From assembly GCF_024758705.1 (NCBI RefSeq), contig NZ_CP096971.1, forward strand, positions 1,054,001-1,118,000: 64,000 nucleotides of DNA. The letters run 5' to 3'. The first letter of the stretch is position 1; each line of letters opens with the position of its first letter. The notes below the pieces were generated by a model. That model did not search any database. It worked only from the letters and a program-made list of their open reading frames with translations, and was not told the origin of the DNA. This document shows positions 1 through 64,000 of the stretch, piece after piece. This DNA is from Sphingomonas sp. SUN019. GTDB taxonomy: Bacteria > Pseudomonadota > Alphaproteobacteria > Sphingomonadales > Sphingomonadaceae. The position numbers and the translations under genes are program-made.

Positions 1-1
1 G

Positions 2-433
2 GTCTCGTTTTCCCAGACCGGACAGGACGGGAAGGTCACGCCTTACCTTCTGCTCGCCAACTACGAGCGCAGCGCGAACATGATCCCGCTCGACTCGATT
101 GCCGCCGCGGCGGCGCAGCCCGGCCTGTCGAAGCCGGTTCCGTTCGGACAGATGAAAGGTCCGGAGGGCCAGCAGGTTCCGTTCGCCGGCGTCGTGCGCG
201 CCGACAACCTCGACGACAAGTTCCTGCTCGTGGTCCGCAATAACGTGCAGCACGGCACGACCCAACTCGTCACTTTCGACAAGTCGTTCCAGTTCCGTCT
301 CTCGGATTTCGTTTCCGAGTATAATTTCCCCTCCTATGATTATTCGAAGAGCGAGTTCCAGACTAAGTACATCAAGCCCGTCCAGGACACGTTGAAGAAG
401 GAGGAGGGCTTCGCGGGCGACGTGAAGCAGTGA
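2..433 (+). CDS. C-terminal part of an exported propeller-like protein of unknown function (partial)
   Basis: The reading frame is open from the window edge to the stop at 431-433, so only the last 143 residues are present. It resembles the C-terminal third of the 428-aa protein at 35389-36675: both carry a YLL/MxAN-type stretch, a short FRLSDF motif and a SEYxFPxYxYS stretch before a lysine-rich tail. The next gene starts inside its stop codon (GTGA overlap), and its product is likewise a relative of the gene that follows the 35-kb copy. I do not recognise a characterised family; the full-length relative has a Tat-type signal, so export is inferred. The pair may act together at the cell surface or in the periplasm. 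Confidence 0.7.
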   Translation, partial: VSFSQTGQDGKVTPYLLLANYERSANMIPLDSIAAAAAQPGLSKPVPFGQMKGPEGQQVPFAGVVRADNLDDKFLLVVRNNVQHGTTQLVTFDKSFQFRLSDFVSEYNFPSYDYSKSEFQTKYIKPVQDTLKKEEGFAGDVKQ

Positions 434-1191
434 TCGCGGCCAGTTTCCTCGCTTTGGCGGCTGCACTGGTCGCCATTCCTGCGACCGCCCAACCGGCGCC
501 CCCCGACGCCCCCGTCGCACGTCCGACAGGGGCGTCGATCCCGGCGAACCTGCTGCGTCTGTCGATCGCCTTCGCACGGCCACCGGAAGGGCCGGTGCTC
601 CCGCGCCTGTCGCTGGTTCGCGGCGACGGCAGCACGATCGAGGAACCGTTTCTCGATCAGGAATTGTGGTCGCCCGACGGACGAACCTTGACCGTGCTGA
701 TGCACCCCGGCCGCGTGAAGACCGGGCTTGCCGCAAACGAGAGCTTGGGTCGCGCCCTGATTCCGGGTGACGAGGCGTCGTTGATTTTCGACGGTCGGCG
801 CATTGGCGGGTGGACGGTCGTTCCGCCCGACATCGCACCGCCCGATCCGAGCAGGTGGAGGACGACGGCGCCGCGAAGCGGAACCCGCGAGGCCGTCATT
901 GTTCAACTGGACGAGCCCGTCGACGCGCTTGGCGACAACCTGATTGCGGTTCGCGACGCCGGCGGCCGCCGCGTTGGGGGGACGGGGCAACTGGTCAAGG
1001 GAGAAGCCGTATGGCGCTTTACACCGCGATCGGCTTGGCAGGCCGAACGCTATGTCGTGGTCGCCGCACCCGACCTCGAAGATCCGGCGGGCAACCGCCC
1101 GGGCCAAGATTTCGAGCATTCTCCTGGCGCGACGTCTTCCGTTCCCGACGGCCCAGCCTTCCAACCTACTGGCGGGAATAACCGGCCGTGA
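430..1191 (+). CDS. Secreted protein with two Ig-like repeats, unknown function
   Basis: 253 aa from a GTG start overlapping the previous stop. A signal peptide is clear (hydrophobic stretch ending ATAQ near residue 22). The body contains two segments shaped like bacterial Ig-like modules: residues about 38-130 (LRLSIAFARPPEG, then QELWSPDGRTLTV) and about 150-235 (a VIVQLDEPVDAL strand, then VWRFTP). It is similar along its length to 36679-37416, including the WSPDG motif, the RVKxGL motif and WRFTP. The coupled start implies co-production with the upstream exported protein. Function unknown; a structural or partner-binding role is only inferred. Confidence 0.7.
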   Translation: MIAASFLALAAALVAIPATAQPAPPDAPVARPTGASIPANLLRLSIAFARPPEGPVLPRLSLVRGDGSTIEEPFLDQELWSPDGRTLTVLMHPGRVKTGLAANESLGRALIPGDEASLIFDGRRIGGWTVVPPDIAPPDPSRWRTTAPRSGTREAVIVQLDEPVDALGDNLIAVRDAGGRRVGGTGQLVKGEAVWRFTPRSAWQAERYVVVAAPDLEDPAGNRPGQDFEHSPGATSSVPDGPAFQPTGGNNRP

Positions 1192-1763
1192 GCGCGCAGG
1201 ACGAAGGTCTGATGACCGCCGGGCGGATGGAAGCGTTCAGCGACGGCGTCATCGCGATCATCATCACAATCATGGTGCTTGAGCTGAAGGCGCCGGAAGA
1301 AGCGGACATGCACGCGCTGCTGTCGACCTGGCCGATCTTCCTGTCCTACGCCTTGAGCTTCACCATGGTCGCGATCTACTGGGTCAATCACCACCATTTG
1401 CTGAAGACCTGCGCCCGGATCGACCACCGGACCTTGTGGCTGAACATCCATTGGCTGTTCTGGCTGTCGCTGTTCCCGGTGACGACGGCCTATATGGGCG
1501 AAACTCGCGGCGCACCGTTCGCGCTCGCGATCTATGCGGGCCTCTCGATGCTAGTGGCAACGGCCTTTCTATTGCTGCAACGTCAACTCTTTGGTTCAAA
1601 CGCCCATGTCGAGGAGGTCAGCGCGTCGACCCGGCGGCGGACGATCAAGAATCTGGCGGCGATGGTGGCTATGGCGGCGGCGATCCCACTGGCGTTCATC
1701 AGCGCGCCGATCGCCGCTCTCCTGCTCGCGGTGCCGGCGCTCGCCTATTTCGTCCCGGATTGA
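1188..1763 (+). CDS. TMEM175-family (DUF1211) membrane protein, putative potassium channel
   Basis: 191 aa. The N-terminus carries the family signature RMEAFSDGVIAIIITIMVLEL, in which the FSDGV motif of the first helix lines the pore in TMEM175-type potassium channels. Several further hydrophobic segments follow (about residues 48-70, 85-105, 112-130, 150-190), and a WVNHHH motif sits after helix 2. The length is normal for the bacterial single-repeat form, which works as a tetramer in the inner membrane. The GTG start at 1188 overlaps the previous stop by four bases; an ATG at 1212 is an alternative. Transport activity is known for homologues and not shown here. Confidence 0.88.
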   Translation: MSAQDEGLMTAGRMEAFSDGVIAIIITIMVLELKAPEEADMHALLSTWPIFLSYALSFTMVAIYWVNHHHLLKTCARIDHRTLWLNIHWLFWLSLFPVTTAYMGETRGAPFALAIYAGLSMLVATAFLLLQRQLFGSNAHVEEVSASTRRRTIKNLAAMVAMAAAIPLAFISAPIAALLLAVPALAYFVPD

Positions 1764-1766
1764 TCG

Positions 1767-3248
1767 TCAGAACAGGAAATTGGCGGTCAGCTTGGCGAAA
1801 TCGACGTTCCGCCCGCCGACGCGCCGCATCGCGCTGCCGCTTTCGAAGTGCGCGGCTTCGAGCGATACCGACAGGTGGCGTGAGAACTGGTGAGACACCA
1901 GCCCTTGAACATAGCCGCCGATATGCCGGCCGGCTGCGGCTGCGCTCGCCGGTTGCGGCACGAGCGGAGCGAGATAGACGAGATCGCCGCTTCGCGTGCG
2001 CGCTAGGTCGGCGGCGCTGACACTCATTGTCGTCGCTTTTGTTGGCCGCGCGGACAAGCTCAGCTTCAGATGCCGGACGTTGGCGAGCGAGCCGATCGGC
2101 GCCTCGGTAAAATAATTGCCCTTGTAGAAAAGCGGGTTGAACGTGCCGACGCGGTTGTCGGAAGGATCGCGGTCTCCCGAGGCGAGGTCGAGCTGAATGC
2201 CCGCCCGCGGCGCCCAAGGCGCGCGATGGAACGTCCAGCCCGCGAGCGCGGCGATCGCCCAGGCCCGAACCGGCGTCCGATCGACTGTGCCGCGCTGGAC
2301 CATGGCTTCGACATCAAAATCGAGATTGCCGACGCGGTCGGCAATGCGGGCTCCCCAGGCGGTCCGCCTCTCACGCCCCTCAACCGCCCCGAACCGCGCG
2401 GCGTCGCGGCGATATCCGTAGACATAAAGCGAAGTCCACATTTGTCCCGAGGTTCTGGAGGCATAAAGGCCGCGAAACGCGGAAGCATCGTTTGCGGCGT
2501 CGTCGAAGACGCCTGGCCGGTATCGGACGGGACGGCCGGCGAAAGCCGAGACGTGCACGTCACCGACCCGCGCGTTCAGCCGCATCGCGTCGAACGCCTG
2601 GCGGAGATTTGGTCCTTCGCGCACGCCGACGAACCGCTGCGTCGGATCGAACGCCAATTCCTGCCGTCCGGCCCGAATCACCCATTCGACCCCGCCTGCC
2701 TGCAATCGCCAATCGGCGAAGGCCAACTGAAGATCGAGCCGATCTTCATCTGTCGGGCCAGGGCCGCCCCGCCGGCCAATGGCAACCGCATTGCCGAGTT
2801 CGGCATAGATGCGTGCCTGCCCGACATGGAGGTCCGCGCCCAGATAGAGCCGATGCAGGCCCCAGACGTCGCCAGCATTGGAGAAAAGCGCATTGGACTG
2901 CCCGACGGCTTCTTCCCGTAGCTGGCCCGACAGCGTCAGATGCGCGCCACCATCGGTTCCGAGCGCAATATATTTGACGGCATCGAACGGATCGGTCCGA
3001 AGCTCTGGGTCGGCTAGCGCACGCCAATCTTCGAGCCACCGGCCGAGTTTGTAGGATGGCCGCTGAGCAGGCACGTCAGCACTGCCGTGTTCCGGCGTGC
3101 GCTCGAAATGATCGCCGGAGGACTCGCGATCGGCCGGACCGGGCGTCACGGGCATCTGTTGCTGAGCATAGGTGGCTTGGGCGATCGGCAGCATCAGCGC
3201 CGCCGACGAGAAACGCAACAGAACGAAGCGGACGGCGGGCGAAAGCAT
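1767..3248 (-). CDS. Alginate-export-family outer-membrane porin
   Basis: 493 aa with an N-terminal signal sequence (hydrophobic stretch ending ATYAQQQ near residue 29), alternating beta-strand patterns throughout and a terminal phenylalanine (ANFLF), as expected of an outer-membrane barrel. The central segment (LYLGADLHVG, RAGRQELAFD, then RVGDVHVSAFAGRPV) matches the alginate-export (AlgE-like) family, whose members pass anionic or small organic solutes. It converges with the TMEM175 gene, with only three bases between them. The LysR gene upstream is on the same strand 75 bp away. The substrate cannot be read from sequence. Confidence 0.8.
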   Translation of the reverse strand: MLSPAVRFVLLRFSSAALMLPIAQATYAQQQMPVTPGPADRESSGDHFERTPEHGSADVPAQRPSYKLGRWLEDWRALADPELRTDPFDAVKYIALGTDGGAHLTLSGQLREEAVGQSNALFSNAGDVWGLHRLYLGADLHVGQARIYAELGNAVAIGRRGGPGPTDEDRLDLQLAFADWRLQAGGVEWVIRAGRQELAFDPTQRFVGVREGPNLRQAFDAMRLNARVGDVHVSAFAGRPVRYRPGVFDDAANDASAFRGLYASRTSGQMWTSLYVYGYRRDAARFGAVEGRERRTAWGARIADRVGNLDFDVEAMVQRGTVDRTPVRAWAIAALAGWTFHRAPWAPRAGIQLDLASGDRDPSDNRVGTFNPLFYKGNYFTEAPIGSLANVRHLKLSLSARPTKATTMSVSAADLARTRSGDLVYLAPLVPQPASAAAAGRHIGGYVQGLVSHQFSRHLSVSLEAAHFESGSAMRRVGGRNVDFAKLTANFLF

Positions 3249-3322
3249 CGGCCGAGGCTAGCGTGTGCACGCGAGACCCATGAGCCGTGTTCACGAGAAC
3301 GCAGCGTTGCCGTCTGAGCGAC

Positions 3323-4237
3323 CTAGGCGGCCTCGATGAGCCCTCGGTCCCAAAACGGGTCGCCCGCATAGGTCTCGACGAGGAAATCGATGAAGGCACG
3401 AACCCGCGCCGATTGGTTACGGGCTGTTGCGTGAAGCGCATGCACGGCGATCGGCGGTCGCATGTGCCCAGCAAGAACGATCGCGAGCTCGCCGCTCCGC
3501 ACCGCGTCGTGGACGATGAAAGTCGGAAGCACCGCGACCCCTAGACCGGAGACTGCCGCAGCTTTGACGGCGTCGCCATTCGCGAAGGCAAGCCGGGCAG
3601 AAACCGCGGGGACGATGCCATCGGCGAAGGTCCAGTAGTGCGCCGTATCGACGTTGGAATAGACGATACCCGGAAATCGGCTGAGGTCAGCGGGCGTTTC
3701 GGGGTTGCCGAGGCGCGCGAGCAGCGCCGGTGCGGCGACGCAGACGTGGCGGATCACTGTCAGCCGTCGGGCGATCAAGGCAGAATCGGCCAGACGGGCG
3801 ATGCGGATCGCCAGATCGAAGCCGTCGCGCACCAGATCGACCATCCGATCGTCGGTATCGATTGCAAGTTCGACCACGGGGTGGCGGTCCAGGAATCTGC
3901 CGACGACTGGTGCCAGGCAATGGGTCGTGAACGAGACGGGCGCGGCGATGCGGATCACGCCGCGAAGCCCGCCGCCGATGCCTGATGCTTCCTCTTCGGC
4001 GTCGTAGAGCTGCGCTAACAGCGTCCGCGCACGGTCGTGGAAGACCCGACCCGCGTCCGTCAGATGCATACTCCTCGTCGTCCGGTCGAGCAGGCGTGCT
4101 CCGAGCCGATCCTCCAATTCGCGGACCCGTCGGCTGACCGCCGACTTGGCGATGTTCATCCGATCGGCGGCGGCCGCAAACCCGCCAGCTTCGACGACCG
4201 CGGCGAACACACGAAGATCTTCAAATCGATCGGCCAA
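3323..4237 (-). CDS. LysR-family transcriptional regulator (divergent from YcaC-like hydrolase)
   Basis: 304 aa from a TTG start preceded by GGAGAAG about six bases upstream; the frame is open further 5' but that part has no LysR similarity. Residues 1-60 form the winged HTH (FAAVVEAGG, then AVSRRVRELEDRLGARLLDRT), followed by a LysR substrate domain of the CrgA/DsdC-like type (RIAAPVSF). The gene is transcribed away from the hydrolase at 4383, so the 145-bp gap probably holds a shared operator. The same gene pair with the same divergence occurs at 16797-18491. The effector is unknown. Confidence 0.9.
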   Translation of the reverse strand: MADRFEDLRVFAAVVEAGGFAAAADRMNIAKSAVSRRVRELEDRLGARLLDRTTRSMHLTDAGRVFHDRARTLLAQLYDAEEEASGIGGGLRGVIRIAAPVSFTTHCLAPVVGRFLDRHPVVELAIDTDDRMVDLVRDGFDLAIRIARLADSALIARRLTVIRHVCVAAPALLARLGNPETPADLSRFPGIVYSNVDTAHYWTFADGIVPAVSARLAFANGDAVKAAAVSGLGVAVLPTFIVHDAVRSGELAIVLAGHMRPPIAVHALHATARNQSARVRAFIDFLVETYAGDPFWDRGLIEAA

Positions 4238-4382
4238 AGTGCTTCTCCGGAACGGTGTCGAGCCTAAACCTGTCGAGGTAATCGTCAATCCCAGGAGAAC
4301 AATGCGTGCTGCATTCGACACCTTTCGGAGAACGGTGGGGCGACTAGCGTGGCTGCGAAATCCTGACCTGGAGATGATCGTC

Positions 4383-5045
4383 ATGACGAGCCAACCCCGC
4401 CGCGATCCCACGAGCGATCCTCTGCTGACGCCCGAAAACGCCGCGCTGGTGCTCATCGACTACCAGCCACCGCAGGTTAACACGATCCGCTCGATGGACA
4501 GCCTGACGCTGATCCGCAATGCGGTGGCACTCACGCAGACCGCCAAGGCATACGGCCTGCCGATGGTGCTCTCCACCGTTGGGGTCGAAAGCGGACTCAA
4601 TCCCGACACCGTTCCCGAACTCAAGGACGCGATGGCGGGCGCGACGTGGATCGACCGATCGAGCATCAATGCCTGGGAGGACGCCGATTTCGTGAAGGCG
4701 GTCGAGGCGACCGGGCGCAAGAAGCTGATCATGGGCGCCCTGTGGACCGAGGTTTGCCTGGCCTTCCCCTGCACCGACGCACTGCGCGCGGGCTACGAAG
4801 TCTTCGTGCCTGCCGACGCGGTGGGCGGGACGTCTGTCGCGGCGCACGAAAGCGGTCTGCGGCGCTGCGAACAGGCGGGCGCACAGCCGGTCTGCTGGAT
4901 AGGCGTGCTATGCGAATTGCAGCGCGACTGGGCGCGCGCCGAGACGACCGAGGCGATGGTCAGTATCGGCCAGGCCAATGGCGGTCCGTGGGCGACAGAA
5001 ATCGCGCTAAAGCAGTTCGCCTCGCAGGGCCTCAAGACCGTCTAG
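4383..5045 (+). CDS. YcaC-like cysteine hydrolase (isochorismatase superfamily)
   Basis: 220 aa. It matches the YcaC branch of the isochorismatase fold: the catalytic Asp in ALVLIDYQPPQ (D26), an INAWEDADFVKAVEATGRKKL segment, the nucleophile Cys in LWTEVCLAF (C125), and a CELQRDWAR motif near the end. Family members hydrolyse amides or related small molecules; YcaC's own substrate is unsettled. The ATG at 4383 sits nine bases after GGAG; an in-frame ATG at 4374 abuts that GGAG and is less likely. It is paralogous to 17838-18491 and divergent from a LysR gene, so induction by that regulator is likely. Confidence 0.87.
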   Translation: MTSQPRRDPTSDPLLTPENAALVLIDYQPPQVNTIRSMDSLTLIRNAVALTQTAKAYGLPMVLSTVGVESGLNPDTVPELKDAMAGATWIDRSSINAWEDADFVKAVEATGRKKLIMGALWTEVCLAFPCTDALRAGYEVFVPADAVGGTSVAAHESGLRRCEQAGAQPVCWIGVLCELQRDWARAETTEAMVSIGQANGGPWATEIALKQFASQGLKTV

Positions 5046-5055
5046 GAGGGCGACT

Positions 5056-5463
5056 ATGCCGCAATCGAGTTACGCTTCGCCCGCCACGGCTTCGTGGTTA
5101 GCCCGCGCGGGCGCTATCGCATACGGTATCTGGGCGCTGCTGCATTTCCAGGCGGCTTGGTCGGTGTATCAACTCGGACAGTCGATGCCGGAGGGCATGG
5201 AGCGCGGGCGGGTTCTGCAGGATGCGTGGAACCTGCTGTGGTTTTCGATCATCGCGATTCTTGCCGCAGTCGGTTTGAACTGGCGCAACGATGTCCGCGG
5301 CTGGTGGATCAACTTAGCAGCAGTCAGCGTCGCCGACCTTGGCTTCATCTTCTTCGTGCTGATGCCGGGACATGTGCCGATGTGGCCCGGCTTGGCAGGA
5401 CCAATATTTTGGATTCTGGGGTTGGGCTTTTCTACGGTCGCCCTGTTTAGGCAACGATCATAG
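5056..5463 (+). CDS. Small four-helix membrane protein, unknown function
   Basis: 135 aa, ten bases after the hydrolase stop with a clear AGGAGG ribosome site, so co-transcribed. Four hydrophobic segments are visible (about residues 15-33, 60-77, 85-102, 112-130), with short polar loops. No catalytic motif is recognised. Co-transcription with a LysR-controlled hydrolase suggests an accessory role in uptake or stress, but this is inference. Confidence 0.75.
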   Translation: MPQSSYASPATASWLARAGAIAYGIWALLHFQAAWSVYQLGQSMPEGMERGRVLQDAWNLLWFSIIAILAAVGLNWRNDVRGWWINLAAVSVADLGFIFFVLMPGHVPMWPGLAGPIFWILGLGFSTVALFRQRS

Positions 5464-5619
5464 TTTGTTTTGATAGCAGCGCCTGTGCGTGGACAGTGCA
5501 GAGTTTTTGCTCGAGTCTATGTGATGTTCGTGCCGATGTGATTCCTGAGATCTATTCGGGCGATACAAAGCTCACGTCTCGGTGCGTGACATTTCGACAC
5601 GTCGAACCCGGGGCATCGA

Positions 5620-6543
5620 ATGTCGTTTGATATCCGTCAGCTCCGCTACGCTTTAGCGGCAGCTGATCATGGGAGTTTTTACCGTGCTGCCCGCGCACTC
5701 GATATTGAGCAATCGACGCTGAGTCGCGCCATACTCAAACTGGAGCGCTCGATCGGGATGCCGATTTTCGATCGCTCACGAGCGGGCGTGACCATAACGC
5801 TGGCAGGCGGCAGCTTTCTTCGTAGCGCAAAGACGATGGTCGCGACGGCGGACAAGATGGTGGCGATGATGCGAGCGGCCGGACAGGGCCGCGCCGGTGG
5901 CCTTAGACTCGGGCACAACAGTTCTGTCTCCGCAGGCAATCTGCGGGCGACGCTGATAAACTGGCGTGAGGCGCATCCTGATGTAGAGATCGAATGCGTC
6001 GAAGCCGACCGCAGCGTCCTCCTCGCTGGCTTGGACACCAGAGAGATCGACATCGCGATACTCATGGGTGCGGCCGGCCATGACGGCTTTCGTTGCGAGC
6101 CATTATGGAGCGAGCGGATGCTAGTCGCATTGCCCGCGTCGCATCCGCTGGCGGAACGCGACGTGGTTCACTGGACGGATCTTCGCGGCGAGCGGTTCCT
6201 GCTGCCTGCCGCCGATCCCGGCCCGGAGATACGAGACATGGCGCTGGGGCGTCTGGCAGTCTCGGGCAGCAAACCCCACATCCGAATGCTCCAGTCGAGC
6301 CGCGAGACAGTGCTAAGCGTTCTCGGCGGCAGCGCCGTCGTGAGCATCGTCTGCGAGGGTTCTACCGGCGCGCGCTATCCTGATGTCGTCTATCGACCGA
6401 TACATGGCGAGCAGGGGCCGGCCCTCACTGGCTATTCCGGTTGCTGGCGCGATGACAACGGCAACCCGGCGCTGCGCCGTTTTCTTGGATTCATCAAGGC
6501 GCGCTATGCCCTGTCTTTTGATTTCTCGCAGCAATTCCAGTAG
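5620..6543 (+). CDS. LysR-family transcriptional regulator
   Basis: 307 aa. The N-terminal HTH is typical (RQLRYALAAADHGSFYRAARALDIEQSTLSRAILKLE), followed by a RSRAGVTIT wing and a LysR effector-binding domain (residues about 90-295, for instance LRLGHNSSVSAGNLR). It is transcribed alone, 156 bp after the membrane-protein gene, and is followed 31 bp later by a small membrane protein. No obvious divergent target lies next to it. The C-terminal half carries hydrophobic NhaR/CbbR-like strands, but no effector can be assigned. Confidence 0.87.
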   Translation: MSFDIRQLRYALAAADHGSFYRAARALDIEQSTLSRAILKLERSIGMPIFDRSRAGVTITLAGGSFLRSAKTMVATADKMVAMMRAAGQGRAGGLRLGHNSSVSAGNLRATLINWREAHPDVEIECVEADRSVLLAGLDTREIDIAILMGAAGHDGFRCEPLWSERMLVALPASHPLAERDVVHWTDLRGERFLLPAADPGPEIRDMALGRLAVSGSKPHIRMLQSSRETVLSVLGGSAVVSIVCEGSTGARYPDVVYRPIHGEQGPALTGYSGCWRDDNGNPALRRFLGFIKARYALSFDFSQQFQ

Positions 6544-6574
6544 ATTAAAGTAGGTCAGTCGGGGAGTTACCGCC

Positions 6575-6883
6575 ATGTCGCAAGGCAAGACAGTTATCGT
6601 CGTGCTCGTCACTTTGCTTGTCGGTTTCGCGGGTGGATTTTTTCTGCGGCCGGCCATCGCGCCGACCCAGCAGACAGCCCCCGTCGCCATCCCGTCTCCT
6701 GTAGCTGCGGCACCAAGCGAGGCGCGCGGCACGCAGTATTTCGTGGCGAATATCGACGAGGCGCGGCAGGTCGTCGCCGGATGCCGCGATGGCTCGGTGC
6801 GGGGTGGCGAATGCCTGACCGCCGAAGAAGCGATCATCAAGGTCGACGCGCAGGAGCGCCGCAAGCGGTTCTTGGGCAACTGA
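6575..6883 (+). CDS. Small single-pass membrane protein at the end of the trb cluster
   Basis: 102 aa. One N-terminal transmembrane helix (residues 6-27, with a GFAGGFFL motif), a proline/alanine-rich linker, then a small soluble domain with two cysteines (VVAGCRDGSVRGGECLTAEEA). It converges on the DUF2274 gene with a 15-bp gap. The layout resembles small envelope proteins found with conjugation clusters, but I cannot name a family. The cysteine pair suggests a periplasmic disulfide. Confidence 0.65.
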   Translation: MSQGKTVIVVLVTLLVGFAGGFFLRPAIAPTQQTAPVAIPSPVAAAPSEARGTQYFVANIDEARQVVAGCRDGSVRGGECLTAEEAIIKVDAQERRKRFLGN

Positions 6884-6898
6884 TGGCACTGCGGTTGC

Positions 6899-7123
6899 TC
6901 AGTCGTTCGAGCCGCTACGACGTCGCGAAAACCCTCGGTCACTTGTCATGAACTTCGCCAACATGGGCGGAACGAGCTTCTCCGGCGGAACCGGCTCACC
7001 GCCCGTCTCGGCCGCGAGAGCAGCGGCGTAGGCGACGAGATCGCGGTGAACGACGGCGGGCAGTTCGACCGTCAGCTTGATGGGTCGGTCGTCGGCCAAC
7101 GGCCCCAGCTTCAACTTCGTCAT
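6899..7123 (-). CDS. DUF2274 protein, last gene of the trb operon
   Basis: 74 aa, overlapping the trbI stop by four bases (ATGA). The start MTKLKLGPLADDRPIKLTVELP and the central LVAYAAALAAETG helix fit the DUF2274 family, which is regularly encoded directly after trbI in integrative conjugative elements of Proteobacteria. Predicted fold: short strand plus helices, similar in size to ribbon-helix-helix proteins. No biochemical role is established. Its conserved position supports a role in transfer or its regulation. Confidence 0.82.
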   Translation of the reverse strand: MTKLKLGPLADDRPIKLTVELPAVVHRDLVAYAAALAAETGGEPVPPEKLVPPMLAKFMTSDRGFSRRRSGSND

Positions 7124-8340
7124 CGCGTTCCTCCGATCGGTTCGAGCACAAGGTCGCGGGTGAGAATCACGCGAAGCGGATGGCCGGGCCGGATGGTGAG
7201 CGTCGGCTGCACGTTGAGTTGCCGCCGCACGATCTGCTGCCCGGTCTGATTGATGGTATCCTGCGAGCCGCGCCGCAGGGCGCGGGTCAGGTCGTTCTCG
7301 CTATCCGCACCCAGCTCGGTCCCAACCCCGAGCAGCGTCGAAACGGCCGCCGCCTTGAGCAGATCGCCCCAATGCTGGTTGACGCGGTCCTGTAGGCCCG
7401 CGAATCCCGCACCATCGGCGCCGGGCTGACGCTCGAGAACGATCGAACGGCCGTCCGGCATGATGAGTCGGTCCCAGGCGAGCAGTACGCGGGTCTGCCC
7501 GGCGGCGATCTCGCTGTCATACTCGCCGATCAGTCGCGCGCCTTGCGGAATGAGAAGGATGCGTCCGGTAGGGCTGTCATAGACGCTCGCCGTCACCTGC
7601 GCGGTGATCTGGCCGGGCAGGTCCGAACGGACGCCGGTGACGAGCGCGGCCGGGATAATGCTGCCGGCCTGCACGATGTTTGGCGATGCTGGTGCCGTAA
7701 GCCGCTCAACGCTGACGGTGCGCTGGTTGGCTGCCTGCGCCATGAAGGCGCGCTTGCTGGCTTGGTCGCCTTGCGCCGTCTGCTGCGCCGGTTCCTGCGC
7801 GGAAGGCGCCGGCAAGCCCGGCGTCGAGACCGGCTCCGCACCCGCTCGCGCGCCGCCGCTGCCAAGAAAGACCGAGCTGGTGCGGGCCGCATCGCGTTCC
7901 TGCGCCGCGCGCTGCCGGGCGGCTTCCACCGCCTGCGCGCGCGGATCGGGCGGGCCGGGCTGCGCGCCCATCGGCGGCACGGGAACGTCCTCGCCGCGCT
8001 GTTGTGCCGACACGATCGGGCGGCCGAGGTCGCCAGGAAGCGGTGGGCCGAGCCGGGGCGCCTGGGCATAGTCGCGCGGCCCGGACGTGATCGCCTCGGA
8101 CGTGGCGCGGTTGTCGGTGTTGTAGAGTTCCTGCGCCGTCCTCTCGCCCGGTGTCCGCAGCGCATAGATCAGCGAACCGCCGATGCCGAGTCCGGCAGCG
8201 ACGCCGACGACGGCGAGCGCTCTACGGGAGAGCCGCATGACGCGAGGCGGATCGCCGCGAAGCTGGAACGCGGCCGGATCAGGGCGAGCCGACTGCGGGG
8301 CGGGCCGATCCTCCACGGGCGGATCATGGCTGTCGGTCAC
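7120..8340 (-). CDS. trbI: TrbI, VirB10-like outer-membrane-core component of the conjugation channel
   Basis: 406 aa from a GTG start that overlaps the trbG stop by four bases. There is a short cytoplasmic N-terminus, one transmembrane helix (about residues 40-60, ending LIYALRTPG), a long Pro/Ala/Gln-rich periplasmic region, and a C-terminal VirB10/TrbI domain (IIPAALVTGVRSDLPGQI, then LLIPQGARLIGEYDS). VirB10 proteins bridge both membranes and sense ATP use by the channel ATPases. An upstream extension of this frame over trbG is an overlap artefact. Length and order match other P-type Trb clusters. Confidence 0.93.
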   Translation of the reverse strand: MTDSHDPPVEDRPAPQSARPDPAAFQLRGDPPRVMRLSRRALAVVGVAAGLGIGGSLIYALRTPGERTAQELYNTDNRATSEAITSGPRDYAQAPRLGPPLPGDLGRPIVSAQQRGEDVPVPPMGAQPGPPDPRAQAVEAARQRAAQERDAARTSSVFLGSGGARAGAEPVSTPGLPAPSAQEPAQQTAQGDQASKRAFMAQAANQRTVSVERLTAPASPNIVQAGSIIPAALVTGVRSDLPGQITAQVTASVYDSPTGRILLIPQGARLIGEYDSEIAAGQTRVLLAWDRLIMPDGRSIVLERQPGADGAGFAGLQDRVNQHWGDLLKAAAVSTLLGVGTELGADSENDLTRALRRGSQDTINQTGQQIVRRQLNVQPTLTIRPGHPLRVILTRDLVLEPIGGTR

Positions 8341-9353
8341 GGCCGCCCCCTTCGTCCATCGTCGCGCACGATGCGGACACGCTGCTCGGTGCGCCGATCG
8401 CCCAGGCGCAGCTCGGCGGCGGCGAACAGGCGATCGACCACCATGTAGCGGCCCTGAACGCGGTAGTTGACCAGCTCCGCGTCGCCGGCCGCGCCGGTCA
8501 CGAACAGCGGCGGCATCTCGCCCTGCGAGATTTCCGCCGGAAACTCCACGAACACCTGCCGGCCATCGTCGAACGCGCGAACGGGCTTCCACGCCGCGCG
8601 GTCGCCTTCGATCCGGTAGCGGAAATTGAGCGCGGACACGTCCACGCCGGTCGCCGCTGGCGCAGCGGCAGCAGCGGCCGCGTTGCGGCCCTGCAAGGCG
8701 ATGAGCTGGTCCTGCGGATAGGTCCAAGAGACCGATGCCATGTAGGTCGTCGGGGTCGCGCGCAGTTCGAGATGATAGGTGCGCCGATCTGTGTTGATGA
8801 CCAGGTTGGTGGCGAGGTCGGGCCGGGTCGGTTTGACGAGGATATGCACCCGCGCCGCTGGCCCGCTGCCGCTGATGGTATCGCCGATGATCCAGCGCAC
8901 GGTGTCGCCGGCCGCGACCGGCCCCGGCCCGACGAGCTGTTCGCCCTCCTGTAACGCGATGTCCGTCACTTGGCCGGGGGCGGCATAGACCTGATACAGC
9001 GCGCCGTCGGTCCACGGATATTGCTGGATGGCGTTGAGGAAGCCGTCGCGCACCGGCTGGATGCGCGCGGCGTCGTTGGCGTCGCCGACACGGCGGCGCG
9101 GATCGGCGGGTTCCGCCCGCCGCGGACTCTCCGTCACCGGCTTCAACTGGCCGGGCAGCGGCAGTGGTTTGGGGATCGTCACAATCTCGACGGCGCGGGG
9201 CGGCTCGGCCGCGGGCGTCGCCACGATCGCCGGGGGCGGATCGTCAAGGGCAATCATGGGCGGCCTGGCCGATGTGGTGGCGCAGCCGGCGAGCGTGGAT
9301 GCGGAGATGAGCAGCGCGGCCGCGGCCGCGCGGCGGATGGGTATGCCGGTCAT
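8337..9353 (-). CDS. trbG: TrbG, VirB9-like channel protein
   Basis: 338 aa. A lipoprotein signal with lipobox LAGC is visible at residues about 20-24. A proline-rich linker follows, then the VirB9/TrbG domain: YPWTDGALYQVYAAPGQVTDI, VRWIIGDTISG and the C-terminal FVTGAAGDAELVNYRVQGRYMVVDRLF. TrbG forms the outer-membrane ring with TrbI and a small lipoprotein. Its start overlaps the trbF stop by four bases, so the two are translationally coupled. Confidence 0.93.
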   Translation of the reverse strand: MTGIPIRRAAAAALLISASTLAGCATTSARPPMIALDDPPPAIVATPAAEPPRAVEIVTIPKPLPLPGQLKPVTESPRRAEPADPRRRVGDANDAARIQPVRDGFLNAIQQYPWTDGALYQVYAAPGQVTDIALQEGEQLVGPGPVAAGDTVRWIIGDTISGSGPAARVHILVKPTRPDLATNLVINTDRRTYHLELRATPTTYMASVSWTYPQDQLIALQGRNAAAAAAAPAATGVDVSALNFRYRIEGDRAAWKPVRAFDDGRQVFVEFPAEISQGEMPPLFVTGAAGDAELVNYRVQGRYMVVDRLFAAAELRLGDRRTEQRVRIVRDDGRRGRP

Positions 9354-10033
9354 TGCGACAACTCCTTCGACCAGTTGAGGGCGTTTACGAAAACCCCGAG
9401 CGGATTCTTGCGCAGGGCGTCGGGTGTGCGCGGCGGCTGGACGACGATGGTGAGGATCGCCGACCAGCGCTCGGTCGCGGCGAGGCTGCCATCCTGATAG
9501 CGGCGCTCGATCCAGGCGACGCGGAAGCTGTCGGACGATGCCCGGATGACGCTGGACACTTCCACCGCAACCTGCACCCGCCCGACATTGGCGAACGGAT
9601 CGTTGGCCCGCGCATAGTCATTGAGCGCAAGCGCGCCGCGATCTGTCGTGAAGTCGTAAGCCCTGAGCCAGTTCTGACGGACGATCACCGGATCGGCCGG
9701 GATGGCGCGGACCTGCTCGATGAAGCGGGCGAGATGGAACGCGACCTGCGGGTCGGTGGGACGATAGCCGGCCTCAGCCGGCGCAACGGCTTGGGCTTCG
9801 CCCAGCCGATCAACCTGCACGACCCAGGGGACGACATGGCCGCGCGTCGATTGCCAGACCAGGCCGCCAGTCAGACCGCCCGAGAGCGCCAGCGTGCCGA
9901 AGAAGGCGAGCCGCCAGTTCTTCGCCTGTACGCGCGCCGAGCCGATGCGGTCGTCCCATGCTTGCGCCGCGCGTTGATAGGGTGTGGCCGGCTCGGGCGT
10001 CTGGCCGTAGCGGATGCTCGGTCGCTTGAACAT
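9350..10033 (-). CDS. trbF: TrbF, VirB8-like inner-membrane protein
   Basis: 227 aa. One transmembrane helix at about residues 42-63 (LAFFGTLALSGGLTGGLVW) follows a short cytoplasmic N-terminus, then a periplasmic VirB8-type domain with a VDRLGEAQAV strand and a conserved WIERRYQDG stretch. VirB8 proteins nucleate the inner-membrane complex. The gene lies three bases after trbL and overlaps trbG. Length fits the family. Confidence 0.92.
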   Translation of the reverse strand: MFKRPSIRYGQTPEPATPYQRAAQAWDDRIGSARVQAKNWRLAFFGTLALSGGLTGGLVWQSTRGHVVPWVVQVDRLGEAQAVAPAEAGYRPTDPQVAFHLARFIEQVRAIPADPVIVRQNWLRAYDFTTDRGALALNDYARANDPFANVGRVQVAVEVSSVIRASSDSFRVAWIERRYQDGSLAATERWSAILTIVVQPPRTPDALRKNPLGVFVNALNWSKELSQ

Positions 10034-10036
10034 GGA

Positions 10037-11347
10037 TCAATCCTTCTGGCTGGTGTCGACGGAAGCGCCGCTGCCGCCGCCATCGCCGGAGCGCAGCGTG
10101 TGGGCGGCGATGGTCGCGCCGTGGGTCATGGTCTGGCGGTTCTTCATCGCGGACGCCCAGGCGGGCGCGCCGGTCGGCGCGTCCGGCGACGGCGTGGAGC
10201 TGCCGCCCGAAATGGTCCCGCCCGTGGCGGTGACGGTGGCGCGGCCGCCGGAGCGGTAGCTGTCCTTAAGCGAGGCGGCCGCCTTGCGGAGCGGCGACAT
10301 GGCAGCGCCGACCGCCGCTTGACCGACTCCGGCAGCACCGCTGGTCACTGCGGCCGCGCCGGTCTTGCCGGCGGAGCCGAGCGCATAAGCGCTGTTGGCG
10401 GCGCCAGACGTGAAGGCCGCGCCTCGCGCAGCGCCGCCGATTGCACCCGCCGCCGCGCCAACACCGAGGCGGGCGGCAGCGGCGCCACCGGCGAGCGCGC
10501 CGCCGCCAGCGAGCACGGTTCCCGCCGCAGCCCCTGCGCCCAGCGCCGGGCCGCCCGAAACGATGCCATTGGCGATCGACGGGCCGAAGATGCCGAGCCC
10601 GAGAAGGCACAGTGAGGCGAGCGCGACGGCCAGCGCGTCCTCGATGCTCGGCTGCGCGCCGCCGAACCCGGCGCGGAACTCGTCGAATAAGGTCGAGCCG
10701 ATGCCGACGATGACGGCGAGCACCAGCACCTTGATGCCCGACGAGATCACCAGGCCCAGCACGCGCTCGGCCATGAAGGCGGTCTTGCCGAATAGTCCAA
10801 ACGGAATGAGGACGAAGCCGCACAGCGTCGCCAGCTTGAACTCGATCAGCGTGACGAAGAGCTGGATCGCCAGAATGAAGAAGGCGAGGATGACCAGCAG
10901 CCAGGCGATCAGCAGCACCGCGATCTGGATGAAGTTCTCGAAGAACGCGACCCAGCCCATCAGGTCTGAAATGGATTCCAGAATCGGCTGACCCGCCTCC
11001 AGACCCACTTGGGCGACGCGGCCCGGCTGGAGCAGTTCGGCGGCGGTGAAGCCGGTGCCCGATGCTTTGAGGCCGAGCCCGGCGAAACTCTCGAAGACGA
11101 TGCGTGCCAGGCTGTTCCAGTTACCGATGATGTAGGCGAAGACGCCGACGAACAGCGTTTTCTTGACGAGGCGCGCGATGATGTCGTCGCCCTCTCCCCA
11201 CGTCCAGAACAGGGCGGCCAAGGTCACGTCGATGACGATCAGGGTGGTGGCGATGAACGCCACCTCGCCGCCGAGCAGGCCGAACCCGCTGTCGATGTAG
11301 CGGGTGAAGACATCCAAAAAGCGATCGACGACGCCGGTGCCGCCCAT
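10037..11347 (-). CDS. trbL: TrbL, VirB6-like polytopic membrane protein
   Basis: 436 aa. The chosen ATG (11347) is preceded by AGGAGAA seven bases upstream and begins one base after the trbK stop; the frame extends nine codons further without support. The N-terminal 250 residues hold six or more hydrophobic helices, and the C-terminal part is an Ala/Gly-rich low-complexity tail followed by a charged Ser/Thr-rich end, as is usual for TrbL. It belongs to the inner-membrane channel. Confidence 0.9.
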   Translation of the reverse strand: MGGTGVVDRFLDVFTRYIDSGFGLLGGEVAFIATTLIVIDVTLAALFWTWGEGDDIIARLVKKTLFVGVFAYIIGNWNSLARIVFESFAGLGLKASGTGFTAAELLQPGRVAQVGLEAGQPILESISDLMGWVAFFENFIQIAVLLIAWLLVILAFFILAIQLFVTLIEFKLATLCGFVLIPFGLFGKTAFMAERVLGLVISSGIKVLVLAVIVGIGSTLFDEFRAGFGGAQPSIEDALAVALASLCLLGLGIFGPSIANGIVSGGPALGAGAAAGTVLAGGGALAGGAAAARLGVGAAAGAIGGAARGAAFTSGAANSAYALGSAGKTGAAAVTSGAAGVGQAAVGAAMSPLRKAAASLKDSYRSGGRATVTATGGTISGGSSTPSPDAPTGAPAWASAMKNRQTMTHGATIAAHTLRSGDGGGSGASVDTSQKD

Positions 11348-11348
11348 A

Positions 11349-11651
11349 TCAATTCTCCTGTGGGGTGGCGCCATCGGCGATGCGGGCAGCGGGACGCGCG
11401 CCGGGCGCGAGGAACCGGCGGCGGTTCTCGGCCCAGGCGCGCAGGCAATCAGGGTCGCTCGCCCCGGCCGCGCCGATCGACTGGCAGCGGCGCAACTCGA
11501 TCAGCAGCGGGTCCGTCGCCGATGTCTCGGCGACGGCCGCCGGCCCCGCGCGCGGTGGCTCGGGCGGACGGCTCATCTCGACCGCCGTCATCGTGATGGC
11601 GATGGCGATGAAGACGACGGCGCCGATGCGCGCGAGGAGCTTGCTGTCCAT
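11349..11651 (-). CDS. TrbK-like (TrbK-alt) putative entry-exclusion protein
   Basis: 100 aa between trbJ and trbL, the usual place for entry-exclusion genes. One N-terminal transmembrane helix (VVFIAIAITMTAVEM) is followed by a periplasmic segment with two cysteines (RRCQSIGAAGASDPDCLRAW). This matches the alternative TrbK family of integrative elements and not the classical TrbK lipoprotein of RP4, because no lipobox is seen. Entry exclusion prevents redundant transfer between carriers; the function here is assigned from family and position. Confidence 0.75.
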   Translation of the reverse strand: MDSKLLARIGAVVFIAIAITMTAVEMSRPPEPPRAGPAAVAETSATDPLLIELRRCQSIGAAGASDPDCLRAWAENRRRFLAPGARPAARIADGATPQEN

Positions 11652-11656
11652 GACGA

Positions 11657-12415
11657 TCAGTCGTGGAACATGCGGGCGTTACCCGGCTGATAGCCGGTGG
11701 ACCGCGTGAGGAAGCGGCGGAGCCGTTCGCGGCTCTCGGCTTCGACGGCGGCGTTACGCGCCGAGTCCAGCGCCTGCGCCCGACCCTGCGCGGCGAGCAG
11801 CGCCGTCAGGTCGGCGAGCTGCTGCGATTGCAGCGCCAGAAGCTGGTTGCCCGCCTGCGCCGCCTGAAGCGCGCCCGTCGCCGACTGGCTGGACGTAACC
11901 AGGCCGTCCATCGTCGTGCGCGCGCCGTCGATGTTGCCGACGACACCGGCCTGAACGCGAAGCGCGTCCTCGAACGCGCCGACGCTATCCTCCCAGCGGG
12001 CGTTGGCGTTGGCGACCATCTGCGCGTGGGTGCCGGTGAGCGCCGCGCCCTTGTAGCGGCCGTTGAACACCTGCTGGACGTTCTGCACGTCGTAGGCGAT
12101 GCGCTGCGCCTCGCCGAGAAGCTGCTGGGTGCGCTGCACCTGCTGCTGCAATTGTTGGAGCGAGCTGAATGGCAGCGAAGCCAGGTTGCGCGCCTCGTTG
12201 ATGAGGCTGGTCGCCTGCTGCTGGATTTGCTGAATCTGGTTGTTGACCTGCTGGAGCGACCGGGCGGCCGTCAGCACGTTCTGCGCATAGTTGGTCGGAT
12301 CATAGACGATCCCGCCGAACTGAGCGTACGCCGGCGTGGCGGCGGTGATGCCGATCATGCTCGACGTGGCGATGGCGCCGGCCAACATGGCGCGGCGCAG
12401 AATATTGGGTTTCAT
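11657..12415 (-). CDS. trbJ: TrbJ, VirB5-like periplasmic pilus-assembly protein
   Basis: 252 aa from ATG 12415, which overlaps the trbE stop by four bases. Signal peptide at residues 1-33 (ending PAYAQFGG). A YDPTNYAQN motif follows, then long glutamine-rich coiled-coil helices (QQVNNQIQQIQQQA), both characteristic of TrbJ. VirB5-like proteins sit at the pilus tip or aid adhesion. The frame continues upstream inside trbE but without TrbJ similarity. Confidence 0.92.
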   Translation of the reverse strand: MKPNILRRAMLAGAIATSSMIGITAATPAYAQFGGIVYDPTNYAQNVLTAARSLQQVNNQIQQIQQQATSLINEARNLASLPFSSLQQLQQQVQRTQQLLGEAQRIAYDVQNVQQVFNGRYKGAALTGTHAQMVANANARWEDSVGAFEDALRVQAGVVGNIDGARTTMDGLVTSSQSATGALQAAQAGNQLLALQSQQLADLTALLAAQGRAQALDSARNAAVEAESRERLRRFLTRSTGYQPGNARMFHD

Positions 12416-14901
12416 GGGGTCATGTCCTTCAGGGCAAGGGGGAGCTGGCCGGCATCTTCCCGGCGACCGGCCAGCGGATCGGGTTGGGGTTCGGGAAGAA
12501 GATCGACCGCCCAGGCCAGGCCGCGATGGCGCAGCCATTCGGCGGCGAAGCGCTCGCGGCCGTGGGTCTCGACGAGCTCAGCGATGCGGAGCTGGTCGGT
12601 CTTGGAAGACGCCGCGGCGAAGGCCAGCGCGATTTCGCCCAGCCCCAGCTCGAACAGCCGGTTGCCGCGCCGCGACTGGCAGTAATAGTCGCGCTTGGGC
12701 GTCGCCCGGCTCAGGATTTCGATCTGGCGGGCGTTGAGGCCGAACCGCTCGTAGATGGTGGCGATCTGCGGCTCGGCCGCGCGCTCGTTGGGCAGGAAGA
12801 TGCGCGTCGGGCAGCTTTCGATGATGGCCGGCGCGATATTCGAGGTTTCGATGTCGGCGAGGCTCTGCGTGGCGAACACCACGCTGGCGTTCTTCTTGCG
12901 CAGAGTTTTCAGCCATTCGCGGAGCTGCGCTGCGAAGTCCGGGCTGTCGAGGACCAGCCAGCCCTCGTCGATGATGATGAGCGTGGGCGAGCCGTCCAGC
13001 CGCCCTTCGATCCGGTGGAACAGATAGGACAGGACGGCGGCGGCCGATCCGGCGCCGACCAAGCCTTCGGTCTCGAACGCCTGCACCGACGCCTCGCCGA
13101 GACGCTCTGCCTCCGCGTCGAGCAAACGGCCCCACGGCCCGCCGATGCAGTAGGAGGCGAGCGCCTGTTTGAGCTGCTGCGACTGCAACAGCACGGCCAG
13201 CCCGGTCAGTGTGCGCTCGCCGATCGGCGCGGACGCAAGTGAGCCGAGCGCCGACCATAGGTGCTCCTTGGCCTGGGGATCGACCGCGACGCCTTCGGAC
13301 GCAAGGATGGCCGCCAGCCATTCGGCCGCCCAAGCGCGTTCGGCCGGATCGTCGATTCGTGCCAGCGGCTGGAGCTGCACGCCGTCGCCGGTCCCATCGG
13401 CGAGCATCCCGCCGAGATCCTGCCAGTCGCCGCCCATGCTGATCGCGGCGGCACGGATGCTGCCGCCGAAGTCGAAGGCGAAGATCTGGCCGTTCTCGTA
13501 GCGGCGGAACTGCATCGCCATGAGGGCGAGCAGCACCGACTTGCCGGCGCCGGTCGGCCCGACGATCAGAGTGTGGCCGACATCGCCGACGTGAAGGGAA
13601 AACCGGAACGGGGTCGAGCCTTCGGTCTTGCCATAGAGCAAGGGGGGCGCACCGAAATGCTCGTCCCGTTCCGGCCCCGCCCATACTGCTGACAGGGGGA
13701 TCAGGTGGGCGAGATTGATCGTGGAAATCGGAGGTTGGCGGACATTGGCGTAGGTGTGGCCGGGAAGACTCCCCAGCCACGCCTCGATCGCGTTCATGCC
13801 CTCGGGTATCACGGTGAAGTCGCGGCCTTGGATGACCTTCTCGACCAGCCGAAGCTTCTCGGCGGCAATAGCGGGATCGCGGTCCCACACCGTCACCGTG
13901 GCAGTGACGTAGGCCATGCCGGCATAGTCGGCGCCCAACTCCTGCAGGGCGGTGTCGGCGTCGGCCGCCTTGTTTGAGGCGTCGCTGTCCATCAGGACCG
14001 ACGCCTCGTTAGTCATCACCTCCTTCAAGATCGCGGCGATGGACTTGCGCTTGGCGAACCACTGGCGGCGGATGCGGCTCAGCAGCTTGGTCGCATCGGT
14101 CTTGTCGAGCATGATCGCGCGGGTCGCCCAGCGATACTCGAAGGCGAGCCGGTTCAGTTCGTCGAGTAGGCCGGGGAACGTGACGCTGGGAAAACCGACG
14201 ATGGTGAGCGTGCGGAGATGATGATCGCCGAGCTTCGGTTCGAGTCCGCCGGTCAGCGGCTCGTCGGCCAAAAGCGCGTCGAGGTGCATCGGCGTTTCCG
14301 GCACGCGAACGCACTGGCGGCGCGTCGAAACCGTGCTGTGCAGATAGGTCAGTGTCTCGGCGTCATCGAGCCAGCGGACCTCGGGCACGAAGCCTTCGAC
14401 CAAGTTCAGCACGCGGTCGCTGCGATCGGTAAATCCTTTCAGCAGCTCCCAAGGATCGACGCCGGATGTGGAGCGGCCCTCGTAGAGCCAGCCTTCGGCG
14501 CGCGCGGCTTCCTCGGCCGGCGGCATCCACAGCAGGGTGAGGAAATAGCGGCTCTCGAAGTGCGCGCCTTCCTCGCGGAACTGCTCGCGGCGCTCGAACT
14601 CGACCAGCGACGACACAGGATCTGGAAAGTGGCCTTCCGGATAGTCGAGCGCGGGCGTGCGCTGTGCCTCGACGAAGATCGCCCAGCCGGACCCGAGACG
14701 GCGCAGCGAATTGTTGAGCCGCGCGGTCGTGGCGACCAGCTCGGCGGGCGTGGCGCTGTCGAGATCGGGGCCGCGGAACCGGGCGGTGCGCTGGAACGAG
14801 CCGTCCTTGTTCAGCACGACGCCTTCGCCGACCAGCGCGGCCCAAGGCAGGAAGTCGGGAAGGCTCGCAGCTTTGCTGCGATATTCGCGCAAGCTCATCA
14901 T
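12412..14901 (-). CDS. trbE: TrbE, VirB4-family channel ATPase
   Basis: 829 aa. Walker A is GPTGAGKSVLL, near the middle; Walker B is the hydrophobic LIIIDEGWLVL stretch; a KKNASVVFATQSL motif follows. The N-terminal half carries the VirB4/CagE domain. The chosen start (14901, MMSLREY) overlaps the trbD stop; 14898 and 14913 are alternatives. VirB4 ATPases power pilus biogenesis and substrate passage at the inner membrane. A long open frame in another phase inside this gene (12578-13888) is a GC-driven shadow. Confidence 0.94.
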   Translation of the reverse strand: MMSLREYRSKAASLPDFLPWAALVGEGVVLNKDGSFQRTARFRGPDLDSATPAELVATTARLNNSLRRLGSGWAIFVEAQRTPALDYPEGHFPDPVSSLVEFERREQFREEGAHFESRYFLTLLWMPPAEEAARAEGWLYEGRSTSGVDPWELLKGFTDRSDRVLNLVEGFVPEVRWLDDAETLTYLHSTVSTRRQCVRVPETPMHLDALLADEPLTGGLEPKLGDHHLRTLTIVGFPSVTFPGLLDELNRLAFEYRWATRAIMLDKTDATKLLSRIRRQWFAKRKSIAAILKEVMTNEASVLMDSDASNKAADADTALQELGADYAGMAYVTATVTVWDRDPAIAAEKLRLVEKVIQGRDFTVIPEGMNAIEAWLGSLPGHTYANVRQPPISTINLAHLIPLSAVWAGPERDEHFGAPPLLYGKTEGSTPFRFSLHVGDVGHTLIVGPTGAGKSVLLALMAMQFRRYENGQIFAFDFGGSIRAAAISMGGDWQDLGGMLADGTGDGVQLQPLARIDDPAERAWAAEWLAAILASEGVAVDPQAKEHLWSALGSLASAPIGERTLTGLAVLLQSQQLKQALASYCIGGPWGRLLDAEAERLGEASVQAFETEGLVGAGSAAAVLSYLFHRIEGRLDGSPTLIIIDEGWLVLDSPDFAAQLREWLKTLRKKNASVVFATQSLADIETSNIAPAIIESCPTRIFLPNERAAEPQIATIYERFGLNARQIEILSRATPKRDYYCQSRRGNRLFELGLGEIALAFAAASSKTDQLRIAELVETHGRERFAAEWLRHRGLAWAVDLLPEPQPDPLAGRREDAGQLPLALKDMTP

Positions 14902-15170
14902 GGCCGCATCCATGTCGGGTAGCGGAGGTGGCGCCGGGCCACGTCCACGAATTGCGCGTCGCGGCGGGCGGCCCAGACGGACAGTCCGTGGCCGACGGCC
15001 CAAATGACCAAGCCGGCGATCCACAGGCGCAGGCCGAGGCCGATCGCGCCCGCCAGCGTCCCGTTGACGATGGCGAGCGAGCGCGGAGCGCCGCCGAGCA
15101 ATATCTGCTCGGTCAGCGCCCGGTGAACCGGGGCGAGGTAGCCGGCGATCGGTTCGGCCACGTCCGGCAT
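14898..15170 (-). CDS. trbD: TrbD, VirB3-like inner-membrane protein
   Basis: 90 aa. It begins on the last base of the trbC stop (TGATG) and ends within the trbE start. A motif PVHRALTEQILLGGAPR near the N-terminus is typical of TrbD/VirB3, followed by two hydrophobic helices (about residues 30-65). VirB3 proteins link the pilin to the VirB4 ATPase in the inner membrane. Confidence 0.9.
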   Translation of the reverse strand: MPDVAEPIAGYLAPVHRALTEQILLGGAPRSLAIVNGTLAGAIGLGLRLWIAGLVIWAVGHGLSVWAARRDAQFVDVARRHLRYPTWMRP

Positions 15171-15502
15171 CAGACCAGCGCCCCGCCGCCGAAGCTGAAG
15201 AAGCTCAGGAAGAAGGAGCTGGCGGCGAAAGCGATCGACAGGCCGAACACGATCTGGATCAGTCGGCGCGCGCCGCCAGAGGTATCGCCGAACGCCAGTG
15301 TCAGGCCGGTGATGATGATGATCATCACCGCGATGATCTTCGCCACCGGTCCCTCGATGCTTTCGAGGATCGACTGGAGCGGCGCTTCCCACGGCATCGA
15401 CGAGCCGCCGGCATGGGCCGGAACGGCGAAGGTCAGCGCGATCACGCTGGCGGTGGCGGTGAGCATGGCGCGGCGTGCGCCATGCCGAAGGGCATGGATC
15501 AT
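15170..15502 (-). CDS. trbC: TrbC, VirB2-like conjugative pilin precursor
   Basis: 110 aa. An N-terminal signal with cleavage after AHA (about residue 31) precedes a small protein with two strongly hydrophobic helices (IIAVMIIIITGLTLAFG and LSIAFAASSFFLSFF), the hallmark of VirB2/TrbC pilins. In RP4 the pilin is cyclised by TraF; a TraF-type peptidase gene is present at 29029-29574, so similar processing is plausible. Its start overlaps the trbB stop by four bases. Confidence 0.92.
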   Translation of the reverse strand: MIHALRHGARRAMLTATASVIALTFAVPAHAGGSSMPWEAPLQSILESIEGPVAKIIAVMIIIITGLTLAFGDTSGGARRLIQIVFGLSIAFAASSFFLSFFSFGGGALV

Positions 15503-16485
15503 GGCAGGTCTCCGGGCTGGGGGGTGGTGAGCGGTGCGAGGCGGTAGTCACCGGTCGCGGGGTCAAGCCCTTCGACGCGGGCCAGCTCGGTCAGCCGGCG
15601 GCCGTGCGCGTCGCGGACCAGCACGGCGATCAGGTCGATCGTCTCGGCGATCAGCGCGCGCGGGACAGTGACGACGGCCTCCTGGATAAGTTGCTCCATC
15701 CGGCGGAGCGCGCCGAGCGCGGTGCCGGCGTGGATCGTGCCGACACCGCCAGGGTGGCCCGTACCCCAGGCTTTGATGAGGTCGAGCGCCTCGGCGCCGC
15801 GCACCTCGCCGATGGGGATGCGGTCGGGGCGCAGTCGCAGCGACGAGCGGACCAACTCGGACAGCGACACCACGCCGTCCTTGGTGCGCATGGCGACAAG
15901 GTTGGGCGCGGCGCATTGAAGTTCGCGCGTGTCTTCGATCAGGACGATGCGGTCGTTCGTCTTGGCGACTTCCGCCAAGAGAGCGTTGACCAGCGTGGTC
16001 TTGCCCGCGCCGGTGCCGCCCGCGACGAGGATGTTGGTGCGGGTCACGACGCCGCGGCGCAACGCCTCGGCCTCGGCCGCCGACATGATGCCGGCGTGCG
16101 CATAGTCGTCGAGCGTGAACACGGCGACGGCGGGCTTTCGGATAGCGAAGGTCGGCGCCGCGACGACGGGCGGCAACAGACCCTCGAACCGCTCGCCACC
16201 TTCCGGCAGCTCGGCCGATACGCGCGGGGATCGGGCGTGAACCTCGACGCCGACATGGTGAGCGACCAGGCGGACGATGCGCTCGCCATCGGCAGCGCTC
16301 AGCAGCTCGCCTGTATCGCTGATGCCTTCGCTGAGCCTATCGAGCCAAAGTCGGCCGTCGGGGTTCAGCATCACTTCGATGACGGCGGGATCGTCCAGCC
16401 ATCCCGCGATCGACGGCCCGAGCGCGGTGCGGAGCATCCGCGCCCCGCGGGATTTTGCCTCGGATCGGATCGGGTGGATGGTCAA
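15499..16485 (-). CDS. trbB: TrbB, VirB11-family traffic ATPase, first gene of the trb operon
   Basis: 328 aa from a TTG at 16485, with AGGGG upstream. The protein then begins close to the usual [16 protein letters not shown] start of TrbB; the open frame continues upstream but looks non-homologous, and an ATG at 16539 is the alternative. Walker A is [13 protein letters not shown], the Asp box is [11 protein letters not shown], and the His box is [11 protein letters not shown]. VirB11 ATPases form hexamers that switch between pilus building and DNA transfer. It heads the trb operon; in related elements copG and traG lie directly upstream, whereas here cargo intervenes. Confidence 0.92.
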
Positions 16486-16796
16486 CGACTGGCCCCTGCA
16501 AAGGACCGGGCGAACCGCCGCCCGGCTGTCGGGGCACATCAAGAGACGCAGGAACAGTCGGCTCGCAACAGCTAGTTTCCGGCGTAGTAAAGGGGGCGGT
16601 AGATACGTTGCCGAGGGCGGATTTGCTTCGCTGACGATGCGAGCGCGCCAAGCCTGATTGCCAATCGCCGAACGGCCTGCTCCACGACTCGATGTGTCGA
16701 TTGCCGGCGAGAGATGAAACTGCCGTCTCGCGATGGGTAGCGCTAGGCCCATTGGGCAGCGCGCGGCGTCGCAGGTTCCGGAACGCTATCCCAAAA
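16486..16796 (+). other. Gap upstream of trbB, no gene seen
   Basis: This 311-bp stretch lies between the trbB start and the end of the LysR gene. It should hold the trb promoter and ribosome site. I see no convincing ORF, hairpin or terminator. It is the left junction of the cargo block that separates trbB from copG/traG. Confidence 0.5.
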
Positions 16797-17690
16797 CTAC
16801 GGCGCGGCTTCCGCGTCCTGCGGCGAATTTGCAAAGCAAGCGATCAGCAGTTCGATAAGAACTCGTATCTTCCGCGACGGATGCTGACCCGGCGGGCGTA
16901 CGACATATGCGCCCGCTGGCGGTGGCGGATAAGCGGTCATTACCGGCACCAGCGCGCCGGACGCGACATACTCATTAGTGAGGCCGTCAGGAAGCCACGC
17001 GATCCCGAGTCCGGCTGTCGCGGCGGCGATCAGAGCAACTGCGTTGTCTGCCTTGAAGCGACCCTGCGGATGAACCGTGACGATCTTGTTCCCATCCATG
17101 AATTGCCAGGTTTCGGTGCCCTGCATGAGTGCTTGATGATCAACCACCTCGTCCAGCGTCGCCGGCGCCCCGTGCGCCTTGATGTACGCGGGACTTGCGA
17201 CGAGCTTGCCGAAGATTGGCCCAATTCGTCTTGCAACCAGGTTCGAGTCCTGCAGATAGCCGACCCGTATCGCGCAGTCATAACCTTCCGCGATGAGATC
17301 GACGAAGCGATCCGTATAGCAGGTATGAACGTGCAACTCCGGGTGCTGCTTTGCCATTTCCGCAATCACGGGGGCGAAGTGCGTCGGACCGAAGGAAAGT
17401 GGCGCAGCGATCCGCAAGCGTCCGCGAAGCTCGCCAGCGGGCAGGATCGTTTCTCTGGCCACGTCGATCTCGGCAGCAACCCTTGCCGCATGGTCCCGGA
17501 ACATCGCCCCGGCCTCCGTCAGCGCCGCGCCACGGGTCGTTCGGGCAAGGAGCTGAACACCGAGCTCCGCTTCAAGCCGAAAAAGCCGCCGGCTGACGAT
17601 CGACTTGGAGACGCCGAGCCGGCGGGCAGCGGGCGAGACGCCGCCGGCATCGGCAACTGCCACAAACGTCTCTAGCTCTTCGATATCCAA
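16797..17690 (-). CDS. LysR-family transcriptional regulator (second LysR/YcaC pair)
   Basis: 297 aa. HTH at residues about 3-60 (LETFVAVADAGG, SIVSRRLFRLEAELGVQLL), then a substrate domain starting RIAAPLSFGPTHFAP. It shares the RIAAPxSF and DRxVDLxxxGxDxAIR segments with the regulator at 3323-4237 and has the same divergent arrangement with a YcaC-like hydrolase. The 147-bp intergenic region should carry its operator. It is the first cargo gene after trbB. Confidence 0.9.
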   Translation of the reverse strand: MDIEELETFVAVADAGGVSPAARRLGVSKSIVSRRLFRLEAELGVQLLARTTRGAALTEAGAMFRDHAARVAAEIDVARETILPAGELRGRLRIAAPLSFGPTHFAPVIAEMAKQHPELHVHTCYTDRFVDLIAEGYDCAIRVGYLQDSNLVARRIGPIFGKLVASPAYIKAHGAPATLDEVVDHQALMQGTETWQFMDGNKIVTVHPQGRFKADNAVALIAAATAGLGIAWLPDGLTNEYVASGALVPVMTAYPPPPAGAYVVRPPGQHPSRKIRVLIELLIACFANSPQDAEAAP

Positions 17691-17837
17691 CTTGGCGTTC
17701 CGTTTTCCGCGACACAGCTAGTCAGAAGGGGACGCTACCGCATCGCAAATAGGAATGACAAGGTTCGTCCAGGTGGCGCCGTGAAAGGCGCACGCCGTCA
17801 AACAACCAGTTCCAACGCATTATGACGGAGGATTGTC

Positions 17838-18491
17838 ATGACCTTTCGCAACGGCCTCAATTCGCTTCTTCGTCCCGAAGATTCGGTGCTCGTCCTGATC
17901 GATCATCAGCCGTATCAGCTTGCAAACCTTAACAGCCACGATCCGCAGGCCGTAGTCAGCAACACGACGGCGCTCGCCAAGGTCGCCAAGGTGTTCGGGG
18001 TGCCCACGATTCTGACCAGCGTCATCGCTGCTCGCGGCGGCGTGATCTTCCCGCATATCACCGAAGTGTTTCCGGGCCAGGAGGTGATCGACCGGACCTT
18101 CATCAACACCTGGGAGGATCAGACGGTCGTTGACGCAGTGAAAGCAACCGGCCGCAAGCAGCTGATCATCGCGGGCCTTTGGACCGAAATCTGCGTCGCC
18201 ATGCCCGCGATCCAGGCAGCGGGCGAGGGCTGGGACGTGACGGTCATCACCGACGCTTCGGGGGGCACGTCGATCGAGGCACATGAAGTTGCTATCCAGC
18301 GCATGATCGCGGCCGGCATCAACATGATGACGTGGTTGGCCTTGGCGTCCGAATGGCAACGCGACTGGGCGCGGACCGAGACTGCGACCGACCTGAACGA
18401 CGCCCTAAAGTATCACATTGGCGGCAGCGCAATCGCCTATCTCTGGGAGCAGCAGCTGCTCAACACCCCGGTGCCGGCCGAGGCGGGATGA
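17838..18491 (+). CDS. YcaC-like cysteine hydrolase (isochorismatase superfamily), second copy
   Basis: 217 aa, preceded by a GGAGGA ribosome site. Signature segments: VLVLIDHQPYQL (catalytic Asp), FINTWEDQTVVDAVKATGRKQLI, LWTEICVAMPA (nucleophile Cys) and SEWQRDWAR. It has the same architecture as 4383-5045 and sits divergent to a LysR gene. The family cleaves small amide-like compounds. The downstream genes on the same strand (MoaF/SnoaL-like, hydrolase, pirin, RidA) may form one detoxification or catabolic regulon under this LysR; that link is inferred from order only. Confidence 0.88.
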   Translation: MTFRNGLNSLLRPEDSVLVLIDHQPYQLANLNSHDPQAVVSNTTALAKVAKVFGVPTILTSVIAARGGVIFPHITEVFPGQEVIDRTFINTWEDQTVVDAVKATGRKQLIIAGLWTEICVAMPAIQAAGEGWDVTVITDASGGTSIEAHEVAIQRMIAAGINMMTWLALASEWQRDWARTETATDLNDALKYHIGGSAIAYLWEQQLLNTPVPAEAG

Positions 18492-18677
18492 TTATGGCGG
18501 GGATGCCGAGGACCATGAGCGATCTGCTCCGACCAGACTGATCGGTCATCGGGCTGCGTCGTCCCCGTTTCACCCGGCCGACTGCGTAAACCTGGGCGCA
18601 GCTCCGGTCGCCATCGCTCCCACGACTGGCGCTGCTCGGACCTCGCACTCCACCGCCACGTACAAAGGACTGTGAAA

Positions 18678-19439
18678 ATGACGATGGAGCACTTTCCCAT
18701 CGGACAGGAAATGGACGTCGCCTATCCGAATTTCGAGGTGAGCCTGACCCTGCTCTCAGCTACCCAACTACGGTTCGAGATCAAGGAAGGGCCGCTAGCC
18801 CGGACCGAGACCGTCGATATTCAGGTCGTTCCCCTCGGCAACAGCATCTTCGCTGTAAGTTGGCAGGAAAAGGACGGGGCGACCGTCACGAACGTCCAAA
18901 ACTATGACCGCGGCCTAGTTCATTCATTCGCCACGCTGCCAAGCGGCGAGTTCATTCGGATGACCGGTCCGATCTCGGTAACCCGGCCCGCGCAACGGGT
19001 CTCGGACGATCGTCCACAGCGGAACAAGGCGTTAGTAATCGAGGCAATGACCTCGCTTTTCCAGCGCCATGATGTCTCGGCGGTGGAGCAGCACTACGCT
19101 GCCGACTACATCCAGCACAATCCCAGCATTCCGCAGGGACGCGATGCCCTGCAAACCCTCGTCGCCGGTCTGTCGCAGGACGTCTATTACGAGCCCGGGC
19201 TGATCGTCGCCGAAGGCGATCTCGTCGCCATTCACGGCCGCATTCGTGGTTGGGCGGACGTGCCGCAGGTCGTGGTCGACCTTTTCCGGATCGAAGACGG
19301 CAAGCTGGCCGAGCATTGGGACGTCCTGCAGGACGAGGTGCCAGTGACGATGGCCTTGGGCGGCGTCGCGATGTTCGATTCCGACGAAGGGCTCGCTCAA
19401 TCCTTGCCGACTCCAAAGAGCAAAGGACGAAAGCCATGA
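18678..19439 (+). CDS. Two-domain protein: MoaF-like N-terminus fused to SnoaL-like C-terminus
   Basis: 253 aa. ATG 18678 follows AAAGGA by eight bases; an in-frame GTG at 18672 is less likely. Residues 1-105 form a lipocalin-like small barrel resembling MoaF-type domains (VAYPNFEVSLTLLS, VVPLGNSIFAVSWQEKDGATV). From about 118 the sequence is a SnoaL-like/NTF2 fold (NKALVIEAMTSLFQRHDVSAVEQHYAADYIQHNPSIPQG, then LFRIEDGKLAEHWDVLQ), as in predicted aldol-condensation enzymes. It overlaps the next gene by four bases, so it is coupled to the hydrolase. The substrate is unknown; the two domains usually occur separately. Confidence 0.72.
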   Translation: MTMEHFPIGQEMDVAYPNFEVSLTLLSATQLRFEIKEGPLARTETVDIQVVPLGNSIFAVSWQEKDGATVTNVQNYDRGLVHSFATLPSGEFIRMTGPISVTRPAQRVSDDRPQRNKALVIEAMTSLFQRHDVSAVEQHYAADYIQHNPSIPQGRDALQTLVAGLSQDVYYEPGLIVAEGDLVAIHGRIRGWADVPQVVVDLFRIEDGKLAEHWDVLQDEVPVTMALGGVAMFDSDEGLAQSLPTPKSKGRKP

Positions 19440-20266
19440 CGACGATCACGACGCAGGACGGCGCCCGGATCTTTTTCAAGGATTGGGGACCGAAGGACGC
19501 TCAGCCCATCGTTTTCCACCACGGCTGGCCGCTCAGCGCGGACGACTGGGACAACCAAATGCTGTTCTTCTTCGGCGAGGGCTATCGCGTGGTCGCGCAT
19601 GACCGGCGCGGTCACGGGCGCTCCGACCAGACCGACACGGGGAACGACATGGACACCTACGCGGCGGACGTCGCGGAGCTTGCCCGAGCGCTCGACCTTA
19701 AGAACGCAGTCCACGTCGGGCATTCGACCGGCGGCGGCGAAGTGATCCGCTACGTCGCCCGCAGCGAGCCTGGTCGCGTCGCGAAAGCCGTTCTCATCGG
19801 CGCAGTGCCGCCGATCATGCTGGCGACGGAGCGATATCCGGGCGGCCTGCCGATGGCGGTGTTCGACAGCTTTCGCGAAGCGCTTATCCGCAACCGCGCG
19901 CAGTTCTTCCTCGAAGTCCCGACCGGCCCCTTCTACGGCTTCAACCGGGAGGGTGCGGAGGTCAGCGAAGGGCTGATCCGGAACTGGTGGCGGCAGGGCA
20001 TGATGGGCGGCGCAAAGGCCCAGTACGACTGCATCGTCGCCTTCTCCGAAACAGACTTTACCGAGGATCTGCAAGCGGTCTCGCTGCCTGTCCTGCTGAT
20101 GCATGGCGAAGACGATCAGGTGGTTCCGATCGACGCGTCCGCCCGCAAGGCGATCAAGCTGCTGCCGAACGGCATGCTGAAGACATATCCGAGCCTGTCG
20201 CACGGCCTGTTCGCCACCCACCCCGAACTCATCAACGCCGACCTGCTGGCGTTCATCAAAGCATGA
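19436..20266 (+). CDS. Alpha/beta hydrolase, non-heme chloroperoxidase/esterase type
   Basis: 276 aa. Nucleophile elbow VGHSTGGGE (S97), oxyanion HHGWPLS near residue 29, acid in LLMHGEDDQVVP and catalytic His in SLSHGLFATH. The DRRGHGRS motif is typical of the chloroperoxidase-like perhydrolase/arylesterase branch. Translation is coupled to the MoaF/SnoaL-like gene (ATGA). It probably acts on the product of its neighbour; cofactor-free ester hydrolysis or perhydrolysis are the known activities of the family. Confidence 0.88.
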   Translation: MTTITTQDGARIFFKDWGPKDAQPIVFHHGWPLSADDWDNQMLFFFGEGYRVVAHDRRGHGRSDQTDTGNDMDTYAADVAELARALDLKNAVHVGHSTGGGEVIRYVARSEPGRVAKAVLIGAVPPIMLATERYPGGLPMAVFDSFREALIRNRAQFFLEVPTGPFYGFNREGAEVSEGLIRNWWRQGMMGGAKAQYDCIVAFSETDFTEDLQAVSLPVLLMHGEDDQVVPIDASARKAIKLLPNGMLKTYPSLSHGLFATHPELINADLLAFIKA

Positions 20267-20303
20267 CCCGAGCCGACGGCCCGGCCCGGTCAGGAGAGGC
20301 AGT

Positions 20304-21197
20304 ATGATTGAAATGGTGATTGAGCAGCGGCGTCGCGACCTCGGCGGCGGCCTCGCGGTGGGGCGCGTGCTGCCCTTTGCGAAGCGGCGCATGGTCGGCC
20401 CCTTCATTTTCTTCGATCATATGGGGCCGATGGACCTCGCGCCCGGCATTGACCGCAGCGTGGACGTCCGCCCGCACCCGCACATCGGCCTGTCGACCGT
20501 AAGCTATCTGTTCGCCGGCGAGATCATGCATCGGGACAGCCTCGGCTACGACCAAGCGATCCGGCCGCATGAGGTCAACTGGATGACCGCCGGTCGCGGC
20601 ATTACGCATAGTGAGCGCTTCGAGCGCGCGCGGGCGCAGGGCGATCGCGTTCACGGTATCCAGGCCTGGGTCGCGTTGCCGGTTGAGATGGAAGAGACCT
20701 CGCCTTCCTTCTCGCATCATGCGGGGAGCGATCTTCCGCAGTGGAACGAAGCCGGGGTGGTCGGCCACCTCATCGCCGGAAGCGCCTACGGTCTGACGGC
20801 TGGCGCTACAACGCATTCGCCGCTGTTCTACGCGCATCTCGATATTGCGCGTGGCGCGATTGCGGAGATCCCCAGCGGTCACAAGGAGCGCGCGCTCTAC
20901 ATCGCGACGGGCACCTTAGAAGCGGATGGAAGGCGCTACGAGGCTGGCAGGTTGCTGGTGCTCGGCAAGGCTGCTTCGAGCGTGCGGGCGCTGGAGACAT
21001 CGACGATCATGGTCCTCGGCGGCGAGCCGGTCGGCGAACGCTTCATCTACTGGAACTTCGTGTCGTCTTCGCAGGACCGGCTCGCGCAGGCGGCATCGGA
21101 CTGGAAGGCGGGACGGATGAAACTGCCGGATGCCGACGATCAGGAGTTCATTCCGCTGCCGGACGAGCCGGCTCCGCCTGTACCGGCAATGTCATGA
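20304..21197 (+). CDS. Pirin-family cupin protein
   Basis: 297 aa with the classic pirin N-terminus (GPFIFFDHMGPMDL), metal-binding histidines in DVRPHPHIGLSTVSYLF and HRDSLG, and AGRGITHSERF. The pirin C-terminal cupin domain is complete (HKERALYIATG, GGEPVGERFIYWNFV). Bacterial pirins act as quercetinase-like dioxygenases or redox-linked regulators. The gene lies 37 bp after the hydrolase, with AGGAGA at the start, consistent with the same operon. Confidence 0.9.
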   Translation: MIEMVIEQRRRDLGGGLAVGRVLPFAKRRMVGPFIFFDHMGPMDLAPGIDRSVDVRPHPHIGLSTVSYLFAGEIMHRDSLGYDQAIRPHEVNWMTAGRGITHSERFERARAQGDRVHGIQAWVALPVEMEETSPSFSHHAGSDLPQWNEAGVVGHLIAGSAYGLTAGATTHSPLFYAHLDIARGAIAEIPSGHKERALYIATGTLEADGRRYEAGRLLVLGKAASSVRALETSTIMVLGGEPVGERFIYWNFVSSSQDRLAQAASDWKAGRMKLPDADDQEFIPLPDEPAPPVPAMS

Positions 21198-21291
21198 AGA
21201 GTCCGCCCCGAGGCTATCGCCGACGTATAATTTACCAGCGGTCAAAAGCATCATCGCCTCGCGCCGACCCCTTGTTCGAAAGATTCTCATC

Positions 21292-21687
21292 ATGTCCCAA
21301 CGGCAAGCAATCTTCCCGGTCAACCGCCACGAACTTTACGATCAGCACCGTTATTCCGCCGCGATCCGCTCAGGGGATCTCTTGTTCGTTTCTGGACAGG
21401 TCGGAAGCCGTGAAGACGGCTCACCCGAGCCGGAGTTCGAGGCTCAAACCCGGCTGGCGTTCCAGAACCTTGCGGCGGTGCTGGAGGCGGCTGGCTGCAC
21501 GTTCGCCGATGTCATCGACGTGACTAGCTTTCACACCCACCCCGAGGCTCAGTTTGAAACCGTCATGGCTGTTCGCGAGGAGGTGATTGGTGATCCTCCT
21601 TATCCGAACTGGACAGCGGTCGGGGTGAATTGGCTCGCTGGATTTGATTTCGAGATCAAGGTCATTGCGCGCATCCCCGAATCTTGA
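21292..21687 (+). CDS. RidA-family protein lacking the usual catalytic arginine
   Basis: 131 aa with a RidA/YjgF fold: DLLFVSGQVG near residue 29, TRLAFQNLAAVLEAAGCTFADVIDVT, and a C-terminal FEIKVIARIP strand. Archetypal RidA has a PAR motif whose Arg is needed for imine deamination; here the corresponding place reads YPNWTAVGV, so this is probably a Rid subfamily with another activity. It lies downstream of the pirin gene with a 94-bp gap. The start ATG is the first Met before SQRQAIFPVN. Confidence 0.85.
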   Translation: MSQRQAIFPVNRHELYDQHRYSAAIRSGDLLFVSGQVGSREDGSPEPEFEAQTRLAFQNLAAVLEAAGCTFADVIDVTSFHTHPEAQFETVMAVREEVIGDPPYPNWTAVGVNWLAGFDFEIKVIARIPES

Positions 21688-21690
21688 GCC

Positions 21691-21858
21691 ATGCTGACGC
21701 TGTACGACCCGCTCGTCCTGCTCGTCGCGGTCGGCAAATCGACAGATCTCCCTGCGCCACTCGTTTCCCATCGCCTCGCTGTTGAAATGCTCTTTCGGCG
21801 CTTCAGCCGCCCGCAGTCACGGCGCAACGGGTCGCACCAATGGAATAAAGTCCACTGA
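21691..21858 (+). CDS. Possible 55-aa coupled ORF, unknown
   Basis: The ATG lies three bases after the ridA stop and the frame runs 55 codons, ending before the lipoprotein gene. The N-terminus is mildly hydrophobic (LTLYDPLVLLVAVG) and the rest is basic. No family is recognised and no separate ribosome site is seen, so chance cannot be excluded. Confidence 0.25.
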   Translation: MLTLYDPLVLLVAVGKSTDLPAPLVSHRLAVEMLFRRFSRPQSRRNGSHQWNKVH

Positions 21859-21872
21859 AGGAAACAAACAGA

Positions 21873-22217
21873 ATGAAAGATCGACCCAGCTTGCACGCCC
21901 TTCAATCCACACTGTCGCTCGGTCTTGTCGCCTTGCTAGGCATCAGCCTGGCCGGCTGTATGTCGGGCGCCGAGCGGCGACAGGTAAATCTAGCGGAAGA
22001 CGGGAACACCTGCTCGAGCTTCGGCGCACGCTATGGCTCCCCCGCCTATAATGACTGCATGCTCGCGCAGCAGCGTCGGCGCGACCTGAAGCAGATCGAA
22101 GAACTGGAGAAAACCCGCCTGACAACTGAGATCGCCAGAGATGCTCAAATCATGGCCGATCGTGCGCGCAAGCAGCGCTGCGATCGTGACCCGGACCGGC
22201 GCGAATGCCAGCGATGA
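21873..22217 (+). CDS. Small lipoprotein, unknown function
   Basis: 114 aa. A lipoprotein signal ends in the lipobox SLAGC at about residues 25-29. The mature part has a cysteine pair (NTCSSFGARYGSPAYNDCML) followed by a long charged helix rich in Arg/Gln/Glu and a final Cys segment. The YNDCML pattern recurs in small envelope proteins of Proteobacteria, but I cannot name a family. A GAAGGA-type ribosome site lies upstream. Confidence 0.7.
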   Translation: MKDRPSLHALQSTLSLGLVALLGISLAGCMSGAERRQVNLAEDGNTCSSFGARYGSPAYNDCMLAQQRRRDLKQIEELEKTRLTTEIARDAQIMADRARKQRCDRDPDRRECQR

Positions 22218-22352
22218 CCGTTGTCCGCGCTAACGCCGCAGTCCGGTACGGAAACAGCGCTGGAGACCCAATATTGTAGCCGAGCGGCAGAGGTCGAGAC
22301 GGCCTTTGGCATCGTGCTCGTAGTGCGCGGCGAACTTGGATGGAGAGATCAT

Positions 22353-22499
22353 ATGAAATGGGAATATTTGGCGATCGAAGAGCGGCTCGACTCGGCCAAG
22401 CTGAGCGAGTTGGGTAGTCAGAGCTGGGAGCTAGTGACGGTTGTATCCCCCGGGCATTTCGTGCTGCACTATTTTTTCAAGCGTATGCTGAACGCGTAA
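22353..22499 (+). CDS. 48-aa DUF4177-like small protein
   Basis: ATG preceded by GGAGAG. The sequence follows the pattern of small DUF4177 proteins: an opening MKWEYLAIEE strand, then LSELGSQSWELVTVV, where the ELGxxxWELV motif is diagnostic, then a final strand. Such proteins are short, cytoplasmic and uncharacterised. The open frame extends upstream, but that part lacks a ribosome site and similarity. Confidence 0.55.
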   Translation: MKWEYLAIEERLDSAKLSELGSQSWELVTVVSPGHFVLHYFFKRMLNA

Positions 22500-22686
22500 C
22501 GGCATTGTGCAAGATCACCCTATGGAAAGGGTATCCTCGCACCCGCGGTAGCCTTGCTGATCGGCAAGCTGCCAGCTGTTAGAATTGCCGAGGATCGGCA
22601 TTGGTAGAGCTTGTTGAGCCAAATGTCAGCCTCATGAAGGTCGCCGCCCCTGAACAAGCACACTAGTTTATCCGAAAGGACGATCA

Positions 22687-23097
22687 TTGACTTTCCAAGA
22701 GGAAATGGCCGGGTTCTTTGTCGAATATGTCGCAGCGTTCGCCCGTAACGAGCCCGACGCGCTCAGCGAGCTTTGGGACGCTGTTGGACTGTTCCCATCG
22801 CCAACCGGCAACTTCGCGATGCAACGGGAGGCGTTTCGTGACCACTGCGTGACGTTGATGGATTTCTACCGCGAGCAGGGCATCGTTCGGCCCGTGGGGG
22901 CGCTGCTTGCCGCGAATGAACTCTTCCCGAATGTCGCTCAAGCACGCTTGGCATACCGAATGCTCGGCGAGGGTGATGAACTCGTCGCCGAATGGGAGCA
23001 CGTCTATATCCTGCGCCGTACTGACCGCTGGCGCGTTTCGTTGACGATCGCAGATGGTGAAATGGCAGCGTGGGCCGCCAAAGGCGCGGAACTATAA
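22687..23097 (+). CDS. SnoaL/NTF2-like protein
   Basis: 136 aa from a TTG preceded by AAAGGA six bases upstream. The pattern of an N-terminal helix with EYVAAFARNEPDALSELWD, a core helix and final strands (DELVAEWEHVYILRRTDRWRVSLTIAD) fits an NTF2/SnoaL-like cone fold. No catalytic residues can be assigned. It is the last intact gene of this cargo block before the transfer genes resume. Confidence 0.65.
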   Translation: MTFQEEMAGFFVEYVAAFARNEPDALSELWDAVGLFPSPTGNFAMQREAFRDHCVTLMDFYREQGIVRPVGALLAANELFPNVAQARLAYRMLGEGDELVAEWEHVYILRRTDRWRVSLTIADGEMAAWAAKGAEL

Positions 23098-23099
23098 AC

Positions 23100-23234
23100 T
23101 GCGGCCTGTATTGCGCCAGCCGCCTTCAACTCACTCATGTCGAGAAGCCGGGCGATACGGCGAAGAAGGTGGTCGCGCGGTACAGCCACCTGCGGTTTCT
23201 GCAGCGCCAGAAGGGTCAGAACCCCGACTCATAA
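23100..23234 (+). pseudogene. Possible relic of a tyrosine-recombinase C-terminus
   Basis: A 44-codon open stretch with no start codon, ending at a TAA. Its middle reads DTAKKVVARYSHLRFLQRQ; the RYSHL sequence resembles the segment around the catalytic tyrosine region of phage-type integrases. It is short, lacks the preceding box, and could be chance. If real, it marks an old insertion at the right edge of the cargo block next to copG. Confidence 0.25.
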
Positions 23235-23324
23235 TGTCCGCTCTAAAGATTACCTAACTGCGTCGGCTTTGACCGCCTATCGGTGCTTTCTGAGGTGAGC
23301 TTTCACCCTGACAGACTTTCGTTT

Positions 23325-23750
23325 TCAATCTGGCGCATGCTCTTGTTTCGGCCAGACATCTTCCGGGATCTCGTCCATCAACGTCTTGCCGCTGGCGAAA
23401 CGCCTGCCGAGCGTCTCGACAAAGCCCTCGTATCGTTTGCGCCCCTTAACCTGTGCGGCCGCCTGTTCTTCGTCTGGCAGCGGTGGGGTGACGGACAGCC
23501 AGAACCTCACGAACAGCGTTAGCGCTTCGGTCGTGAGCCCGGTGTTGCGCTCAAGCCGCTGGACCTGACGCGACAAGCGATCAAGCCGCCGGGCGAACGC
23601 CGCCTCCATCCGGTCGGCGCCGTCTGGCGAAAGGTAGGACGCCACGGCAGCCTCCACGATCGCTGAGCGCGAGATGCGGCGGCGGATCGCCAGCTCATCC
23701 ACCTGCTTGGCGAGCGCGGGCGGGAAATAGACGTTGAGCCTGACACGCAT
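23325..23750 (-). CDS. CopG-like ribbon-helix-helix protein upstream of the cargo, paired with traG
   Basis: 141 aa. The N-terminus (MRVRLNVYFPPALAKQVDELAIRR, then SRSAIVEAAVASYL) is a ribbon-helix-helix DNA-binding fold, followed by helices. It lies nine bases after traG on the same strand. Related elements carry this gene between traG and trbB, so it is a member of the transfer module and probably a regulator. Here it is followed by cargo and not by trbB. Confidence 0.85.
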   Translation of the reverse strand: MRVRLNVYFPPALAKQVDELAIRRRISRSAIVEAAVASYLSPDGADRMEAAFARRLDRLSRQVQRLERNTGLTTEALTLFVRFWLSVTPPLPDEEQAAAQVKGRKRYEGFVETLGRRFASGKTLMDEIPEDVWPKQEHAPD

Positions 23751-23759
23751 GATTGTCCC

Positions 23760-25733
23760 CTACAGGTCGATACCGTCGCTCGGATCGAGCGACGCCTGCC
23801 GAGCGAGCCCCTGCATCCGGCGACGCACCGCCGCTTGCCAGGCCGCGTCGTCTTGCTCGTCGTCGACGATCGCGAACTCCTGGGCCGCCGGCGGCGGGGT
23901 CTCGGGCGCGATTGCGACATGCTCAGGCAACTCGGGCTCGCGGCGCAGCCCACCATTGGCCGCGTCCTCCGCGTCACGGACGATGCGCGCGACCTGCTTC
24001 GGATCGGCGGATGCCTGCCGCCCGGTCCAATCGTCGGGCCTGACCTTGGCCGCCTGCGGCGCTGGCGCCCGCGCAATCCGCTCGGACAGGCGGCGATCCT
24101 GGTAGTAGCGAGCCTTCTTCGCGCGGATCGGATGGACGCCCGCCACCATGACGATCTCGTCGTCGGGCGGAAGCTGCATCACCTCGCCGGGAGTGAGAAG
24201 CTGGCGAGCGGTCTCCGACCGCGACACCATCAGGTGCCCGAGCCACGGCGACAGGCGATGCCCGGCATAGTTCTTCATCGCCCGCATCTCGGTGGCGGTG
24301 CCGAGCGCATCCGACACGCGCTTGGCGGTGCGTTCGTCGTTGGTGGCGAAGCTCACGCGGACATGGCAGTTGTCGAGGATCGCGTTGTTCGGGCCGTAAG
24401 CCTTCTCGATCTGGTTGAGCGACTGCGCGATCAGGAATGCCTTGAGGCCGTAGCCCGCCATGAACGCCAGGGCGGATTCGAAGAAGTCGAGCCGGCCGAG
24501 CGCCGGAAACTCGTCGAGCATTAACAGCACGCGATGGCGATTGCCCTTGGGCGTCAGCTCCTCGGTCAGCCGGCGCCCGATCTGGTTGAGAATGAGGCGG
24601 ATCAGCGGCTTGGTGCGCGAGATGTCGCTGGGCGGCACGACCAGATAGAGCGTCGCCGGCCGATCCCCCTCGACCAGATCCGATATGCGCCACTGACATG
24701 CTCGCGTCACCTGCGCCACGACGGGATCGCGGTAGAGGCCGAGGAACGACATGGCGGTGCTCAGAACGCCCGATCGCTCGTTGTCCGACTTGTTCAGCAG
24801 TTCGCGCGCCGCGCTGGCGACAACGAGATGCACCCCGGCATCGCCAAGGTGCGGCGTCGCCATCATCGCGGCCAAGGTCTGCTCGATCGTGCGCCCCGGG
24901 TCTGAGAGGAACCCGGCGACACCGGCTAGGGTCTTATCGGCCTCAGCATAGAGGACGTGAAGGATCGCGCCGACCAGCAGCGAGTGGGAGGTTTTCTCCC
25001 AATGGTTCCGGCGCTCCAGCGACCCTTCGGGATCGACCAGAACGTCGGCAACATTCTGCACGTCGCGGACCTCCCATTGGCCGCGCCGCACCTCCAGCAA
25101 CGGATTGTAGGCGGCCGACTCCGCATTGGTCGGATCGAACAGCAGCACGCGGCCGTGCCGCGCTCGGAAACCGGCGGTCAGCGTCCAGTTCTCGCCCTTG
25201 ATGTCGTGGACGATCGCCGATGCCGGCCAGGTCAGCAGCGACGGCACGACCAGGCCGACGCCCTTGCCCGAACGGGTCGGGGCGAAGCACAGCACATGCT
25301 CGGGGCCGTCGTGACGGAGATAGTTGCGGGCGAGCCTGCCGAGCATGACACCGTTCGGCCCCAGCAATCCGGCCGCGCGCACCTCCCGCTCGGTCGCCCA
25401 GCGTGCCGAGCCGTAGGTCTCGGCGTTCTTCAACTCGCGTGCGCGCCACACCGACATGCCGATGGCGACGGCGATCGACACGAACCCGCCCGACGCGGCG
25501 ATGAACGCGCCGGTCTTAAAGATGTCGGGCGCATAGGCGTCGAAGCTGAACCACCACCAGAAATAGGCCGGCGGCGGATAGATGCGCCACCCGAAAGCCG
25601 CGAACCACGGCGGCCCCAGCTCGGGCTGGTAGGCGAGTGCGGCGGCGGTCCACTGCGTCGCGCCCCACACTCCGGCGAGCACGATCAGGAACACGATGAT
25701 GATCTGGCCCCAAAGTATCTTGGTCGCGGACAC
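23760..25733 (-). CDS. traG: TraG/VirD4-type coupling protein
   Basis: 657 aa. Two N-terminal transmembrane helices (residues 10-32 and 74-96), Walker A in CFAPTRSGKGVGLVVP (residues about 149-164), Walker B in VLLMLDEFPALG, and the TraG C-terminal region (YYQDRRLSERI). The coupling protein brings the relaxase-DNA complex to the Trb channel and energises DNA export. It follows the relaxase gene by 14 bp. Length and motifs are intact. Confidence 0.94.
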   Translation of the reverse strand: MSATKILWGQIIIVFLIVLAGVWGATQWTAAALAYQPELGPPWFAAFGWRIYPPPAYFWWWFSFDAYAPDIFKTGAFIAASGGFVSIAVAIGMSVWRARELKNAETYGSARWATEREVRAAGLLGPNGVMLGRLARNYLRHDGPEHVLCFAPTRSGKGVGLVVPSLLTWPASAIVHDIKGENWTLTAGFRARHGRVLLFDPTNAESAAYNPLLEVRRGQWEVRDVQNVADVLVDPEGSLERRNHWEKTSHSLLVGAILHVLYAEADKTLAGVAGFLSDPGRTIEQTLAAMMATPHLGDAGVHLVVASAARELLNKSDNERSGVLSTAMSFLGLYRDPVVAQVTRACQWRISDLVEGDRPATLYLVVPPSDISRTKPLIRLILNQIGRRLTEELTPKGNRHRVLLMLDEFPALGRLDFFESALAFMAGYGLKAFLIAQSLNQIEKAYGPNNAILDNCHVRVSFATNDERTAKRVSDALGTATEMRAMKNYAGHRLSPWLGHLMVSRSETARQLLTPGEVMQLPPDDEIVMVAGVHPIRAKKARYYQDRRLSERIARAPAPQAAKVRPDDWTGRQASADPKQVARIVRDAEDAANGGLRREPELPEHVAIAPETPPPAAQEFAIVDDEQDDAAWQAAVRRRMQGLARQASLDPSDGIDL

Positions 25734-25747
25734 GGAGTTCTCCTGAT

Positions 25748-27508
25748 TCAGATGCCGAGGCCGCGCTTCCGGCCGAGCGTCCAGTCGATGCCGCCGCCGG
25801 CGCGGATGATTCCGGACACCTGACGGCCGAGCTGCTGTTCGAGGGTGCTGGCCCAGGGCACGAGCCGGAAGCCGAGGCCGTCGTCGATCATGGCGAAGCG
25901 GCCGGATGCGAGCGCAAGACGCTGGCGGACGATGCCGGCGATCTTCTCGCCCGACGCGGCGGGGCGGTAGGCAAGCCCGGTCTCGCCCGCGATCTTCGCG
26001 CCTACGGAGTCCAACTCGCGCTTCCGCAGCGTGTCGAGCATTCCGCTCTCGAACACCGCGCGGTCGCCGAAGCGACGCGCCAATCCCTCGCGGACGAGAT
26101 GATCGGTGCGCGCGTCCATCGCTTTGCGCACCTCCGCGCCGAATCCGCCGTCCGCGACATCGGCGCCGCGCTCGATCAGACGATGGTCGAGCCAGGTCGC
26201 GCCGGGCGCCTTGACCTGTGCAGCAAGGTCGAGGTCCGACCGCGTGGCGAGGATCAGCGTCGGCTTTTCCTCGCCGGGTCGGCCGACGCCGCGCAGTTCG
26301 ACGATGCCGCCGAGCTTGGGGCTATGCTCCAGCGCCTCGATGCCGGGCAGCCGGACATGATGTGTGCGGCCATCCGTTCCGTCGATAACGGCATAGGCCG
26401 TGCCGGTCAGTTCGTCGTGCAATCCCTTGTCGATCAGCCGGCCAGCGATCGGCTTCTCGGGCGGGCCGCTGACAACGGCGTAGCTGTCGAGCGGCCGGGT
26501 CTGTCCGCGATCCTTGAGCGCCGCGCCGATCGTGCGGATAATGTCGCCGCGGGTGCCCAGCTCGCGCAGCTTCGCCGCCGCGCCCTCAGCCACCGCCCAT
26601 TGGCCCGGATCGCCCTCGGCCGCGAGCCCCATCGTCTCCAGATGCTGCAACCGGCCGATCATCAAGCGGCGGAGGCGCGGATCGTCCGGGCCGGGCCGCT
26701 CGGGGCGCAGGTCGATCACGCCCAGCTCGTCGGCGGAGCGCTGGATCTCGGAATCGAGCCGGGTCCAGCGCTCGGCCGTCACCTCGCGGTCGAGCGCGCG
26801 CTGCACCTCATGCTCCGGCTTCGGCCCTAGTTCGGCGAAGGCCAGGTCTTGCGCGCGCGAGCGGAGATTGTGGCTGATGTAATCGCGGGAGATGACGAGA
26901 TCGGTGCCCTGATCGGTAACGCCGCGCACGAGCAGATGGACGTGCGGATTGTCGGTGTTCCAATGATCGACCGCGACCCAATCGAGCCGCGTCCCCAGGT
27001 CCGCCTCCATCTGACGCATGAGGTCGCGCGTGTATTCGCGCAGGTCGGTCAGCTCGGCGGCGTCTTCGGGCGACACGATGACCCTGAAATGGTGCCGGTC
27101 ATCCTTGCACCGCTCGGTGAAACCGCGATCGTCGGCGTTGTCGCCGGCCGCGTCGAACATCCGCGTCGGCGAGCCGTCGCGGGTGACGCCTTCGCGCTTC
27201 AAATAGCCGACGTGCGCGGACAGCGGCGCCGAGCGCCAGCCACCCCGGCTGCGGGTGGTCACGGGCAGCATCTTGACCATGACGCGGCGGCCCGAGCCGA
27301 ACAGGCGGCTGCGAGCGAACGCGGTGCGTCCCCGGCCGAAGGTCGATCGCGCGCCCCGGCGCGCGCCGCTGGCGCTGCCACGCCGGCCGCCGCTATGGAT
27401 CGCGGCGACGCGGAGCACTTCGGCGACTAGGCCGCGGGCATTGCGGCCTTGCGCCTTGCTACGCTTGGCCTTGCCCGGCCGGACGCGGAACTCGCTGTCC
27501 TCGCTCAC
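25748..27508 (-). CDS. Relaxase (RlxS type, DUF3363)
   Basis: 586 aa. After a basic N-terminal region come the metal-binding histidines of a MOBP-like relaxase (DDRHHFRVIVSPED, residues 137-149; DNPHVHLLVRG, H189 and H191), followed by a DUF3363 region. A catalytic tyrosine is likely in the N-terminal HVGYLKREG segment (Y102). The enzyme nicks oriT and stays bound to the 5' end of the transferred strand. Its start lies about 155 bp from the candidate nic site at 27669. Confidence 0.9.
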   Translation of the reverse strand: MSEDSEFRVRPGKAKRSKAQGRNARGLVAEVLRVAAIHSGGRRGSASGARRGARSTFGRGRTAFARSRLFGSGRRVMVKMLPVTTRSRGGWRSAPLSAHVGYLKREGVTRDGSPTRMFDAAGDNADDRGFTERCKDDRHHFRVIVSPEDAAELTDLREYTRDLMRQMEADLGTRLDWVAVDHWNTDNPHVHLLVRGVTDQGTDLVISRDYISHNLRSRAQDLAFAELGPKPEHEVQRALDREVTAERWTRLDSEIQRSADELGVIDLRPERPGPDDPRLRRLMIGRLQHLETMGLAAEGDPGQWAVAEGAAAKLRELGTRGDIIRTIGAALKDRGQTRPLDSYAVVSGPPEKPIAGRLIDKGLHDELTGTAYAVIDGTDGRTHHVRLPGIEALEHSPKLGGIVELRGVGRPGEEKPTLILATRSDLDLAAQVKAPGATWLDHRLIERGADVADGGFGAEVRKAMDARTDHLVREGLARRFGDRAVFESGMLDTLRKRELDSVGAKIAGETGLAYRPAASGEKIAGIVRQRLALASGRFAMIDDGLGFRLVPWASTLEQQLGRQVSGIIRAGGGIDWTLGRKRGLGI

Positions 27509-27616
27509 GGCAGGGCGGCCTTCGGCCGAAAATGGCCTATGGTGCCATTCGAGGCGTTGTTATTGCTGGATTTTCCCTTCCGCGCGGCACGCGCGCCGAC
27601 CGACGCCCCCGCGTGA

Positions 27617-27673
27617 AGCCACGGAAAAGCCTTGGCTTTTCGGCTGAACGGGGCGCTGCTTATATCTTGCCCT
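27617..27673 (+). other. oriT: Candidate oriT: hairpin plus IncP-like nic sequence
   Basis: An 8-bp inverted repeat (GAAAAGCC at 27624-27631 and GGCTTTTC at 27634-27641), extended by AGCC/GGCT at 27617-27620 and 27642-27645, is followed 18 bases later by TATCTTGCCC at 27663-27672. The RP4 nic region reads TATCCTG/CCC, so nine of ten bases agree. It sits between the lytic transglycosylase and relaxase genes, a common oriT location. If real, the nick falls after G27669 and the plus strand is transferred rightwards. Biochemical proof is absent; the hairpin could instead be a weak terminator for the transglycosylase gene. Confidence 0.45.
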
Positions 27674-27743
27674 CGTCTGTCTCTGCCGTTTTCCTCCTTC
27701 CCAGCGCCCTTTCTTCGGACGGATGAAGGGGGCGACAGGCCGA

Positions 27744-28655
27744 TCATTGCGGTCGGCCCGCGCGGGCGCGGGACACGAACAGCGTGTCGGCCGGATCGCT
27801 GGAAGAGGGAGCGACGGAGCGAAGGTCACCCGATGTCGGTTGATCGGTCGGCAGTTCGGACGCAGCTTCTTCGCCGTCCGACTGCGCGGCAACAGCTTCC
27901 GCCGCGGTGCTGGCGGTGCGAACGAACAGCGCCGCACGACGCCATGCGAACGGATCAGGCGTAGCAGTCGCCGCCACCTCCACCGTGCCCGATGCGCCCG
28001 TGATCGGCGCGAGCCGGGCGACGTAGCCGACCGTTTCGGGCGGCAGCGGACGGCCGCGCGACAGATAATCGTCGTAGCGGCCCGGCCCGGCATTGTAGGC
28101 CGCCAACATCGCCCCGGCGTTACCGTAGCGGTCGTGCATCGCGCGCAGATACCCCGCGCCCGCCATGATGTTGTCGCGCACGTCGAACGGATCAGGACCG
28201 AGGCCGTGCCGCGCGCGAAGATCGGCCCAGGTCGCGGGCATGATCTGCATCAAGCCCATCGCCCCTGCGCGCGAGACGGCGCGGGAGTTGCCACCGCTCT
28301 CGACGCGCATCACGGCCCATATCCAAGCCTCGGGAATACCGAAGCGACGCGCGGCCTCGGCGACATGACCGGCATACGGTGCGATGGCCGTCGATCGCGC
28401 GGCCGGCATATCTTGCGCCAACGCCGGGACAGACGCCGCACCGCCGGACAGCAGGAAAACGGCAACAACGACCGCCGATCCGACTCTGCTCCACCGCCAG
28501 CCTGCCAGCGTGCTCGCTGCGGTAAAGGGTGCGCGCGAAGCGCCGGCCTTCGGCCGCCCTTGACCTTCGCTGCGCGCCCCGGCCGGCCTGCGACAGAGCG
28601 GGACGAAGGGATGAGACGGTTTTCCCGCGAACAGAGGGATGAGTGGGAAGCGCAC
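27744..28655 (-). CDS. Lytic transglycosylase of the transfer apparatus
   Basis: 303 aa from a GTG that follows AGGA by nine bases and the DUF736 stop by four bases; the N-terminal 55 residues are basic and unusual, so translation may begin later. A hydrophobic signal (VGSAVVVAVFLLSGGAA, ending ALAQ) precedes an SLT domain: catalytic Glu in VMRVESGGN, MGLMQIMPATW, and AYNAGPGRY. VirB1-like enzymes open the peptidoglycan for pilus assembly. The C-terminal 80 residues are a low-complexity Ser/Ala-rich tail. Confidence 0.85.
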   Translation of the reverse strand: MRFPLIPLFAGKPSHPFVPLCRRPAGARSEGQGRPKAGASRAPFTAASTLAGWRWSRVGSAVVVAVFLLSGGAASVPALAQDMPAARSTAIAPYAGHVAEAARRFGIPEAWIWAVMRVESGGNSRAVSRAGAMGLMQIMPATWADLRARHGLGPDPFDVRDNIMAGAGYLRAMHDRYGNAGAMLAAYNAGPGRYDDYLSRGRPLPPETVGYVARLAPITGASGTVEVAATATPDPFAWRRAALFVRTASTAAEAVAAQSDGEEAASELPTDQPTSGDLRSVAPSSSDPADTLFVSRARAGRPQ

Positions 28656-28659
28656 GGGC

Positions 28660-28992
28660 TCAGTCCTGCTCGCGCGACTTCGGCGGGCGGTTCCAACGCA
28701 GCGACCAAGCCGACTTGTCGGCGGTGCTCTGGAACAGCGCGGCGCGGATCGGCTGCGCGAAAGCGGGATCGTCGATGCGCAGCGAGACGTAATCCCCCGC
28801 GCGTTCGCCGGTCTCGTTCCAGCCCGCGCCGATCTCCGGGCCTTCGCCATCGCCGCGGTGGACGCGCCAGTCCGGCGCCTTGTCGGCGTCGCTCTGCTCG
28901 GCGGGTACGATCGAGATACGAATGTCGAGCGTCGCCGTCTCGATGATGCCTTCGTAGCCGTTGGCGGTGCGGAAGAAGCTGCCGATCTGCAT
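28660..28992 (-). CDS. DUF736 protein, copy 1
   Basis: 110 aa. Opening MQIGSFFRTANGYEGIIETATL, then DADKAPDWRVHRG, ExGAGWNETGERAGDYVSL and a DPAFAQPIRAALF segment: the complete DUF736 pattern. The family is widespread on conjugative elements of Alphaproteobacteria and its function is unknown. It is paralogous to 40468-40788. It is transcribed with the lytic transglycosylase. Confidence 0.9.
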   Translation of the reverse strand: MQIGSFFRTANGYEGIIETATLDIRISIVPAEQSDADKAPDWRVHRGDGEGPEIGAGWNETGERAGDYVSLRIDDPAFAQPIRAALFQSTADKSAWSLRWNRPPKSREQD

Positions 28993-29028
28993 GGGAATCT
29001 CCTTTGGGTTGGCAGTTGGGAAAGCGGG

Positions 29029-29574
29029 TCAGCGCCACACGAGCGGCGCGGTCGGGGAGTCGCGGGTTAGGATCGGGACGGCGCGGCCGAGCACGGTCGA
29101 GGCGGGCAGCGGACCGAAATATCGACCGTCCATGCTGTCGGCATGCTCGGGGTTGAGCATCAGCAACTCGCCGGCGCGCAGCGTTCGGCAGCCTTGCCAG
29201 ACCGGCAGCGGCCGGCCCCGGCCGTCACGCTGCCGGGCGACGACGACGGGCCGCCCATCGACGCTCACCACTGCGTTGATGCGGCACACGATCTGCCCTG
29301 GCCGCGCCGCAACATGCTTCAGCAGCGGCACGCGCTCGCCGAGATAGCTGCGCTCCGCCAGCCATCGCGCCAGCGCCGGTGTCGGCGTCACGGCGACCAA
29401 TGCTCGGTTCGGCGGATCGGGAAGCGGCTCGATCCGATAGAGCCCGATCGGCGCGCTCGCGCTGGCGTTCCAGACGACGCGCGGCAGCGGGTCGAGCACC
29501 GCAATCGCGGCGCACGACGCGCCGAACAGCGACGCGGCGGAGGCCGTCGCAATAGCCCATGTCCGGCGGCTCAT
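29029..29574 (-). CDS. traF: TraF-type S26 signal peptidase
   Basis: 181 aa. One N-terminal membrane helix, catalytic Ser in SASAPIGLYRI (S40) and catalytic Lys in RVPLLKHVAARPG (K86), followed by the family motif DSMDGRYFGPLP. In RP4, TraF cleaves and cyclises the TrbC pilin; a TrbC precursor is present here at 15170-15502. The start overlaps the DUF2840 stop by four bases. Confidence 0.9.
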   Translation of the reverse strand: MSRRTWAIATASAASLFGASCAAIAVLDPLPRVVWNASASAPIGLYRIEPLPDPPNRALVAVTPTPALARWLAERSYLGERVPLLKHVAARPGQIVCRINAVVSVDGRPVVVARQRDGRGRPLPVWQGCRTLRAGELLMLNPEHADSMDGRYFGPLPASTVLGRAVPILTRDSPTAPLVWR

Positions 29575-30077
29575 CGTTCGATCTCCCGGCGCTTGAGCCA
29601 GGCGCGATGGCGCTCCAGCGTGTAGGGGCGCGGCGGTTGTCCGGCAGCGATGCGGTTGTGGACGTGCCGCCAATGATCCGGCGCGGCGTCGCAGGGATCG
29701 ACGCCGGCCGCCTCGGTCGCGTCGATCGCGGCGAGCACTTGGCTGACCTTGGGCCAGCCCTCGATCTTGAGCAGGATGTTCCCGCCCGGCCGCACGAACG
29801 GGAGCGTCGTAAACGGCTCGTTCGCGCCGACCGCGCGCACGATGTCGATGCGCGAGCTGACCGTGCCGTAGTCGTTCGCCGCCCAGCGGACGAACGCGAA
29901 GATCGCGCCGGGGCGGAAGCGGACGATGCGGCGGCGGCGATCGACGATCTCGTCGACCGCGACACGGCCGAACCTGATCCAGTGCTCGATCCGCTTCTCG
30001 ATCCACGTCAACTCGACGCGGGTCATGCCGTCGTCGGACGGCTGGCGATGCCGCATGGGCGACGGCAGGACGGTCAT
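29571..30077 (-). CDS. DUF2840 protein
   Basis: 168 aa. Typical DUF2840 features: LTWIEKRIEHWIRFGRV, FRPGAIFAFVRWAANDYGTV and, near the end, RHVHNRIAAGQPPRPYTLERHRAWL. The family occurs almost only beside traF in conjugative elements. No activity is known. Coupled by ATGA overlaps to both neighbours. Confidence 0.88.
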   Translation of the reverse strand: MTVLPSPMRHRQPSDDGMTRVELTWIEKRIEHWIRFGRVAVDEIVDRRRRIVRFRPGAIFAFVRWAANDYGTVSSRIDIVRAVGANEPFTTLPFVRPGGNILLKIEGWPKVSQVLAAIDATEAAGVDPCDAAPDHWRHVHNRIAAGQPPRPYTLERHRAWLKRREIER

Positions 30078-30340
30078 CGCCGGCTCCGGGCGATGGCCGA
30101 ATCCGCGCGCGGCATGAGGTCGTCCTGTCCCGGATCGGAGGTCGAGTGCTTGATGCCGATGTCGGCCCAGGCGCGCAGATCATCGACCGAATAGACCACC
30201 CGGCCGCCGATCCGGCGGTATGCCGGGCCTGTCCCGAAATAGCGGTGCTTTTCGAGGGTGCGGCCGGACAGGCCGAGAAAGCGCGCGGCTTCCGGCGTGC
30301 GCAGGAAGCGGGGCGGCAGGTTGGTGGGCGTATCGGACAA
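30074..30340 (-). CDS. AlpA/excisionase-like helix-turn-helix protein
   Basis: 88 aa from a TTG with CAGGAG eight bases upstream. Residues 10-55 (RFLRTPEAARFLGLSGRTLEKHRYFGTGPAYRRIGGRVVYSVDDLRAW) form the MerR-like wHTH of AlpA/excisionase proteins. It heads the DUF2840-traF group. In related elements this gene regulates transfer or excision; which role applies here cannot be told. Confidence 0.85.
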   Translation of the reverse strand: MSDTPTNLPPRFLRTPEAARFLGLSGRTLEKHRYFGTGPAYRRIGGRVVYSVDDLRAWADIGIKHSTSDPGQDDLMPRADSAIARSRR

Positions 30341-30470
30341 GTGACGGCTCCTGCGGGCAGTGGCGGCAGGAGGCGTAATTGTCAGAAGGAAGGCGGTCGG
30401 GTGGGGTATGAAGATGTGCGGCTGCACGGATGCGACCACCCCCTAAAGGGTATCCCGCATGGGGCTCGGA

Positions 30471-31254
30471 TCAGCGGATACGGAGGATTTTGCGGTAGTC
30501 ACCGTTCATCATGGCGATGCCGTCGCGAACCAGGCGCACCACGAATGAGCGTGACGCCGACATTTTCCAGTCGCTGGCGGACAGCTTGGTCGCGTCGTCG
30601 CGCCCCAGCTCGGCCGCGATCTCGCGGTAGGTTGCGCCGCCGTGGCGCAGGTCGAGCGCGCGGAGCATCAGGTCGAGGCGTGCCAGCCGATAGGCGGTAA
30701 GCGGCCAGCCACGAGGCAGCGGCCCCGCCGCCCGGCCGAGAAGGCGGCGATGGAAGCGCAGCAGGCTGGCGATGCGGGTGATGAAATCTTTATCGAGCGG
30801 GACGACGGCCGCGAGCGGTCGGCCCGGCGTCGGATCCCGCAGCCATAACCGATGCTCGCCCGCCGCATCGGCGACGATGACATGGCGTCCCTCGACCCCG
30901 GCCAGGTCGGCGAGCAACGCGCCGAGCGCGCGCGGGTCGACCGGAGCGGCGATCTCGAATCCATCCGGTGCGGCGTCGAATATAACCGTGACGGCGGTCA
31001 GCTCCGGGCGCCAAACAACCGGGTCTGCAAGGTTATCCGGCGCAGTGGCGAAAGGACAACCCCCAGCGCCGCGCGAACGCCGCCTCGGCGGCGTTCTTCG
31101 CGACGGCGCCGTCCGCGATGCGTTGCTGCATCTGCGCGTGTTCGGCGCGATATGTCCGGTTTCGCCGAAGGAACTCGGCGGCTATGTCGGCGCGCCCGAT
31201 CGCGTCGGACAGACCGCCGTCGCGTCGCTGGCGCCGTCGTTGCGGCGTTGGCAT
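30471..31254 (-). pseudogene. DUF6499/DUF2285 regulator split by a frameshift
   Basis: Two frames join to give one expected protein. The first begins at ATG 31254 (GGAGG five bases upstream) and reads DIAAEFLRRNRTYRAEHAQM...ARRWGLSF before a TAA at 31033-31035. The second, without a start of its own, carries DPVVWRPELTAVTVIFDAAP and the complete DUF2285 part to 30471 (PRGWPLTAYRLARLDLMLRALD, SASDWKMSASRSFVVRLVRDG). Joining needs a one-base shift between about 31033 and 31060, next to a run of five Gs. It may be a dead gene, a sequencing error or a programmed shift. DUF2285 proteins are HTH-type regulators of conjugative elements. Confidence 0.7.
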
Positions 31255-31397
31255 TGCTACCTCCAGGCCGCGCTTCGCGCGGGTAAGAGGTGCGAGAATG
31301 GAATAACCAGCTTTGCGCGATAGCGCCAAGACCGCGCACAACCATGCCGACAACGCGGCGGCATTGGTGATCCAGTTGCTCCAAAACGGACCAAAGA

Positions 31398-31670
31398 TTA
31401 ACGGGTTAGCGGCGCATTGCATCCGAGAAGATGGGCGTAGCCGACTTCTGTCATCCAGCGGGCGCGGGCGAGATGGCTAGCGTGCATCGCCTTGGCCTTG
31501 TGCGGATCGGCGGTGGCGTCCACGCCAAGAATAGACGCAGCGACCTCGCGCCAGTCGGCACCTTCGGCGTCCGCGTCGAGCAAGCGCAAATAGTCGATGA
31601 GGTGACTTTCATCATAGGCCGTGAGTTGCGATACTTCCGGCGCGCGGTCGTCGAAGTGGCTGGTGCTCAT
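31398..31670 (-). CDS. Small DUF2285-like protein of conjugative elements
   Basis: 90 aa. The core HLIDYLRLLDADAEGADWREVAASILGVD, then HASHLARARWMTEVGYAHLL, is a pattern I know from short proteins annotated with the DUF2285 DNA-binding name in Sphingomonadales elements. ATG 31670 is used, with AGGA ten bases upstream; a GTG at 31679 is possible. It is divergent to the XRE gene, so the two may share control. Confidence 0.7.
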   Translation of the reverse strand: MSTSHFDDRAPEVSQLTAYDESHLIDYLRLLDADAEGADWREVAASILGVDATADPHKAKAMHASHLARARWMTEVGYAHLLGCNAPLTR

Positions 31671-31784
31671 GGCGCGCACGTCCTGTTCTTCGTTAACCAG
31701 TTTAGCTCAAATCCTCGCGCCAGTGATGCGCAAGTCGTGCATCGTTCGATGCACCTTTGACAGCGACGGATGACAGTGCGCGGT

Positions 31785-31824
31785 CGATACACCTTATATG
31801 GGATAAACCGTATCGGATGTATCG
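31785..31824. promoter_or_regulatory. Inverted repeat between divergent genes, possible XRE operator
   Basis: CGATACA at 31785-31791 and TGTATCG at 31818-31824 are perfect inverted copies flanking an AT-rich stretch (TATATGGGATAAACC), a likely promoter. It ends 15 bases before the XRE start, the normal location for autoregulation. Confidence 0.35.
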
Positions 31825-31839
31825 TCCAGCCTCGCGCGT

Positions 31840-32067
31840 ATGGACATGCGCCGCCTTGTGGGGATGAACTTCGCCCGATTGAGAAAGGAGAAGGGCTTCA
31901 CCCAGGAGCGTTTTGCCGAGCTATCGGGATATACACAGCAATATGTGAGTGATCTGGAGCGCGGCAAGCGTAATCCGAGCGTGGTGACGCTGTTCCATCT
32001 GGCGTCCCCGCTTGGCGCCACGCCGGCTGATCTTGTCGCCAACGCTGATGAAGCCGACCCTGACTGA
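31840..32067 (+). CDS. XRE-family helix-turn-helix regulator
   Basis: 75 aa. MNFARLRKEKGFTQERFAELSGYTQQYVSDLERGKRNPSVVTLFHLA is a textbook Cro/CI-type HTH covering most of the protein. Short stand-alone XRE proteins like this regulate transfer genes or their own operon in mobile elements. The start could also be the ATG six bases downstream. A candidate operator is annotated just upstream. Confidence 0.9.
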   Translation: MDMRRLVGMNFARLRKEKGFTQERFAELSGYTQQYVSDLERGKRNPSVVTLFHLASPLGATPADLVANADEADPD

Positions 32068-32083
32068 TCTTCAAAGTTCCTAA

Positions 32084-32158
32084 GCGCGAGCCGGGCGTCA
32101 GCCCGGCGAGCGCGAATCCAGCGGCGGCCGCGCGGACCTTGGGACGCGCGGCCGCCGC
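32084..32158. repeat. Double hairpin, copy 1, downstream of DUF932
   Basis: Hairpin 1: GCCGGGC (32090-32096) with GCCCGGC (32101-32107), flanked by GCGCGA and GAGCGC. Hairpin 2: a perfect 14-bp stem at 32121-32134 and 32145-32158. The element lies 75 bp beyond the DUF932 stop. A second copy with the same arrangement and near-identical hairpin 1 lies beyond the ParB gene at 41590-41669. Neither has a U-tract, so a simple intrinsic terminator is unlikely on this evidence. Confidence 0.75.
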
Positions 32159-32233
32159 GATCTGTGAGTCGGTGAGTTCGGTGTCGGGTCGGCAGTTCCG
32201 CAGGGCCGGGAAGCCCGGCCCTGCGGCGGCGGC

Positions 32234-33076
32234 TCACGCCGCCTTCAAGCGGTGCATTCCCTCGGCAAGCGTCCAGAGCGCACGGTTGAGCGTCACGTTC
32301 TGGTCGATGCCGTTGATCGCGCGGGTCTGGCTGCGGCGGATGCGGCCTTCGGCGTTGCGCTTGCGCCCCTGCAACCCGCCCCGAACGACATTCTCCTGAA
32401 TCACGTTGAACGTCGTCCAGAGGCTACGCCCAACATCCTGGCGGCGGCGCGGCTCGATGATCTGCTCGGGACGGAGCGGGCTTTCGTCCTCGCCGTAGCG
32501 GGCGACCAAGCTGACCTCGGCGAGCAAACGCTGCTCATCTTGGGAAAGCTGCACGTCCTTCATGGTCTCGCTCGCGTCGATCAGGCGCGGGAAGTCCTCC
32601 GCGACGGTATAAACGCCGTCGATAATCTCATGCTGGATGTTGCCCTTGTGCGAAACGCGGACCTCCTCGAACCGCTCCCCCGCGATCATGCTGTTGGTGC
32701 AAACGAAGCGCAGCATCCCGGCGAACATCTGATAGGCGCTGGTCCCGTCGTGGCTGTTGACGATGATGACCTCGGCGGCCTCCGGCTTGCCGATCCCATC
32801 ATCCCGGCGCAGGCGCAGCATGTGCTTGGCGTGGCCGTGGCGGCTGCCGTCGCGAGGGACGGATTGGACGGCAAAGAACGGGAACCATCCTTCCCGGCGC
32901 AGCCCCTCCACAATGTCGATGGTCGGCACATAGACATACCGCTCGGAACGGCTGTCGTGTGCCTCGCGGGCGAAGATGGACGGGACGTGTCGATAGAGCG
33001 CCTCATTGTCGAGCACCTCGCGCCCGCTGATCTGGTGGGCGTTGCGGCCGAACCGGGTGGCAAGCTGGTAGTGCAT
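32234..33076 (-). CDS. DUF932 protein (leading-region type)
   Basis: 280 aa from ATG 33076 with AAGGAGG upstream. The DUF932 pattern is present: SGREVLDNEALYRHVPSIFA near residue 17, VPTIDIVEGLRREGWFPFFA, KHMLRLRR, and IIVNSHDGTSAYQMFAGMLRFVCTNSM. The family is common on plasmids, phages and conjugative elements and is found among early-expressed leading-region genes; its activity is unknown. The 5' leader is GC-rich and structured. It is intact and probably monocistronic. Confidence 0.88.
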   Translation of the reverse strand: MHYQLATRFGRNAHQISGREVLDNEALYRHVPSIFAREAHDSRSERYVYVPTIDIVEGLRREGWFPFFAVQSVPRDGSRHGHAKHMLRLRRDDGIGKPEAAEVIIVNSHDGTSAYQMFAGMLRFVCTNSMIAGERFEEVRVSHKGNIQHEIIDGVYTVAEDFPRLIDASETMKDVQLSQDEQRLLAEVSLVARYGEDESPLRPEQIIEPRRRQDVGRSLWTTFNVIQENVVRGGLQGRKRNAEGRIRRSQTRAINGIDQNVTLNRALWTLAEGMHRLKAA

Positions 33077-33820
33077 TTTGGCCTCCTTGGGCTTGGGTTT
33101 CGCGCAGCGAAGCGCCGCGCTGAAACCCTGCCCGTCGGCGAGACCGGGGGTGCAACCGGAGTGGGCGGCTTCGCGGGGAACCGGCTGCACGGAGCGCAGC
33201 GGAGGAAGCTGGGCGGAAGCCGCTCCGAAGGGCGCTGGGGGCGGAGCCCCAAGCACCGCGGCGCGCCAGCCCACACGGTCGGCGCGTCGGACAAATGCGC
33301 GGCTGCCTAACCGGCAGCTCCCGCAAAGATCGGCCCGCCTCGCGTGCGACATATGGCGATCAGGTGACTAGCGCGCGCGCCTTAGAGCTGGACGCGTGAA
33401 CACCTTATGCCGTCATGTTCTGCATCATCGCCGGCTGGCCATCTGGCTGAAAACGCGGGCGTAGCAGACTAGCAAGGGTGTTCTCAGAAAACTCGACGCG
33501 AGTTAGCCCGATTTCGGAGAAGCAAACAAGGGACGGTTTCGAGAGAGGAATGGCCGCTATCCGGCTGCTCGGTCCTATTGTGTCCACCATCCCCAGCAAT
33601 CGTTCGTTCGCGGGAGAGTGGGCAAACGCCGAGCCTCGATCTCCCGCTGTCCGAGCGGTTGAGGCAGAGCGCAGGTCAACTCACGACCATGACCACCGCT
33701 CGCACGATGGTGTGCTTCCTTCAGGAGCGCGATTGATCGCGAACTACCCGACTCATAGGATAGCGGAATCGCCCAGATCGAAGATGCGTCTGCCGACCAG
33801 AAAAACTCCAGGAGGATTGA
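33077..33820. other. Gap: DUF932 leader and cargo junction
   Basis: The first 230 bp upstream of DUF932 are GC-rich with short inverted repeats (for example GGGGCGGAGCCCC near 33237-33252) and hold, at 33188-33209, a weaker copy of the leader motif seen before DUF736 copy 2 and ParB. The remainder (33300-33820) is less GC-rich; no ORF with a credible ribosome site or family was found. It is the left junction of the third cargo block. Confidence 0.5.
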
Positions 33821-34489
33821 ATGACTAAGATGAGCCTGCTGCGCTTGCGCTTCAGCAACATCCTTTGGGCGCTGACGCTTTCCGCCGTCGCGGGCTGTAA
33901 TCAGGAACCGCGCAATGAGGTGATTGCAAATCAGGTTAATCCGAATGCGCCGATGGAAAATGGAGATGCGTCCGAGCCGATTGACGCCAAGAATGCCGCT
34001 GAACTACCGAACGGCGCGGCGACTGTCGCTAGGGATCGCCGCGCTGCCAACGTGAAGTTGTCGGTCGACGGTGACGGATTGCGGCTGGTTGACGCCAGTA
34101 CCGGCGCGACTCGAGCCTTGTCGTTCGGGCTTGGAAAAAGCGATGTCCTTGCTGTTCTCGAGCCCCTCCGCGGCGAAGCGGCGAAAGGTCGAAATGCCGA
34201 CTGCGGAGCAGACTATGCGAACTGGGCCGACGGCCTCGGACTCACGTTCCGCAACGATAAATTTGCAGGGTGGTCGCTGGATGGACGCGCCAAGGGCTCG
34301 ATCACGACCATGGCCGGTGTCGGGCCGGGTGCAAGTCGATCGACACTCGACGCCTATGATTACAAAATCACCCGATCGAGTCTCGGAAGCGAATTCAGCG
34401 CCGGGCCACTCAACGGCTTACTCGACTCTGACAAGCCAGCGGCGATCATCACTAACCTCTGGTCAGGGGAGGTGTGTCTCGCCCGTTAG
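33821..34489 (+). CDS. Lipoprotein of unknown function
   Basis: 222 aa with a lipobox AVAGC at about residues 23-27, following AGGAGG. A disordered, Asn/Pro/Glu-rich linker (residues 28-80) precedes a folded part (VKLSVDGDGLRLVDASTGATRALSFG, CGADYANWADGLGLTFRNDKFAGWSLDG). The shape, a linker plus a small beta domain testing a GLGLTF strand, resembles uncharacterised sphingomonad lipoproteins. It converges with the TetR gene. Confidence 0.75.
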   Translation: MTKMSLLRLRFSNILWALTLSAVAGCNQEPRNEVIANQVNPNAPMENGDASEPIDAKNAAELPNGAATVARDRRAANVKLSVDGDGLRLVDASTGATRALSFGLGKSDVLAVLEPLRGEAAKGRNADCGADYANWADGLGLTFRNDKFAGWSLDGRAKGSITTMAGVGPGASRSTLDAYDYKITRSSLGSEFSAGPLNGLLDSDKPAAIITNLWSGEVCLAR

Positions 34490-34577
34490 CCAGCTCCATC
34501 CAAAACGAGGGAGGGGCAACGCCTATCCCCATCGAAGCTCGGTTTAGAATCGTCATCAATAGCATCGATTAAAGCAT

Positions 34578-35237
34578 TCAGCCGAAGGCGCGCATAAACC
34601 GATCAACGCAGTCTTCGACATGCGTCCGGATACGCCCATCGTCGGGTTGTCCGGTCCAGCCGGCCAAGGTCGCCAACGCTTCGATGCTGCGGAGCATTCC
34701 TATGAACTGGCAGGCCGCGCGATCCGGTTCGTCGATCCGCGCGACGCCGTGCTGCGAAGCAGATGCCAAACGCTCCGACAGTCGGGCCATGACGGCTTTC
34801 GGGCCGGAATCGACGAACGCCTTGGCCAACCCAGGAAACAGGCGCGCCTGAGTGTCGATCAGTCGGTTGAAGGACCGAGTCTCGGCGTCGGATAGAAAGG
34901 CAAGCAAAGACAAACCGAAAGCGGTGAGATCGGCGGCCATTCGGGTCACGCTATCTGCGTTTTCGTTGACATCGGCCAGAGAGAGATTGGTCAGCGATTG
35001 CGAAAGCAGCGCTGCCTGTCTCTGCACGACGGCCGTGAATAGCGCCTCCTTATCGTTGAAGTGACTGTAGATCGTCATCCGCGCCACGCCGGCTTGTTCG
35101 GCCACGGCTTCCATCGAGACAGCCTCGAACCCCTTGACAAAAAACATGGCTTTGGCGGCGCTCAGGATCGCCATGCGCTTCTTGGCGTCTTTCGGTCGCC
35201 CCCTCGGCGACCGCTCATTCAAGATGGCATCAGGCAT
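34578..35237 (-). CDS. TetR/AcrR-family repressor
   Basis: 219 aa. HTH at residues about 15-62: RMAILSAAKAMFFVKGFEAVSMEAVAEQAGVARMTIYSHFNDKEALFTAVV. The C-terminal ligand domain is of the TetR_C AefR-like type. ATG 35237 is used; a TTG nine bases upstream is possible. An almost perfect 30-bp palindrome lies 18 bases upstream, so it very likely represses itself and the divergent operon starting at 35389. Confidence 0.9.
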   Translation of the reverse strand: MPDAILNERSPRGRPKDAKKRMAILSAAKAMFFVKGFEAVSMEAVAEQAGVARMTIYSHFNDKEALFTAVVQRQAALLSQSLTNLSLADVNENADSVTRMAADLTAFGLSLLAFLSDAETRSFNRLIDTQARLFPGLAKAFVDSGPKAVMARLSERLASASQHGVARIDEPDRAACQFIGMLRSIEALATLAGWTGQPDDGRIRTHVEDCVDRFMRAFG

Positions 35238-35254
35238 TCTTTTCAATGTTCCGT

Positions 35255-35284
35255 CATATACTAGACTTATAAGTCCAGTATATG
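35255..35284. promoter_or_regulatory. 30-bp near-perfect palindrome, TetR operator
   Basis: The left arm, positions 35255-35269 (CATATACTAGACTTA), matches the reverse complement of the right arm at 35270-35284 in 14 of 15 bases. It lies between the divergent TetR gene and the exported-protein operon and overlaps AT-rich promoter-like sequence. The length and symmetry suit two TetR dimers or one extended operator. Confidence 0.8.
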
Positions 35285-35388
35285 ATATCGCAGATTGGCG
35301 TGCTTGGTAATTCGCGTCGATCGAGAGCCAAGGCTGAAGGACGTTTTCGTCGACAATTCACCGTTCGTTCAAATCGGAGAAAGCGGAA

Positions 35389-36675
35389 ATGAACCACGTC
35401 AAGCGCCGCACCGTTCTCGCGGGGGCCATCGGTACGGTTGCATCGTTCGGAGCGATCGCGGCGACTGCGAAATCAAAAAAGGCTGGAATCGTGCAAAAAA
35501 CTGGTTCGATCGGCTCCGTTTCCCGAATAGCCTTTGGTCCGAACAACACGCTCTTTGTTGCCGATTGGGTCAACTCGAAGGTCCACGCGCTTAGCGTAGC
35601 GAGCGCTGCGCCCGCGACGGGCGCTTCGTTCAATATCGACGATCTCGACACACCGCTCCGGAACGCATTCGGCGATGAATCCTTCGTGCTGGAAGATATG
35701 ACCGCTCGCGCGGGCAGCTCCGAAGTGTACGTCGCGCTGTCGCTGGGGCCAAAGAAAATGCCGGGCATCGTTGCCGTCACGGCGGACGGAAAAGTGCGTC
35801 CGCTCGATCTTGCCGCACTCAAATCAACGAGCGCCGCGCTCGATGCGTCGCCTTCCAAAGAATTGACCTTCTGGGGAAAAATTCCGGGTCGGAGCTTCAC
35901 GGTGACCGACATGGTTTGGCGTAACGGCAAGCTGTATCTCGCTGGCCTGTCGAACCAGGATTTTGCTTCGACGCTACGCATTCTTCCATACCCGTTCGAT
36001 GCAAAGGCCGAGATGATCTCGGTAGAGATGTACCACACCGTTCATAATCAAATGGAGACGCGTGCGCCGATCCGCGCGATGACTTTCGCCGACCTCGGCG
36101 GATCGCCTTATCTAGTCGCCGCCTATCTTTGCACGCCGCTCGTCACGATCCCGCTCGAAGCACTCAAAGACGGCGCCCATGTAAAAGGGAAGACGATCGC
36201 CGAGATGGGCTATGCCGGCATTCCGGTGAACCTGATTAATTATAGCGCCTTCAATTTTCAGACGCAGAAGCCGGAAAGCTATCTGATGGTCGCGAATCTC
36301 TTTCGCGAGTCGAGCATCGTACCAATGTCTTCCGTTGGGGAGGCTAATGCCGGACCGGGTCATTCAGCACCAACCCCGTTTGGTGAAATCGCCGGCGTGA
36401 AGCATATCGGTGCCGCGACTGCCGGCGTGATCCGAATCGCTGATCAGGATCAGAAATTCCTTGTGGCTTTGCGACGCGATCTGGCCACCGGTAAAGCCCA
36501 GCTCGTATCGATCAATAAGACTCTGGTTTTTCGCCTCTCCGATTTCGACGTGTCGGAATATCTGTTTCCGGACTACGCCTATTCCGATCCAAACCAAGTT
36601 AAAAACACCTTGCCGATGCAGAACATGCTCAAGGTGGACGAGGGCTATCCTGACCTTATTCGCAAGCCTGGATAA
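35389..36675 (+). CDS. Tat-targeted propeller-like exported protein, unknown function
   Basis: 428 aa. The N-terminus has a twin-arginine signal (NHVKRRTVLAGAIGTVASFGA). The rest alternates short strands and loops in a propeller-like way (VSRIAFGPNNTLFVADWVNSKVHAL; FTVTDMVWRNGKLYLAGLSN; IRAMTFADLGGSPYLVAAYLC). It resembles the partial protein at 2-433 at its C-terminus. The gene is preceded by GGAGAAAGCGGAA and by the TetR operator. The next gene starts three bases after its stop. No enzyme motif was found; Tat export hints at folding or cofactor loading before secretion. Confidence 0.75.
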   Translation: MNHVKRRTVLAGAIGTVASFGAIAATAKSKKAGIVQKTGSIGSVSRIAFGPNNTLFVADWVNSKVHALSVASAAPATGASFNIDDLDTPLRNAFGDESFVLEDMTARAGSSEVYVALSLGPKKMPGIVAVTADGKVRPLDLAALKSTSAALDASPSKELTFWGKIPGRSFTVTDMVWRNGKLYLAGLSNQDFASTLRILPYPFDAKAEMISVEMYHTVHNQMETRAPIRAMTFADLGGSPYLVAAYLCTPLVTIPLEALKDGAHVKGKTIAEMGYAGIPVNLINYSAFNFQTQKPESYLMVANLFRESSIVPMSSVGEANAGPGHSAPTPFGEIAGVKHIGAATAGVIRIADQDQKFLVALRRDLATGKAQLVSINKTLVFRLSDFDVSEYLFPDYAYSDPNQVKNTLPMQNMLKVDEGYPDLIRKPG

Positions 36676-36678
36676 AGA

Positions 36679-37416
36679 ATGAGAACCGGCAGTCAGACGA
36701 TGACCGGCGTGCGTGACCCTGCTGGTCGGATGTCCGTGGTCCGGCCAGCGGCCGTCTATCCCTCCGGGCCAACTCTGCCCGAACGGGTGTTGCGGATTAC
36801 CATTGTCTTCGCGCAGCCGCCGGAAGCGATGACCGTTGCCGACGCACTGCTGTACGACCGGACGGGAACGCCGATTGCAGGAGCCTTCCTGCAACAGGAT
36901 TTGTGGTCACCCGATGGCCAGGTGCTGACCTTGCTCCTTGATCCCGCGCGCGTAAAATCCGGTCTGATCGCGAACCGCGATCAAGGTTTTGCCCTGATCC
37001 CGGGAGAGCGGGTCGATCTTGCGTTCGGCGGCGAAACGCTCAAATCATGGACGGTTGTCGTTGGAGGATGCCAAGCGCCCGAGCCTGCTCGCTGGCGAAT
37101 AATGGCCCTGCGATCGGCGACGCGCGACCCGCTGCGGGTTGCGCTCGACACGAGAATGGATTTTCACGCCCGCAATTTGATCGCGGTAGTTGACGCATGG
37201 GGCTTGCGGGTTCCAGGCACCGCCGAACTTACGATCGAGGAGACTGAATGGAGGTTCACGCCGGACAGGCTGTGGCGCCGTGGACGATATCATCTACGTG
37301 TTCACCCAAACGCCGAGACTCCCTGCGGCGACACCATCGCGGGTGGTTTTGAACAAACACCGGACGACGAGGTAGCACCGGCTTCTCAGGTCGATCCCAG
37401 CTTTACAATCCGCTAG
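36679..37416 (+). CDS. Ig-like repeat protein, second copy of the 430-1191 family
   Basis: 245 aa, starting three bases after the previous stop. It aligns with 430-1191 through the QDLWSPDGQVLTLL, RVKSGLIANRDQGFALIPGE, WRIMALRSATRDPL and EWRFTPDRLW segments. Unlike that copy, no clear signal peptide is visible at this start; an alternative is that translation begins upstream inside the preceding gene or that the N-terminus is lost. The pair of genes occurs twice in this window. Confidence 0.7.
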   Translation: MRTGSQTMTGVRDPAGRMSVVRPAAVYPSGPTLPERVLRITIVFAQPPEAMTVADALLYDRTGTPIAGAFLQQDLWSPDGQVLTLLLDPARVKSGLIANRDQGFALIPGERVDLAFGGETLKSWTVVVGGCQAPEPARWRIMALRSATRDPLRVALDTRMDFHARNLIAVVDAWGLRVPGTAELTIEETEWRFTPDRLWRRGRYHLRVHPNAETPCGDTIAGGFEQTPDDEVAPASQVDPSFTIR

Positions 37417-37747
37417 ACTTCTTCTTTCTTCATCGCCGGATAACCCCTGATGGTTATTGGGTATTCTCTATTTTGATCGAGCATCGCACCGCCTCGCGGG
37501 CTTTTATCGCCGCCTTGCTGCACCCCTTGATCGCCTCGCAGTTCGCCGCCACAATCTCGTCGCCGGCGATGATCGCCCGCCAGCTCTGCAAGGCGACAAT
37601 GGTCTCCGCGCGTTGTTGAAATGAGCAAAGGCGAAATCGAGATGCGAACCTCGTCGATCAAGCCGGTATCGGGGGACGGCGCTCCTCACGCGAAATTCTA
37701 ACCTGGGCCGCTCTCGGGACGGTGTTAACAAATAGTGCGAGGAAAAC
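37417..37747. other. Gap between exported-protein operon and lipoprotein gene
   Basis: No complete gene is seen. On the minus strand, a start-less frame ending with TAA at 37454 reads ETIVALQSWRAIIAGDEIVA and then CEAIKGCSKAAIKAREAV; its composition is protein-like, so it may be the tail of a decayed gene. The last 60 bp contain the region upstream of the 37748 lipoprotein. Confidence 0.35.
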
Positions 37748-38692
37748 ATGATGACGGAACGCTGTCGGCCATCAGTCGCCTTAATATTGGTCTTTGCTCT
37801 CGCGGGATGCGGTTCGTCTTCGAACGACGTCAGCGCTGATGCCGCTTCGCCGGAGCGCGGCAATCAGGCGGCGTCGCCCTCGCCATCCGGTGCCGGTGCG
37901 GCCGGGCCGGACGCCAGCTCGAACGCGACTGCCGGCACCAATGCCGCTGGCGTTTCGCTGCCCCGCGCGAAGCCCGCGCCAAGCGCGCTGTTTAACGCGG
38001 CCTACCAGCGCGTCGAGGACCAATGGGAACCGGTCCTCTTCCTCTGCGATGGCGTGGGCGGTGATCGGATCAAGATGGTGACGACACCGAACGCCAAGGG
38101 CCTGTCGACGCTGTGGACCTATCGCAAGCCAGATTTCCGCACGACACGCGAGACGGTGCGACTCGGCGACGACGATCCGGGCGCGGGGCAGATCATGCGC
38201 GCAATCGAGCGACCGGACGGAAGCGCGTTCGGATCCGTCCACTCGATCAATCCTGGTATGCTGGGCGATGCGGACACGACCACCTTGCCGACGCTCAGCG
38301 GCATCACCGACAAGGCGGAGTCCACCCAATGTCGCTGGGAGCCGCGGGGGCGTGTTCTGCTGGTCGACGGCAAGCGATCGGTGCTGGTGATCGCGGACGA
38401 AGGTGGCAGCTACACCTATCGCAGTTTCGATTATGCCAAGCCGGGCAAGATAGTCGATGTGGGCGGGGGCGCAACGAGCGCCCCGTCGACAGTGGTTCAT
38501 GGTGGCCGGCTCGTCCCCGCCGACCCTGGCCATGAGGTCTATGAGTTTCGGAAAGCCCCTTGGACCTACCGGGTCAGCGCCTCGGCCGATAACACCGCGC
38601 CGGGTGCCCGTCTGACGGTGCTGCGCGACGGAAAACCCGTGCAGACGAGTGTTGCCGCCGCCTATCAGATGGCCGCCAAGCGGATCGAATAG
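37748..38692 (+). CDS. Lipoprotein of unknown function
   Basis: 314 aa, lipobox FALAGCG at about residues 17-22, then an Ala/Ser/Pro-rich linker to residue 75. The folded part has FNAAYQRVEDQWEPVLFLCDGVGGDRIKMV and later ESTQCRWEPRGRVLLVDGKRSVLVIADEGGSYTYRSFDY, giving a cysteine pair and strands. The pattern resembles uncharacterised sphingomonad envelope lipoproteins. Start 37748 or the adjacent ATG 37751. Confidence 0.75.
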   Translation: MMTERCRPSVALILVFALAGCGSSSNDVSADAASPERGNQAASPSPSGAGAAGPDASSNATAGTNAAGVSLPRAKPAPSALFNAAYQRVEDQWEPVLFLCDGVGGDRIKMVTTPNAKGLSTLWTYRKPDFRTTRETVRLGDDDPGAGQIMRAIERPDGSAFGSVHSINPGMLGDADTTTLPTLSGITDKAESTQCRWEPRGRVLLVDGKRSVLVIADEGGSYTYRSFDYAKPGKIVDVGGGATSAPSTVVHGGRLVPADPGHEVYEFRKAPWTYRVSASADNTAPGARLTVLRDGKPVQTSVAAAYQMAAKRIE

Positions 38693-38698
38693 GCCGAA

Positions 38699-38779
38699 AT
38701 GCGCTTGGTCCGACTTGCGCTTGCCTGTCTGCTTGTCGGCGGGTGCTCACCCGAACCGACCGATTCCGAAAAAACTTGA
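38699..38779 (+). pseudogene. 26-codon lipoprotein fragment
   Basis: ATG seven bases after the preceding stop, reading MRLVRLALACLLVGGCSPEP and a short acidic tail before TGA. The lipobox LVGGC is complete but no mature domain follows, so it is probably the start of a truncated lipoprotein gene; an entericidin-like mini-lipoprotein is the alternative. Confidence 0.4.
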
Positions 38780-38973
38780 CCGTCCGTGCCGCTGCGATCT
38801 CGGGTCTGTTCCAATACAACGAGCTGGTCGTTTCAAGGTCCAAAACTGCTGCACCTTTAAGCTCGGCGCGGTAGTCGCTCCGAACAAATAAGGCACCGAC
38901 TCCATCGGGCATGATGTGTCTGGGCCTGCTGCGCGCAACGATCGCGCACCCGCTCGCTGGTAAGGACGTGAAC

Positions 38974-39576
38974 ATGGACCAAGATGCTGCAATCTTTACA
39001 TCCGGCTTACGCCCGGTGGTTCGTCTCGTCGCACTCCTGAACCTCGCCTATTTCGGTATCGAGTTCGCGGTCGCTACTGCGATCGGATCGGTGTCGCTGT
39101 TCGCTGACTCGGTCGATTTCCTAGAGGATGCCTCTGTCAATCTCCTGATCCTCGCCGCCCTCGGGTGGTCGGCCCGGAATCGCGCCCGCGTCGGCATGGG
39201 GCTGGCGCTGATCCTGCTCGTGCCGGGCCTTGCGACGATCTGGACCGCATGGGCGAAGTTCAATGTGCCCATTGCTCCCGATCCTTTGCCCCTCTCCCTC
39301 GCCGGGCTAGGCGCGCTCGCCGTCAACCTGACGTGTGCCTTCATGCTCGCTCGCTTCCGTCATCATAGCGGAAGCCTGACGCGGGCGGCGTTCCTATCGG
39401 CGCGCAACGACGCACTCGCCAACGTGGGGATTATCGCGGCCGGCATCGTCACCGCGACGCTATGGCGCTCGGCTTGGCCCGATCTGATCGTCGGGCTTGC
39501 CATTGCGCTGATGAACGCAGACGCGGCACGGGAAGTATGGGAAGCCGCGCGCAAGGAACACCGCGCCTCAACATAA
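38974..39576 (+). CDS. CDF-like cation transporter without C-terminal domain
   Basis: 200 aa from ATG 38974 (AAGGA nine bases upstream). Six hydrophobic helices are visible. Helix 2 carries SLFADSVDFLEDASVN and helix 5 carries LSARNDALANVG, the two cation-site motifs of the CDF family, though the usual histidines are replaced by Asp/Asn, which may alter metal preference. The protein lacks the cytoplasmic metal-sensing domain of classic CDFs. It sits near a MerR gene at 39909, a common regulator pairing. Confidence 0.85.
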   Translation: MDQDAAIFTSGLRPVVRLVALLNLAYFGIEFAVATAIGSVSLFADSVDFLEDASVNLLILAALGWSARNRARVGMGLALILLVPGLATIWTAWAKFNVPIAPDPLPLSLAGLGALAVNLTCAFMLARFRHHSGSLTRAAFLSARNDALANVGIIAAGIVTATLWRSAWPDLIVGLAIALMNADAAREVWEAARKEHRAST

Positions 39577-39615
39577 TCGCCAACGATAAGCTAATGGGCG
39601 GGTAATCACTGCCTT

Positions 39616-39891
<276 letters not shown>

Positions 39892-39908
39892 CTAGAGGGT
39901 CAAGCGCC

Positions 39909-40343
39909 GTGGTTGAGAAACTGACGATCGGGAAACTGGCGAGTGCGACCGGCACCAAGGTCGAAACGATCCGCTATTACGAACAAATTGGGCTGCTACC
40001 CGCACCGACGCGCTCGGCCGCCAATTACCGGACCTATGAACAAGAACATCTGCGGTGCTTGTCCTTCATCCGTCGTGCCCGCGATCTTGGCTTCTCGATC
40101 GACCAGGTGCGCGAGCTGATGGGACTGGCCGATCGGCGCGATCAATCCCGCATGGCCGTGGACGTGATTGCGAACCAGCAACGCGACGCCATTGCGCGCA
40201 AGATCGCGAATCTGACAGCACTCGCGAGCGAGCTGGATGCCATAATCGACTCCTGCTCGCGGAATACCGTGGCTGATTGCCGCATTATCAAGGCGCTCGC
40301 ACCATCTCTTGAAACCCCTTCTGCGTCCAAGCCGAACAGCTAG
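39909..40343 (+). CDS. MerR-family regulator
   Basis: 144 aa from a GTG giving VEKLTIGKLASATGTKVETIRYYEQIGLL; the frame also opens at 39876 but with unlikely sequence. The HTH and dimer helix (FIRRARDLGFSIDQVRELMGLAD) are standard, and C-terminal cysteines (SCSRNTVADCRII) resemble metal-responsive members. It probably controlled the lost efflux operon and may control the CDF gene. An intact czcA is no longer there to be regulated. Confidence 0.88.
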   Translation: MVEKLTIGKLASATGTKVETIRYYEQIGLLPAPTRSAANYRTYEQEHLRCLSFIRRARDLGFSIDQVRELMGLADRRDQSRMAVDVIANQQRDAIARKIANLTALASELDAIIDSCSRNTVADCRIIKALAPSLETPSASKPNS

Positions 40344-40467
40344 AAGCCGCCATCTACATTGCAGTCTGCCAGCGCGACGCCGAGCCATTGCCGATGCTCG
40401 ATCAGCTAATCGGCGCTGCGCAGCAGAACGAACGCCCCGCCGGTGAAGGCGGGGCGTCGCGATCCGG

Positions 40468-40788
40468 TCAGCGCTTCTTGGCCGGGGCGGGCCGCGACCA
40501 GATCAGCGCGTATTCGCCGACTGTCTCGGTCTCGACCAGCATCGCGTAGACCGGAGATGAGAAGCTCGGATCGTCCAGCTTGACCGACACATAGTCGCGC
40601 TGTTCGCGGCTCGTCTTCTTCCAGCCCGCGCCGAACTCGAAGGTGCCGACGGTGACGCGATAGTCGGGCGCCTTGTCGCTGTCCTTGTCGATCGGGCGGA
40701 TGGTCGTCTTGAGGTTGAGGAAGGCAGTCTTGATGGTGCCGGTGAAGTTGCCGTTGGCGGCGAGGGTGAAGGTGCCGATGATCGCCAT
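40468..40788 (-). CDS. DUF736 protein, copy 2
   Basis: 106 aa: MAIIGTFTLAANGNFTGTIKT, DSDKAPDYRVTVGTFEFGAGWKKTS, REQRDYVSVKLDDPSFSSPVYAML. Same family as 28660-28992 and close in size. ATG 40788 is used, the frame extends without support upstream. A shared leader motif lies 90-111 bp upstream. The gene is in the predicted leading region on the template-compatible strand. Confidence 0.9.
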   Translation of the reverse strand: MAIIGTFTLAANGNFTGTIKTAFLNLKTTIRPIDKDSDKAPDYRVTVGTFEFGAGWKKTSREQRDYVSVKLDDPSFSSPVYAMLVETETVGEYALIWSRPAPAKKR

Positions 40789-41256
40789 GTCGAAGTTCCT
40801 TTCGTTCTCGGGCCACGACCACCGCGGCCTCGATGGCGATCGGTGAAGCGGGGACGATCGGACGCGCACCGCTCGCGGCCGGAACGCAGTGGAGGACGGC
40901 GGCGCGCGGCTTTTTTGCTTCGCGATGCAAAGCCGAAGGCGGCGGAAAAAAGCCGCGCGCTGCCGTTGCGCCAGGCCGGTTTGAGGCGAAGCTGGCCCCG
41001 GTTAGACCAAGCCAATCGAGAGGCCGCGTGGTGGCGCGCGAGGAAGGACAGCGACATAGATGCAGCATCGACGCCACGGCCGGCAACGGCAGGTTCTTCC
41101 ATCGGCGCATCCTGCCGGGCGCAACGGCGAGCTAACGCCAGAGATTGACGGACAGCGCCAAGGCGATGACGCGGAGCATAGTTGGCCTGACGGTGTCGGT
41201 GCGACGGGAAGTGTCGATGCCTGCGGGGCTGGCCGACACAGAGGAGGTCTAGCTGG
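40789..41256. other. Gap between DUF736 copy 2 and YnfA
   Basis: Apart from the leader annotated at 40878-40960 the rest of this 468-bp interval shows no convincing gene. The last 15 bases hold the AGGAGG ribosome site of YnfA. Minus-strand frames here have no ribosome site and lack family features. Confidence 0.45.
40878..40960. promoter_or_regulatory. Structured leader of DUF736 copy 2 with shared 22-bp motif
   Basis: The 22-bp motif at 40878-40899 matches 43888-43909 (ParB leader) in 21 of 22 bases. Next to it are perfect 15-bp inverted repeats, GCGCGCGGCTTTTTT at 40902-40916 and its complement at 40946-40960, with a 29-nt loop. Both motifs lie about 90-170 bp upstream of the start codon. 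A single-strand promoter of the Frpo type, or an RNA leader, would fit; this is inference. Confidence 0.55.
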
Positions 41257-41580
41257 ATGACGACGCCGTTCGGCTATGTCGCCGCTGCGGTCGCGGAGAT
41301 CACCGGGTGTTTCGCGTTCTGGGCGTGGCTCCGGTCCGGCAAGTCGATGATCTGGATCGTGCCGGGCCTCACCTCGCTGGCGGCGTTCGCGTGTCTGCTG
41401 ACGCTGGTGGACAGCGCAGCGGCGGGCCGTGCCTACGCCGCCTATGGCGGCGTATATGTCGCGCCGCTGATCGGGCTGTGGTCGGTCGAGAGGCCGCGCG
41501 CCGATCGCTGGGATGCAATTGGCGCCGCGGTCTGCCTGCTCGGCGCGAACGTGATCCTGATCGGGCTGCGCCCCGCCTGA
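41257..41580 (+). CDS. YnfA/UPF0060 membrane protein
   Basis: 107 aa with four short helices, including [38 protein letters not shown] and [20 protein letters not shown], which match the UPF0060 (YnfA) family of small multidrug-resistance-like inner-membrane proteins. AGGAGG precedes the ATG. Why it sits in the leading region is unclear. Substrate unknown. Confidence 0.92.
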
Positions 41581-41589
41581 CCCTTTCGC

Positions 41590-41669
41590 GCGAGCCGGGC
41601 CGTGGCCCGGCGAGCGCGCCGTTTCGCTCCATGACGATCGGCCGCGCGCCGTCCGGGCGCGCGGCCGAT
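41590..41669. repeat. Double hairpin, copy 2, downstream of the ParB gene
   Basis: Hairpin 1: GCCGGGCC (41594-41601) with GGCCCGGC (41604-41611), again flanked by GCGCGA and GAGCGC; hairpin 2: a 14-bp perfect stem at 41637-41650 and 41656-41669. Layout equals copy 1 at 32084-32158, and it too begins 50-130 bp beyond the stop of a minus-strand gene. Confidence 0.75.
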
Positions 41670-41722
41670 TTATGTCGGGGTGAAGGAACCGGGGCCGCTC
41701 GCGCGACCCCGGCCCGATGCCG

Positions 41723-43789
41723 TTACTCGGCGGCAACCGCGTAAGACACCTCGCCGTCTTCCGCTTTGGAAGGGGGTGCCTCCGCGTCGGACGGCTGCAC
41801 CTCGGCTCCCGTGCCCTCGGTTTCCACCACCTCGGCCTGCTCCGGCCCCGGCGTCCGCAGCGCGGCGGGAAGCCAGCCGGTTCCGGCCAGAAGCTGCTCG
41901 GCAGCCTCCGCCATATCCGGCTTCTTCATATCCGCGATGCGGCGGGCGGCATCCTCGGACACGCCTTCGGTCACAGCCTCTACGATATGCGCCTTGGTGA
42001 CGCGGCCAAGGTAGCTGTCCACCGTCGGCGTCCAGTCCTTCGCCACGTCCAGCGCCAACGCGGTCGCCAGCCGGTCGGCGGTCTGCAACGCCCTTGCCTT
42101 GCGGTCCCACGGCAGCCGCAGCGCATTGACGGTGCGGGAAGCGCAATGCGCGAGCAACGCCGTCCGCCGCTCTTCGTCCAGCCCGACGACGAAGCCCCAC
42201 AGGTCCGCCACGTCACGCGGCATCCGCTCGGCCCACGCCTCATGCGCCTCGCTCGCCCGCGCCGCCAGCGCCGTGTCGTCGATCCCGTCCGCATGACTCC
42301 CCAAGGGGGTCACGGTCGGGCGAACCTCAAGGCAACCGGCTTCCGCGTAGCTGTAGAACAGTTGCGCCGTCAGCGTGTGGGTCAGGGCAATCATAGCCAG
42401 GTCGGGCCGCTCGCCAAGCGCCACACGCAAGGCCAGCGTTCGGTAGGCGGACAGGTCGCGGGTGAGGCTGTCGGAAATAGGCTTGCCCGGTTCCTCGTCC
42501 TCCTCCCCGATCTCCTGCACGTCCTCGTCGCCCTCCTCGGGCTGCTCGTCCTCGCCGGTCATTACATCGCCCTCGGCTCCCGGCTCGGGCTGCGGGTCCG
42601 CCAGCGCCTCGTCCCCGGGCCGAACGAACCCACGCTCGATCCGCGCCGCACCGTCGTGATTGAGGATGACGAACACGCCGCCGTTGGCGATCACCAACGG
42701 GTCGTAGGCGGAACGCTTGGCGCTGATGGCATCAATCTCGGCGTCCAGCGCCGCGACCTTAGCCGCCACGTCCTCGGGCATTTCGTCCAGCGAGTCGTAG
42801 CCCTCGACAAGCTGGTCATACTCGACCGACGCCGCCTCAAACCGCGCCTCGTCTTCATCGGACAGCGCGACCGGCTGCGGGTAGAAGCGCCGGAAGCCGT
42901 AGGCGTGGGGATAGTCGATATGCGCCTCGGCCCATTTCCAGCCCTCGCCCTTCACCTCGCCCGCGATCTCGCGCAACTTCTCCACGGCGAGCATATCGAG
43001 CAAGCCCGCATCCTCGAAGAACCCGCCGCTATCGTCGCTGAACAGGTCGCGGATGATGGTGCCGCCCGCCTCGACATACGCGTCGATGCCGACAAACGCC
43101 GCGCGGCGATCACTGGCGGGGACGTTGCCCGCCGTCATGTCCCGGCGGATGATCCACGGTTCGCGGTTGTAATGCAGGTTCTCGAACACCTGCTCCTGCC
43201 GGGCGTGGTCCTCGGCGATGGCGAACGCCATAAGCTGATCGAGCGTCAGGCCGTTCTCACGATAGACCTGCAACAGCTTGGGCGAAACCGCGCCAAGGCG
43301 AAGCCGCTGCTTCACCACATTGACCGACACGCCGAACCGCGCGCCGATCTCCTCCGCGCCCCAACCCTTGTTCTCGGACAACTCGCGGAACCGCTCGAAC
43401 TGGTCTGCCGGGTGCATCGCCTCGCGGGTGACGTTCTCGTCCAGGCTGATCTCCGCCGGGTCGTTCTCGGTGTCGAGATAGCAGCGGACCGGCTGCGTTT
43501 TCTTGATCTGCTTGCGCTTGGCGCGAAGCAACTGCGCCAGCCTGCGGCCCTCGCCAGCGGTAACGAGATAGCAGCCGGTCGGGCTGCCGTCCTCGCGGAC
43601 CTCCGGCTCGATCACAAGGTTCTGGATCATGCCCTTGTGCTGGATGCTCCCCGCCAGCGCCTCGATGGTCGCCTCGCTGTGCGGCACCTTGCGCGCGTTC
43701 TTGGGGGACTTTTTAAGCTTGTTCAGCGGCACGAAGATTTCGACGCCCGACACAGGCTCAACGGCTGCGGTTTGAATGGCAGCGTTCAT
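41723..43789 (-). CDS. Large ParB/RepB/Spo0J-family protein
   Basis: 688 aa from ATG 43789 (GGAGAAG upstream). The N-terminal ParB part is complete: VPLNKLKKSPKNARKV, LVTAGEGRRLAQLLRAKRK, ENVTREAMHPADQFERFREL and the HTH (GAEEIGARFGVSVNVVKQRLRLG). The remaining ~450 residues are a long helical and acidic region. No parA is in the window, so classical partition is doubtful; long ParB-like proteins of this type occur in leading regions of conjugative elements as maintenance or anti-defence factors. Confidence 0.88.
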   Translation of the reverse strand: MNAAIQTAAVEPVSGVEIFVPLNKLKKSPKNARKVPHSEATIEALAGSIQHKGMIQNLVIEPEVREDGSPTGCYLVTAGEGRRLAQLLRAKRKQIKKTQPVRCYLDTENDPAEISLDENVTREAMHPADQFERFRELSENKGWGAEEIGARFGVSVNVVKQRLRLGAVSPKLLQVYRENGLTLDQLMAFAIAEDHARQEQVFENLHYNREPWIIRRDMTAGNVPASDRRAAFVGIDAYVEAGGTIIRDLFSDDSGGFFEDAGLLDMLAVEKLREIAGEVKGEGWKWAEAHIDYPHAYGFRRFYPQPVALSDEDEARFEAASVEYDQLVEGYDSLDEMPEDVAAKVAALDAEIDAISAKRSAYDPLVIANGGVFVILNHDGAARIERGFVRPGDEALADPQPEPGAEGDVMTGEDEQPEEGDEDVQEIGEEDEEPGKPISDSLTRDLSAYRTLALRVALGERPDLAMIALTHTLTAQLFYSYAEAGCLEVRPTVTPLGSHADGIDDTALAARASEAHEAWAERMPRDVADLWGFVVGLDEERRTALLAHCASRTVNALRLPWDRKARALQTADRLATALALDVAKDWTPTVDSYLGRVTKAHIVEAVTEGVSEDAARRIADMKKPDMAEAAEQLLAGTGWLPAALRTPGPEQAEVVETEGTGAEVQPSDAEAPPSKAEDGEVSYAVAAE

Positions 43790-44637
43790 CACACTTCTCC
43801 TTCTAAAACCACACACCCCCCGGAATGGGGTGGGCGGCGAAAGAGCGACCGGCAGGCCCGCCGACGGAGCCGGGCAGCACCCAAAGGGCCGGAACGAAGT
43901 GGAGGACGGGCAACGCCCGTTGCGGCCCGGCGCGGCGGGCCTAAAGGAAGCGACCGCCCACCCCAATGACGGGGAGTGCAACGACCAGACGCGATCGGGA
44001 CGGCGCAGCCCTGGCCCGATCTCCGCAGCTTACAAGGACAGCGAACCCGCTGGACGGGTTCACCGATCAATGCGCCGAAGGCGCCTCAACGAACAACGGC
44101 GCTCTCGCAACGGCGCGACGCGGCGGACGGCGTGGCGGCGAGCCGAGCGGAGACCAAGGGTGTTGCGCCGCAGACGCAGCCCCGCCGGTCGCAGCGAGCG
44201 CGAGACCGCCGCCCGTCCGTAAGGAGAGAGGCGAGAGCGCCAGCGGGTCAGCACGAAAACGCCGCGCCCTCAGGAGCGCGCAGCGCGGGAAAGAGCGCGT
44301 CCTTAGAGCCCCCCGCTCATTTTCCGGCCGCCTGCTCCCCTTGCGCCAGCGATCGTCACCGATAGGCTGAGACGCCGCAGGCGGCTCGGTGGAGCAAGCC
44401 CGCGCAGACGGGATTGCGGAGTAGAGCGCGGTGCGGGCTTGCCCGCAGGTGCCAACTCCACCAAGCATTAATTCGAAAGCCATATTTCGCGTGTCGGGCG
44501 AGACGATTGCAAGTCCGCCGAACCAACGCGGGGCGCAAGGGAGAACGCCCGAAAAGGCGTGTTACCGACATGCAACACGAAAAATAAAACTTGACTCGAT
44601 AGCACCCCCTCCTGGACGCCGGGTGTCCAGGCCGCCT
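43790..44637. other. Gap upstream of the ParB and methyltransferase genes
   Basis: The first 150 bp are the ParB leader with the shared 22-bp motif at 43888-43909. From 44040 to 44350 the DNA is GC-rich with many short repeats; after about 44460 it turns visibly AT-richer toward the methyltransferase start. Several overlapping frames are open but none has a ribosome site or family. It is a likely junction between two modules. Confidence 0.5.
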
Positions 44638-45975
44638 ATGCGGCGAAAAAGGGGTCTGGATCGAGTGACAACTGCAACCTTCATCGACCTATTTGCAGGA
44701 TGTGGAGGCTTGTCACTTGGACTCAATCATGCGGGCTGGACATCTAGGTTCGCGGTAGAGGCTCATCCTGATGCCTTCGCTACCTACAAGTCGAACCTTC
44801 TCCACGGTCAAGGCACAATTCACGACTGGCCCGACTGGCTACCTCAGCAGCCGTGGGCAGCACAGGAGGTCTTGACCCGTTTCTCGACGCAGCTTTCGAG
44901 CCTCAGCGGACACGTCGACCTGATCGCAGGGGGGCCGCCGTGCCAAGGCTTCAGCATGAACGGCCTCCGAAGGCCCGATGATCCACGAAGCCAGATGGTC
45001 GATGTCTACCTCCGCTATGTCGAGGCCGTGCGGCCACGCTTGGTTCTATTGGAAAACGTCGTGGGCTTCCAGTCAATGAAGCACCGCACGGGCGGGACGT
45101 ACAGTGAGTTTGCCCGGCGCCAGCTGGAATCGTTGGGCTACCAGACATGGGCAGAAATCCTGCGCGCGTCGGATTGGGGCGTGCCCCAGCGCCGTCCCCG
45201 GTTTGTGTTGATCGCTGCGCCACGAGGAAGCCTGCCGGGGATAGACCCGATGGAGCGGCTGCGCGTCGCACGAAAGGCTTTCCTCGCGAAGCGCGGGCTA
45301 GGTCCGGGGCATACGAGCGCACTCGATGCGATTTCCGACCTTGACGAAGGCGGCACGGAAACAGCGCCCGACGCTGAATGGGGCCACTTGGGTTTCAAGT
45401 CACTTCGCCGTTCGGTTGATGCGCTCTCGCCTTATCAACGGCTCATGAGGGAAGATGCTCCGCTTGCCCCAAGCGACCTGCGCCTGCCCCGGCACAGCGC
45501 CGTTGCAACGAGCCGCATGCGGGACATCCTTGATAGTTGCGAACGGGGAGTGTGCCTACGGCCGAGCGATCGCGAGCGACTGGGCATCCGCAAGCGATCG
45601 ACTACTCCGCTCGACCCGGCGGCTACATCCCCGACAATTAGCACGCTGCCTGACGACCTCATCCACTACGCCCAACCTCGCGCCATGACCGTGCGCGAAC
45701 ACGCACGGCTGCAATCATTCCCGGATTGGTTTTCGTTCAAGGGGCCATACACGACGGGCGGGAGTCGCAGAAAGGACGCTTGCCCACGGTTCACGCAGGT
45801 CGGCAACGCAGTGCCGCCGTTGTTGGCGGAAGCGCTCGGCGAGACCCTACGCGGTCTCTTGGCGGTCCAATGTGGTGACGAGGGCGGTCATCTCGCGAAG
45901 GGCGTCGATGTGAGCAGCAAAGTCGCGGCGGATATCAGCGAAGTCGTTGATGCTGATCTCGTTGCTGCCTTGTAA
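44638..45975 (+). CDS. C5 cytosine DNA methyltransferase
   Basis: 445 aa with all core motifs: I FIDLFAGCGGLSLGL (about 15-29), IV GGPPCQGFS with catalytic Cys102, VI LLENVVGF (Glu139), VIII VPQRRPRFVLIAA, IX REHARLQSFPDWF and X FTQVGNAVPPLLAEALG. ATG 44638 is used; a GTG at 44665 is possible. The last 30 or so residues run over the 3' end of the convergent receiver gene (129-bp overlap). It stands with Vsr and two signalling-type proteins and is probably the modification partner. Recognition sequence unknown. Confidence 0.93.
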   Translation: MRRKRGLDRVTTATFIDLFAGCGGLSLGLNHAGWTSRFAVEAHPDAFATYKSNLLHGQGTIHDWPDWLPQQPWAAQEVLTRFSTQLSSLSGHVDLIAGGPPCQGFSMNGLRRPDDPRSQMVDVYLRYVEAVRPRLVLLENVVGFQSMKHRTGGTYSEFARRQLESLGYQTWAEILRASDWGVPQRRPRFVLIAAPRGSLPGIDPMERLRVARKAFLAKRGLGPGHTSALDAISDLDEGGTETAPDAEWGHLGFKSLRRSVDALSPYQRLMREDAPLAPSDLRLPRHSAVATSRMRDILDSCERGVCLRPSDRERLGIRKRSTTPLDPAATSPTISTLPDDLIHYAQPRAMTVREHARLQSFPDWFSFKGPYTTGGSRRKDACPRFTQVGNAVPPLLAEALGETLRGLLAVQCGDEGGHLAKGVDVSSKVAADISEVVDADLVAAL

Positions 45976-46800
45976 AACCCAACCGGTATCGCCTTTGACC
46001 TCCATGACGTGCCCAAGCACGTTGCGTCGGCCCAAGACCTTTGGATCATAGTTGGCGCTGGCCTTTCGGAGCTCACGCAATCGCTCGACTCCCTGATCAT
46101 CTAGCCCGAAGGCGGCGCCTGCGCCGGCGACTATCTTGGTCAGTCGCCGAAAGTGCATGAAAAGCTTTGCGCTATCGACCGCGCGGGTGGCCATCCGTTC
46201 TGGCAGGCCGACCTTCTGCGCTCGCTCATACTTGCCCTTGGTCTCATCCAAGTCTTTCAGGACATTGGCGTCTAGATCGTCAATTTTGCTGGCGCAGTCG
46301 TCGTGGCGGGCGTTCATCGAAATCACTGCCGCTTTCATGATGTCATCGCATTCGGCCACGACCCTCATGGCGAGGCCACGCATCCCAGAGAGCCGGTTGA
46401 GTGCCTGAGCCGTTTGGTCAATCAGCTCGCCGGCACGGCGAATAAAATTGTCGCGGACGCTGCAATAGACACCCTCGACATTCTTGTCGGCGATCAAGCG
46501 CCGGAGCTCCGCATCCCCGGCACTTCCCGAATAGAAAAGGATCGTCGTCGATGGGAAGAGCGACCGCACCTTAGGCGCGAGGTCGTCACCGTTTTCATCC
46601 TTCAGCCGGTAGTCAAGTAGGATGAGGTCATAGCGATGGAAGAGTTGGTTCTCGCGCGCGTGTGCCTCGATGTCCGCGCCGTTCGGTATCGTGGCAATCC
46701 GCGCAATAAACCCTGCTTCCTGAACTCGACGCCTAAGCTCAGCTTCCTCTTGGGCGCTATAGGAATCCTCGATCCAGAGGATACCAAGATCAAGGTTCAT
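45847..46800 (-). CDS. Receiver-domain protein without DNA-binding domain
   Basis: 317 aa. Residues 1-125 form a receiver-like fold: acidic pair E11/D12 (LWIEDS), phospho-acceptor D63 (DLILLDYRLKDENGDD), Ser91 (LFYSGS). The conserved Lys after strand 5 is missing (VEGVYCSVRDN). Residues 130-317 are helical and of unknown family, with no HTH. The start overlaps the stop of the GHKL gene by four bases, so both are made together. Likely the partner of the GHKL protein; whether it is phosphorylated is open. Confidence 0.8.
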   Translation of the reverse strand: MNLDLGILWIEDSYSAQEEAELRRRVQEAGFIARIATIPNGADIEAHARENQLFHRYDLILLDYRLKDENGDDLAPKVRSLFPSTTILFYSGSAGDAELRRLIADKNVEGVYCSVRDNFIRRAGELIDQTAQALNRLSGMRGLAMRVVAECDDIMKAAVISMNARHDDCASKIDDLDANVLKDLDETKGKYERAQKVGLPERMATRAVDSAKLFMHFRRLTKIVAGAGAAFGLDDQGVERLRELRKASANYDPKVLGRRNVLGHVMEVKGDTGWVLQGSNEISINDFADIRRDFAAHIDALREMTALVTTLDRQETA

Positions 46801-49127
46801 TCTTTGCTCCCCGGCATTACAATCTCAAAATCGGCGCGCGTGCCGTCCCCTACGAGCTGGATCGAGCCATCCATGCTATCGAGAATCTGCCGGACGCTAT
46901 AGAGGCCCAAACCGGTTCCCGCGCTTGAACCTGTATATCCGCGCTCGAAAATTTTTGACGGATCGATGCGGCGTGGGTCGATGCCTACGCCGTCGTCGGT
47001 CACTTTGATGACGATGGCGTTCTGGCCTTTTTTCGAAACTTTGAACTCGACCTTGCTGGCCTTTGCCTTGCGGGCATTGTCCATGAGATTGTCGACAAAG
47101 ACCGCCATATCGACGGGTGAGAACTCGCGCTCGAGCGTGAGGTCGGGCGATGACGTGAACGTGGCGCTCGGCATTCCGGGAACGCCAGCGAGGCGGACAT
47201 CGAAATATTCGGCCAGGAATCGAAGAATGTCCCCGTTGACCTTGTCGGTTTCAAGGTCGACGCGGATGTTTGGGGCGAACGACAAAACCGTTCGAAGACG
47301 GTCGCCTGATAGGCTCGCGCCCGCGATCGACGCGGAGACCCTGCGCGCAGACTGGCGGATGCTCGCGAGCAAGTCTTCAAAATCGTCCGCATCGTGCAAT
47401 CCTTCGGGCATAACGGCGGCGTCGAGGACATTCCGGGCCTCGAAGGCCGCGTTGGCGATTGCGGATCGAACGTGTCCAAGGTGGATGGTCGCTTGGTGCA
47501 TTAAGAGCTGGATACGCTCAACGTCCACGTCCTGACTGCTGCCAAGGAAGGCTGCCTGTTGTTCAAGCGCCGCAATCCTCGCATCGGCACGAGCGCGCTC
47601 CTCCATCGCCTGCGACGCGACCGCAACAGCTTCCGCGCGCGATGCCTTTAGCTCCGCGATCCTGCGCCGTGCGTCCTCGACTTGCCCGAGAAGCGAAGCA
47701 TCCCCCCGGCTTTCGGCGAGGTGTGACATTGCCTTGAGAGCGTCGTCCGTGATCTGATCCGGATCGTCAGCGACCCGGACAATTTCGTCATCGTAGTAGA
47801 CGACCTCGATGTCCTTGTACCTAGCAAGCGAGCCCACGATGCCGAGGATACGCTCCCGCGCCAGATCGGTCTCGAGACCTTCCGGCGTATCACGATCCTG
47901 ATCGCGCTTGTCCTGCCAGTTTACGCCGACGACATAACGCTCCAGGCGAAAAATCATGTGGCGTCGAATGGCTTCGTAAAGCGCGCGAGAACGCGCGTCT
48001 TCGACCAACCCGGCGTCACGGCTGGAAACCTCGCGGAACATCTTTGGCCGGGCGGTTACGTCGACCCGTCCAATGATGTCGCGAGTGCCCAAGTATCTCG
48101 ACTGCCCCTGCTGCTTCCTGCGGTTCAGTCCGAGCGTGTCATCGAACTCGTCGCCGATCGGTGAAATACGAAAGCCATTAAGGAACAAGAATACGCTACC
48201 GAACTCCACCGAGCGTAGGCCCATGCGCGACGTGAATGTATGCTTCGCCGAGCGGTTTAGGAAATAGATTTGCCCGTCGACACGCGCACCCTCCAATTCA
48301 TCGTATGGCGAAGTCTCGCGTATTGCGTATATCTTGCGACCGCGGTCGAAGAGTGTCGTGTCGATCTTGCCGTTTTCAATTGAGACGTCGATGCGGCTGG
48401 TCTTTTCACGGAGAACATCGGCGATCTCGTTGCCAACCGGCCCATCGACCCCCTCGATCATCTCGTCAGTTCCGTCGAGGAACCAAGTCGAGACTGGGAC
48501 ATGACTCGTCGTCCCGAAGGGATCGATAAGCTTGGCTAGGTCCCGGCGCAGCCGGCTTACCGTCGATGTGTCCCAATCCTGCCGGGTGTCTTTGATTACC
48601 AACACTGTCCCGTGATCACCGGGGGGTTTGGCATTCGCAATCCCGGGAAATCGCGTAGCGGTCCCTAGCTGGACGCCCACGGTCTGGAATTCCTCCGTGC
48701 TGTCGTGCTCGAAGAGCGTCCAGTCGATGTCCAATTTGACGATCGACTTGGCACCATCTGCTCGGCTGTAAAGCGAGAGATGTTCGCCAAGCGTGTCGCA
48801 CGCGAAGCGCCCAATCCCTTTGCTACCCGCGTACTGACCCGCTGGCCTGATCTTGTCCCTATAGTCGTCAGCGCTGGCCAACGCTTTTTCTGAATAGGCG
48901 ACAAACAGCCACTTGCCGCGAATATCAGCCGCGGACATTCCACGACCATCGTCGACGATCGTTATCGACCGCTCATCGGGATCAAACTCGATATCTACCC
49001 TTGTTGCTCCGGCGTCGAACGAGTTTTTGACGAGTTCGAATATCGCGACGAACTCGTTGGTCACCAGATCGCGACCGATGATGTCCTTGAGGTGTGAGCT
49101 AACCCGGAAAGATTCTTGCGTTGTCAT
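46797..49127 (-). CDS. Protein with two GHKL ATPase domains (Hsp90/MutL-like plus kinase-like)
   Basis: 776 aa. N-terminal GHKL: ELVKNSFDAG (residues 31-40), IVDDGRGM (57-64), GSKGIGRF (101-108), as in Hsp90, MutL and MORC ATPases. A middle region has a coiled-coil (about 455-530). The C-terminal GHKL resembles histidine kinases: DNLMDNARKA (679-688), VTDDGVGI (709-716), GTGLGLY (737-743). A helix with histidines (LLMHQATIHLGHVRSA) before it is a possible H-box. ATG 49127 is used. The gene is divergent to vsr and coupled to the receiver gene. Enzyme activity, kinase or switch, cannot be decided. Confidence 0.82.
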   Translation of the reverse strand: MTTQESFRVSSHLKDIIGRDLVTNEFVAIFELVKNSFDAGATRVDIEFDPDERSITIVDDGRGMSAADIRGKWLFVAYSEKALASADDYRDKIRPAGQYAGSKGIGRFACDTLGEHLSLYSRADGAKSIVKLDIDWTLFEHDSTEEFQTVGVQLGTATRFPGIANAKPPGDHGTVLVIKDTRQDWDTSTVSRLRRDLAKLIDPFGTTSHVPVSTWFLDGTDEMIEGVDGPVGNEIADVLREKTSRIDVSIENGKIDTTLFDRGRKIYAIRETSPYDELEGARVDGQIYFLNRSAKHTFTSRMGLRSVEFGSVFLFLNGFRISPIGDEFDDTLGLNRRKQQGQSRYLGTRDIIGRVDVTARPKMFREVSSRDAGLVEDARSRALYEAIRRHMIFRLERYVVGVNWQDKRDQDRDTPEGLETDLARERILGIVGSLARYKDIEVVYYDDEIVRVADDPDQITDDALKAMSHLAESRGDASLLGQVEDARRRIAELKASRAEAVAVASQAMEERARADARIAALEQQAAFLGSSQDVDVERIQLLMHQATIHLGHVRSAIANAAFEARNVLDAAVMPEGLHDADDFEDLLASIRQSARRVSASIAGASLSGDRLRTVLSFAPNIRVDLETDKVNGDILRFLAEYFDVRLAGVPGMPSATFTSSPDLTLEREFSPVDMAVFVDNLMDNARKAKASKVEFKVSKKGQNAIVIKVTDDGVGIDPRRIDPSKIFERGYTGSSAGTGLGLYSVRQILDSMDGSIQLVGDGTRADFEIVMPGSKE

Positions 49128-49269
49128 CTGGCAGCGCACCTTAGCCACAGGCGCGCGCGAGACAATGGTGAGTCGAGAGCGAGGTCTCCGGCATTCGCTA
49201 TCAGACACTCGACCCGCACGATTTGATGCCTATCTGAGCTTGCAAAGCTAGCCAGGCCGGAGCTCGGAT

Positions 49270-49725
49270 TTGACAGATTTCATGACAGCAGAGGAGCGCT
49301 CGATCCGGATGTCGCGCATCAGGTCACGCGACACTAAGCCAGAAATCGTGCTACGGCGCACGCTCCACCGCCTCGGCCTGCGATTTCGATTGGGAGGCGC
49401 CGATCTTCCAGGCCGCCCGGATATGGTGTTCCCGAAGCACCGGGCGGCGGTCTTCGTGCATGGGTGCTTCTGGCACCGGCATGACGGGTGCCGCGTGGCG
49501 TCCACGCCAAAATCCAATGCCGAATTCTGGGCAAGGAAATTCGAGCGCAATGTCGCCCGCGACCAGAAGGCTACCGGCGACCTCAAAGCACTCGGCTGGA
49601 AGGTGGTCGTGGCCTGGGAGTGCGAGCTAGGCTCAAAAGAGCGATTGGCCTTGACGACGGAAAGGGTAAAGCGGGAAATTACCGCTTACGCGAAGGCGAT
49701 GGCCGTGCCCCGTCCGGTGAGCTGA
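49270..49725 (+). CDS. vsr: Very short patch repair (Vsr) endonuclease
   Basis: 151 aa from a TTG with GGAG seven bases upstream (an ATG at 49282 lacks a site). Motifs: RMSRIRSRDTKPEIVLRRTLHRLGLRFR, GRPDMVFPKHRAAVFVHGCFWHRHDGC with the catalytic Asp51 and the His-rich metal site, and GWKVVVAWECEL. Vsr nicks beside T:G mismatches caused by deamination of 5-methylcytosine, so it is the expected companion of the methyltransferase at 44638. It shares the 142-bp divergent promoter region with the GHKL gene. Confidence 0.92.
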   Translation: MTDFMTAEERSIRMSRIRSRDTKPEIVLRRTLHRLGLRFRLGGADLPGRPDMVFPKHRAAVFVHGCFWHRHDGCRVASTPKSNAEFWARKFERNVARDQKATGDLKALGWKVVVAWECELGSKERLALTTERVKREITAYAKAMAVPRPVS

Positions 49726-49959
49726 TGACCAACGCGATCTCGCCTTCACGCCGAAGATCAGGCTTAATCCGTCAATCAAATTACCGATGCTCGCCCGATG
49801 CATCTGTTTCCGCAATGTCGCGTCGCAGACCGCCACTTGTACGACGGTTGGTGATTGCTGGGTGATTGCCACCGACCAGACGGAGCCGTGAGGAGTGATA
49901 TTTTTGCTTTACATATCAGTAACTTAAACAATGTTGGCAGTCGAGGTGTGGTATTTCAC
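49726..49959. other. Possible right boundary of the mobile element
   Basis: No gene was found in these 234 bp between vsr and the thioesterase gene. Around 49898-49945 the DNA is clearly AT-richer (TATTTTTGCTTTACATATCA) than its surroundings. Genes to the left are element-like and genes to the right are chromosomal in type. No tRNA and no repeat that could be an att site could be confirmed from this window alone. Confidence 0.35.
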
Positions 49960-50787
49960 CTACGTCCGGCGCTGATCCTCCACGAAGCGGACGATCATCG
50001 ACTGGCTACCGACCCCCATCAGCGTGCCGTCTTCAGCGAACAGCCGCACGTCGCCATGCGCGAAGCCGCGCGCGGCGGCGTCGATCACCACGTCGCACAA
50101 CACCCAGCGCGTCGCCACGACCCGTAGCACGCGCAGATTGTTGTCGATGCTGTTGCCGCCGCCCGGCCGCCCGAACGCCGCCGCCACCGCGGACGGAACG
50201 TAATCGGCGAAGATCGCCAGCATCGCCGCGTCCACCGTCACGTCATCAGTTGCACGCATCCACATCCGCATCCGCCCGTCGACGCTCGGCGTCCCGTCGC
50301 GCGGCACCGCGCCGTAGCGGCCGGGGAGCATTCGCACCTCCAGCCGATCGTTCATCGACGCGCCGCCATCCTGCTTCGGCCACAGCGACCAAGGCGCGCA
50401 TTCGTCGGGCGGCGGCATGTCGGGCGTAGGGGTCCATTGCGCCTCGGGCTGGCCGGGCCGGTCGCCGAGCGCGGCGTTGACGGTCAGGATCGTGTTGCCG
50501 CTCTCGGCCAGCGTGACGCCGACCTGGCTGACGTTGCGCCCCGCCTGCACCACGCTGACGCCGACATCCAGCGACTGGCCTTCGCGCGCATACGACAGGA
50601 ATTGCGCGCTCGCCCACACGATCCCCCGCCCGGTCGCGCGTTCGGCGGCGAGCACCCCCGCGGCCAGCCCCGCGCCGCCGAACAGGAAAACGTTGCCCGG
50701 CGGGCCGACGCAGATGCGGTTCGTGACGGGGAGGCGAAAACGGTGCGGATCGTCGGTCGGCTCGACGCCGAGAAAGGTCTGGCTCAT
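49960..50787 (-). CDS. Acyl-CoA thioesterase-like (TesB-type double hotdog) protein
   Basis: 275 aa from ATG 50787. The order of features matches TesB/thioesterase-like proteins: PPGNVFLFGGAGLAAGVLAAERATGR in the first hotdog, and DNNLRVLRVVATRWVLCDVVIDAAARGFAHGDVRLFAEDGTLMGVGSQSMIVR at the C-terminus. Enzymes of this family hydrolyse acyl-CoA. It is the first chromosomal-type gene right of the element, divergent to a lipase-like gene. Confidence 0.8.
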   Translation of the reverse strand: MSQTFLGVEPTDDPHRFRLPVTNRICVGPPGNVFLFGGAGLAAGVLAAERATGRGIVWASAQFLSYAREGQSLDVGVSVVQAGRNVSQVGVTLAESGNTILTVNAALGDRPGQPEAQWTPTPDMPPPDECAPWSLWPKQDGGASMNDRLEVRMLPGRYGAVPRDGTPSVDGRMRMWMRATDDVTVDAAMLAIFADYVPSAVAAAFGRPGGGNSIDNNLRVLRVVATRWVLCDVVIDAAARGFAHGDVRLFAEDGTLMGVGSQSMIVRFVEDQRRT

Positions 50788-50891
50788 GCCCGCCCTTCCC
50801 ATCCGGTCGCGCAGTCTGTCGAGCGGAAAACGAGGCTATCGACCGTTTCTCATACGCGATCTAGGCTGTCGCAAAAGGCCGGGAGAGAGAC

Positions 50892-51755
50892 ATGAGCGAT
50901 ATCGTCGAACACGCCGTCGCGATCGATTCCACGCAAGCAGCGCGATGCTGGACCGCAGGCACACCGCGCGGTGTGCTGGTCGTCGCGCACGGCATGGGCG
51001 AGCACGGGGCGCGGTACCGCGAACCGCTGACCCCGCTGATCGCGGACGGCTGGGCGGTTTATTCGATCGATCACCGCGGGCACGGGGCAGCCGCGCTGGC
51101 CGACGGCACCCAAGGTGATTTCGGTTCGGGCGGGTTCCCGGGCGTGGTCGCGGACCTACGCGTGCTGGTCGGTGCTGCGCGCGAGGCGCATCCGGGGCTG
51201 CCGCTGGTGCTGCTCGGCCATTCGATGGGGTCGATGATCGCGCAGGCCTATGTCGTCGATCACGGCGACACGCTCGACGGGCTGGTGCTGTCGGGCGCGG
51301 TCGCGGTCGATCATGTGCCGCCGCCGGTCGACGATCCGGATGCGATCGCGGCGATGCTCAATTCACCCTTCGCGCCCGCGCGCACCGCGTTCGACTGGCT
51401 GTCGCGCGACGATGGTGCGGTCGACGAATATGTCGCCGACCCCCTGTGCGGCTTCTCGCTCACGCCCGGATCGCTCGAAACGATCCGCGCCGAGGCAGGA
51501 AGGTTGTCTGATGAGGTCGATCGCATCCCAAAGACGCTGCCGATCTACATCTTTTCCGGCGATCACGATCCGCTGCACTGCGTCCTGCATGGCTGGCAGC
51601 CGCTGGTCGACCGCTATCGCGCGGCCGGGCTGAACGTGGAGGACCGGCTTTATCCCGACGGCCGCCACGAGATGCTGAACGAGGTCAATCGCGATGAGGT
51701 GGTGGCCGACTTACGCGACTGGCTGGGGCGGTACTACTTTTCCCGTTCGCCCTGA
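50892..51755 (+). CDS. Monoacylglycerol-lipase-like alpha/beta hydrolase
   Basis: 287 aa: VVAHGMGEHGARY, DHRGHG, nucleophile LLGHSMGS (S111), acid in IFSGDHDPLHC, catalytic His in DGRHEMLNE. This motif set is that of monoglyceride lipase and lysophospholipase-type serine hydrolases. It has GGGAGAG upstream and ends inside the left arm of a long inverted repeat. Confidence 0.9.
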   Translation: MSDIVEHAVAIDSTQAARCWTAGTPRGVLVVAHGMGEHGARYREPLTPLIADGWAVYSIDHRGHGAAALADGTQGDFGSGGFPGVVADLRVLVGAAREAHPGLPLVLLGHSMGSMIAQAYVVDHGDTLDGLVLSGAVAVDHVPPPVDDPDAIAAMLNSPFAPARTAFDWLSRDDGAVDEYVADPLCGFSLTPGSLETIRAEAGRLSDEVDRIPKTLPIYIFSGDHDPLHCVLHGWQPLVDRYRAAGLNVEDRLYPDGRHEMLNEVNRDEVVADLRDWLGRYYFSRSP

Positions 51756-51860
51756 GTGGCGGCTGAGCTTGTCGAAGACGCGTATCGAAGGACAAGCGTC
51801 CGGGCGTGTCCTTCGATACGGGCCTTCGCCTTCGCTCAGTCCCTACTCAGGACGAACGGG
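51742..51860. repeat. Nested inverted repeat between convergent genes
   Basis: Outer arms CCCGTTCGCCCTGAG (51742-51756) and CTCAGGACGAACGGG (51846-51860) pair with one mismatch; inner arms at 51781-51796 and 51805-51820 (CGTGTCCTTCGATACG) pair with one mismatch. The type, with GTATCGAAGGACA, is a dispersed palindromic element common in Sphingomonadales genomes. It ends the hydrolase gene and faces the oxidoreductase operon, so it may act as a bidirectional terminator. Confidence 0.75.
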
Positions 51861-51883
51861 TAAAGATGATCGTATCGCCCGCC

Positions 51884-54088
51884 TCAAGCCACCGTCAGCG
51901 CAGGCAATTTCCCGATGATCTTGTCGATCGTCAGCGGATAATCGCGCACCCGCACCCCGCACGCATTGTACACCGCATTCGCCACCGCCGCGCCGACGCC
52001 GCAGATGCCGAGTTCGCCGACACCCTTGGCCTTCATCGGGGAGGATTTGTCGTCCACCTCGTCCATAAAGAACACGTCCTGATGCGGGATGTCGGCGTGG
52101 ACCGGCACTTCGTATCCGGCAAGGTCATGGTTGACGAAGAAGCCAAAGCGCTTGTCGACCACCGCATCCTCCATCAGTGCGGCGCCGACGCCCATCGTCA
52201 TCGCGCCGATCACCTGGCTGCGCGCCGATTTCGGATTCAGAATCCGTCCCGCCGCGAACGCGCCCGACATACGGCGCACGCGCACCTCGCCGGTCATCGC
52301 ATGGACGCCGACCTCGACGAAATGCGCGCCGAAGGTCGATTGCGCATAGGTCTTCCCCAGATCGCCGAACTCGATCGCATCCTCCGCCGACAGTCCGGCG
52401 GCGTCGGTCAGCGGCTTGCTCTTGTTGCCCGATTTGACCCGGCCGTCCTCGAACACTGCAGTTTCGGGATCGTAACCGAACTGCGTCGCGACGCGCTTTC
52501 GCAAATCCATGCACGCGGCATAGACACCCGCGGTCGAACTGTTCGCGCCCCACTGTCCGCCCGACCCTGCCGATACCGGAAAGCTTGAATCGCCCAGCAG
52601 CACGACGACCTTGTCGATTTCCACGCCCATCATCTCGGCCGCGGTTTGCGCGATGACCGTGTAGCTGCCGGTGCCGATATCGGTCATGTCGGTCGCGACG
52701 GTGACCACGCCTTTCTTGTCGATCCCGACGCGCGCGGCGGATTTCATCGTGATGTTGTCGCGGAACGCCGCCGCCACGCCCATCCCGACCAGCCATTGAC
52801 CGTCGCGCGTCTGGCCAGGCTTGGCGTTGCGCGCGGACCAGCCGAACCGCTCCGCGCCCGTCCGCAGGCAGCCGATCAGGTCGCGCTGAGAGAATTTGCG
52901 CTCCGGTTTCTCGGGATCGACCTGCGTATCGTTGATGATGCGCAGTTCGATCGGGTCCATCCCCAACTTTTCCGCCAGTTCATCCATCGCGACTTCCAGC
53001 GCTAGCAGCCCGACCGCCTCGCCCGGCGCGCGCATCGCATTGCCCTCGGGCAGATCAAGCACCGCCAGCCGTAGCGCGGTCATGCGGTTTTCCCCGGCAT
53101 ACAATAGCCGCGTCTGCAGCACCGCCGCCTCCGGTCCGCCGCCCGCCAGATCGCCCGACCAGCTTTCGTGCCCGATCGCGGTGATCCTGCCGCTTTTGTC
53201 CGCGCCGATCCGCACGCGCTGAATCGTCGCCGGGCGGTGCGTGGTGTTGTTCATCACCTGCGGCCGCGCCAGCACGACCTTTACCGGCCGTCCACCGATC
53301 GCCCGGCTGCCGAGCGACGCCATCACCGCGTCAGACCTGATCCACAGTTTCGCACCGAACCCGCCGCCGAGATACGGCGAATGGACGCGGATCTTTTCCT
53401 TCGGCAAGCCGAACGTCTTGACCAGATCGCGCACCGCCCAGGCGATCATCTGGTTCGATGTCCACAAAGTCAGGCCGTCATTGGTCCACGCCGCGGTCGT
53501 CGCGTGCGGCTCCATCATCGAATGGCTCTGGTCGGGGGTGGTGTAGGTCTGGTCGACCTTCACCGCGGCCTTCGCAAACGCTCCCGCGAAATCGCCAACC
53601 GAACTTTCTGCCGGCGCCTGCGTAGACGGTGCGATCGGCGCGCCGGCCTTCGCCGCCTTCAGGTCGAACGCGCCCTTGCCGCGCGCATAATCGACGCGGA
53701 CCAGCTTCGCGGCGGCGCGCGCCTGTTCGAACGTCTCGGCGACGACCACCGCGACCGCCTGATCGAAATGCTGCACCTCCGGCCCGGCGAGATAGCGCGC
53801 AGGGCCGTCGTCGCTCTTGCCGAGCTTGCCCGCATCGGTGTGGGTCACGACCGCCAGCACGCCCGGCGCGGCCTTCGCCTCCGTGGTGTCGATCGCATTG
53901 ATCTTGCCCGTCGCGATCGCACTGCCGACGATCACGCCGTACGCCGCGTTCGGCGCGACGTCGTTGCGTTCATACGCGTAAGGCGCGGTGCCGGTGGTCT
54001 TCAGCGGCCCGTCGATGCGGTCGATCGGCTTGCCAATCACGCGCATCCGGTCGATCGGGTTCTGCCCTGCGGGCTGGTCGAACTTCAT
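51884..54088 (-). CDS. Molybdenum-binding large subunit of an aldehyde oxidoreductase (xanthine dehydrogenase family)
   Basis: 734 aa. Features of the PaoC-like molybdopterin subunit: [24 protein letters not shown] at the start, [45 protein letters not shown], and [21 protein letters not shown]; the active-site glutamate segment near the C-terminus reads [21 protein letters not shown]. It forms a complex with the two small subunits encoded upstream, by four-base overlaps. Aromatic or aliphatic aldehydes are typical substrates. Confidence 0.92.
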
Positions 54089-55032
54089 GCGCGGGACTCC
54101 TCGATCACGCTGGCGATGGTGCGTTCGACGAGCGCGACCTTATACGCATTGTCTGTCGTTGGCTTGGCCCCGGCGAGCAGCGCCGCGGCGGTCGCCTTTG
54201 CGCCCTCGGGCAGCCGCGCCTCGGCGCTCTCGACGCGCCACGGCTTGTGCGCGACGCCGCCGATCGCGAGCCTACCGCGCCCGGCTTCGATCACCGCGGC
54301 GACCGATACGAGCGCGAAGGCGTAGGACGCGCGGTCGCGCACCTTGCGGTAGATGTGCGTCCCGCCGATCGGCTTGGGCAGCGTCACCGCGGTGATGACC
54401 TCCCCCGCCGCCAGCGTCGTGTCGGTCTGCGGCGTCGTACCGGGCAGGCGATGGAAATCGGCGATCGGGATCGAGCGTGTCGATCCGCTCCATGTCACCG
54501 TTTCCACCGTCGCGTCGAGCACGCGCATCGCCACCGCCATGTCGCTGGGATGTGTCGCAATGCACGACGTGCTACCGCCGACGATCGCCAGCCCCTTGCT
54601 GAACCCGCCAATCGCCGCGCAGCCGCTGCCCGGTGCGCGCTTGTTGCAGGCCTGCGTCGTATCGTAGAAATACGGGCAGCGCGTCCGCTGGAGCAAATTG
54701 CCCGCGGTCGTCGCCTTGTTGCGCAACTGCCCCGACGCGCCCGCCAACAATGCGCGGCTCAGCACGCCGTAATCCTTCCGCACGCGCGCGTCGGCGGCGA
54801 GATCGGTGTTGCGCACCATCGCGCCGATCCGCAGCCCGCCGTCGGGTGTCGGTTCGATCTTGTCGAGCCCCGTCCCGTTCACGTCGATCAGATGCTGCGG
54901 CGTCTCGATCTGCAGCTTCATCAGGTCGAGCAGATTCGTGCCGCCTGCGATAAACTTCGCACCGGGCGTGCGCGATGCCAAGACCGCGGCGTCCTGCGCG
55001 CTTTTCGCACGCTCGTACGTAAACGCCTTCAT
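54085..55032 (-). CDS. FAD-binding subunit of the aldehyde oxidoreductase
   Basis: 315 aa: [16 protein letters not shown] (FAD loop), [22 protein letters not shown], a PaoB-like Cys motif [11 protein letters not shown] that may hold an extra iron-sulfur cluster, and [17 protein letters not shown] 55032 overlaps the iron-sulfur gene stop by four bases. Electrons run from molybdenum through the 2Fe-2S subunit to this FAD. Confidence 0.92.
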
Positions 55033-55667
55033 GCCTTCACCCCCGCCACTTCGGACATTGCATCGACGATGTTGGAGTAAGCCCCGCAGCGGCAAATGTT
55101 GCCGCTCATCCGCTCGCGCATCTCCGCCGCGTTCATCGCAGGCGCGGAGACGATATCGCCGCTGACGTGGCTCGGGATGCCCGCCTTGATCTCGTCGAGC
55201 ACCGCCACCGCCGAACAGATCTGCCCCGGCGTGCAGTATCCGCATTGGTATCCGTCATGCTTGACGAACGCGGCCTGCATCGGATGCAGCTTATCGGGCG
55301 TGCCAAGGCCCTCGATTGTGGTCACGTCGTCGCCGTCGTGCATCACCGCCAGCGTCAGGCACGAATTGATCCGCCGCCCGTCGACGATGACGGTGCACGC
55401 ACCGCACTGGCCGTGGTCGCAGCCCTTCTTCGTGCCGGTCAGCTTCAAATTTTCGCGCAGCGCGTCGAGCAATGTCGTCCGCGTATCGACCTCGAGGCTC
55501 CGCGCCTTGCCGTTGACCTTCAGCGTCACTTTCATGGTTGTCACCGTTTCTGGCCGAGCGGCCGGGGTCTGTATCGCCACTGCGGGCGTCGCGGTCAGCG
55601 CGATAGTTGCCGCGCCGCCGCCCATCACTCCCCGTCGCGATACGCGGAAATCGCCTGCTTCGTTCAT
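55029..55667 (-). CDS. 2Fe-2S subunit with Tat signal
   Basis: 212 aa. Tat signal [18 protein letters not shown] at the N-terminus, first cluster motif [14 protein letters not shown] with SCLTLAV, second cluster motif [13 protein letters not shown] and [12 protein letters not shown]. Periplasmic location as in E. coli PaoA is thus expected. It is the promoter-proximal gene of the three. Confidence 0.93.
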
Positions 55668-55759
55668 GCTGGAAAAGGCCTCCCAAGCCCTTCGCGCCTG
55701 ATGGCGCGTCACAAGGGAAGACGCAGGCGGGGAGAATCAGTTCCAGTTGCGAATGAAGA

Positions 55760-56818
55760 TCATTTACGTGCGATCGCGGCTTCCACCTGCCGCCAGTCGA
55801 CCACCTTGAAGTTCTGCGCGTTCGGGGCGTTGTCGCCGTCCTGCGCGATCATCACGCCCGCCGGAAAATCGGGGCCGAAATCGCCGATCGCGACCTCGAT
55901 CCCATCGGTTTCGCTCGTCGCGCCCAGCGTCCCCGCGCCGATCCGGAAGCGCCCGACGTACGCATCGGTCGCCAGATCATAAACCGCATAAGCGTTATCG
56001 CCCTGGCTCGACGCGACCAACCACTTGCCCGCCAGCGCCAGCCCCTCGACATCGGCGACCAGATTGCGCCCGTCGACCTTCGCGACGGGAATCGCGGTCG
56101 TCGGCCCATCGGCGCGCGCATCGAAGCGCCAGATGCCGGCGTCCTCCTCGGCCACGTACAGCCGTTGCGTCCGCGCATCGACGACACACCCTTCGGATTG
56201 TGTCGCCAGTTTCATCGTGCGCACGATCCGCCCCGCCGGTCGCGCGCCCGAAAGATCCAGCGCGACTTGGTTGATCGTCCCGTCCTTCAGCACCACGAAC
56301 GCATCGACCCCGCCGCCGCGCGCGGCGAGGCAAATTCCATACGCCTCGCCCGCGCCCGCGCCGACCGTGCCGAGCGGCACCAACGTCGCCGCCGCGGTAT
56401 CCAGCCGGAACAGCGCGACCTTCGCCGCCAGCACATCATTGCGGTCGGACGCCGCGACCAGCACCCCCGCCTCGCCCGCGATCTGGTCCGCGATCAGGTC
56501 GACGTTGTTCACCCGCCCCGCGTCGGCGAAGCTGCGCTGCTTGCCGGTCAGGTCATAGACGTTCAGCCCCGCCTTCTTGTCGGTGCCGACGATCAGGCTG
56601 CGCGCCGGATCGGCCCCGTTGCGCCAGATCGCGGGATCGTCCGCCGCATCGGCATTCGCGGTCGCCACCGCATCGGTCTCGCGCGACGCGGTCACGACCG
56701 GCGCCGGGCTGCGCGCGGCGATCGCCTCCCATGTCGGCGGCGCGGTCGCGCACCCACTCAAAACGACGGCCAGCGCCAGTGTCACACAGCTGACGCGGTT
56801 CGGTAGGGCGGGTGTCAT
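55760..56818 (-). CDS. Beta-propeller phytase, lipoprotein
   Basis: 352 aa from ATG 56818. Lipobox VLSGCA at about residues 18-22. Propeller motifs: NADAADDPAIWRNGADPARSLIVGTDKKAGLNVYDLTGK, GEAYGICLA, CVVDARTQRLYVAEEDAGIWRF, GTLGATSETDGIEV; the DDPAIW and TDKKAGL motifs are the hallmark of BPP phytases, which release phosphate from phytate with calcium. Divergent to a TonB-dependent receptor, 66 bp apart, a pairing known from Alphaproteobacteria. Confidence 0.92.
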   Translation of the reverse strand: MTPALPNRVSCVTLALAVVLSGCATAPPTWEAIAARSPAPVVTASRETDAVATANADAADDPAIWRNGADPARSLIVGTDKKAGLNVYDLTGKQRSFADAGRVNNVDLIADQIAGEAGVLVAASDRNDVLAAKVALFRLDTAAATLVPLGTVGAGAGEAYGICLAARGGGVDAFVVLKDGTINQVALDLSGARPAGRIVRTMKLATQSEGCVVDARTQRLYVAEEDAGIWRFDARADGPTTAIPVAKVDGRNLVADVEGLALAGKWLVASSQGDNAYAVYDLATDAYVGRFRIGAGTLGATSETDGIEVAIGDFGPDFPAGVMIAQDGDNAPNAQNFKVVDWRQVEAAIARK

Positions 56819-56884
56819 CTTCGTCTCCCAACGGAAAACCTGCGCTCGCATCGGAATGCGACAGCGCGATGACGGGGGAAAGAC

Positions 56885-59116
56885 ATGAAGCTGATCACCA
56901 GGCTCGCGCTGGGCGCCGCCGCGCTGCCGCTGACGCTATCCGTCGCGCAGGCGCAGGACGTTCCTGCCGATCGGCCAGCCCCCGCGCCCGCCCAGGAAAC
57001 CTCCGCCCCCGAAACCTCCGCAGACGTCATCGTCAATGGCACGATCCAGTTCCGCGACCGCACCGCCGATCCCAATCCGGTCCTCTCCTACGACCTCGAT
57101 TACTTCCAGCGCTTCGAACCCGTCTCGGTCGGTGAGATGCTGAAGCGCGTGCCCGGCGTCACCTTCACCTCCGACGTGCTGGAATATGACGGCCCGCAGT
57201 TCCGCGGCCTGCCCGCGGGCTATACGCAGGTGCTGATCAACGGCCGTCGCGCGCCGGGCGGCGAGGCCGACCGCAGCTTCTTCGTCGATCGCATCCCCGC
57301 CGAGCTGGTCGAGAAGATCGAGATCGTCCGCTCCCCGCGCGCCGATCAGCCGAGCGAAGGCGTCGCCGGATCGCTCAACATCGTCACCAAGGAAGCCGCG
57401 ACCTTCGACGGCGGTTTCGCAAAGGCCGGCGCGCTGATCAACAAGGACGGCAAGGTCCGCCCGTCGCTCGCCGGGGCCTATGCCGGGCGACTGGGCGAGG
57501 ACACGACCTTCTGGGCGGCGGTCAATTATCAGGAACGCCGCAACCCGAAGAAGAAGGTGTCGCTGCGCTTCGACGACGTGACCAGCGGCCCGCTCGACGA
57601 GACAAATCCGGTGTTCAACAACACCGAACTGCAGAGCGACACGCGCGACGGCAGCGACCTGTCGGGCAGCGCCGAGATTCGTCACGGCTTCGGCGACCGC
57701 GGGTTCGTGCGGCTGCAGGGCTTCTTCGTCGACACCGACCGCGAGGAGTTCGAATCCTCGACCATGTTCGAGGGGCCGGACCTCGATTTCGACGGGATCG
57801 AGACGCAACTGGAGGAGATCGACCAGCAGACCTACACGATCACCGGTGACGCGCTGATCCCGCTCGGCGGCGTCGACCTCGGCCTCGCCGCGGGCTGGTC
57901 CGGCTACCGCGAGAACACGACCGCGACCGTGATGGTGGGCGAGAACGCCGACGACCTGACCGACCTCGAACTCGACGAGATCACGACGATCGGCATCAAG
58001 GACGACGAATATAGCGGCACGGTGAATCTCGGTTTCGGCGAGAGCAACGCCCGTTTCAAGGTCGGCATCGACCTGTTCCGCAAGAACCGCAACGGGCTGA
58101 ACGACGGCGATTTCCAGAGCGGCATCTTCAAGATCGAGGAAAACCGCTACGATCCCTATGCGCGCGTCACGCTGGAGCCGACCGCGCAATTCACGATCGA
58201 CGCGGGCGTGCGGTACGAAATCACGCGTCGCACCGTCAGCGGCGATGCGGTGCCGACGACTGACTTCAAGGCCGAAACGCTGAATCCGTCGCTCCACCTG
58301 CGCTACGCGCCGACCGCGAACGACCAGTTCCGCGCCTCGCTCGCACGCACCGTGCGCCGCCCGAACTATGATTTCATCTCACCGTTCGAGGACGAGGAAA
58401 CACCCGGCGACGACGATGCGACCCGCGGCAATCCCTCGCTCCGCAACGAAAAGGCGTGGGGGCTGGACGTCGGTTACGAACGCCGCCTCGGCGGGCGCGG
58501 GATCATCGGCATCAACACCTTCTATCGCGACATCACCGATGTGATCGAACTGGTCGCGATCGGCGACAATGGCGACGGGCAGTTGTTCACGCCGCAGAAC
58601 ATCGGCGACGGCAAGACCTGGGGCCTGGAGATCGACCTTTCCGCGCCGCTGACCGCGATCGGCGCGCCCGACACCGGCATCTTCGCCAATTACACCTATC
58701 TCGACAGCGAAGTGACCGACCCGTTCACCGGGCAAAAGCGCCAGTTCAACAACCAGCCGCACCACATCTACAACGCAGGCTTCATCCAGACCGTCCGCGC
58801 CGCGAACGCCAGCTTCGGCGCGACCGTATCGGGCCGCAGCAAGGCATCGGCGTCGAACTTCGACGAAACCGTCGACCTGCGCTACGGCGTCGATCTCGAG
58901 GCGTTCGCGGAAAAGCGCTTCGGCAAGAATTTCGTGCTGCGTTTCTCGGTCCAGGACATCCTGCGCCGCACGAAATCGGAGGATTACCGCAAGTACGACG
59001 GCGACAGCTACGACGAAATCCTCGCCAATCGCGCCGCGGGCGACGTCGACGAGTTCGAGCTCGAACGCGAGAACGCCGGGCCTTTGTACCAGGTAACATT
59101 GCGCGCTGCATTCTGA
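56885..59116 (+). CDS. TonB-dependent receptor paired with phytase
   Basis: 743 aa with a signal peptide ending VAQAQ (about residue 24), a plug domain (SVGEMLKRVPGVTFTSDV, GYTQVLINGRRAPGG, VEKIEIVRSPRADQPSEGVAGSLNIV) and a C-terminal barrel ending in F. It presumably imports a product of phytate breakdown or the metal chelated to it, judged from its divergent phytase neighbour. No TonB box is evident with certainty. Confidence 0.93.
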   Translation: MKLITRLALGAAALPLTLSVAQAQDVPADRPAPAPAQETSAPETSADVIVNGTIQFRDRTADPNPVLSYDLDYFQRFEPVSVGEMLKRVPGVTFTSDVLEYDGPQFRGLPAGYTQVLINGRRAPGGEADRSFFVDRIPAELVEKIEIVRSPRADQPSEGVAGSLNIVTKEAATFDGGFAKAGALINKDGKVRPSLAGAYAGRLGEDTTFWAAVNYQERRNPKKKVSLRFDDVTSGPLDETNPVFNNTELQSDTRDGSDLSGSAEIRHGFGDRGFVRLQGFFVDTDREEFESSTMFEGPDLDFDGIETQLEEIDQQTYTITGDALIPLGGVDLGLAAGWSGYRENTTATVMVGENADDLTDLELDEITTIGIKDDEYSGTVNLGFGESNARFKVGIDLFRKNRNGLNDGDFQSGIFKIEENRYDPYARVTLEPTAQFTIDAGVRYEITRRTVSGDAVPTTDFKAETLNPSLHLRYAPTANDQFRASLARTVRRPNYDFISPFEDEETPGDDDATRGNPSLRNEKAWGLDVGYERRLGGRGIIGINTFYRDITDVIELVAIGDNGDGQLFTPQNIGDGKTWGLEIDLSAPLTAIGAPDTGIFANYTYLDSEVTDPFTGQKRQFNNQPHHIYNAGFIQTVRAANASFGATVSGRSKASASNFDETVDLRYGVDLEAFAEKRFGKNFVLRFSVQDILRRTKSEDYRKYDGDSYDEILANRAAGDVDEFELERENAGPLYQVTLRAAF

Positions 59117-59232
59117 TCCTCCCCGTGTCGGGGAGCAGTGACCGTATTACCCCGCTAAGCCACTTTCCCGTTGCGGCAACGCGGCGAGAGGCATATCCCG
59201 CGCGGCATTCCTCCCGACCAAAGGTGCTGTTC

Positions 59233-61044
59233 ATGCGTTCGACCGCTCTCGCCCTCCTGCTCCTCGCCAGCACCGCCACACCCGCCGTTGCGCAGCAGGT
59301 GCCGCCCCCCGTCGCGATGCCGGGCGACGGGCCGGAGGATGCGAAGCTGAAGACGCTGTTCCACGAAAGCGACGAAGCCAGCCTGAAGCGAAATCCGATC
59401 TCGGGCATCTTCCGCGGCGACCTGCGCTACGCCGACCGGCTCGGCGACTACCTGACCGACGCCAACATCAACGCCGAACGCGCCGCGAGCGAAAGCGACC
59501 TGACGCGCCTTAAGGCGATCGACCGCACGAAGCTGACGCCCACCGACCAGATCGCCTACGACGTGTTCCAGAACCAGACCGAGATCGCACTGCGCGGTCT
59601 GACGCCCGAAATCGTCGCGCTGACGATTGTCCGTCCGATCGATCATTTCTTCGGCTATCAGACCTTTTATCCCGAATTCGCCTCGGGCACCGGCGCTGCG
59701 CCGTTCAAGACTTTGGTGGATTACGAGAACAACTTGAAGCGCAACGTCGAATATGCGCAGATCATGGACCGCGCGATCGTGCGCTTCCGCGAAGGCATGA
59801 AGGCGGGCGTCGTCCAGCCGAAACTGGTCGTCGACAACATGATCGGCCAGTTCGACAATCTGATCGCGCAAGGGATCGAGGGATCGGTCTTCTACGCGCC
59901 CGTGAAGACCTTCCCCGCCACGATCAGCACCGCCCACCAGACCCGACTGCGCGCGGCCTATGCGAAACAGGTGCGCGAGGTGATCCTGCCCGCGCATCAG
60001 CGGATGCGCGATTTCCTCAGCAAGGAATACCGCCCCGCCGCGCGCGACAGCGTCGGGCTGGGCCAGATGCCGGGCGGCCCGAAGCTGTACGAATATCTGA
60101 TCGAATCGAACACCACGCTGCCGCTGAAGGCCGAGGAGGTTCACCAGCTCGGACTCTCCGAAGTCGCGCGCATCCTGCGCGAGATGGAGGCGCAGAAGAC
60201 CGCCGCCGGGTTCAAGGGCACGCTGCCGGAATTCTTCACCTATCTGCGCACCGACAAGAAATTCCAGCCGGCGTCGAAGGATCAGGTGCGGCTGGGTTAC
60301 GAAGCCATCGGCAAGCGCGTCGATCAGCGCGTGCGCGAACAATTCTCGCTGATCCCCAAGACCCCGCTCGAAATCCGCGCCGTCCCCGCATTCAAGGAAA
60401 AGACCGAGGCCGGCGGTTCGTATCAGGGCGGCACGCCGGACGGATCGCGGCCGGGCGTATTCTACTATAATTCCTACGACTTACCGTCGCGTTACCTGTG
60501 GACGATGGAGACGCTGTACCTGCACGAAGCGGTGCCGGGGCATCATTTCCAGATCAGCCTGGCACAGGAAAACGCCGCGCTCCCCGCCTTCATGCGCTTC
60601 GGCGGCAACACCGCCTACGCCGAGGGCTGGGGGCTGTACGCGGAGAGCCTGCACAAGGAACTCGGCGTCGAAACCGATCCGTATCAGCGCATGGGCGGGC
60701 TGAACGACGAGATGCTGCGCGCGATGCGGCTGGTGGTCGACACCGGCATCCATGCGAAGGGCTGGACCCGCGATCAGTCGATCAAATACATGCTCGACAA
60801 TTCGCCCATGGGTAAGACCGACGCCACCGCCGAGGTCGAACGCTATATCGCCATCCCCGGACAGGCGCTGGCGTACAAGGTCGGGCAGCTGACGATCTCA
60901 CGGTTGAAGGCGAAGGCGCAAAAGGATCTGGGCGCGAAGTTCGATCCGCGGAAGTTCCATGCGCAGGTGCTGGACACGGGCGCTCTGCCGATGCCGGTGC
61001 TGGAAAAGAAGATCGATACTTGGATCGCTGCCGGCGGAAAATAG
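59233..61044 (+). CDS. DUF885 metallopeptidase-like periplasmic protein
   Basis: 603 aa, signal peptide at 1-20 (ending AVAQQ). The zinc signature LHEAVPGHHFQISL, then NTAYAEGWGLYAESL with the third ligand, is diagnostic of DUF885 proteins, which resemble M3/M2 zinc peptidases. Complete in length. ATG 59233; upstream frame is noise. Followed by a strong intrinsic terminator. Whether its substrate is linked to the phytase/receptor group is unknown. Confidence 0.9.
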   Translation: MRSTALALLLLASTATPAVAQQVPPPVAMPGDGPEDAKLKTLFHESDEASLKRNPISGIFRGDLRYADRLGDYLTDANINAERAASESDLTRLKAIDRTKLTPTDQIAYDVFQNQTEIALRGLTPEIVALTIVRPIDHFFGYQTFYPEFASGTGAAPFKTLVDYENNLKRNVEYAQIMDRAIVRFREGMKAGVVQPKLVVDNMIGQFDNLIAQGIEGSVFYAPVKTFPATISTAHQTRLRAAYAKQVREVILPAHQRMRDFLSKEYRPAARDSVGLGQMPGGPKLYEYLIESNTTLPLKAEEVHQLGLSEVARILREMEAQKTAAGFKGTLPEFFTYLRTDKKFQPASKDQVRLGYEAIGKRVDQRVREQFSLIPKTPLEIRAVPAFKEKTEAGGSYQGGTPDGSRPGVFYYNSYDLPSRYLWTMETLYLHEAVPGHHFQISLAQENAALPAFMRFGGNTAYAEGWGLYAESLHKELGVETDPYQRMGGLNDEMLRAMRLVVDTGIHAKGWTRDQSIKYMLDNSPMGKTDATAEVERYIAIPGQALAYKVGQLTISRLKAKAQKDLGAKFDPRKFHAQVLDTGALPMPVLEKKIDTWIAAGGK

Positions 61045-61081
61045 CACGGCAGCGAAACGAACGTAACGGTTCGCGCATTAG

Positions 61082-61113
61082 GGGAGTGTCGGGCTACCGA
61101 CGCTCCCTTTTTT
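61082..61113 (+). terminator. Intrinsic terminator of the DUF885 gene
   Basis: An 11-bp stem (61082-61092 with 61097-61107, one G-U pair), a GCTA loop and a run of six Ts (61108-61113). Lies 38 bp beyond the stop. Confidence 0.92.
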
Positions 61114-61146
61114 GTTGAGACCCGTCACGTCGTGAATTCTGCCGTC

Positions 61147-61869
61147 ATGCTCCCCCCGCCTCCCGCCAACCTGCTCGAGGGCGCGGCGCTGTTCCTCGAT
61201 TTCGACGGCACGCTGGTCGATCTCGCCCCCACGCCCGATCTCGCGGCCGTCGATGAGCGGCTCGCCACACTGATTGCGGGCCTTGCGACAAAATTGAACG
61301 GCCGCATCGCAATCATCAGCGGGCGGCCGGTCGCGGGGATCCTTGCCCTGTTCGGCGACCTGCCGATCGCAATCGCGGGAAGTCACGGTCTGGAGGTGCG
61401 CGGATCGGACGGAGCGTTGGCGCGAACGGAACGACCCGCCGCGCTCAATCGTATTCTTGCTGCAATGCATCAATTCACCGAAACCCGCCCCGGCCTGCTG
61501 GTCGAGGCAAAACCGCTGGGCGCCGCGCTCCACTACCGCACCGCACCCGCCCACGAAGCGGACGCTCAGGCGCTGGCGTCCGACCTCGCCGCACAGACCG
61601 GCCTCCACCTGCAGACCGGCAAGATGATGGTCGAACTGCGCGTCGGCGGCGCGGACAAGGGCAGCGCGCTGCGCCGCCTTATGGAAACCCCTGCGATGGC
61701 TGGCGCGAAACCCGTCTTCATCGGCGACGACGATACCGACGAGCCAGCGATGGTCGCCGCCGCAGCGCTGGGGGGCGCGGGCATCCTGGTCGGCGCGCCC
61801 CGCCCGACCGCCGCCGCGTATCGCCTGCCGGATGTCGCCGCGACGCTCGACTGGCTGGAAACAGCATGA
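61147..61869 (+). CDS. otsB: Trehalose-6-phosphate phosphatase OtsB
   Basis: 240 aa from ATG 61147; an upstream in-frame GTG (61132) is possible, and neither has a good ribosome site. HAD motifs: LFLDFDGTLVDLAP, ISGRPV, KGSALRRLM, IGDDDTDEPAM. OtsB releases trehalose from trehalose-6-phosphate. The next gene overlaps by four bases. The operon otsB-GH15-otsA makes trehalose as a compatible solute. Confidence 0.92.
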   Translation: MLPPPPANLLEGAALFLDFDGTLVDLAPTPDLAAVDERLATLIAGLATKLNGRIAIISGRPVAGILALFGDLPIAIAGSHGLEVRGSDGALARTERPAALNRILAAMHQFTETRPGLLVEAKPLGAALHYRTAPAHEADAQALASDLAAQTGLHLQTGKMMVELRVGGADKGSALRRLMETPAMAGAKPVFIGDDDTDEPAMVAAAALGGAGILVGAPRPTAAAYRLPDVAATLDWLETA

Positions 61870-63647
61870 CCAGCCTCGATCTCTGGCCGATCGGCAATTG
61901 CCAGGTCAGCGCGCTCGTCGACCGTACCGGCCGCTTCGTGTGGGGCTGCGCACCGCGCGTCGACGGCGATCCGTTGTTCTCGGCGCTGCTCGGCGGCGAC
62001 GAACCCGCGGCGGGCTATTGGAGCATCGAGCTTGAAGGCGTCGTCAGCACCGAACAACGCTACGAACGCAACACCCCCGTCCTCGTCACGCGCCACACCG
62101 ATGCCGCGAGCAACGCGATCGAGGTGGTGGATTTCTGCCCGCGCCACGAACGCATGGGCCGCAGCTATCGCCCGGTCGCTTTCGCGCGCATCGTCCGCCC
62201 GGTCGCGGGCAGCCCGCGCATCCGCGTATCGCTGCGCCCGACGTCCGATTGGGGCAAGTCGAACGGCGAACGCACGACCGGATCGAACCACGTCCGCTTC
62301 CGCCTCGGCGACGACCATTTGCGGCTGAGCACCACCGCCCCGATCGGAATGGTGACGGAGGAACGCGCATTCCGCGTCGAACGTCCGCTGCACTTCTTCC
62401 TCGGCCCCGACGAAAGCTTCGTCGGCGATCTGTCGGCCAGCGTCGACGATATGCTGACGAAAACGGTCCACCACTGGCAAGAATGGGTCCGCGGCCTCGC
62501 CATCCCGCTCGAATGGCAGGACGTCGTCATCCGCTCGGCGATCACGCTGAAGCTGTGCCAGCATGAGGAGACCGGTGCGATCGTGGCGGCGCTGACCACC
62601 TCGATCCCCGAACATGCGGGGTCGCAGCGCAACTGGGACTATCGCTACTGCTGGGTGCGCGACGCTTATTATACCGTGCAGGCGCTGAACCGACTCGGCG
62701 CGCTCGACGTGCTGGAGGGCTATCTCGAATACCTCCGCAACATCGTCGACGGCGCGGCGGGCGGGCATATCCAGCCGCTGTACGGCGTGCTCGGCGAGGC
62801 GGTGCTGGAGGAACGCGTCGCCCCCGCCCTGCCCGGCTATCGCGGCATGGGACCGGTGCGCGTCGGCAATCAGGCCTATGAGCAAATCCAGCACGACGCC
62901 TATGGCCAGATCGTGCTGTGCAGCGTTCACGCCTTCTTCGACCGCCGGATGTTCCGCGTCGCGGGCGTGGAGGATTTCGAGTCGCTCGAACGCGTCGGCG
63001 AACGCGCGTGGGAGCATCACGACGCCCCCGATGCGGGACTGTGGGAGCTACGCACAAGGCAAAGCGTCCACACCTATTCCTCCGCGATGTGCTGGGCGGC
63101 GTGCGACCGCCTCGCCAACGCTGCGACTGCGCTCGGCCTGACCGAGCGACACGATTTCTGGCAGGACCGCGCCGACCGCATCCGCGCGCGGATTGAGGAG
63201 GCGGCATGGCGTGCCGACACCAACCGCATGTCCGCGACCTTCGCGGGCGACGACCTCGACGCGAGCCTGATCCAGTTGCTCGACCTGCGGTTCTTCACCC
63301 CCGACGATCCGCGTTTCCAGGGTACGCTGACGGCGGTCGAAGAGGGGCTGCGCCGCGGATCGTTCATGCTGCGCTATGCGACCGAGGATGATTTCGGCTT
63401 GCCCGAAACCGCGTTCAACGTCTGCACCTTCTGGCTGATCGAGGCGCTGCACTTCACCGGCCGCAGCGCCGATGCGCGCGCCTTGTTCGAGGAGATGCTA
63501 GGGCGTTGCACCGCCGCCGGATTGCTGTCCGAGGATATCGACCCCGTGACCGGCGAATTGTGGGGCAATTACCCGCAGACGTACTCGTTGGTCGGCATGA
63601 TCAACTGCGCCGCGTTGCTGAGCAAACCGTGGAGTTCGATCCGCTGA
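61866..63647 (+). CDS. Glycoside hydrolase family 15 (glucoamylase/trehalase-like) protein
   Basis: 593 aa. N-terminal beta domain, then an (alpha/alpha)6 barrel with QRNWDYRYCWVRDAYYTVQAL, GLWELRTRQSVHTYSSAMCW (catalytic acid) and FGLPETAFNVCTFWLIEAL (base). The lack of a signal peptide places it in the cytoplasm. In this family are glucoamylases and trehalases; the neighbours suggest trehalose turnover or glycogen-related glucan trimming. Coupled to otsB (ATGA) and overlapping otsA by 19 bp. Confidence 0.9.
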   Translation: MTSLDLWPIGNCQVSALVDRTGRFVWGCAPRVDGDPLFSALLGGDEPAAGYWSIELEGVVSTEQRYERNTPVLVTRHTDAASNAIEVVDFCPRHERMGRSYRPVAFARIVRPVAGSPRIRVSLRPTSDWGKSNGERTTGSNHVRFRLGDDHLRLSTTAPIGMVTEERAFRVERPLHFFLGPDESFVGDLSASVDDMLTKTVHHWQEWVRGLAIPLEWQDVVIRSAITLKLCQHEETGAIVAALTTSIPEHAGSQRNWDYRYCWVRDAYYTVQALNRLGALDVLEGYLEYLRNIVDGAAGGHIQPLYGVLGEAVLEERVAPALPGYRGMGPVRVGNQAYEQIQHDAYGQIVLCSVHAFFDRRMFRVAGVEDFESLERVGERAWEHHDAPDAGLWELRTRQSVHTYSSAMCWAACDRLANAATALGLTERHDFWQDRADRIRARIEEAAWRADTNRMSATFAGDDLDASLIQLLDLRFFTPDDPRFQGTLTAVEEGLRRGSFMLRYATEDDFGLPETAFNVCTFWLIEALHFTGRSADARALFEEMLGRCTAAGLLSEDIDPVTGELWGNYPQTYSLVGMINCAALLSKPWSSIR

Positions 63648-64000
63648 GCCGCCTGATCATCATCTCCAACCGCGTCTCCGCTCCCAAGGGGACCGAAACC
63701 GGCGCGCAGGGTGGCCTCGCGGTCGCGCTGTCGTCCGCGCTGCGCGAGACCGGCGGCATCTGGTTCGGCTGGTCGGGTGAGCGCACCGACGAATTCACCG
63801 GCCATATCGATCTGCAACGCAATCAGGGCGTGACGACCGCGACGATCGACCTGGAGGATCAGGACATCGACGAATATTACAACGGCTACGCCAACCGCAC
63901 GCTCTGGCCGCTGTTCCATTACCGCGTCGATCTGGCCGAATATGAGCGCGATTTCGCGGGCGGGTACAAACGCGTCAACGAACGCTTCGCCGACACCGCG
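63629..64000 (+). CDS. otsA: Trehalose-6-phosphate synthase OtsA (N-terminal part, cut by window end)
   Basis: 124 codons in frame to the end, beginning at a GTG 19 bases before the previous stop. SRLIIISNRVSAPK, GGLAVALSSALRETGGIWFGWSGE, and the YYNGYANRTLWPLFHYR motif identify a GT20 enzyme, which joins UDP-glucose and glucose-6-phosphate. It forms the trehalose operon with otsB and the GH15 gene. Confidence 0.93.
   Translation, partial: MEFDPLSRLIIISNRVSAPKGTETGAQGGLAVALSSALRETGGIWFGWSGERTDEFTGHIDLQRNQGVTTATIDLEDQDIDEYYNGYANRTLWPLFHYRVDLAEYERDFAGGYKRVNERFADTA

What the first reader, a model, noticed from the sequence alone, without database searches (positions are those of the whole stretch)
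44638..49725. Candidate defence module: C5 methyltransferase, receiver protein, double-GHKL ATPase and Vsr
Four genes stand together at the end of the element, flanked by a gene-poor gap on each side. Seen: an intact C5 methyltransferase, a Vsr endonuclease, and between them a coupled pair (ATGA) of a receiver-fold protein and a 776-aa protein with an Hsp90/MutL-like GHKL domain and a kinase-like GHKL domain. Known: methyltransferase with Vsr is a standard modification/repair pair, and GHKL ATPases of the MORC/MutL type occur in restriction-like clusters. Inference: no conventional restriction enzyme is present, so the GHKL protein with its receiver partner may sense foreign or unmodified DNA and act as the effector. 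I do not recognise this exact four-gene set as a named system.
Basis: partly seen in the sequence, partly recalled or inferred. Interest (0 to 1): 0.85.

Follow-up and report, generated by a model that had tools for sequence, protein, structure and literature searches.

The report
Methylase-linked kinase with RNase-like receiver
A mobile four-gene bacterial module, probably a defence system, pairs a DNA-marking enzyme with a MutL-like histidine kinase and a receiver protein whose tail looks like an RNA-cutting toxin, suggesting a signalling relay that may trigger RNA destruction when foreign DNA is sensed.

Summary
In detail: window 44638-49725 carries an intact C5 methyltransferase, a receiver protein coupled by ATGA to a 776-aa double-GHKL protein, and Vsr, beside a conjugative element. 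It is a real unit: in 12 of 12 relative loci the kinase-receiver pair lies with a C5 methyltransferase (8 of 12 tail-to-tail, overlapping the receiver gene); Vsr is optional (6 of 12). The class is partly in print: PMC8011034 (2021) describes Response_reg_2/HEF_HK two-component-like pairs linked to C5 methylases and Vsr. The window's pair fails both Pfam models and is a sister variant. The receiver protein's helical second domain carries RNx[LFI][GAS]H, the HEPN ribonuclease signature, in 225 of 225 relatives listed; one of 120 scanned hits a Pfam HEPN model (E 4e-4, under cut-off). Best reading: methylation marks self, the GHKL kinase senses foreign or unmarked DNA, the receiver-HEPN protein is a switchable RNase. 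HEPN identity is moderate, not proven; sensing, phosphotransfer and defence are inferred. My ten paper searches showed no receiver-HEPN effector.

The parts
44638..45975 (+). C5 cytosine DNA methyltransferase (start ATG 44638 or GTG 44665)
   Evidence: PF00145 E 5.3e-49, TIGR00675 132.5 bits over cut-off; motifs I, IV, VI, VIII, X present
45847..46800 (-). Receiver (REC) + HEPN-like protein, 317 aa; proposed effector
46456..46800 (-). REC domain, residues 1-115 (acid pair E11/D12, phospho-Asp D63, S91; canonical Lys absent)
45850..46449 (-). All-helical C-terminal domain (with a short beta hairpin), residues 118-317, HEPN-like
   Evidence: secondary structure; PF18730 hit in relative P0337; profile comparison
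46009..46026 (-). RNVLGH, residues 259-264: R-N-x3-H, the HEPN-type catalytic signature
   Evidence: RNx[LFI][GAS]H in 225 of 225 receiver proteins listed, own included; R, N, H columns invariant in A4 (62) and A7 (58)
45847..45975 (.). 129-bp convergent overlap of MTase and receiver genes; MTase stop TAA is antisense to receiver codon Leu276 (TTA)
   Evidence: convergent overlap in 8 of 12 relative loci; stop at codon 276 in 7 of the 8 readable cases (window + 6 of 7 loci)
46797..49127 (-). Double-GHKL histidine-kinase-like protein, 776 aa, ATGA-coupled to the receiver gene
   Evidence: PF13589 + PF02518; alignment A2; AF2 model
48528..49070 (-). N-terminal MutL/MORC-type GHKL ATPase (E31, N35, D38, DDGxGM, GSKGIGRFA)
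47280..47522 (-). DHp-like helical hairpin, residues 536-616, with invariant H544, H549, H552
   Evidence: HQAxIHxGH in 119 of 120 relatives
46812..47270 (-). C-terminal histidine-kinase catalytic (HATPase_c) domain, residues 620-772, N, G1, F, G2 boxes present
   Evidence: Foldseek match to the histidine kinase 4kp4
49128..49281 (.). Divergent intergenic region between the kinase-receiver operon and vsr (presumed promoters)
   Evidence: coordinates; promoters not scanned or mapped
49282..49725 (+). Vsr very-short-patch repair endonuclease (alternative start TTG 49270)
   Evidence: TIGR00632 141 bits over cut-off; PF03852 E 8e-30; found in 6 of 12 relative loci

Best explanation
A mobile, methylation-gated defence module in which a two-component-like pair replaces the restriction enzyme. 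The C5 methyltransferase marks host DNA; Vsr, where present, mends the T:G mismatches that 5mC deamination leaves. The double-GHKL protein is the sensor: its MutL/MORC-type N-terminal ATPase closes on DNA or a DNA-bound complex (foreign or unmethylated DNA, or loss of the methylase), and its C-terminal histidine-kinase core passes the signal to the receiver domain of the partner (phosphate from one of H544/H549/H552 to D63, or a direct contact). The receiver then releases the C-terminal HEPN-like domain, probably as a dimeric metal-independent RNase that cuts RNA and stops growth (abortive infection). Shown here: gene set, its conservation, motifs of the methylase and both ATPases, receiver fold, conserved RN-x3-H in a helical domain. 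Inferred: HEPN identity (moderate), phosphotransfer, sensed signal, RNase activity, phage defence.
For: C5 MTase in the cluster and kinase gene adjacent in 12 of 12 loci; in the L006, L008 and L009 genomes it is the only C5 MTase found. Both ATP sites conserved: N-terminal ELVKN-type motif 120 of 120, GxKGIGRF 120 of 120, C-terminal N box 113 of 120, G2 118 of 120, HQAxIHxGH 119 of 120, window's own included. Model with MutL, MLH1, Hsp90 and MORC2 matches and the 4kp4 histidine kinase. Receiver fold, D63 in 62 of 62. C-terminal domain helical with RNx[LFI][GAS]H in 225 of 225 listed; R141, G142, D152, E267 and R291 also invariant at down to 23% identity. PF18730 HEPN_Cthe2314 hits P0337 residues 195-297, motif at 249, E 4.2e-4. 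Profile score against HEPN_RiboL-PSP (16 proteins of 20 loci used) 20.0, reached by 0 of 60 column permutations (max 14.7), reversed profile 13.5, motif in register; a 10-sequence subset gives 17.5, also 0 of 60. No DNA-binding output domain matched in the window's receiver protein. Sporadic: 3 of 385 class genomes; lower GC beside conjugation genes.
Against: HEPN support is partial: of 120 members scanned one HEPN hit is listed, under its cut-off (only the first 25 families of 60 and of 47 are shown, so single hits with E above about 0.07 may be hidden). hhalign's own probability against RiboL-PSP is 1.7%. No signal against Ymh (22 and 16 of 60 permutations score as high, reversed scores higher) or three weak Cthe2314-like proteins, none over that family's cut-off. 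The PDB profile search with the C-terminal alignment found no HEPN. Structure searches were filled by the receiver domain, so the helical domain's fold was not tested. The receiver lacks the usual Lys after strand 5 (canonical position recalled), and the kinase matches no DHp model and lacks the usual His-acidic pair, so classical phosphotransfer is uncertain. The kinase model is of low overall confidence (pTM 0.47). No phage, RNA or methylation data for it in what I read.
Confidence: 0.5

Rival explanations
1. Regulatory two-component system: the pair senses an intracellular cue and controls expression or activity of the linked methylase/R-M genes, as PMC8011034 speculates; the receiver's helical tail is a regulatory or binding domain.
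For: Parent class described so in PMC8011034. Kinase boxes and receiver Asp conserved.
Against: No DNA-binding output domain matched in the window's receiver protein; the conserved tail residues include R-N-x3-H, E and R, a catalytic-looking set; among the four genes no better effector candidate is seen.
Confidence: 0.2
2. The GHKL protein itself is the restriction effector, as in HgiDII/BbrUII-type restriction enzymes or paraMORC systems, with Vsr or DNA looping doing the cutting and the receiver as accessory.
For: Its N-terminal part (residues 43-229 of the 803-aa frame scanned, about 16-202 of the 776-aa protein) hits NF050001 BbrUII/HgiDII restriction enzyme at E 3e-25, and PADLOC REase_II PDLC03419 at E 3.9e-16; GHKL-linked R-M systems in PMC2292703.
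Against: Score 88.8 against a cut-off of 550 and only the ATPase part matches; beyond it the model shows transducer-like strands, coiled coil, helical hairpin and kinase core; Vsr not found in 6 of 12 loci. Other nucleases near those loci were not searched for systematically.
Confidence: 0.15
3. Orphan methylase plus Vsr as an ordinary modification/repair pair, with an unrelated signalling pair as neighbour.
For: MTase with Vsr is a common pair (established knowledge).
Against: The fixed partners are MTase, kinase and receiver, 12 of 12, with a 3'-overlap of MTase and receiver genes in 8 of 12; Vsr is the optional one.
Confidence: 0.05
4. Addiction module: the interlocked methylase acts as an antidote and the receiver-HEPN protein as a post-segregational killer that keeps the conjugative element, phage defence being secondary.
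For: Tail-to-tail overlap that binds methylase and receiver genes physically; location beside a conjugative element.
Against: Not distinguishable from defence by sequence; a clamp plus kinase looks elaborate for a plain addiction pair (inference).
Confidence: 0.1

Closest known systems
Response_reg_2 (PF19192) / HEF_HK (PF19191) two-component-like pairs, PMC8011034 (2021; abstract, introduction, the four Results sections and Discussion read; Methods not)
   Same: Adjacent receiver-like and double-HATPase (HATPase_c_3 + HATPase_c) genes, with C5 methylase nearby, often with Vsr; soluble; linked to R-M systems; Sphingomonas among the Vsr-bearing genera
   Different: Window kinase gives no HEF_HK match at E 0.1; receiver 18.4 bits, under the 27-bit cut-off of PF19192; the ten PF19192 loci collected here have open frames of 547-817 aa and 9 of 10 lack RNx3H; the sections read name no effector domain
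HEPN ribonucleases (PMC3710099; passages), e.g. Cthe_2314-like and RiboL-PSP families, CARF-HEPN Csm6/Csx1 (PMC11229360; passages)
   Same: Helical domain with conserved R-N-x3-H; a sensor domain fused to the RNase, as CARF is in Csm6
   Different: Sensor is a receiver domain beside a GHKL histidine kinase; homology at family level is weak and not over any cut-off
paraMORC/GHKL R-M systems (PMC2292703; passages)
   Same: MutL-like GHKL ATPase in a mobile cluster with cytosine methylase and Vsr
   Different: No helicase among the four genes; C-terminal histidine kinase and a separate receiver partner (term counts for receiver and response regulator 0 in that paper)
VcSduA, a GHKL-Shedu defence protein (PMC12137116; passages)
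   Same: N-terminal GHKL ATPase in a protein shown to protect against phage, ATPase residue needed
   Different: VcSduA carries its own nuclease domain (DUF4263); the window protein carries a kinase core and acts, in my reading, through a partner
BbrUII/HgiDII family restriction enzymes (NCBIfam NF050001)
   Same: N-terminal GHKL region, E 3e-25; recalled to pair with C5 methylases
   Different: Only the N-terminal ATPase part matches; score far under the equivalog cut-off; the rest of the protein is not covered
MutL-VSP repair (MutL, Vsr, Dcm; recalled)
   Same: GHKL clamp, Vsr nuclease and C5 methylase act in one pathway
   Different: Dedicated mobile set with kinase core and receiver-HEPN-like protein; Vsr not found in half of the loci

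Membership tests
Response_reg_2/HEF_HK two-component-like system | Receiver protein passes PF19192 | tested here: not met
   18.4 bits, cut-off 27; relatives matching at loose thresholds: 17 of 30 at E 1, 15 of 62 at E 10, 9 of 58 at E 1
Response_reg_2/HEF_HK two-component-like system | Kinase protein carries HEF_HK (PF19191) | tested here: not met
   No PF19191 match at E 0.1 or better
Response_reg_2/HEF_HK two-component-like system | HATPase_c_3 + HATPase_c protein beside the receiver gene, near C5 methylase | tested here: met
HEPN ribonuclease superfamily | R-x4-6-H motif with a polar residue after R, conserved | tested here: met
   RNx[LFI][GAS]H in 225 of 225 receiver proteins listed by two searches
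HEPN ribonuclease superfamily | Scores over a curated HEPN family cut-off | tested here: not met
   Of 120 members scanned one listed HEPN hit: P0337 to PF18730, 20.8 bits, cut-off 27.1
HEPN ribonuclease superfamily | HEPN four/five-helix fold | tested here: inconclusive
HEPN ribonuclease superfamily | RNase activity | not testable with these tools
   needs an assay
Two-component system | Histidine-kinase catalytic domain with N, G1, F and G2 boxes | tested here: met
   PF02518 over cut-off; boxes present
Two-component system | Receiver with phospho-Asp and acid pair | tested here: met
   D63 62 of 62, E/D11 62 of 62, D12 61 of 62 in A4; the canonical Lys is missing by eye in A1
Two-component system | DHp domain with an identified phospho-acceptor His | tested here: inconclusive
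   Helical hairpin with invariant H544, H549, H552; no DHp family matched at E 0.1
paraMORC/MutL GHKL group | N-terminal GHKL ATPase motifs with S5-like transducer | tested here: met
   Motifs conserved; MutL, MLH1 and MORC2 structure matches at low query-normalised TM (0.21-0.23); which paraMORC family was not tested
BbrUII/HgiDII restriction enzyme | Passes NF050001 over its length | tested here: not met
   88.8 bits, cut-off 550, profile positions 12-188 of 659 only
Vsr endonuclease | Passes TIGR00632 | tested here: met
   141.2 bits, cut-off 97.85
C5 cytosine DNA methyltransferase | Passes TIGR00675 with catalytic PCQ motif | tested here: met
   132.5 bits, cut-off 100.65; motif IV GGPPCQGFS
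Named defence system in PADLOC-DB 2.0.0 | Receiver and GHKL proteins match system-specific models | tested here: not met
   Receiver: 0 of 30 in A1, own included, and none; GHKL only partial hits in its two ATPase regions

The most novel reading that the evidence does not exclude
A restriction-modification-like immune system whose effector is a receiver-HEPN ribonuclease switched on by a soluble histidine kinase that carries its own MutL/MORC-type DNA clamp: two-component phosphorelay used to trigger RNA cleavage upon sensing unmethylated DNA, with methylase and RNase genes interlocked by a conserved tail-to-tail overlap.
Probability: 0.4. Interest if true: 0.82.

Novelty: new variant of a known kind. 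Interest (0 to 1): 0.62.

Why it matters
If true, two-component signalling, known for gene regulation, would also serve as an immune trigger, and a described but unexplained class (C5 methylase, often Vsr, GHKL kinase, receiver) would gain an effector and a testable mechanism. It names residues (E31, H544/H549/H552, D63, R259, H264) whose changes should separate sensing, relay and killing. It would also link MutL/MORC clamps, proposed to respond to DNA methylation in eukaryotes (PMC2292703, passages), to a bacterial system that might report methylation state to an RNase.

Tried and rejected
GHKL protein as nuclease: no nuclease domain by Pfam and none recognised in the model; dropped as first choice. 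Vsr as effector: not found in 6 of 12 loci. Filing under Response_reg_2/HEF_HK: both models not met. Filing under HgiDII/BbrUII: only the ATPase part matches. Plasmid records: no match to the receiver protein; GHKL hits in 102 records, none covering 80%; the 30 rows shown are under 29% identity and cover at most 56%. Kinase profile A2 in the phylum: 2 of 249 genomes at E 1e-30, the window's own and G585, which matches only positions 4-385 in an 833-aa frame; whether a receiver or methylase lies beside it was not examined. Right flank of the module in the genus: long matches in 3 of 60 other genomes, starting at the thioesterase gene, did not fix the element's boundary.

HEPN support tried and weak or absent: PDB profile search (best hit E 0.23, not HEPN); hhalign against three Cthe2314-like proteins; hhalign against five Ymh proteins. 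A first hhalign run used wrongly extracted minus-strand proteins and was replaced, where 4 of the 20 RiboL-PSP loci were left out (three by hand as cut or with a stop, one by the script). Foldseek, VIA and BFVD lists for the receiver protein show no HEPN among the rows displayed; this says nothing about the helical domain. NCBIfam on 62 relatives gave cas_csm6 (a CARF-HEPN family) for 2 members at best E 0.016, matched region not shown; not used as evidence. The A4 search over 99 genomes of the order gave 41 with a match, but all rows except the window's own end by profile position 134 and are read as ordinary receiver domains. DUF4145 and ApeA sets were fetched but not compared.

Papers: ten searches. 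Seven papers were opened: PMC8011034 in named sections, PMC13092281 in passages and figure legends, the other five (PMC3710099, PMC2292703, PMC12137116, PMC12839542, PMC11229360) in passages. None of what I saw reports a receiver-HEPN effector; listed papers that hold both terms but were not opened (for example PMC11090510, PMC7159879, PMC6563490) are not covered. PMC13092281 lists HATPase and REC among abbreviations of predicted, unvalidated systems (Fig. 6F legend); I cannot tell whether it is this family.
Full report
What is there. Kinase and receiver genes share ATGA (46797-46800). The stretch has 57-63% GC per kb against 63-71% at 37.5-44.5 kb and 50-56 kb; the DNA at 36-37.5 kb is low too, 57-61% (which covers 36-56 kb only). 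To its left lie conjugation genes: relaxase 25748-27508, coupling protein 23760-25733, a T2SSE-type ATPase (TrbB-like, recalled) 15499-16752, a TraG-P-loop ATPase 12412-15024, DUF736 40468-40869 and a ParB-like protein at 41723-43981 whose Pfam hits fall under cut-off. The host is an unnamed 3.8-Mb single-contig genome.

Is it a unit? A profile of 30 receiver relatives (A1) found 12 loci in GTDB genomes. The kinase gene is adjacent to the receiver gene in 12 of 12; in L013 the receiver gene is split by an insertion and in L012 the kinase gene matches in two frames. A C5 methylase is tail-to-tail with and overlaps the receiver gene in 8 of 12 (L005, L006, L007, L012-L016), lies beside the kinase gene in L010 and L011, and about 12.3 kb away in L008 and L009, past Vsr, a large protein (DndH-like at its C-terminal end in L008) and further genes; in the L006, L008 and L009 genomes it is the only C5 methylase found. 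Vsr is seen in 6 of 12: L006-L009, L013, L014 (some loci have short flanks). So the fixed set is methylase + kinase + receiver; Vsr is optional. The family is sporadic: 3 of 385 genomes of the class, the window's own included and one of the others a distant, partial match; 1 of 99 of the order full-length, the window's own.

The overlap. In the window and six loci (L005, L006, L007, L014, L015, L016) the methylase stop is the antisense of the receiver's Leu276 codon, TTA or CTA; in L012 it falls at codon 285; L013 was not examined because its receiver gene is split. This shared, presumably inherited interlock would keep methylase and receiver genes together. That it matters for function is inference.

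The kinase. The 776-aa protein has HATPase_c_3 and HATPase_c. The AlphaFold model (pLDDT 72, pTM 0.47, so only domain-level reading) shows a GHKL head, a beta transducer-like region, helices, long helices about 461-527, a helical hairpin 536-571/580-616 and a kinase catalytic domain 620-772. Foldseek matches include MutL, MLH1, MORC2 and Hsp90 and the 4kp4 histidine kinase, at low query-normalised TM (0.17-0.26), as expected for single domains of a long model. Both ATP sites look intact: among 120 proteins, own included, the N-terminal ELVKN-type motif 120, GxKGIGRF 120, C-terminal N box 113, G2 118 and HQAxIHxGH 119. No nuclease domain was recognised.

How strong is HEPN? For: relative P0337 hits HEPN_Cthe2314 over residues 195-297, with the motif at 249, E 4.2e-4; with 120 proteins scanned about 0.05 such hits are expected by chance. 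The C-terminal profile scores 20.0 against HEPN_RiboL-PSP (16 proteins of 20 loci) with the motifs in register, against 13.5 for the reversed profile and at most 14.7 in 60 column permutations. Against: one listed HEPN hit in 120 members (lists cut at 25 families), under the cut-off; hhalign gives the RiboL-PSP alignment only 1.7% probability; Ymh and a small, weak Cthe2314-like set give nothing; the PDB profile search finds no HEPN. I put HEPN identity at about 0.65.

Mechanism. Established knowledge of the parts (C5 methylation as self-mark, MutL-type clamps closing on DNA, kinase to receiver relay, HEPN RNases as suicide effectors of R-M systems as argued in PMC3710099) suggests one chain: unmarked or foreign DNA closes the GHKL clamp, the kinase signals to the receiver, and the receiver-HEPN RNase stops growth. 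Only the gene set, conservation, motifs and domain folds are shown; sensing, relay, RNase action and defence are inferred. The overall chain gets 0.5.

What is known. PMC8011034 (2021; abstract, introduction, the four Results sections and Discussion read) reports 644 regions with 91.6% linkage of Response_reg_2 receivers and GHKL proteins, overrepresented R-M domains with a dominant presence of C5 methylases, and Vsr in 20 genera including Sphingomonas; it proposes a two-component-like system tied to R-M, and the sections read name no effector domain. The window's pair fails both Pfam models from that work. PF19192 loci collected here (10 of 398 genomes of the phylum) sit in open frames of 547-817 aa and 9 of 10 lack RNx3H. 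So the window is a sister variant of a described class, with a receiver-HEPN-like protein in place of the Response_reg_2 protein. PADLOC has no match for the receiver (0 of 30). Within the ten paper searches made I saw no description of a receiver-HEPN effector; subscription papers and preprints are mostly not held, and not every listed paper was opened.

Verdict. Observation confirmed; interpretation partly supported; class already described, effector reading new as far as searched. Interest 0.62, novelty: new variant of a known kind.

Noticed in passing
window 12412-27508 and 40468-43981: Conjugative element genes (relaxase with DUF3363, TraG coupling protein, T2SSE-type and TraG-P-loop ATPases, DUF736, ParB-like protein) to the left of the module; no integrase was looked for.
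   Followed up: partly
window 39616-39876: An 86-aa fragment matching only the C-terminal end of AcrB-type efflux pumps (profile 960-1019 of 1021), beside a cation efflux gene and a MerR-looking regulator (by eye): remains of an efflux cluster.
   Followed up: no
L008 and L009 (Pseudomonas), L116: A larger version of the cluster in L008/L116: C5 methylase, 715-aa and 460-aa unknown proteins, an 1830-aa protein with a DndH-like C-terminal ATPase, Vsr, kinase, receiver; L009 has the same layout by frames.
   Followed up: partly
L013 8566-10711: The receiver gene is split by a stretch of about 1.2 kb with a transposase-looking frame (by eye); kinase and methylase genes stay open.
   Followed up: no
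L012 7681-9992: The kinase gene matches in two frames that meet near residue 50, a possible frameshift.
   Followed up: no
P0327 (relative of the receiver family): A 436-aa protein joins a HATPase_c kinase domain directly to the receiver-HEPN-like protein, a natural fusion or a frame artefact of the pair.
   Followed up: no
L019 and about 13 proteins such as P0270, P0318, P0344: A distant receiver group (about 23-27% identity) reads RNxLAH; in L019 it keeps the kinase and a convergent, overlapping C5 methylase.
   Followed up: partly
L010 3424-4263: A DUF4145 protein (a HEPN-related family, recalled) lies a few kb from the module.
   Followed up: no
own genome G000:C1:300492-300839, outside the window: The same genome carries a Hypoth_Ymh protein (HEPN-type per PMC3710099) elsewhere.
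   Followed up: no
L073 (G585): A phylum genome has a protein matching the GHKL half only (profile 4-385, 833-aa frame); its neighbours were not examined.
   Followed up: no
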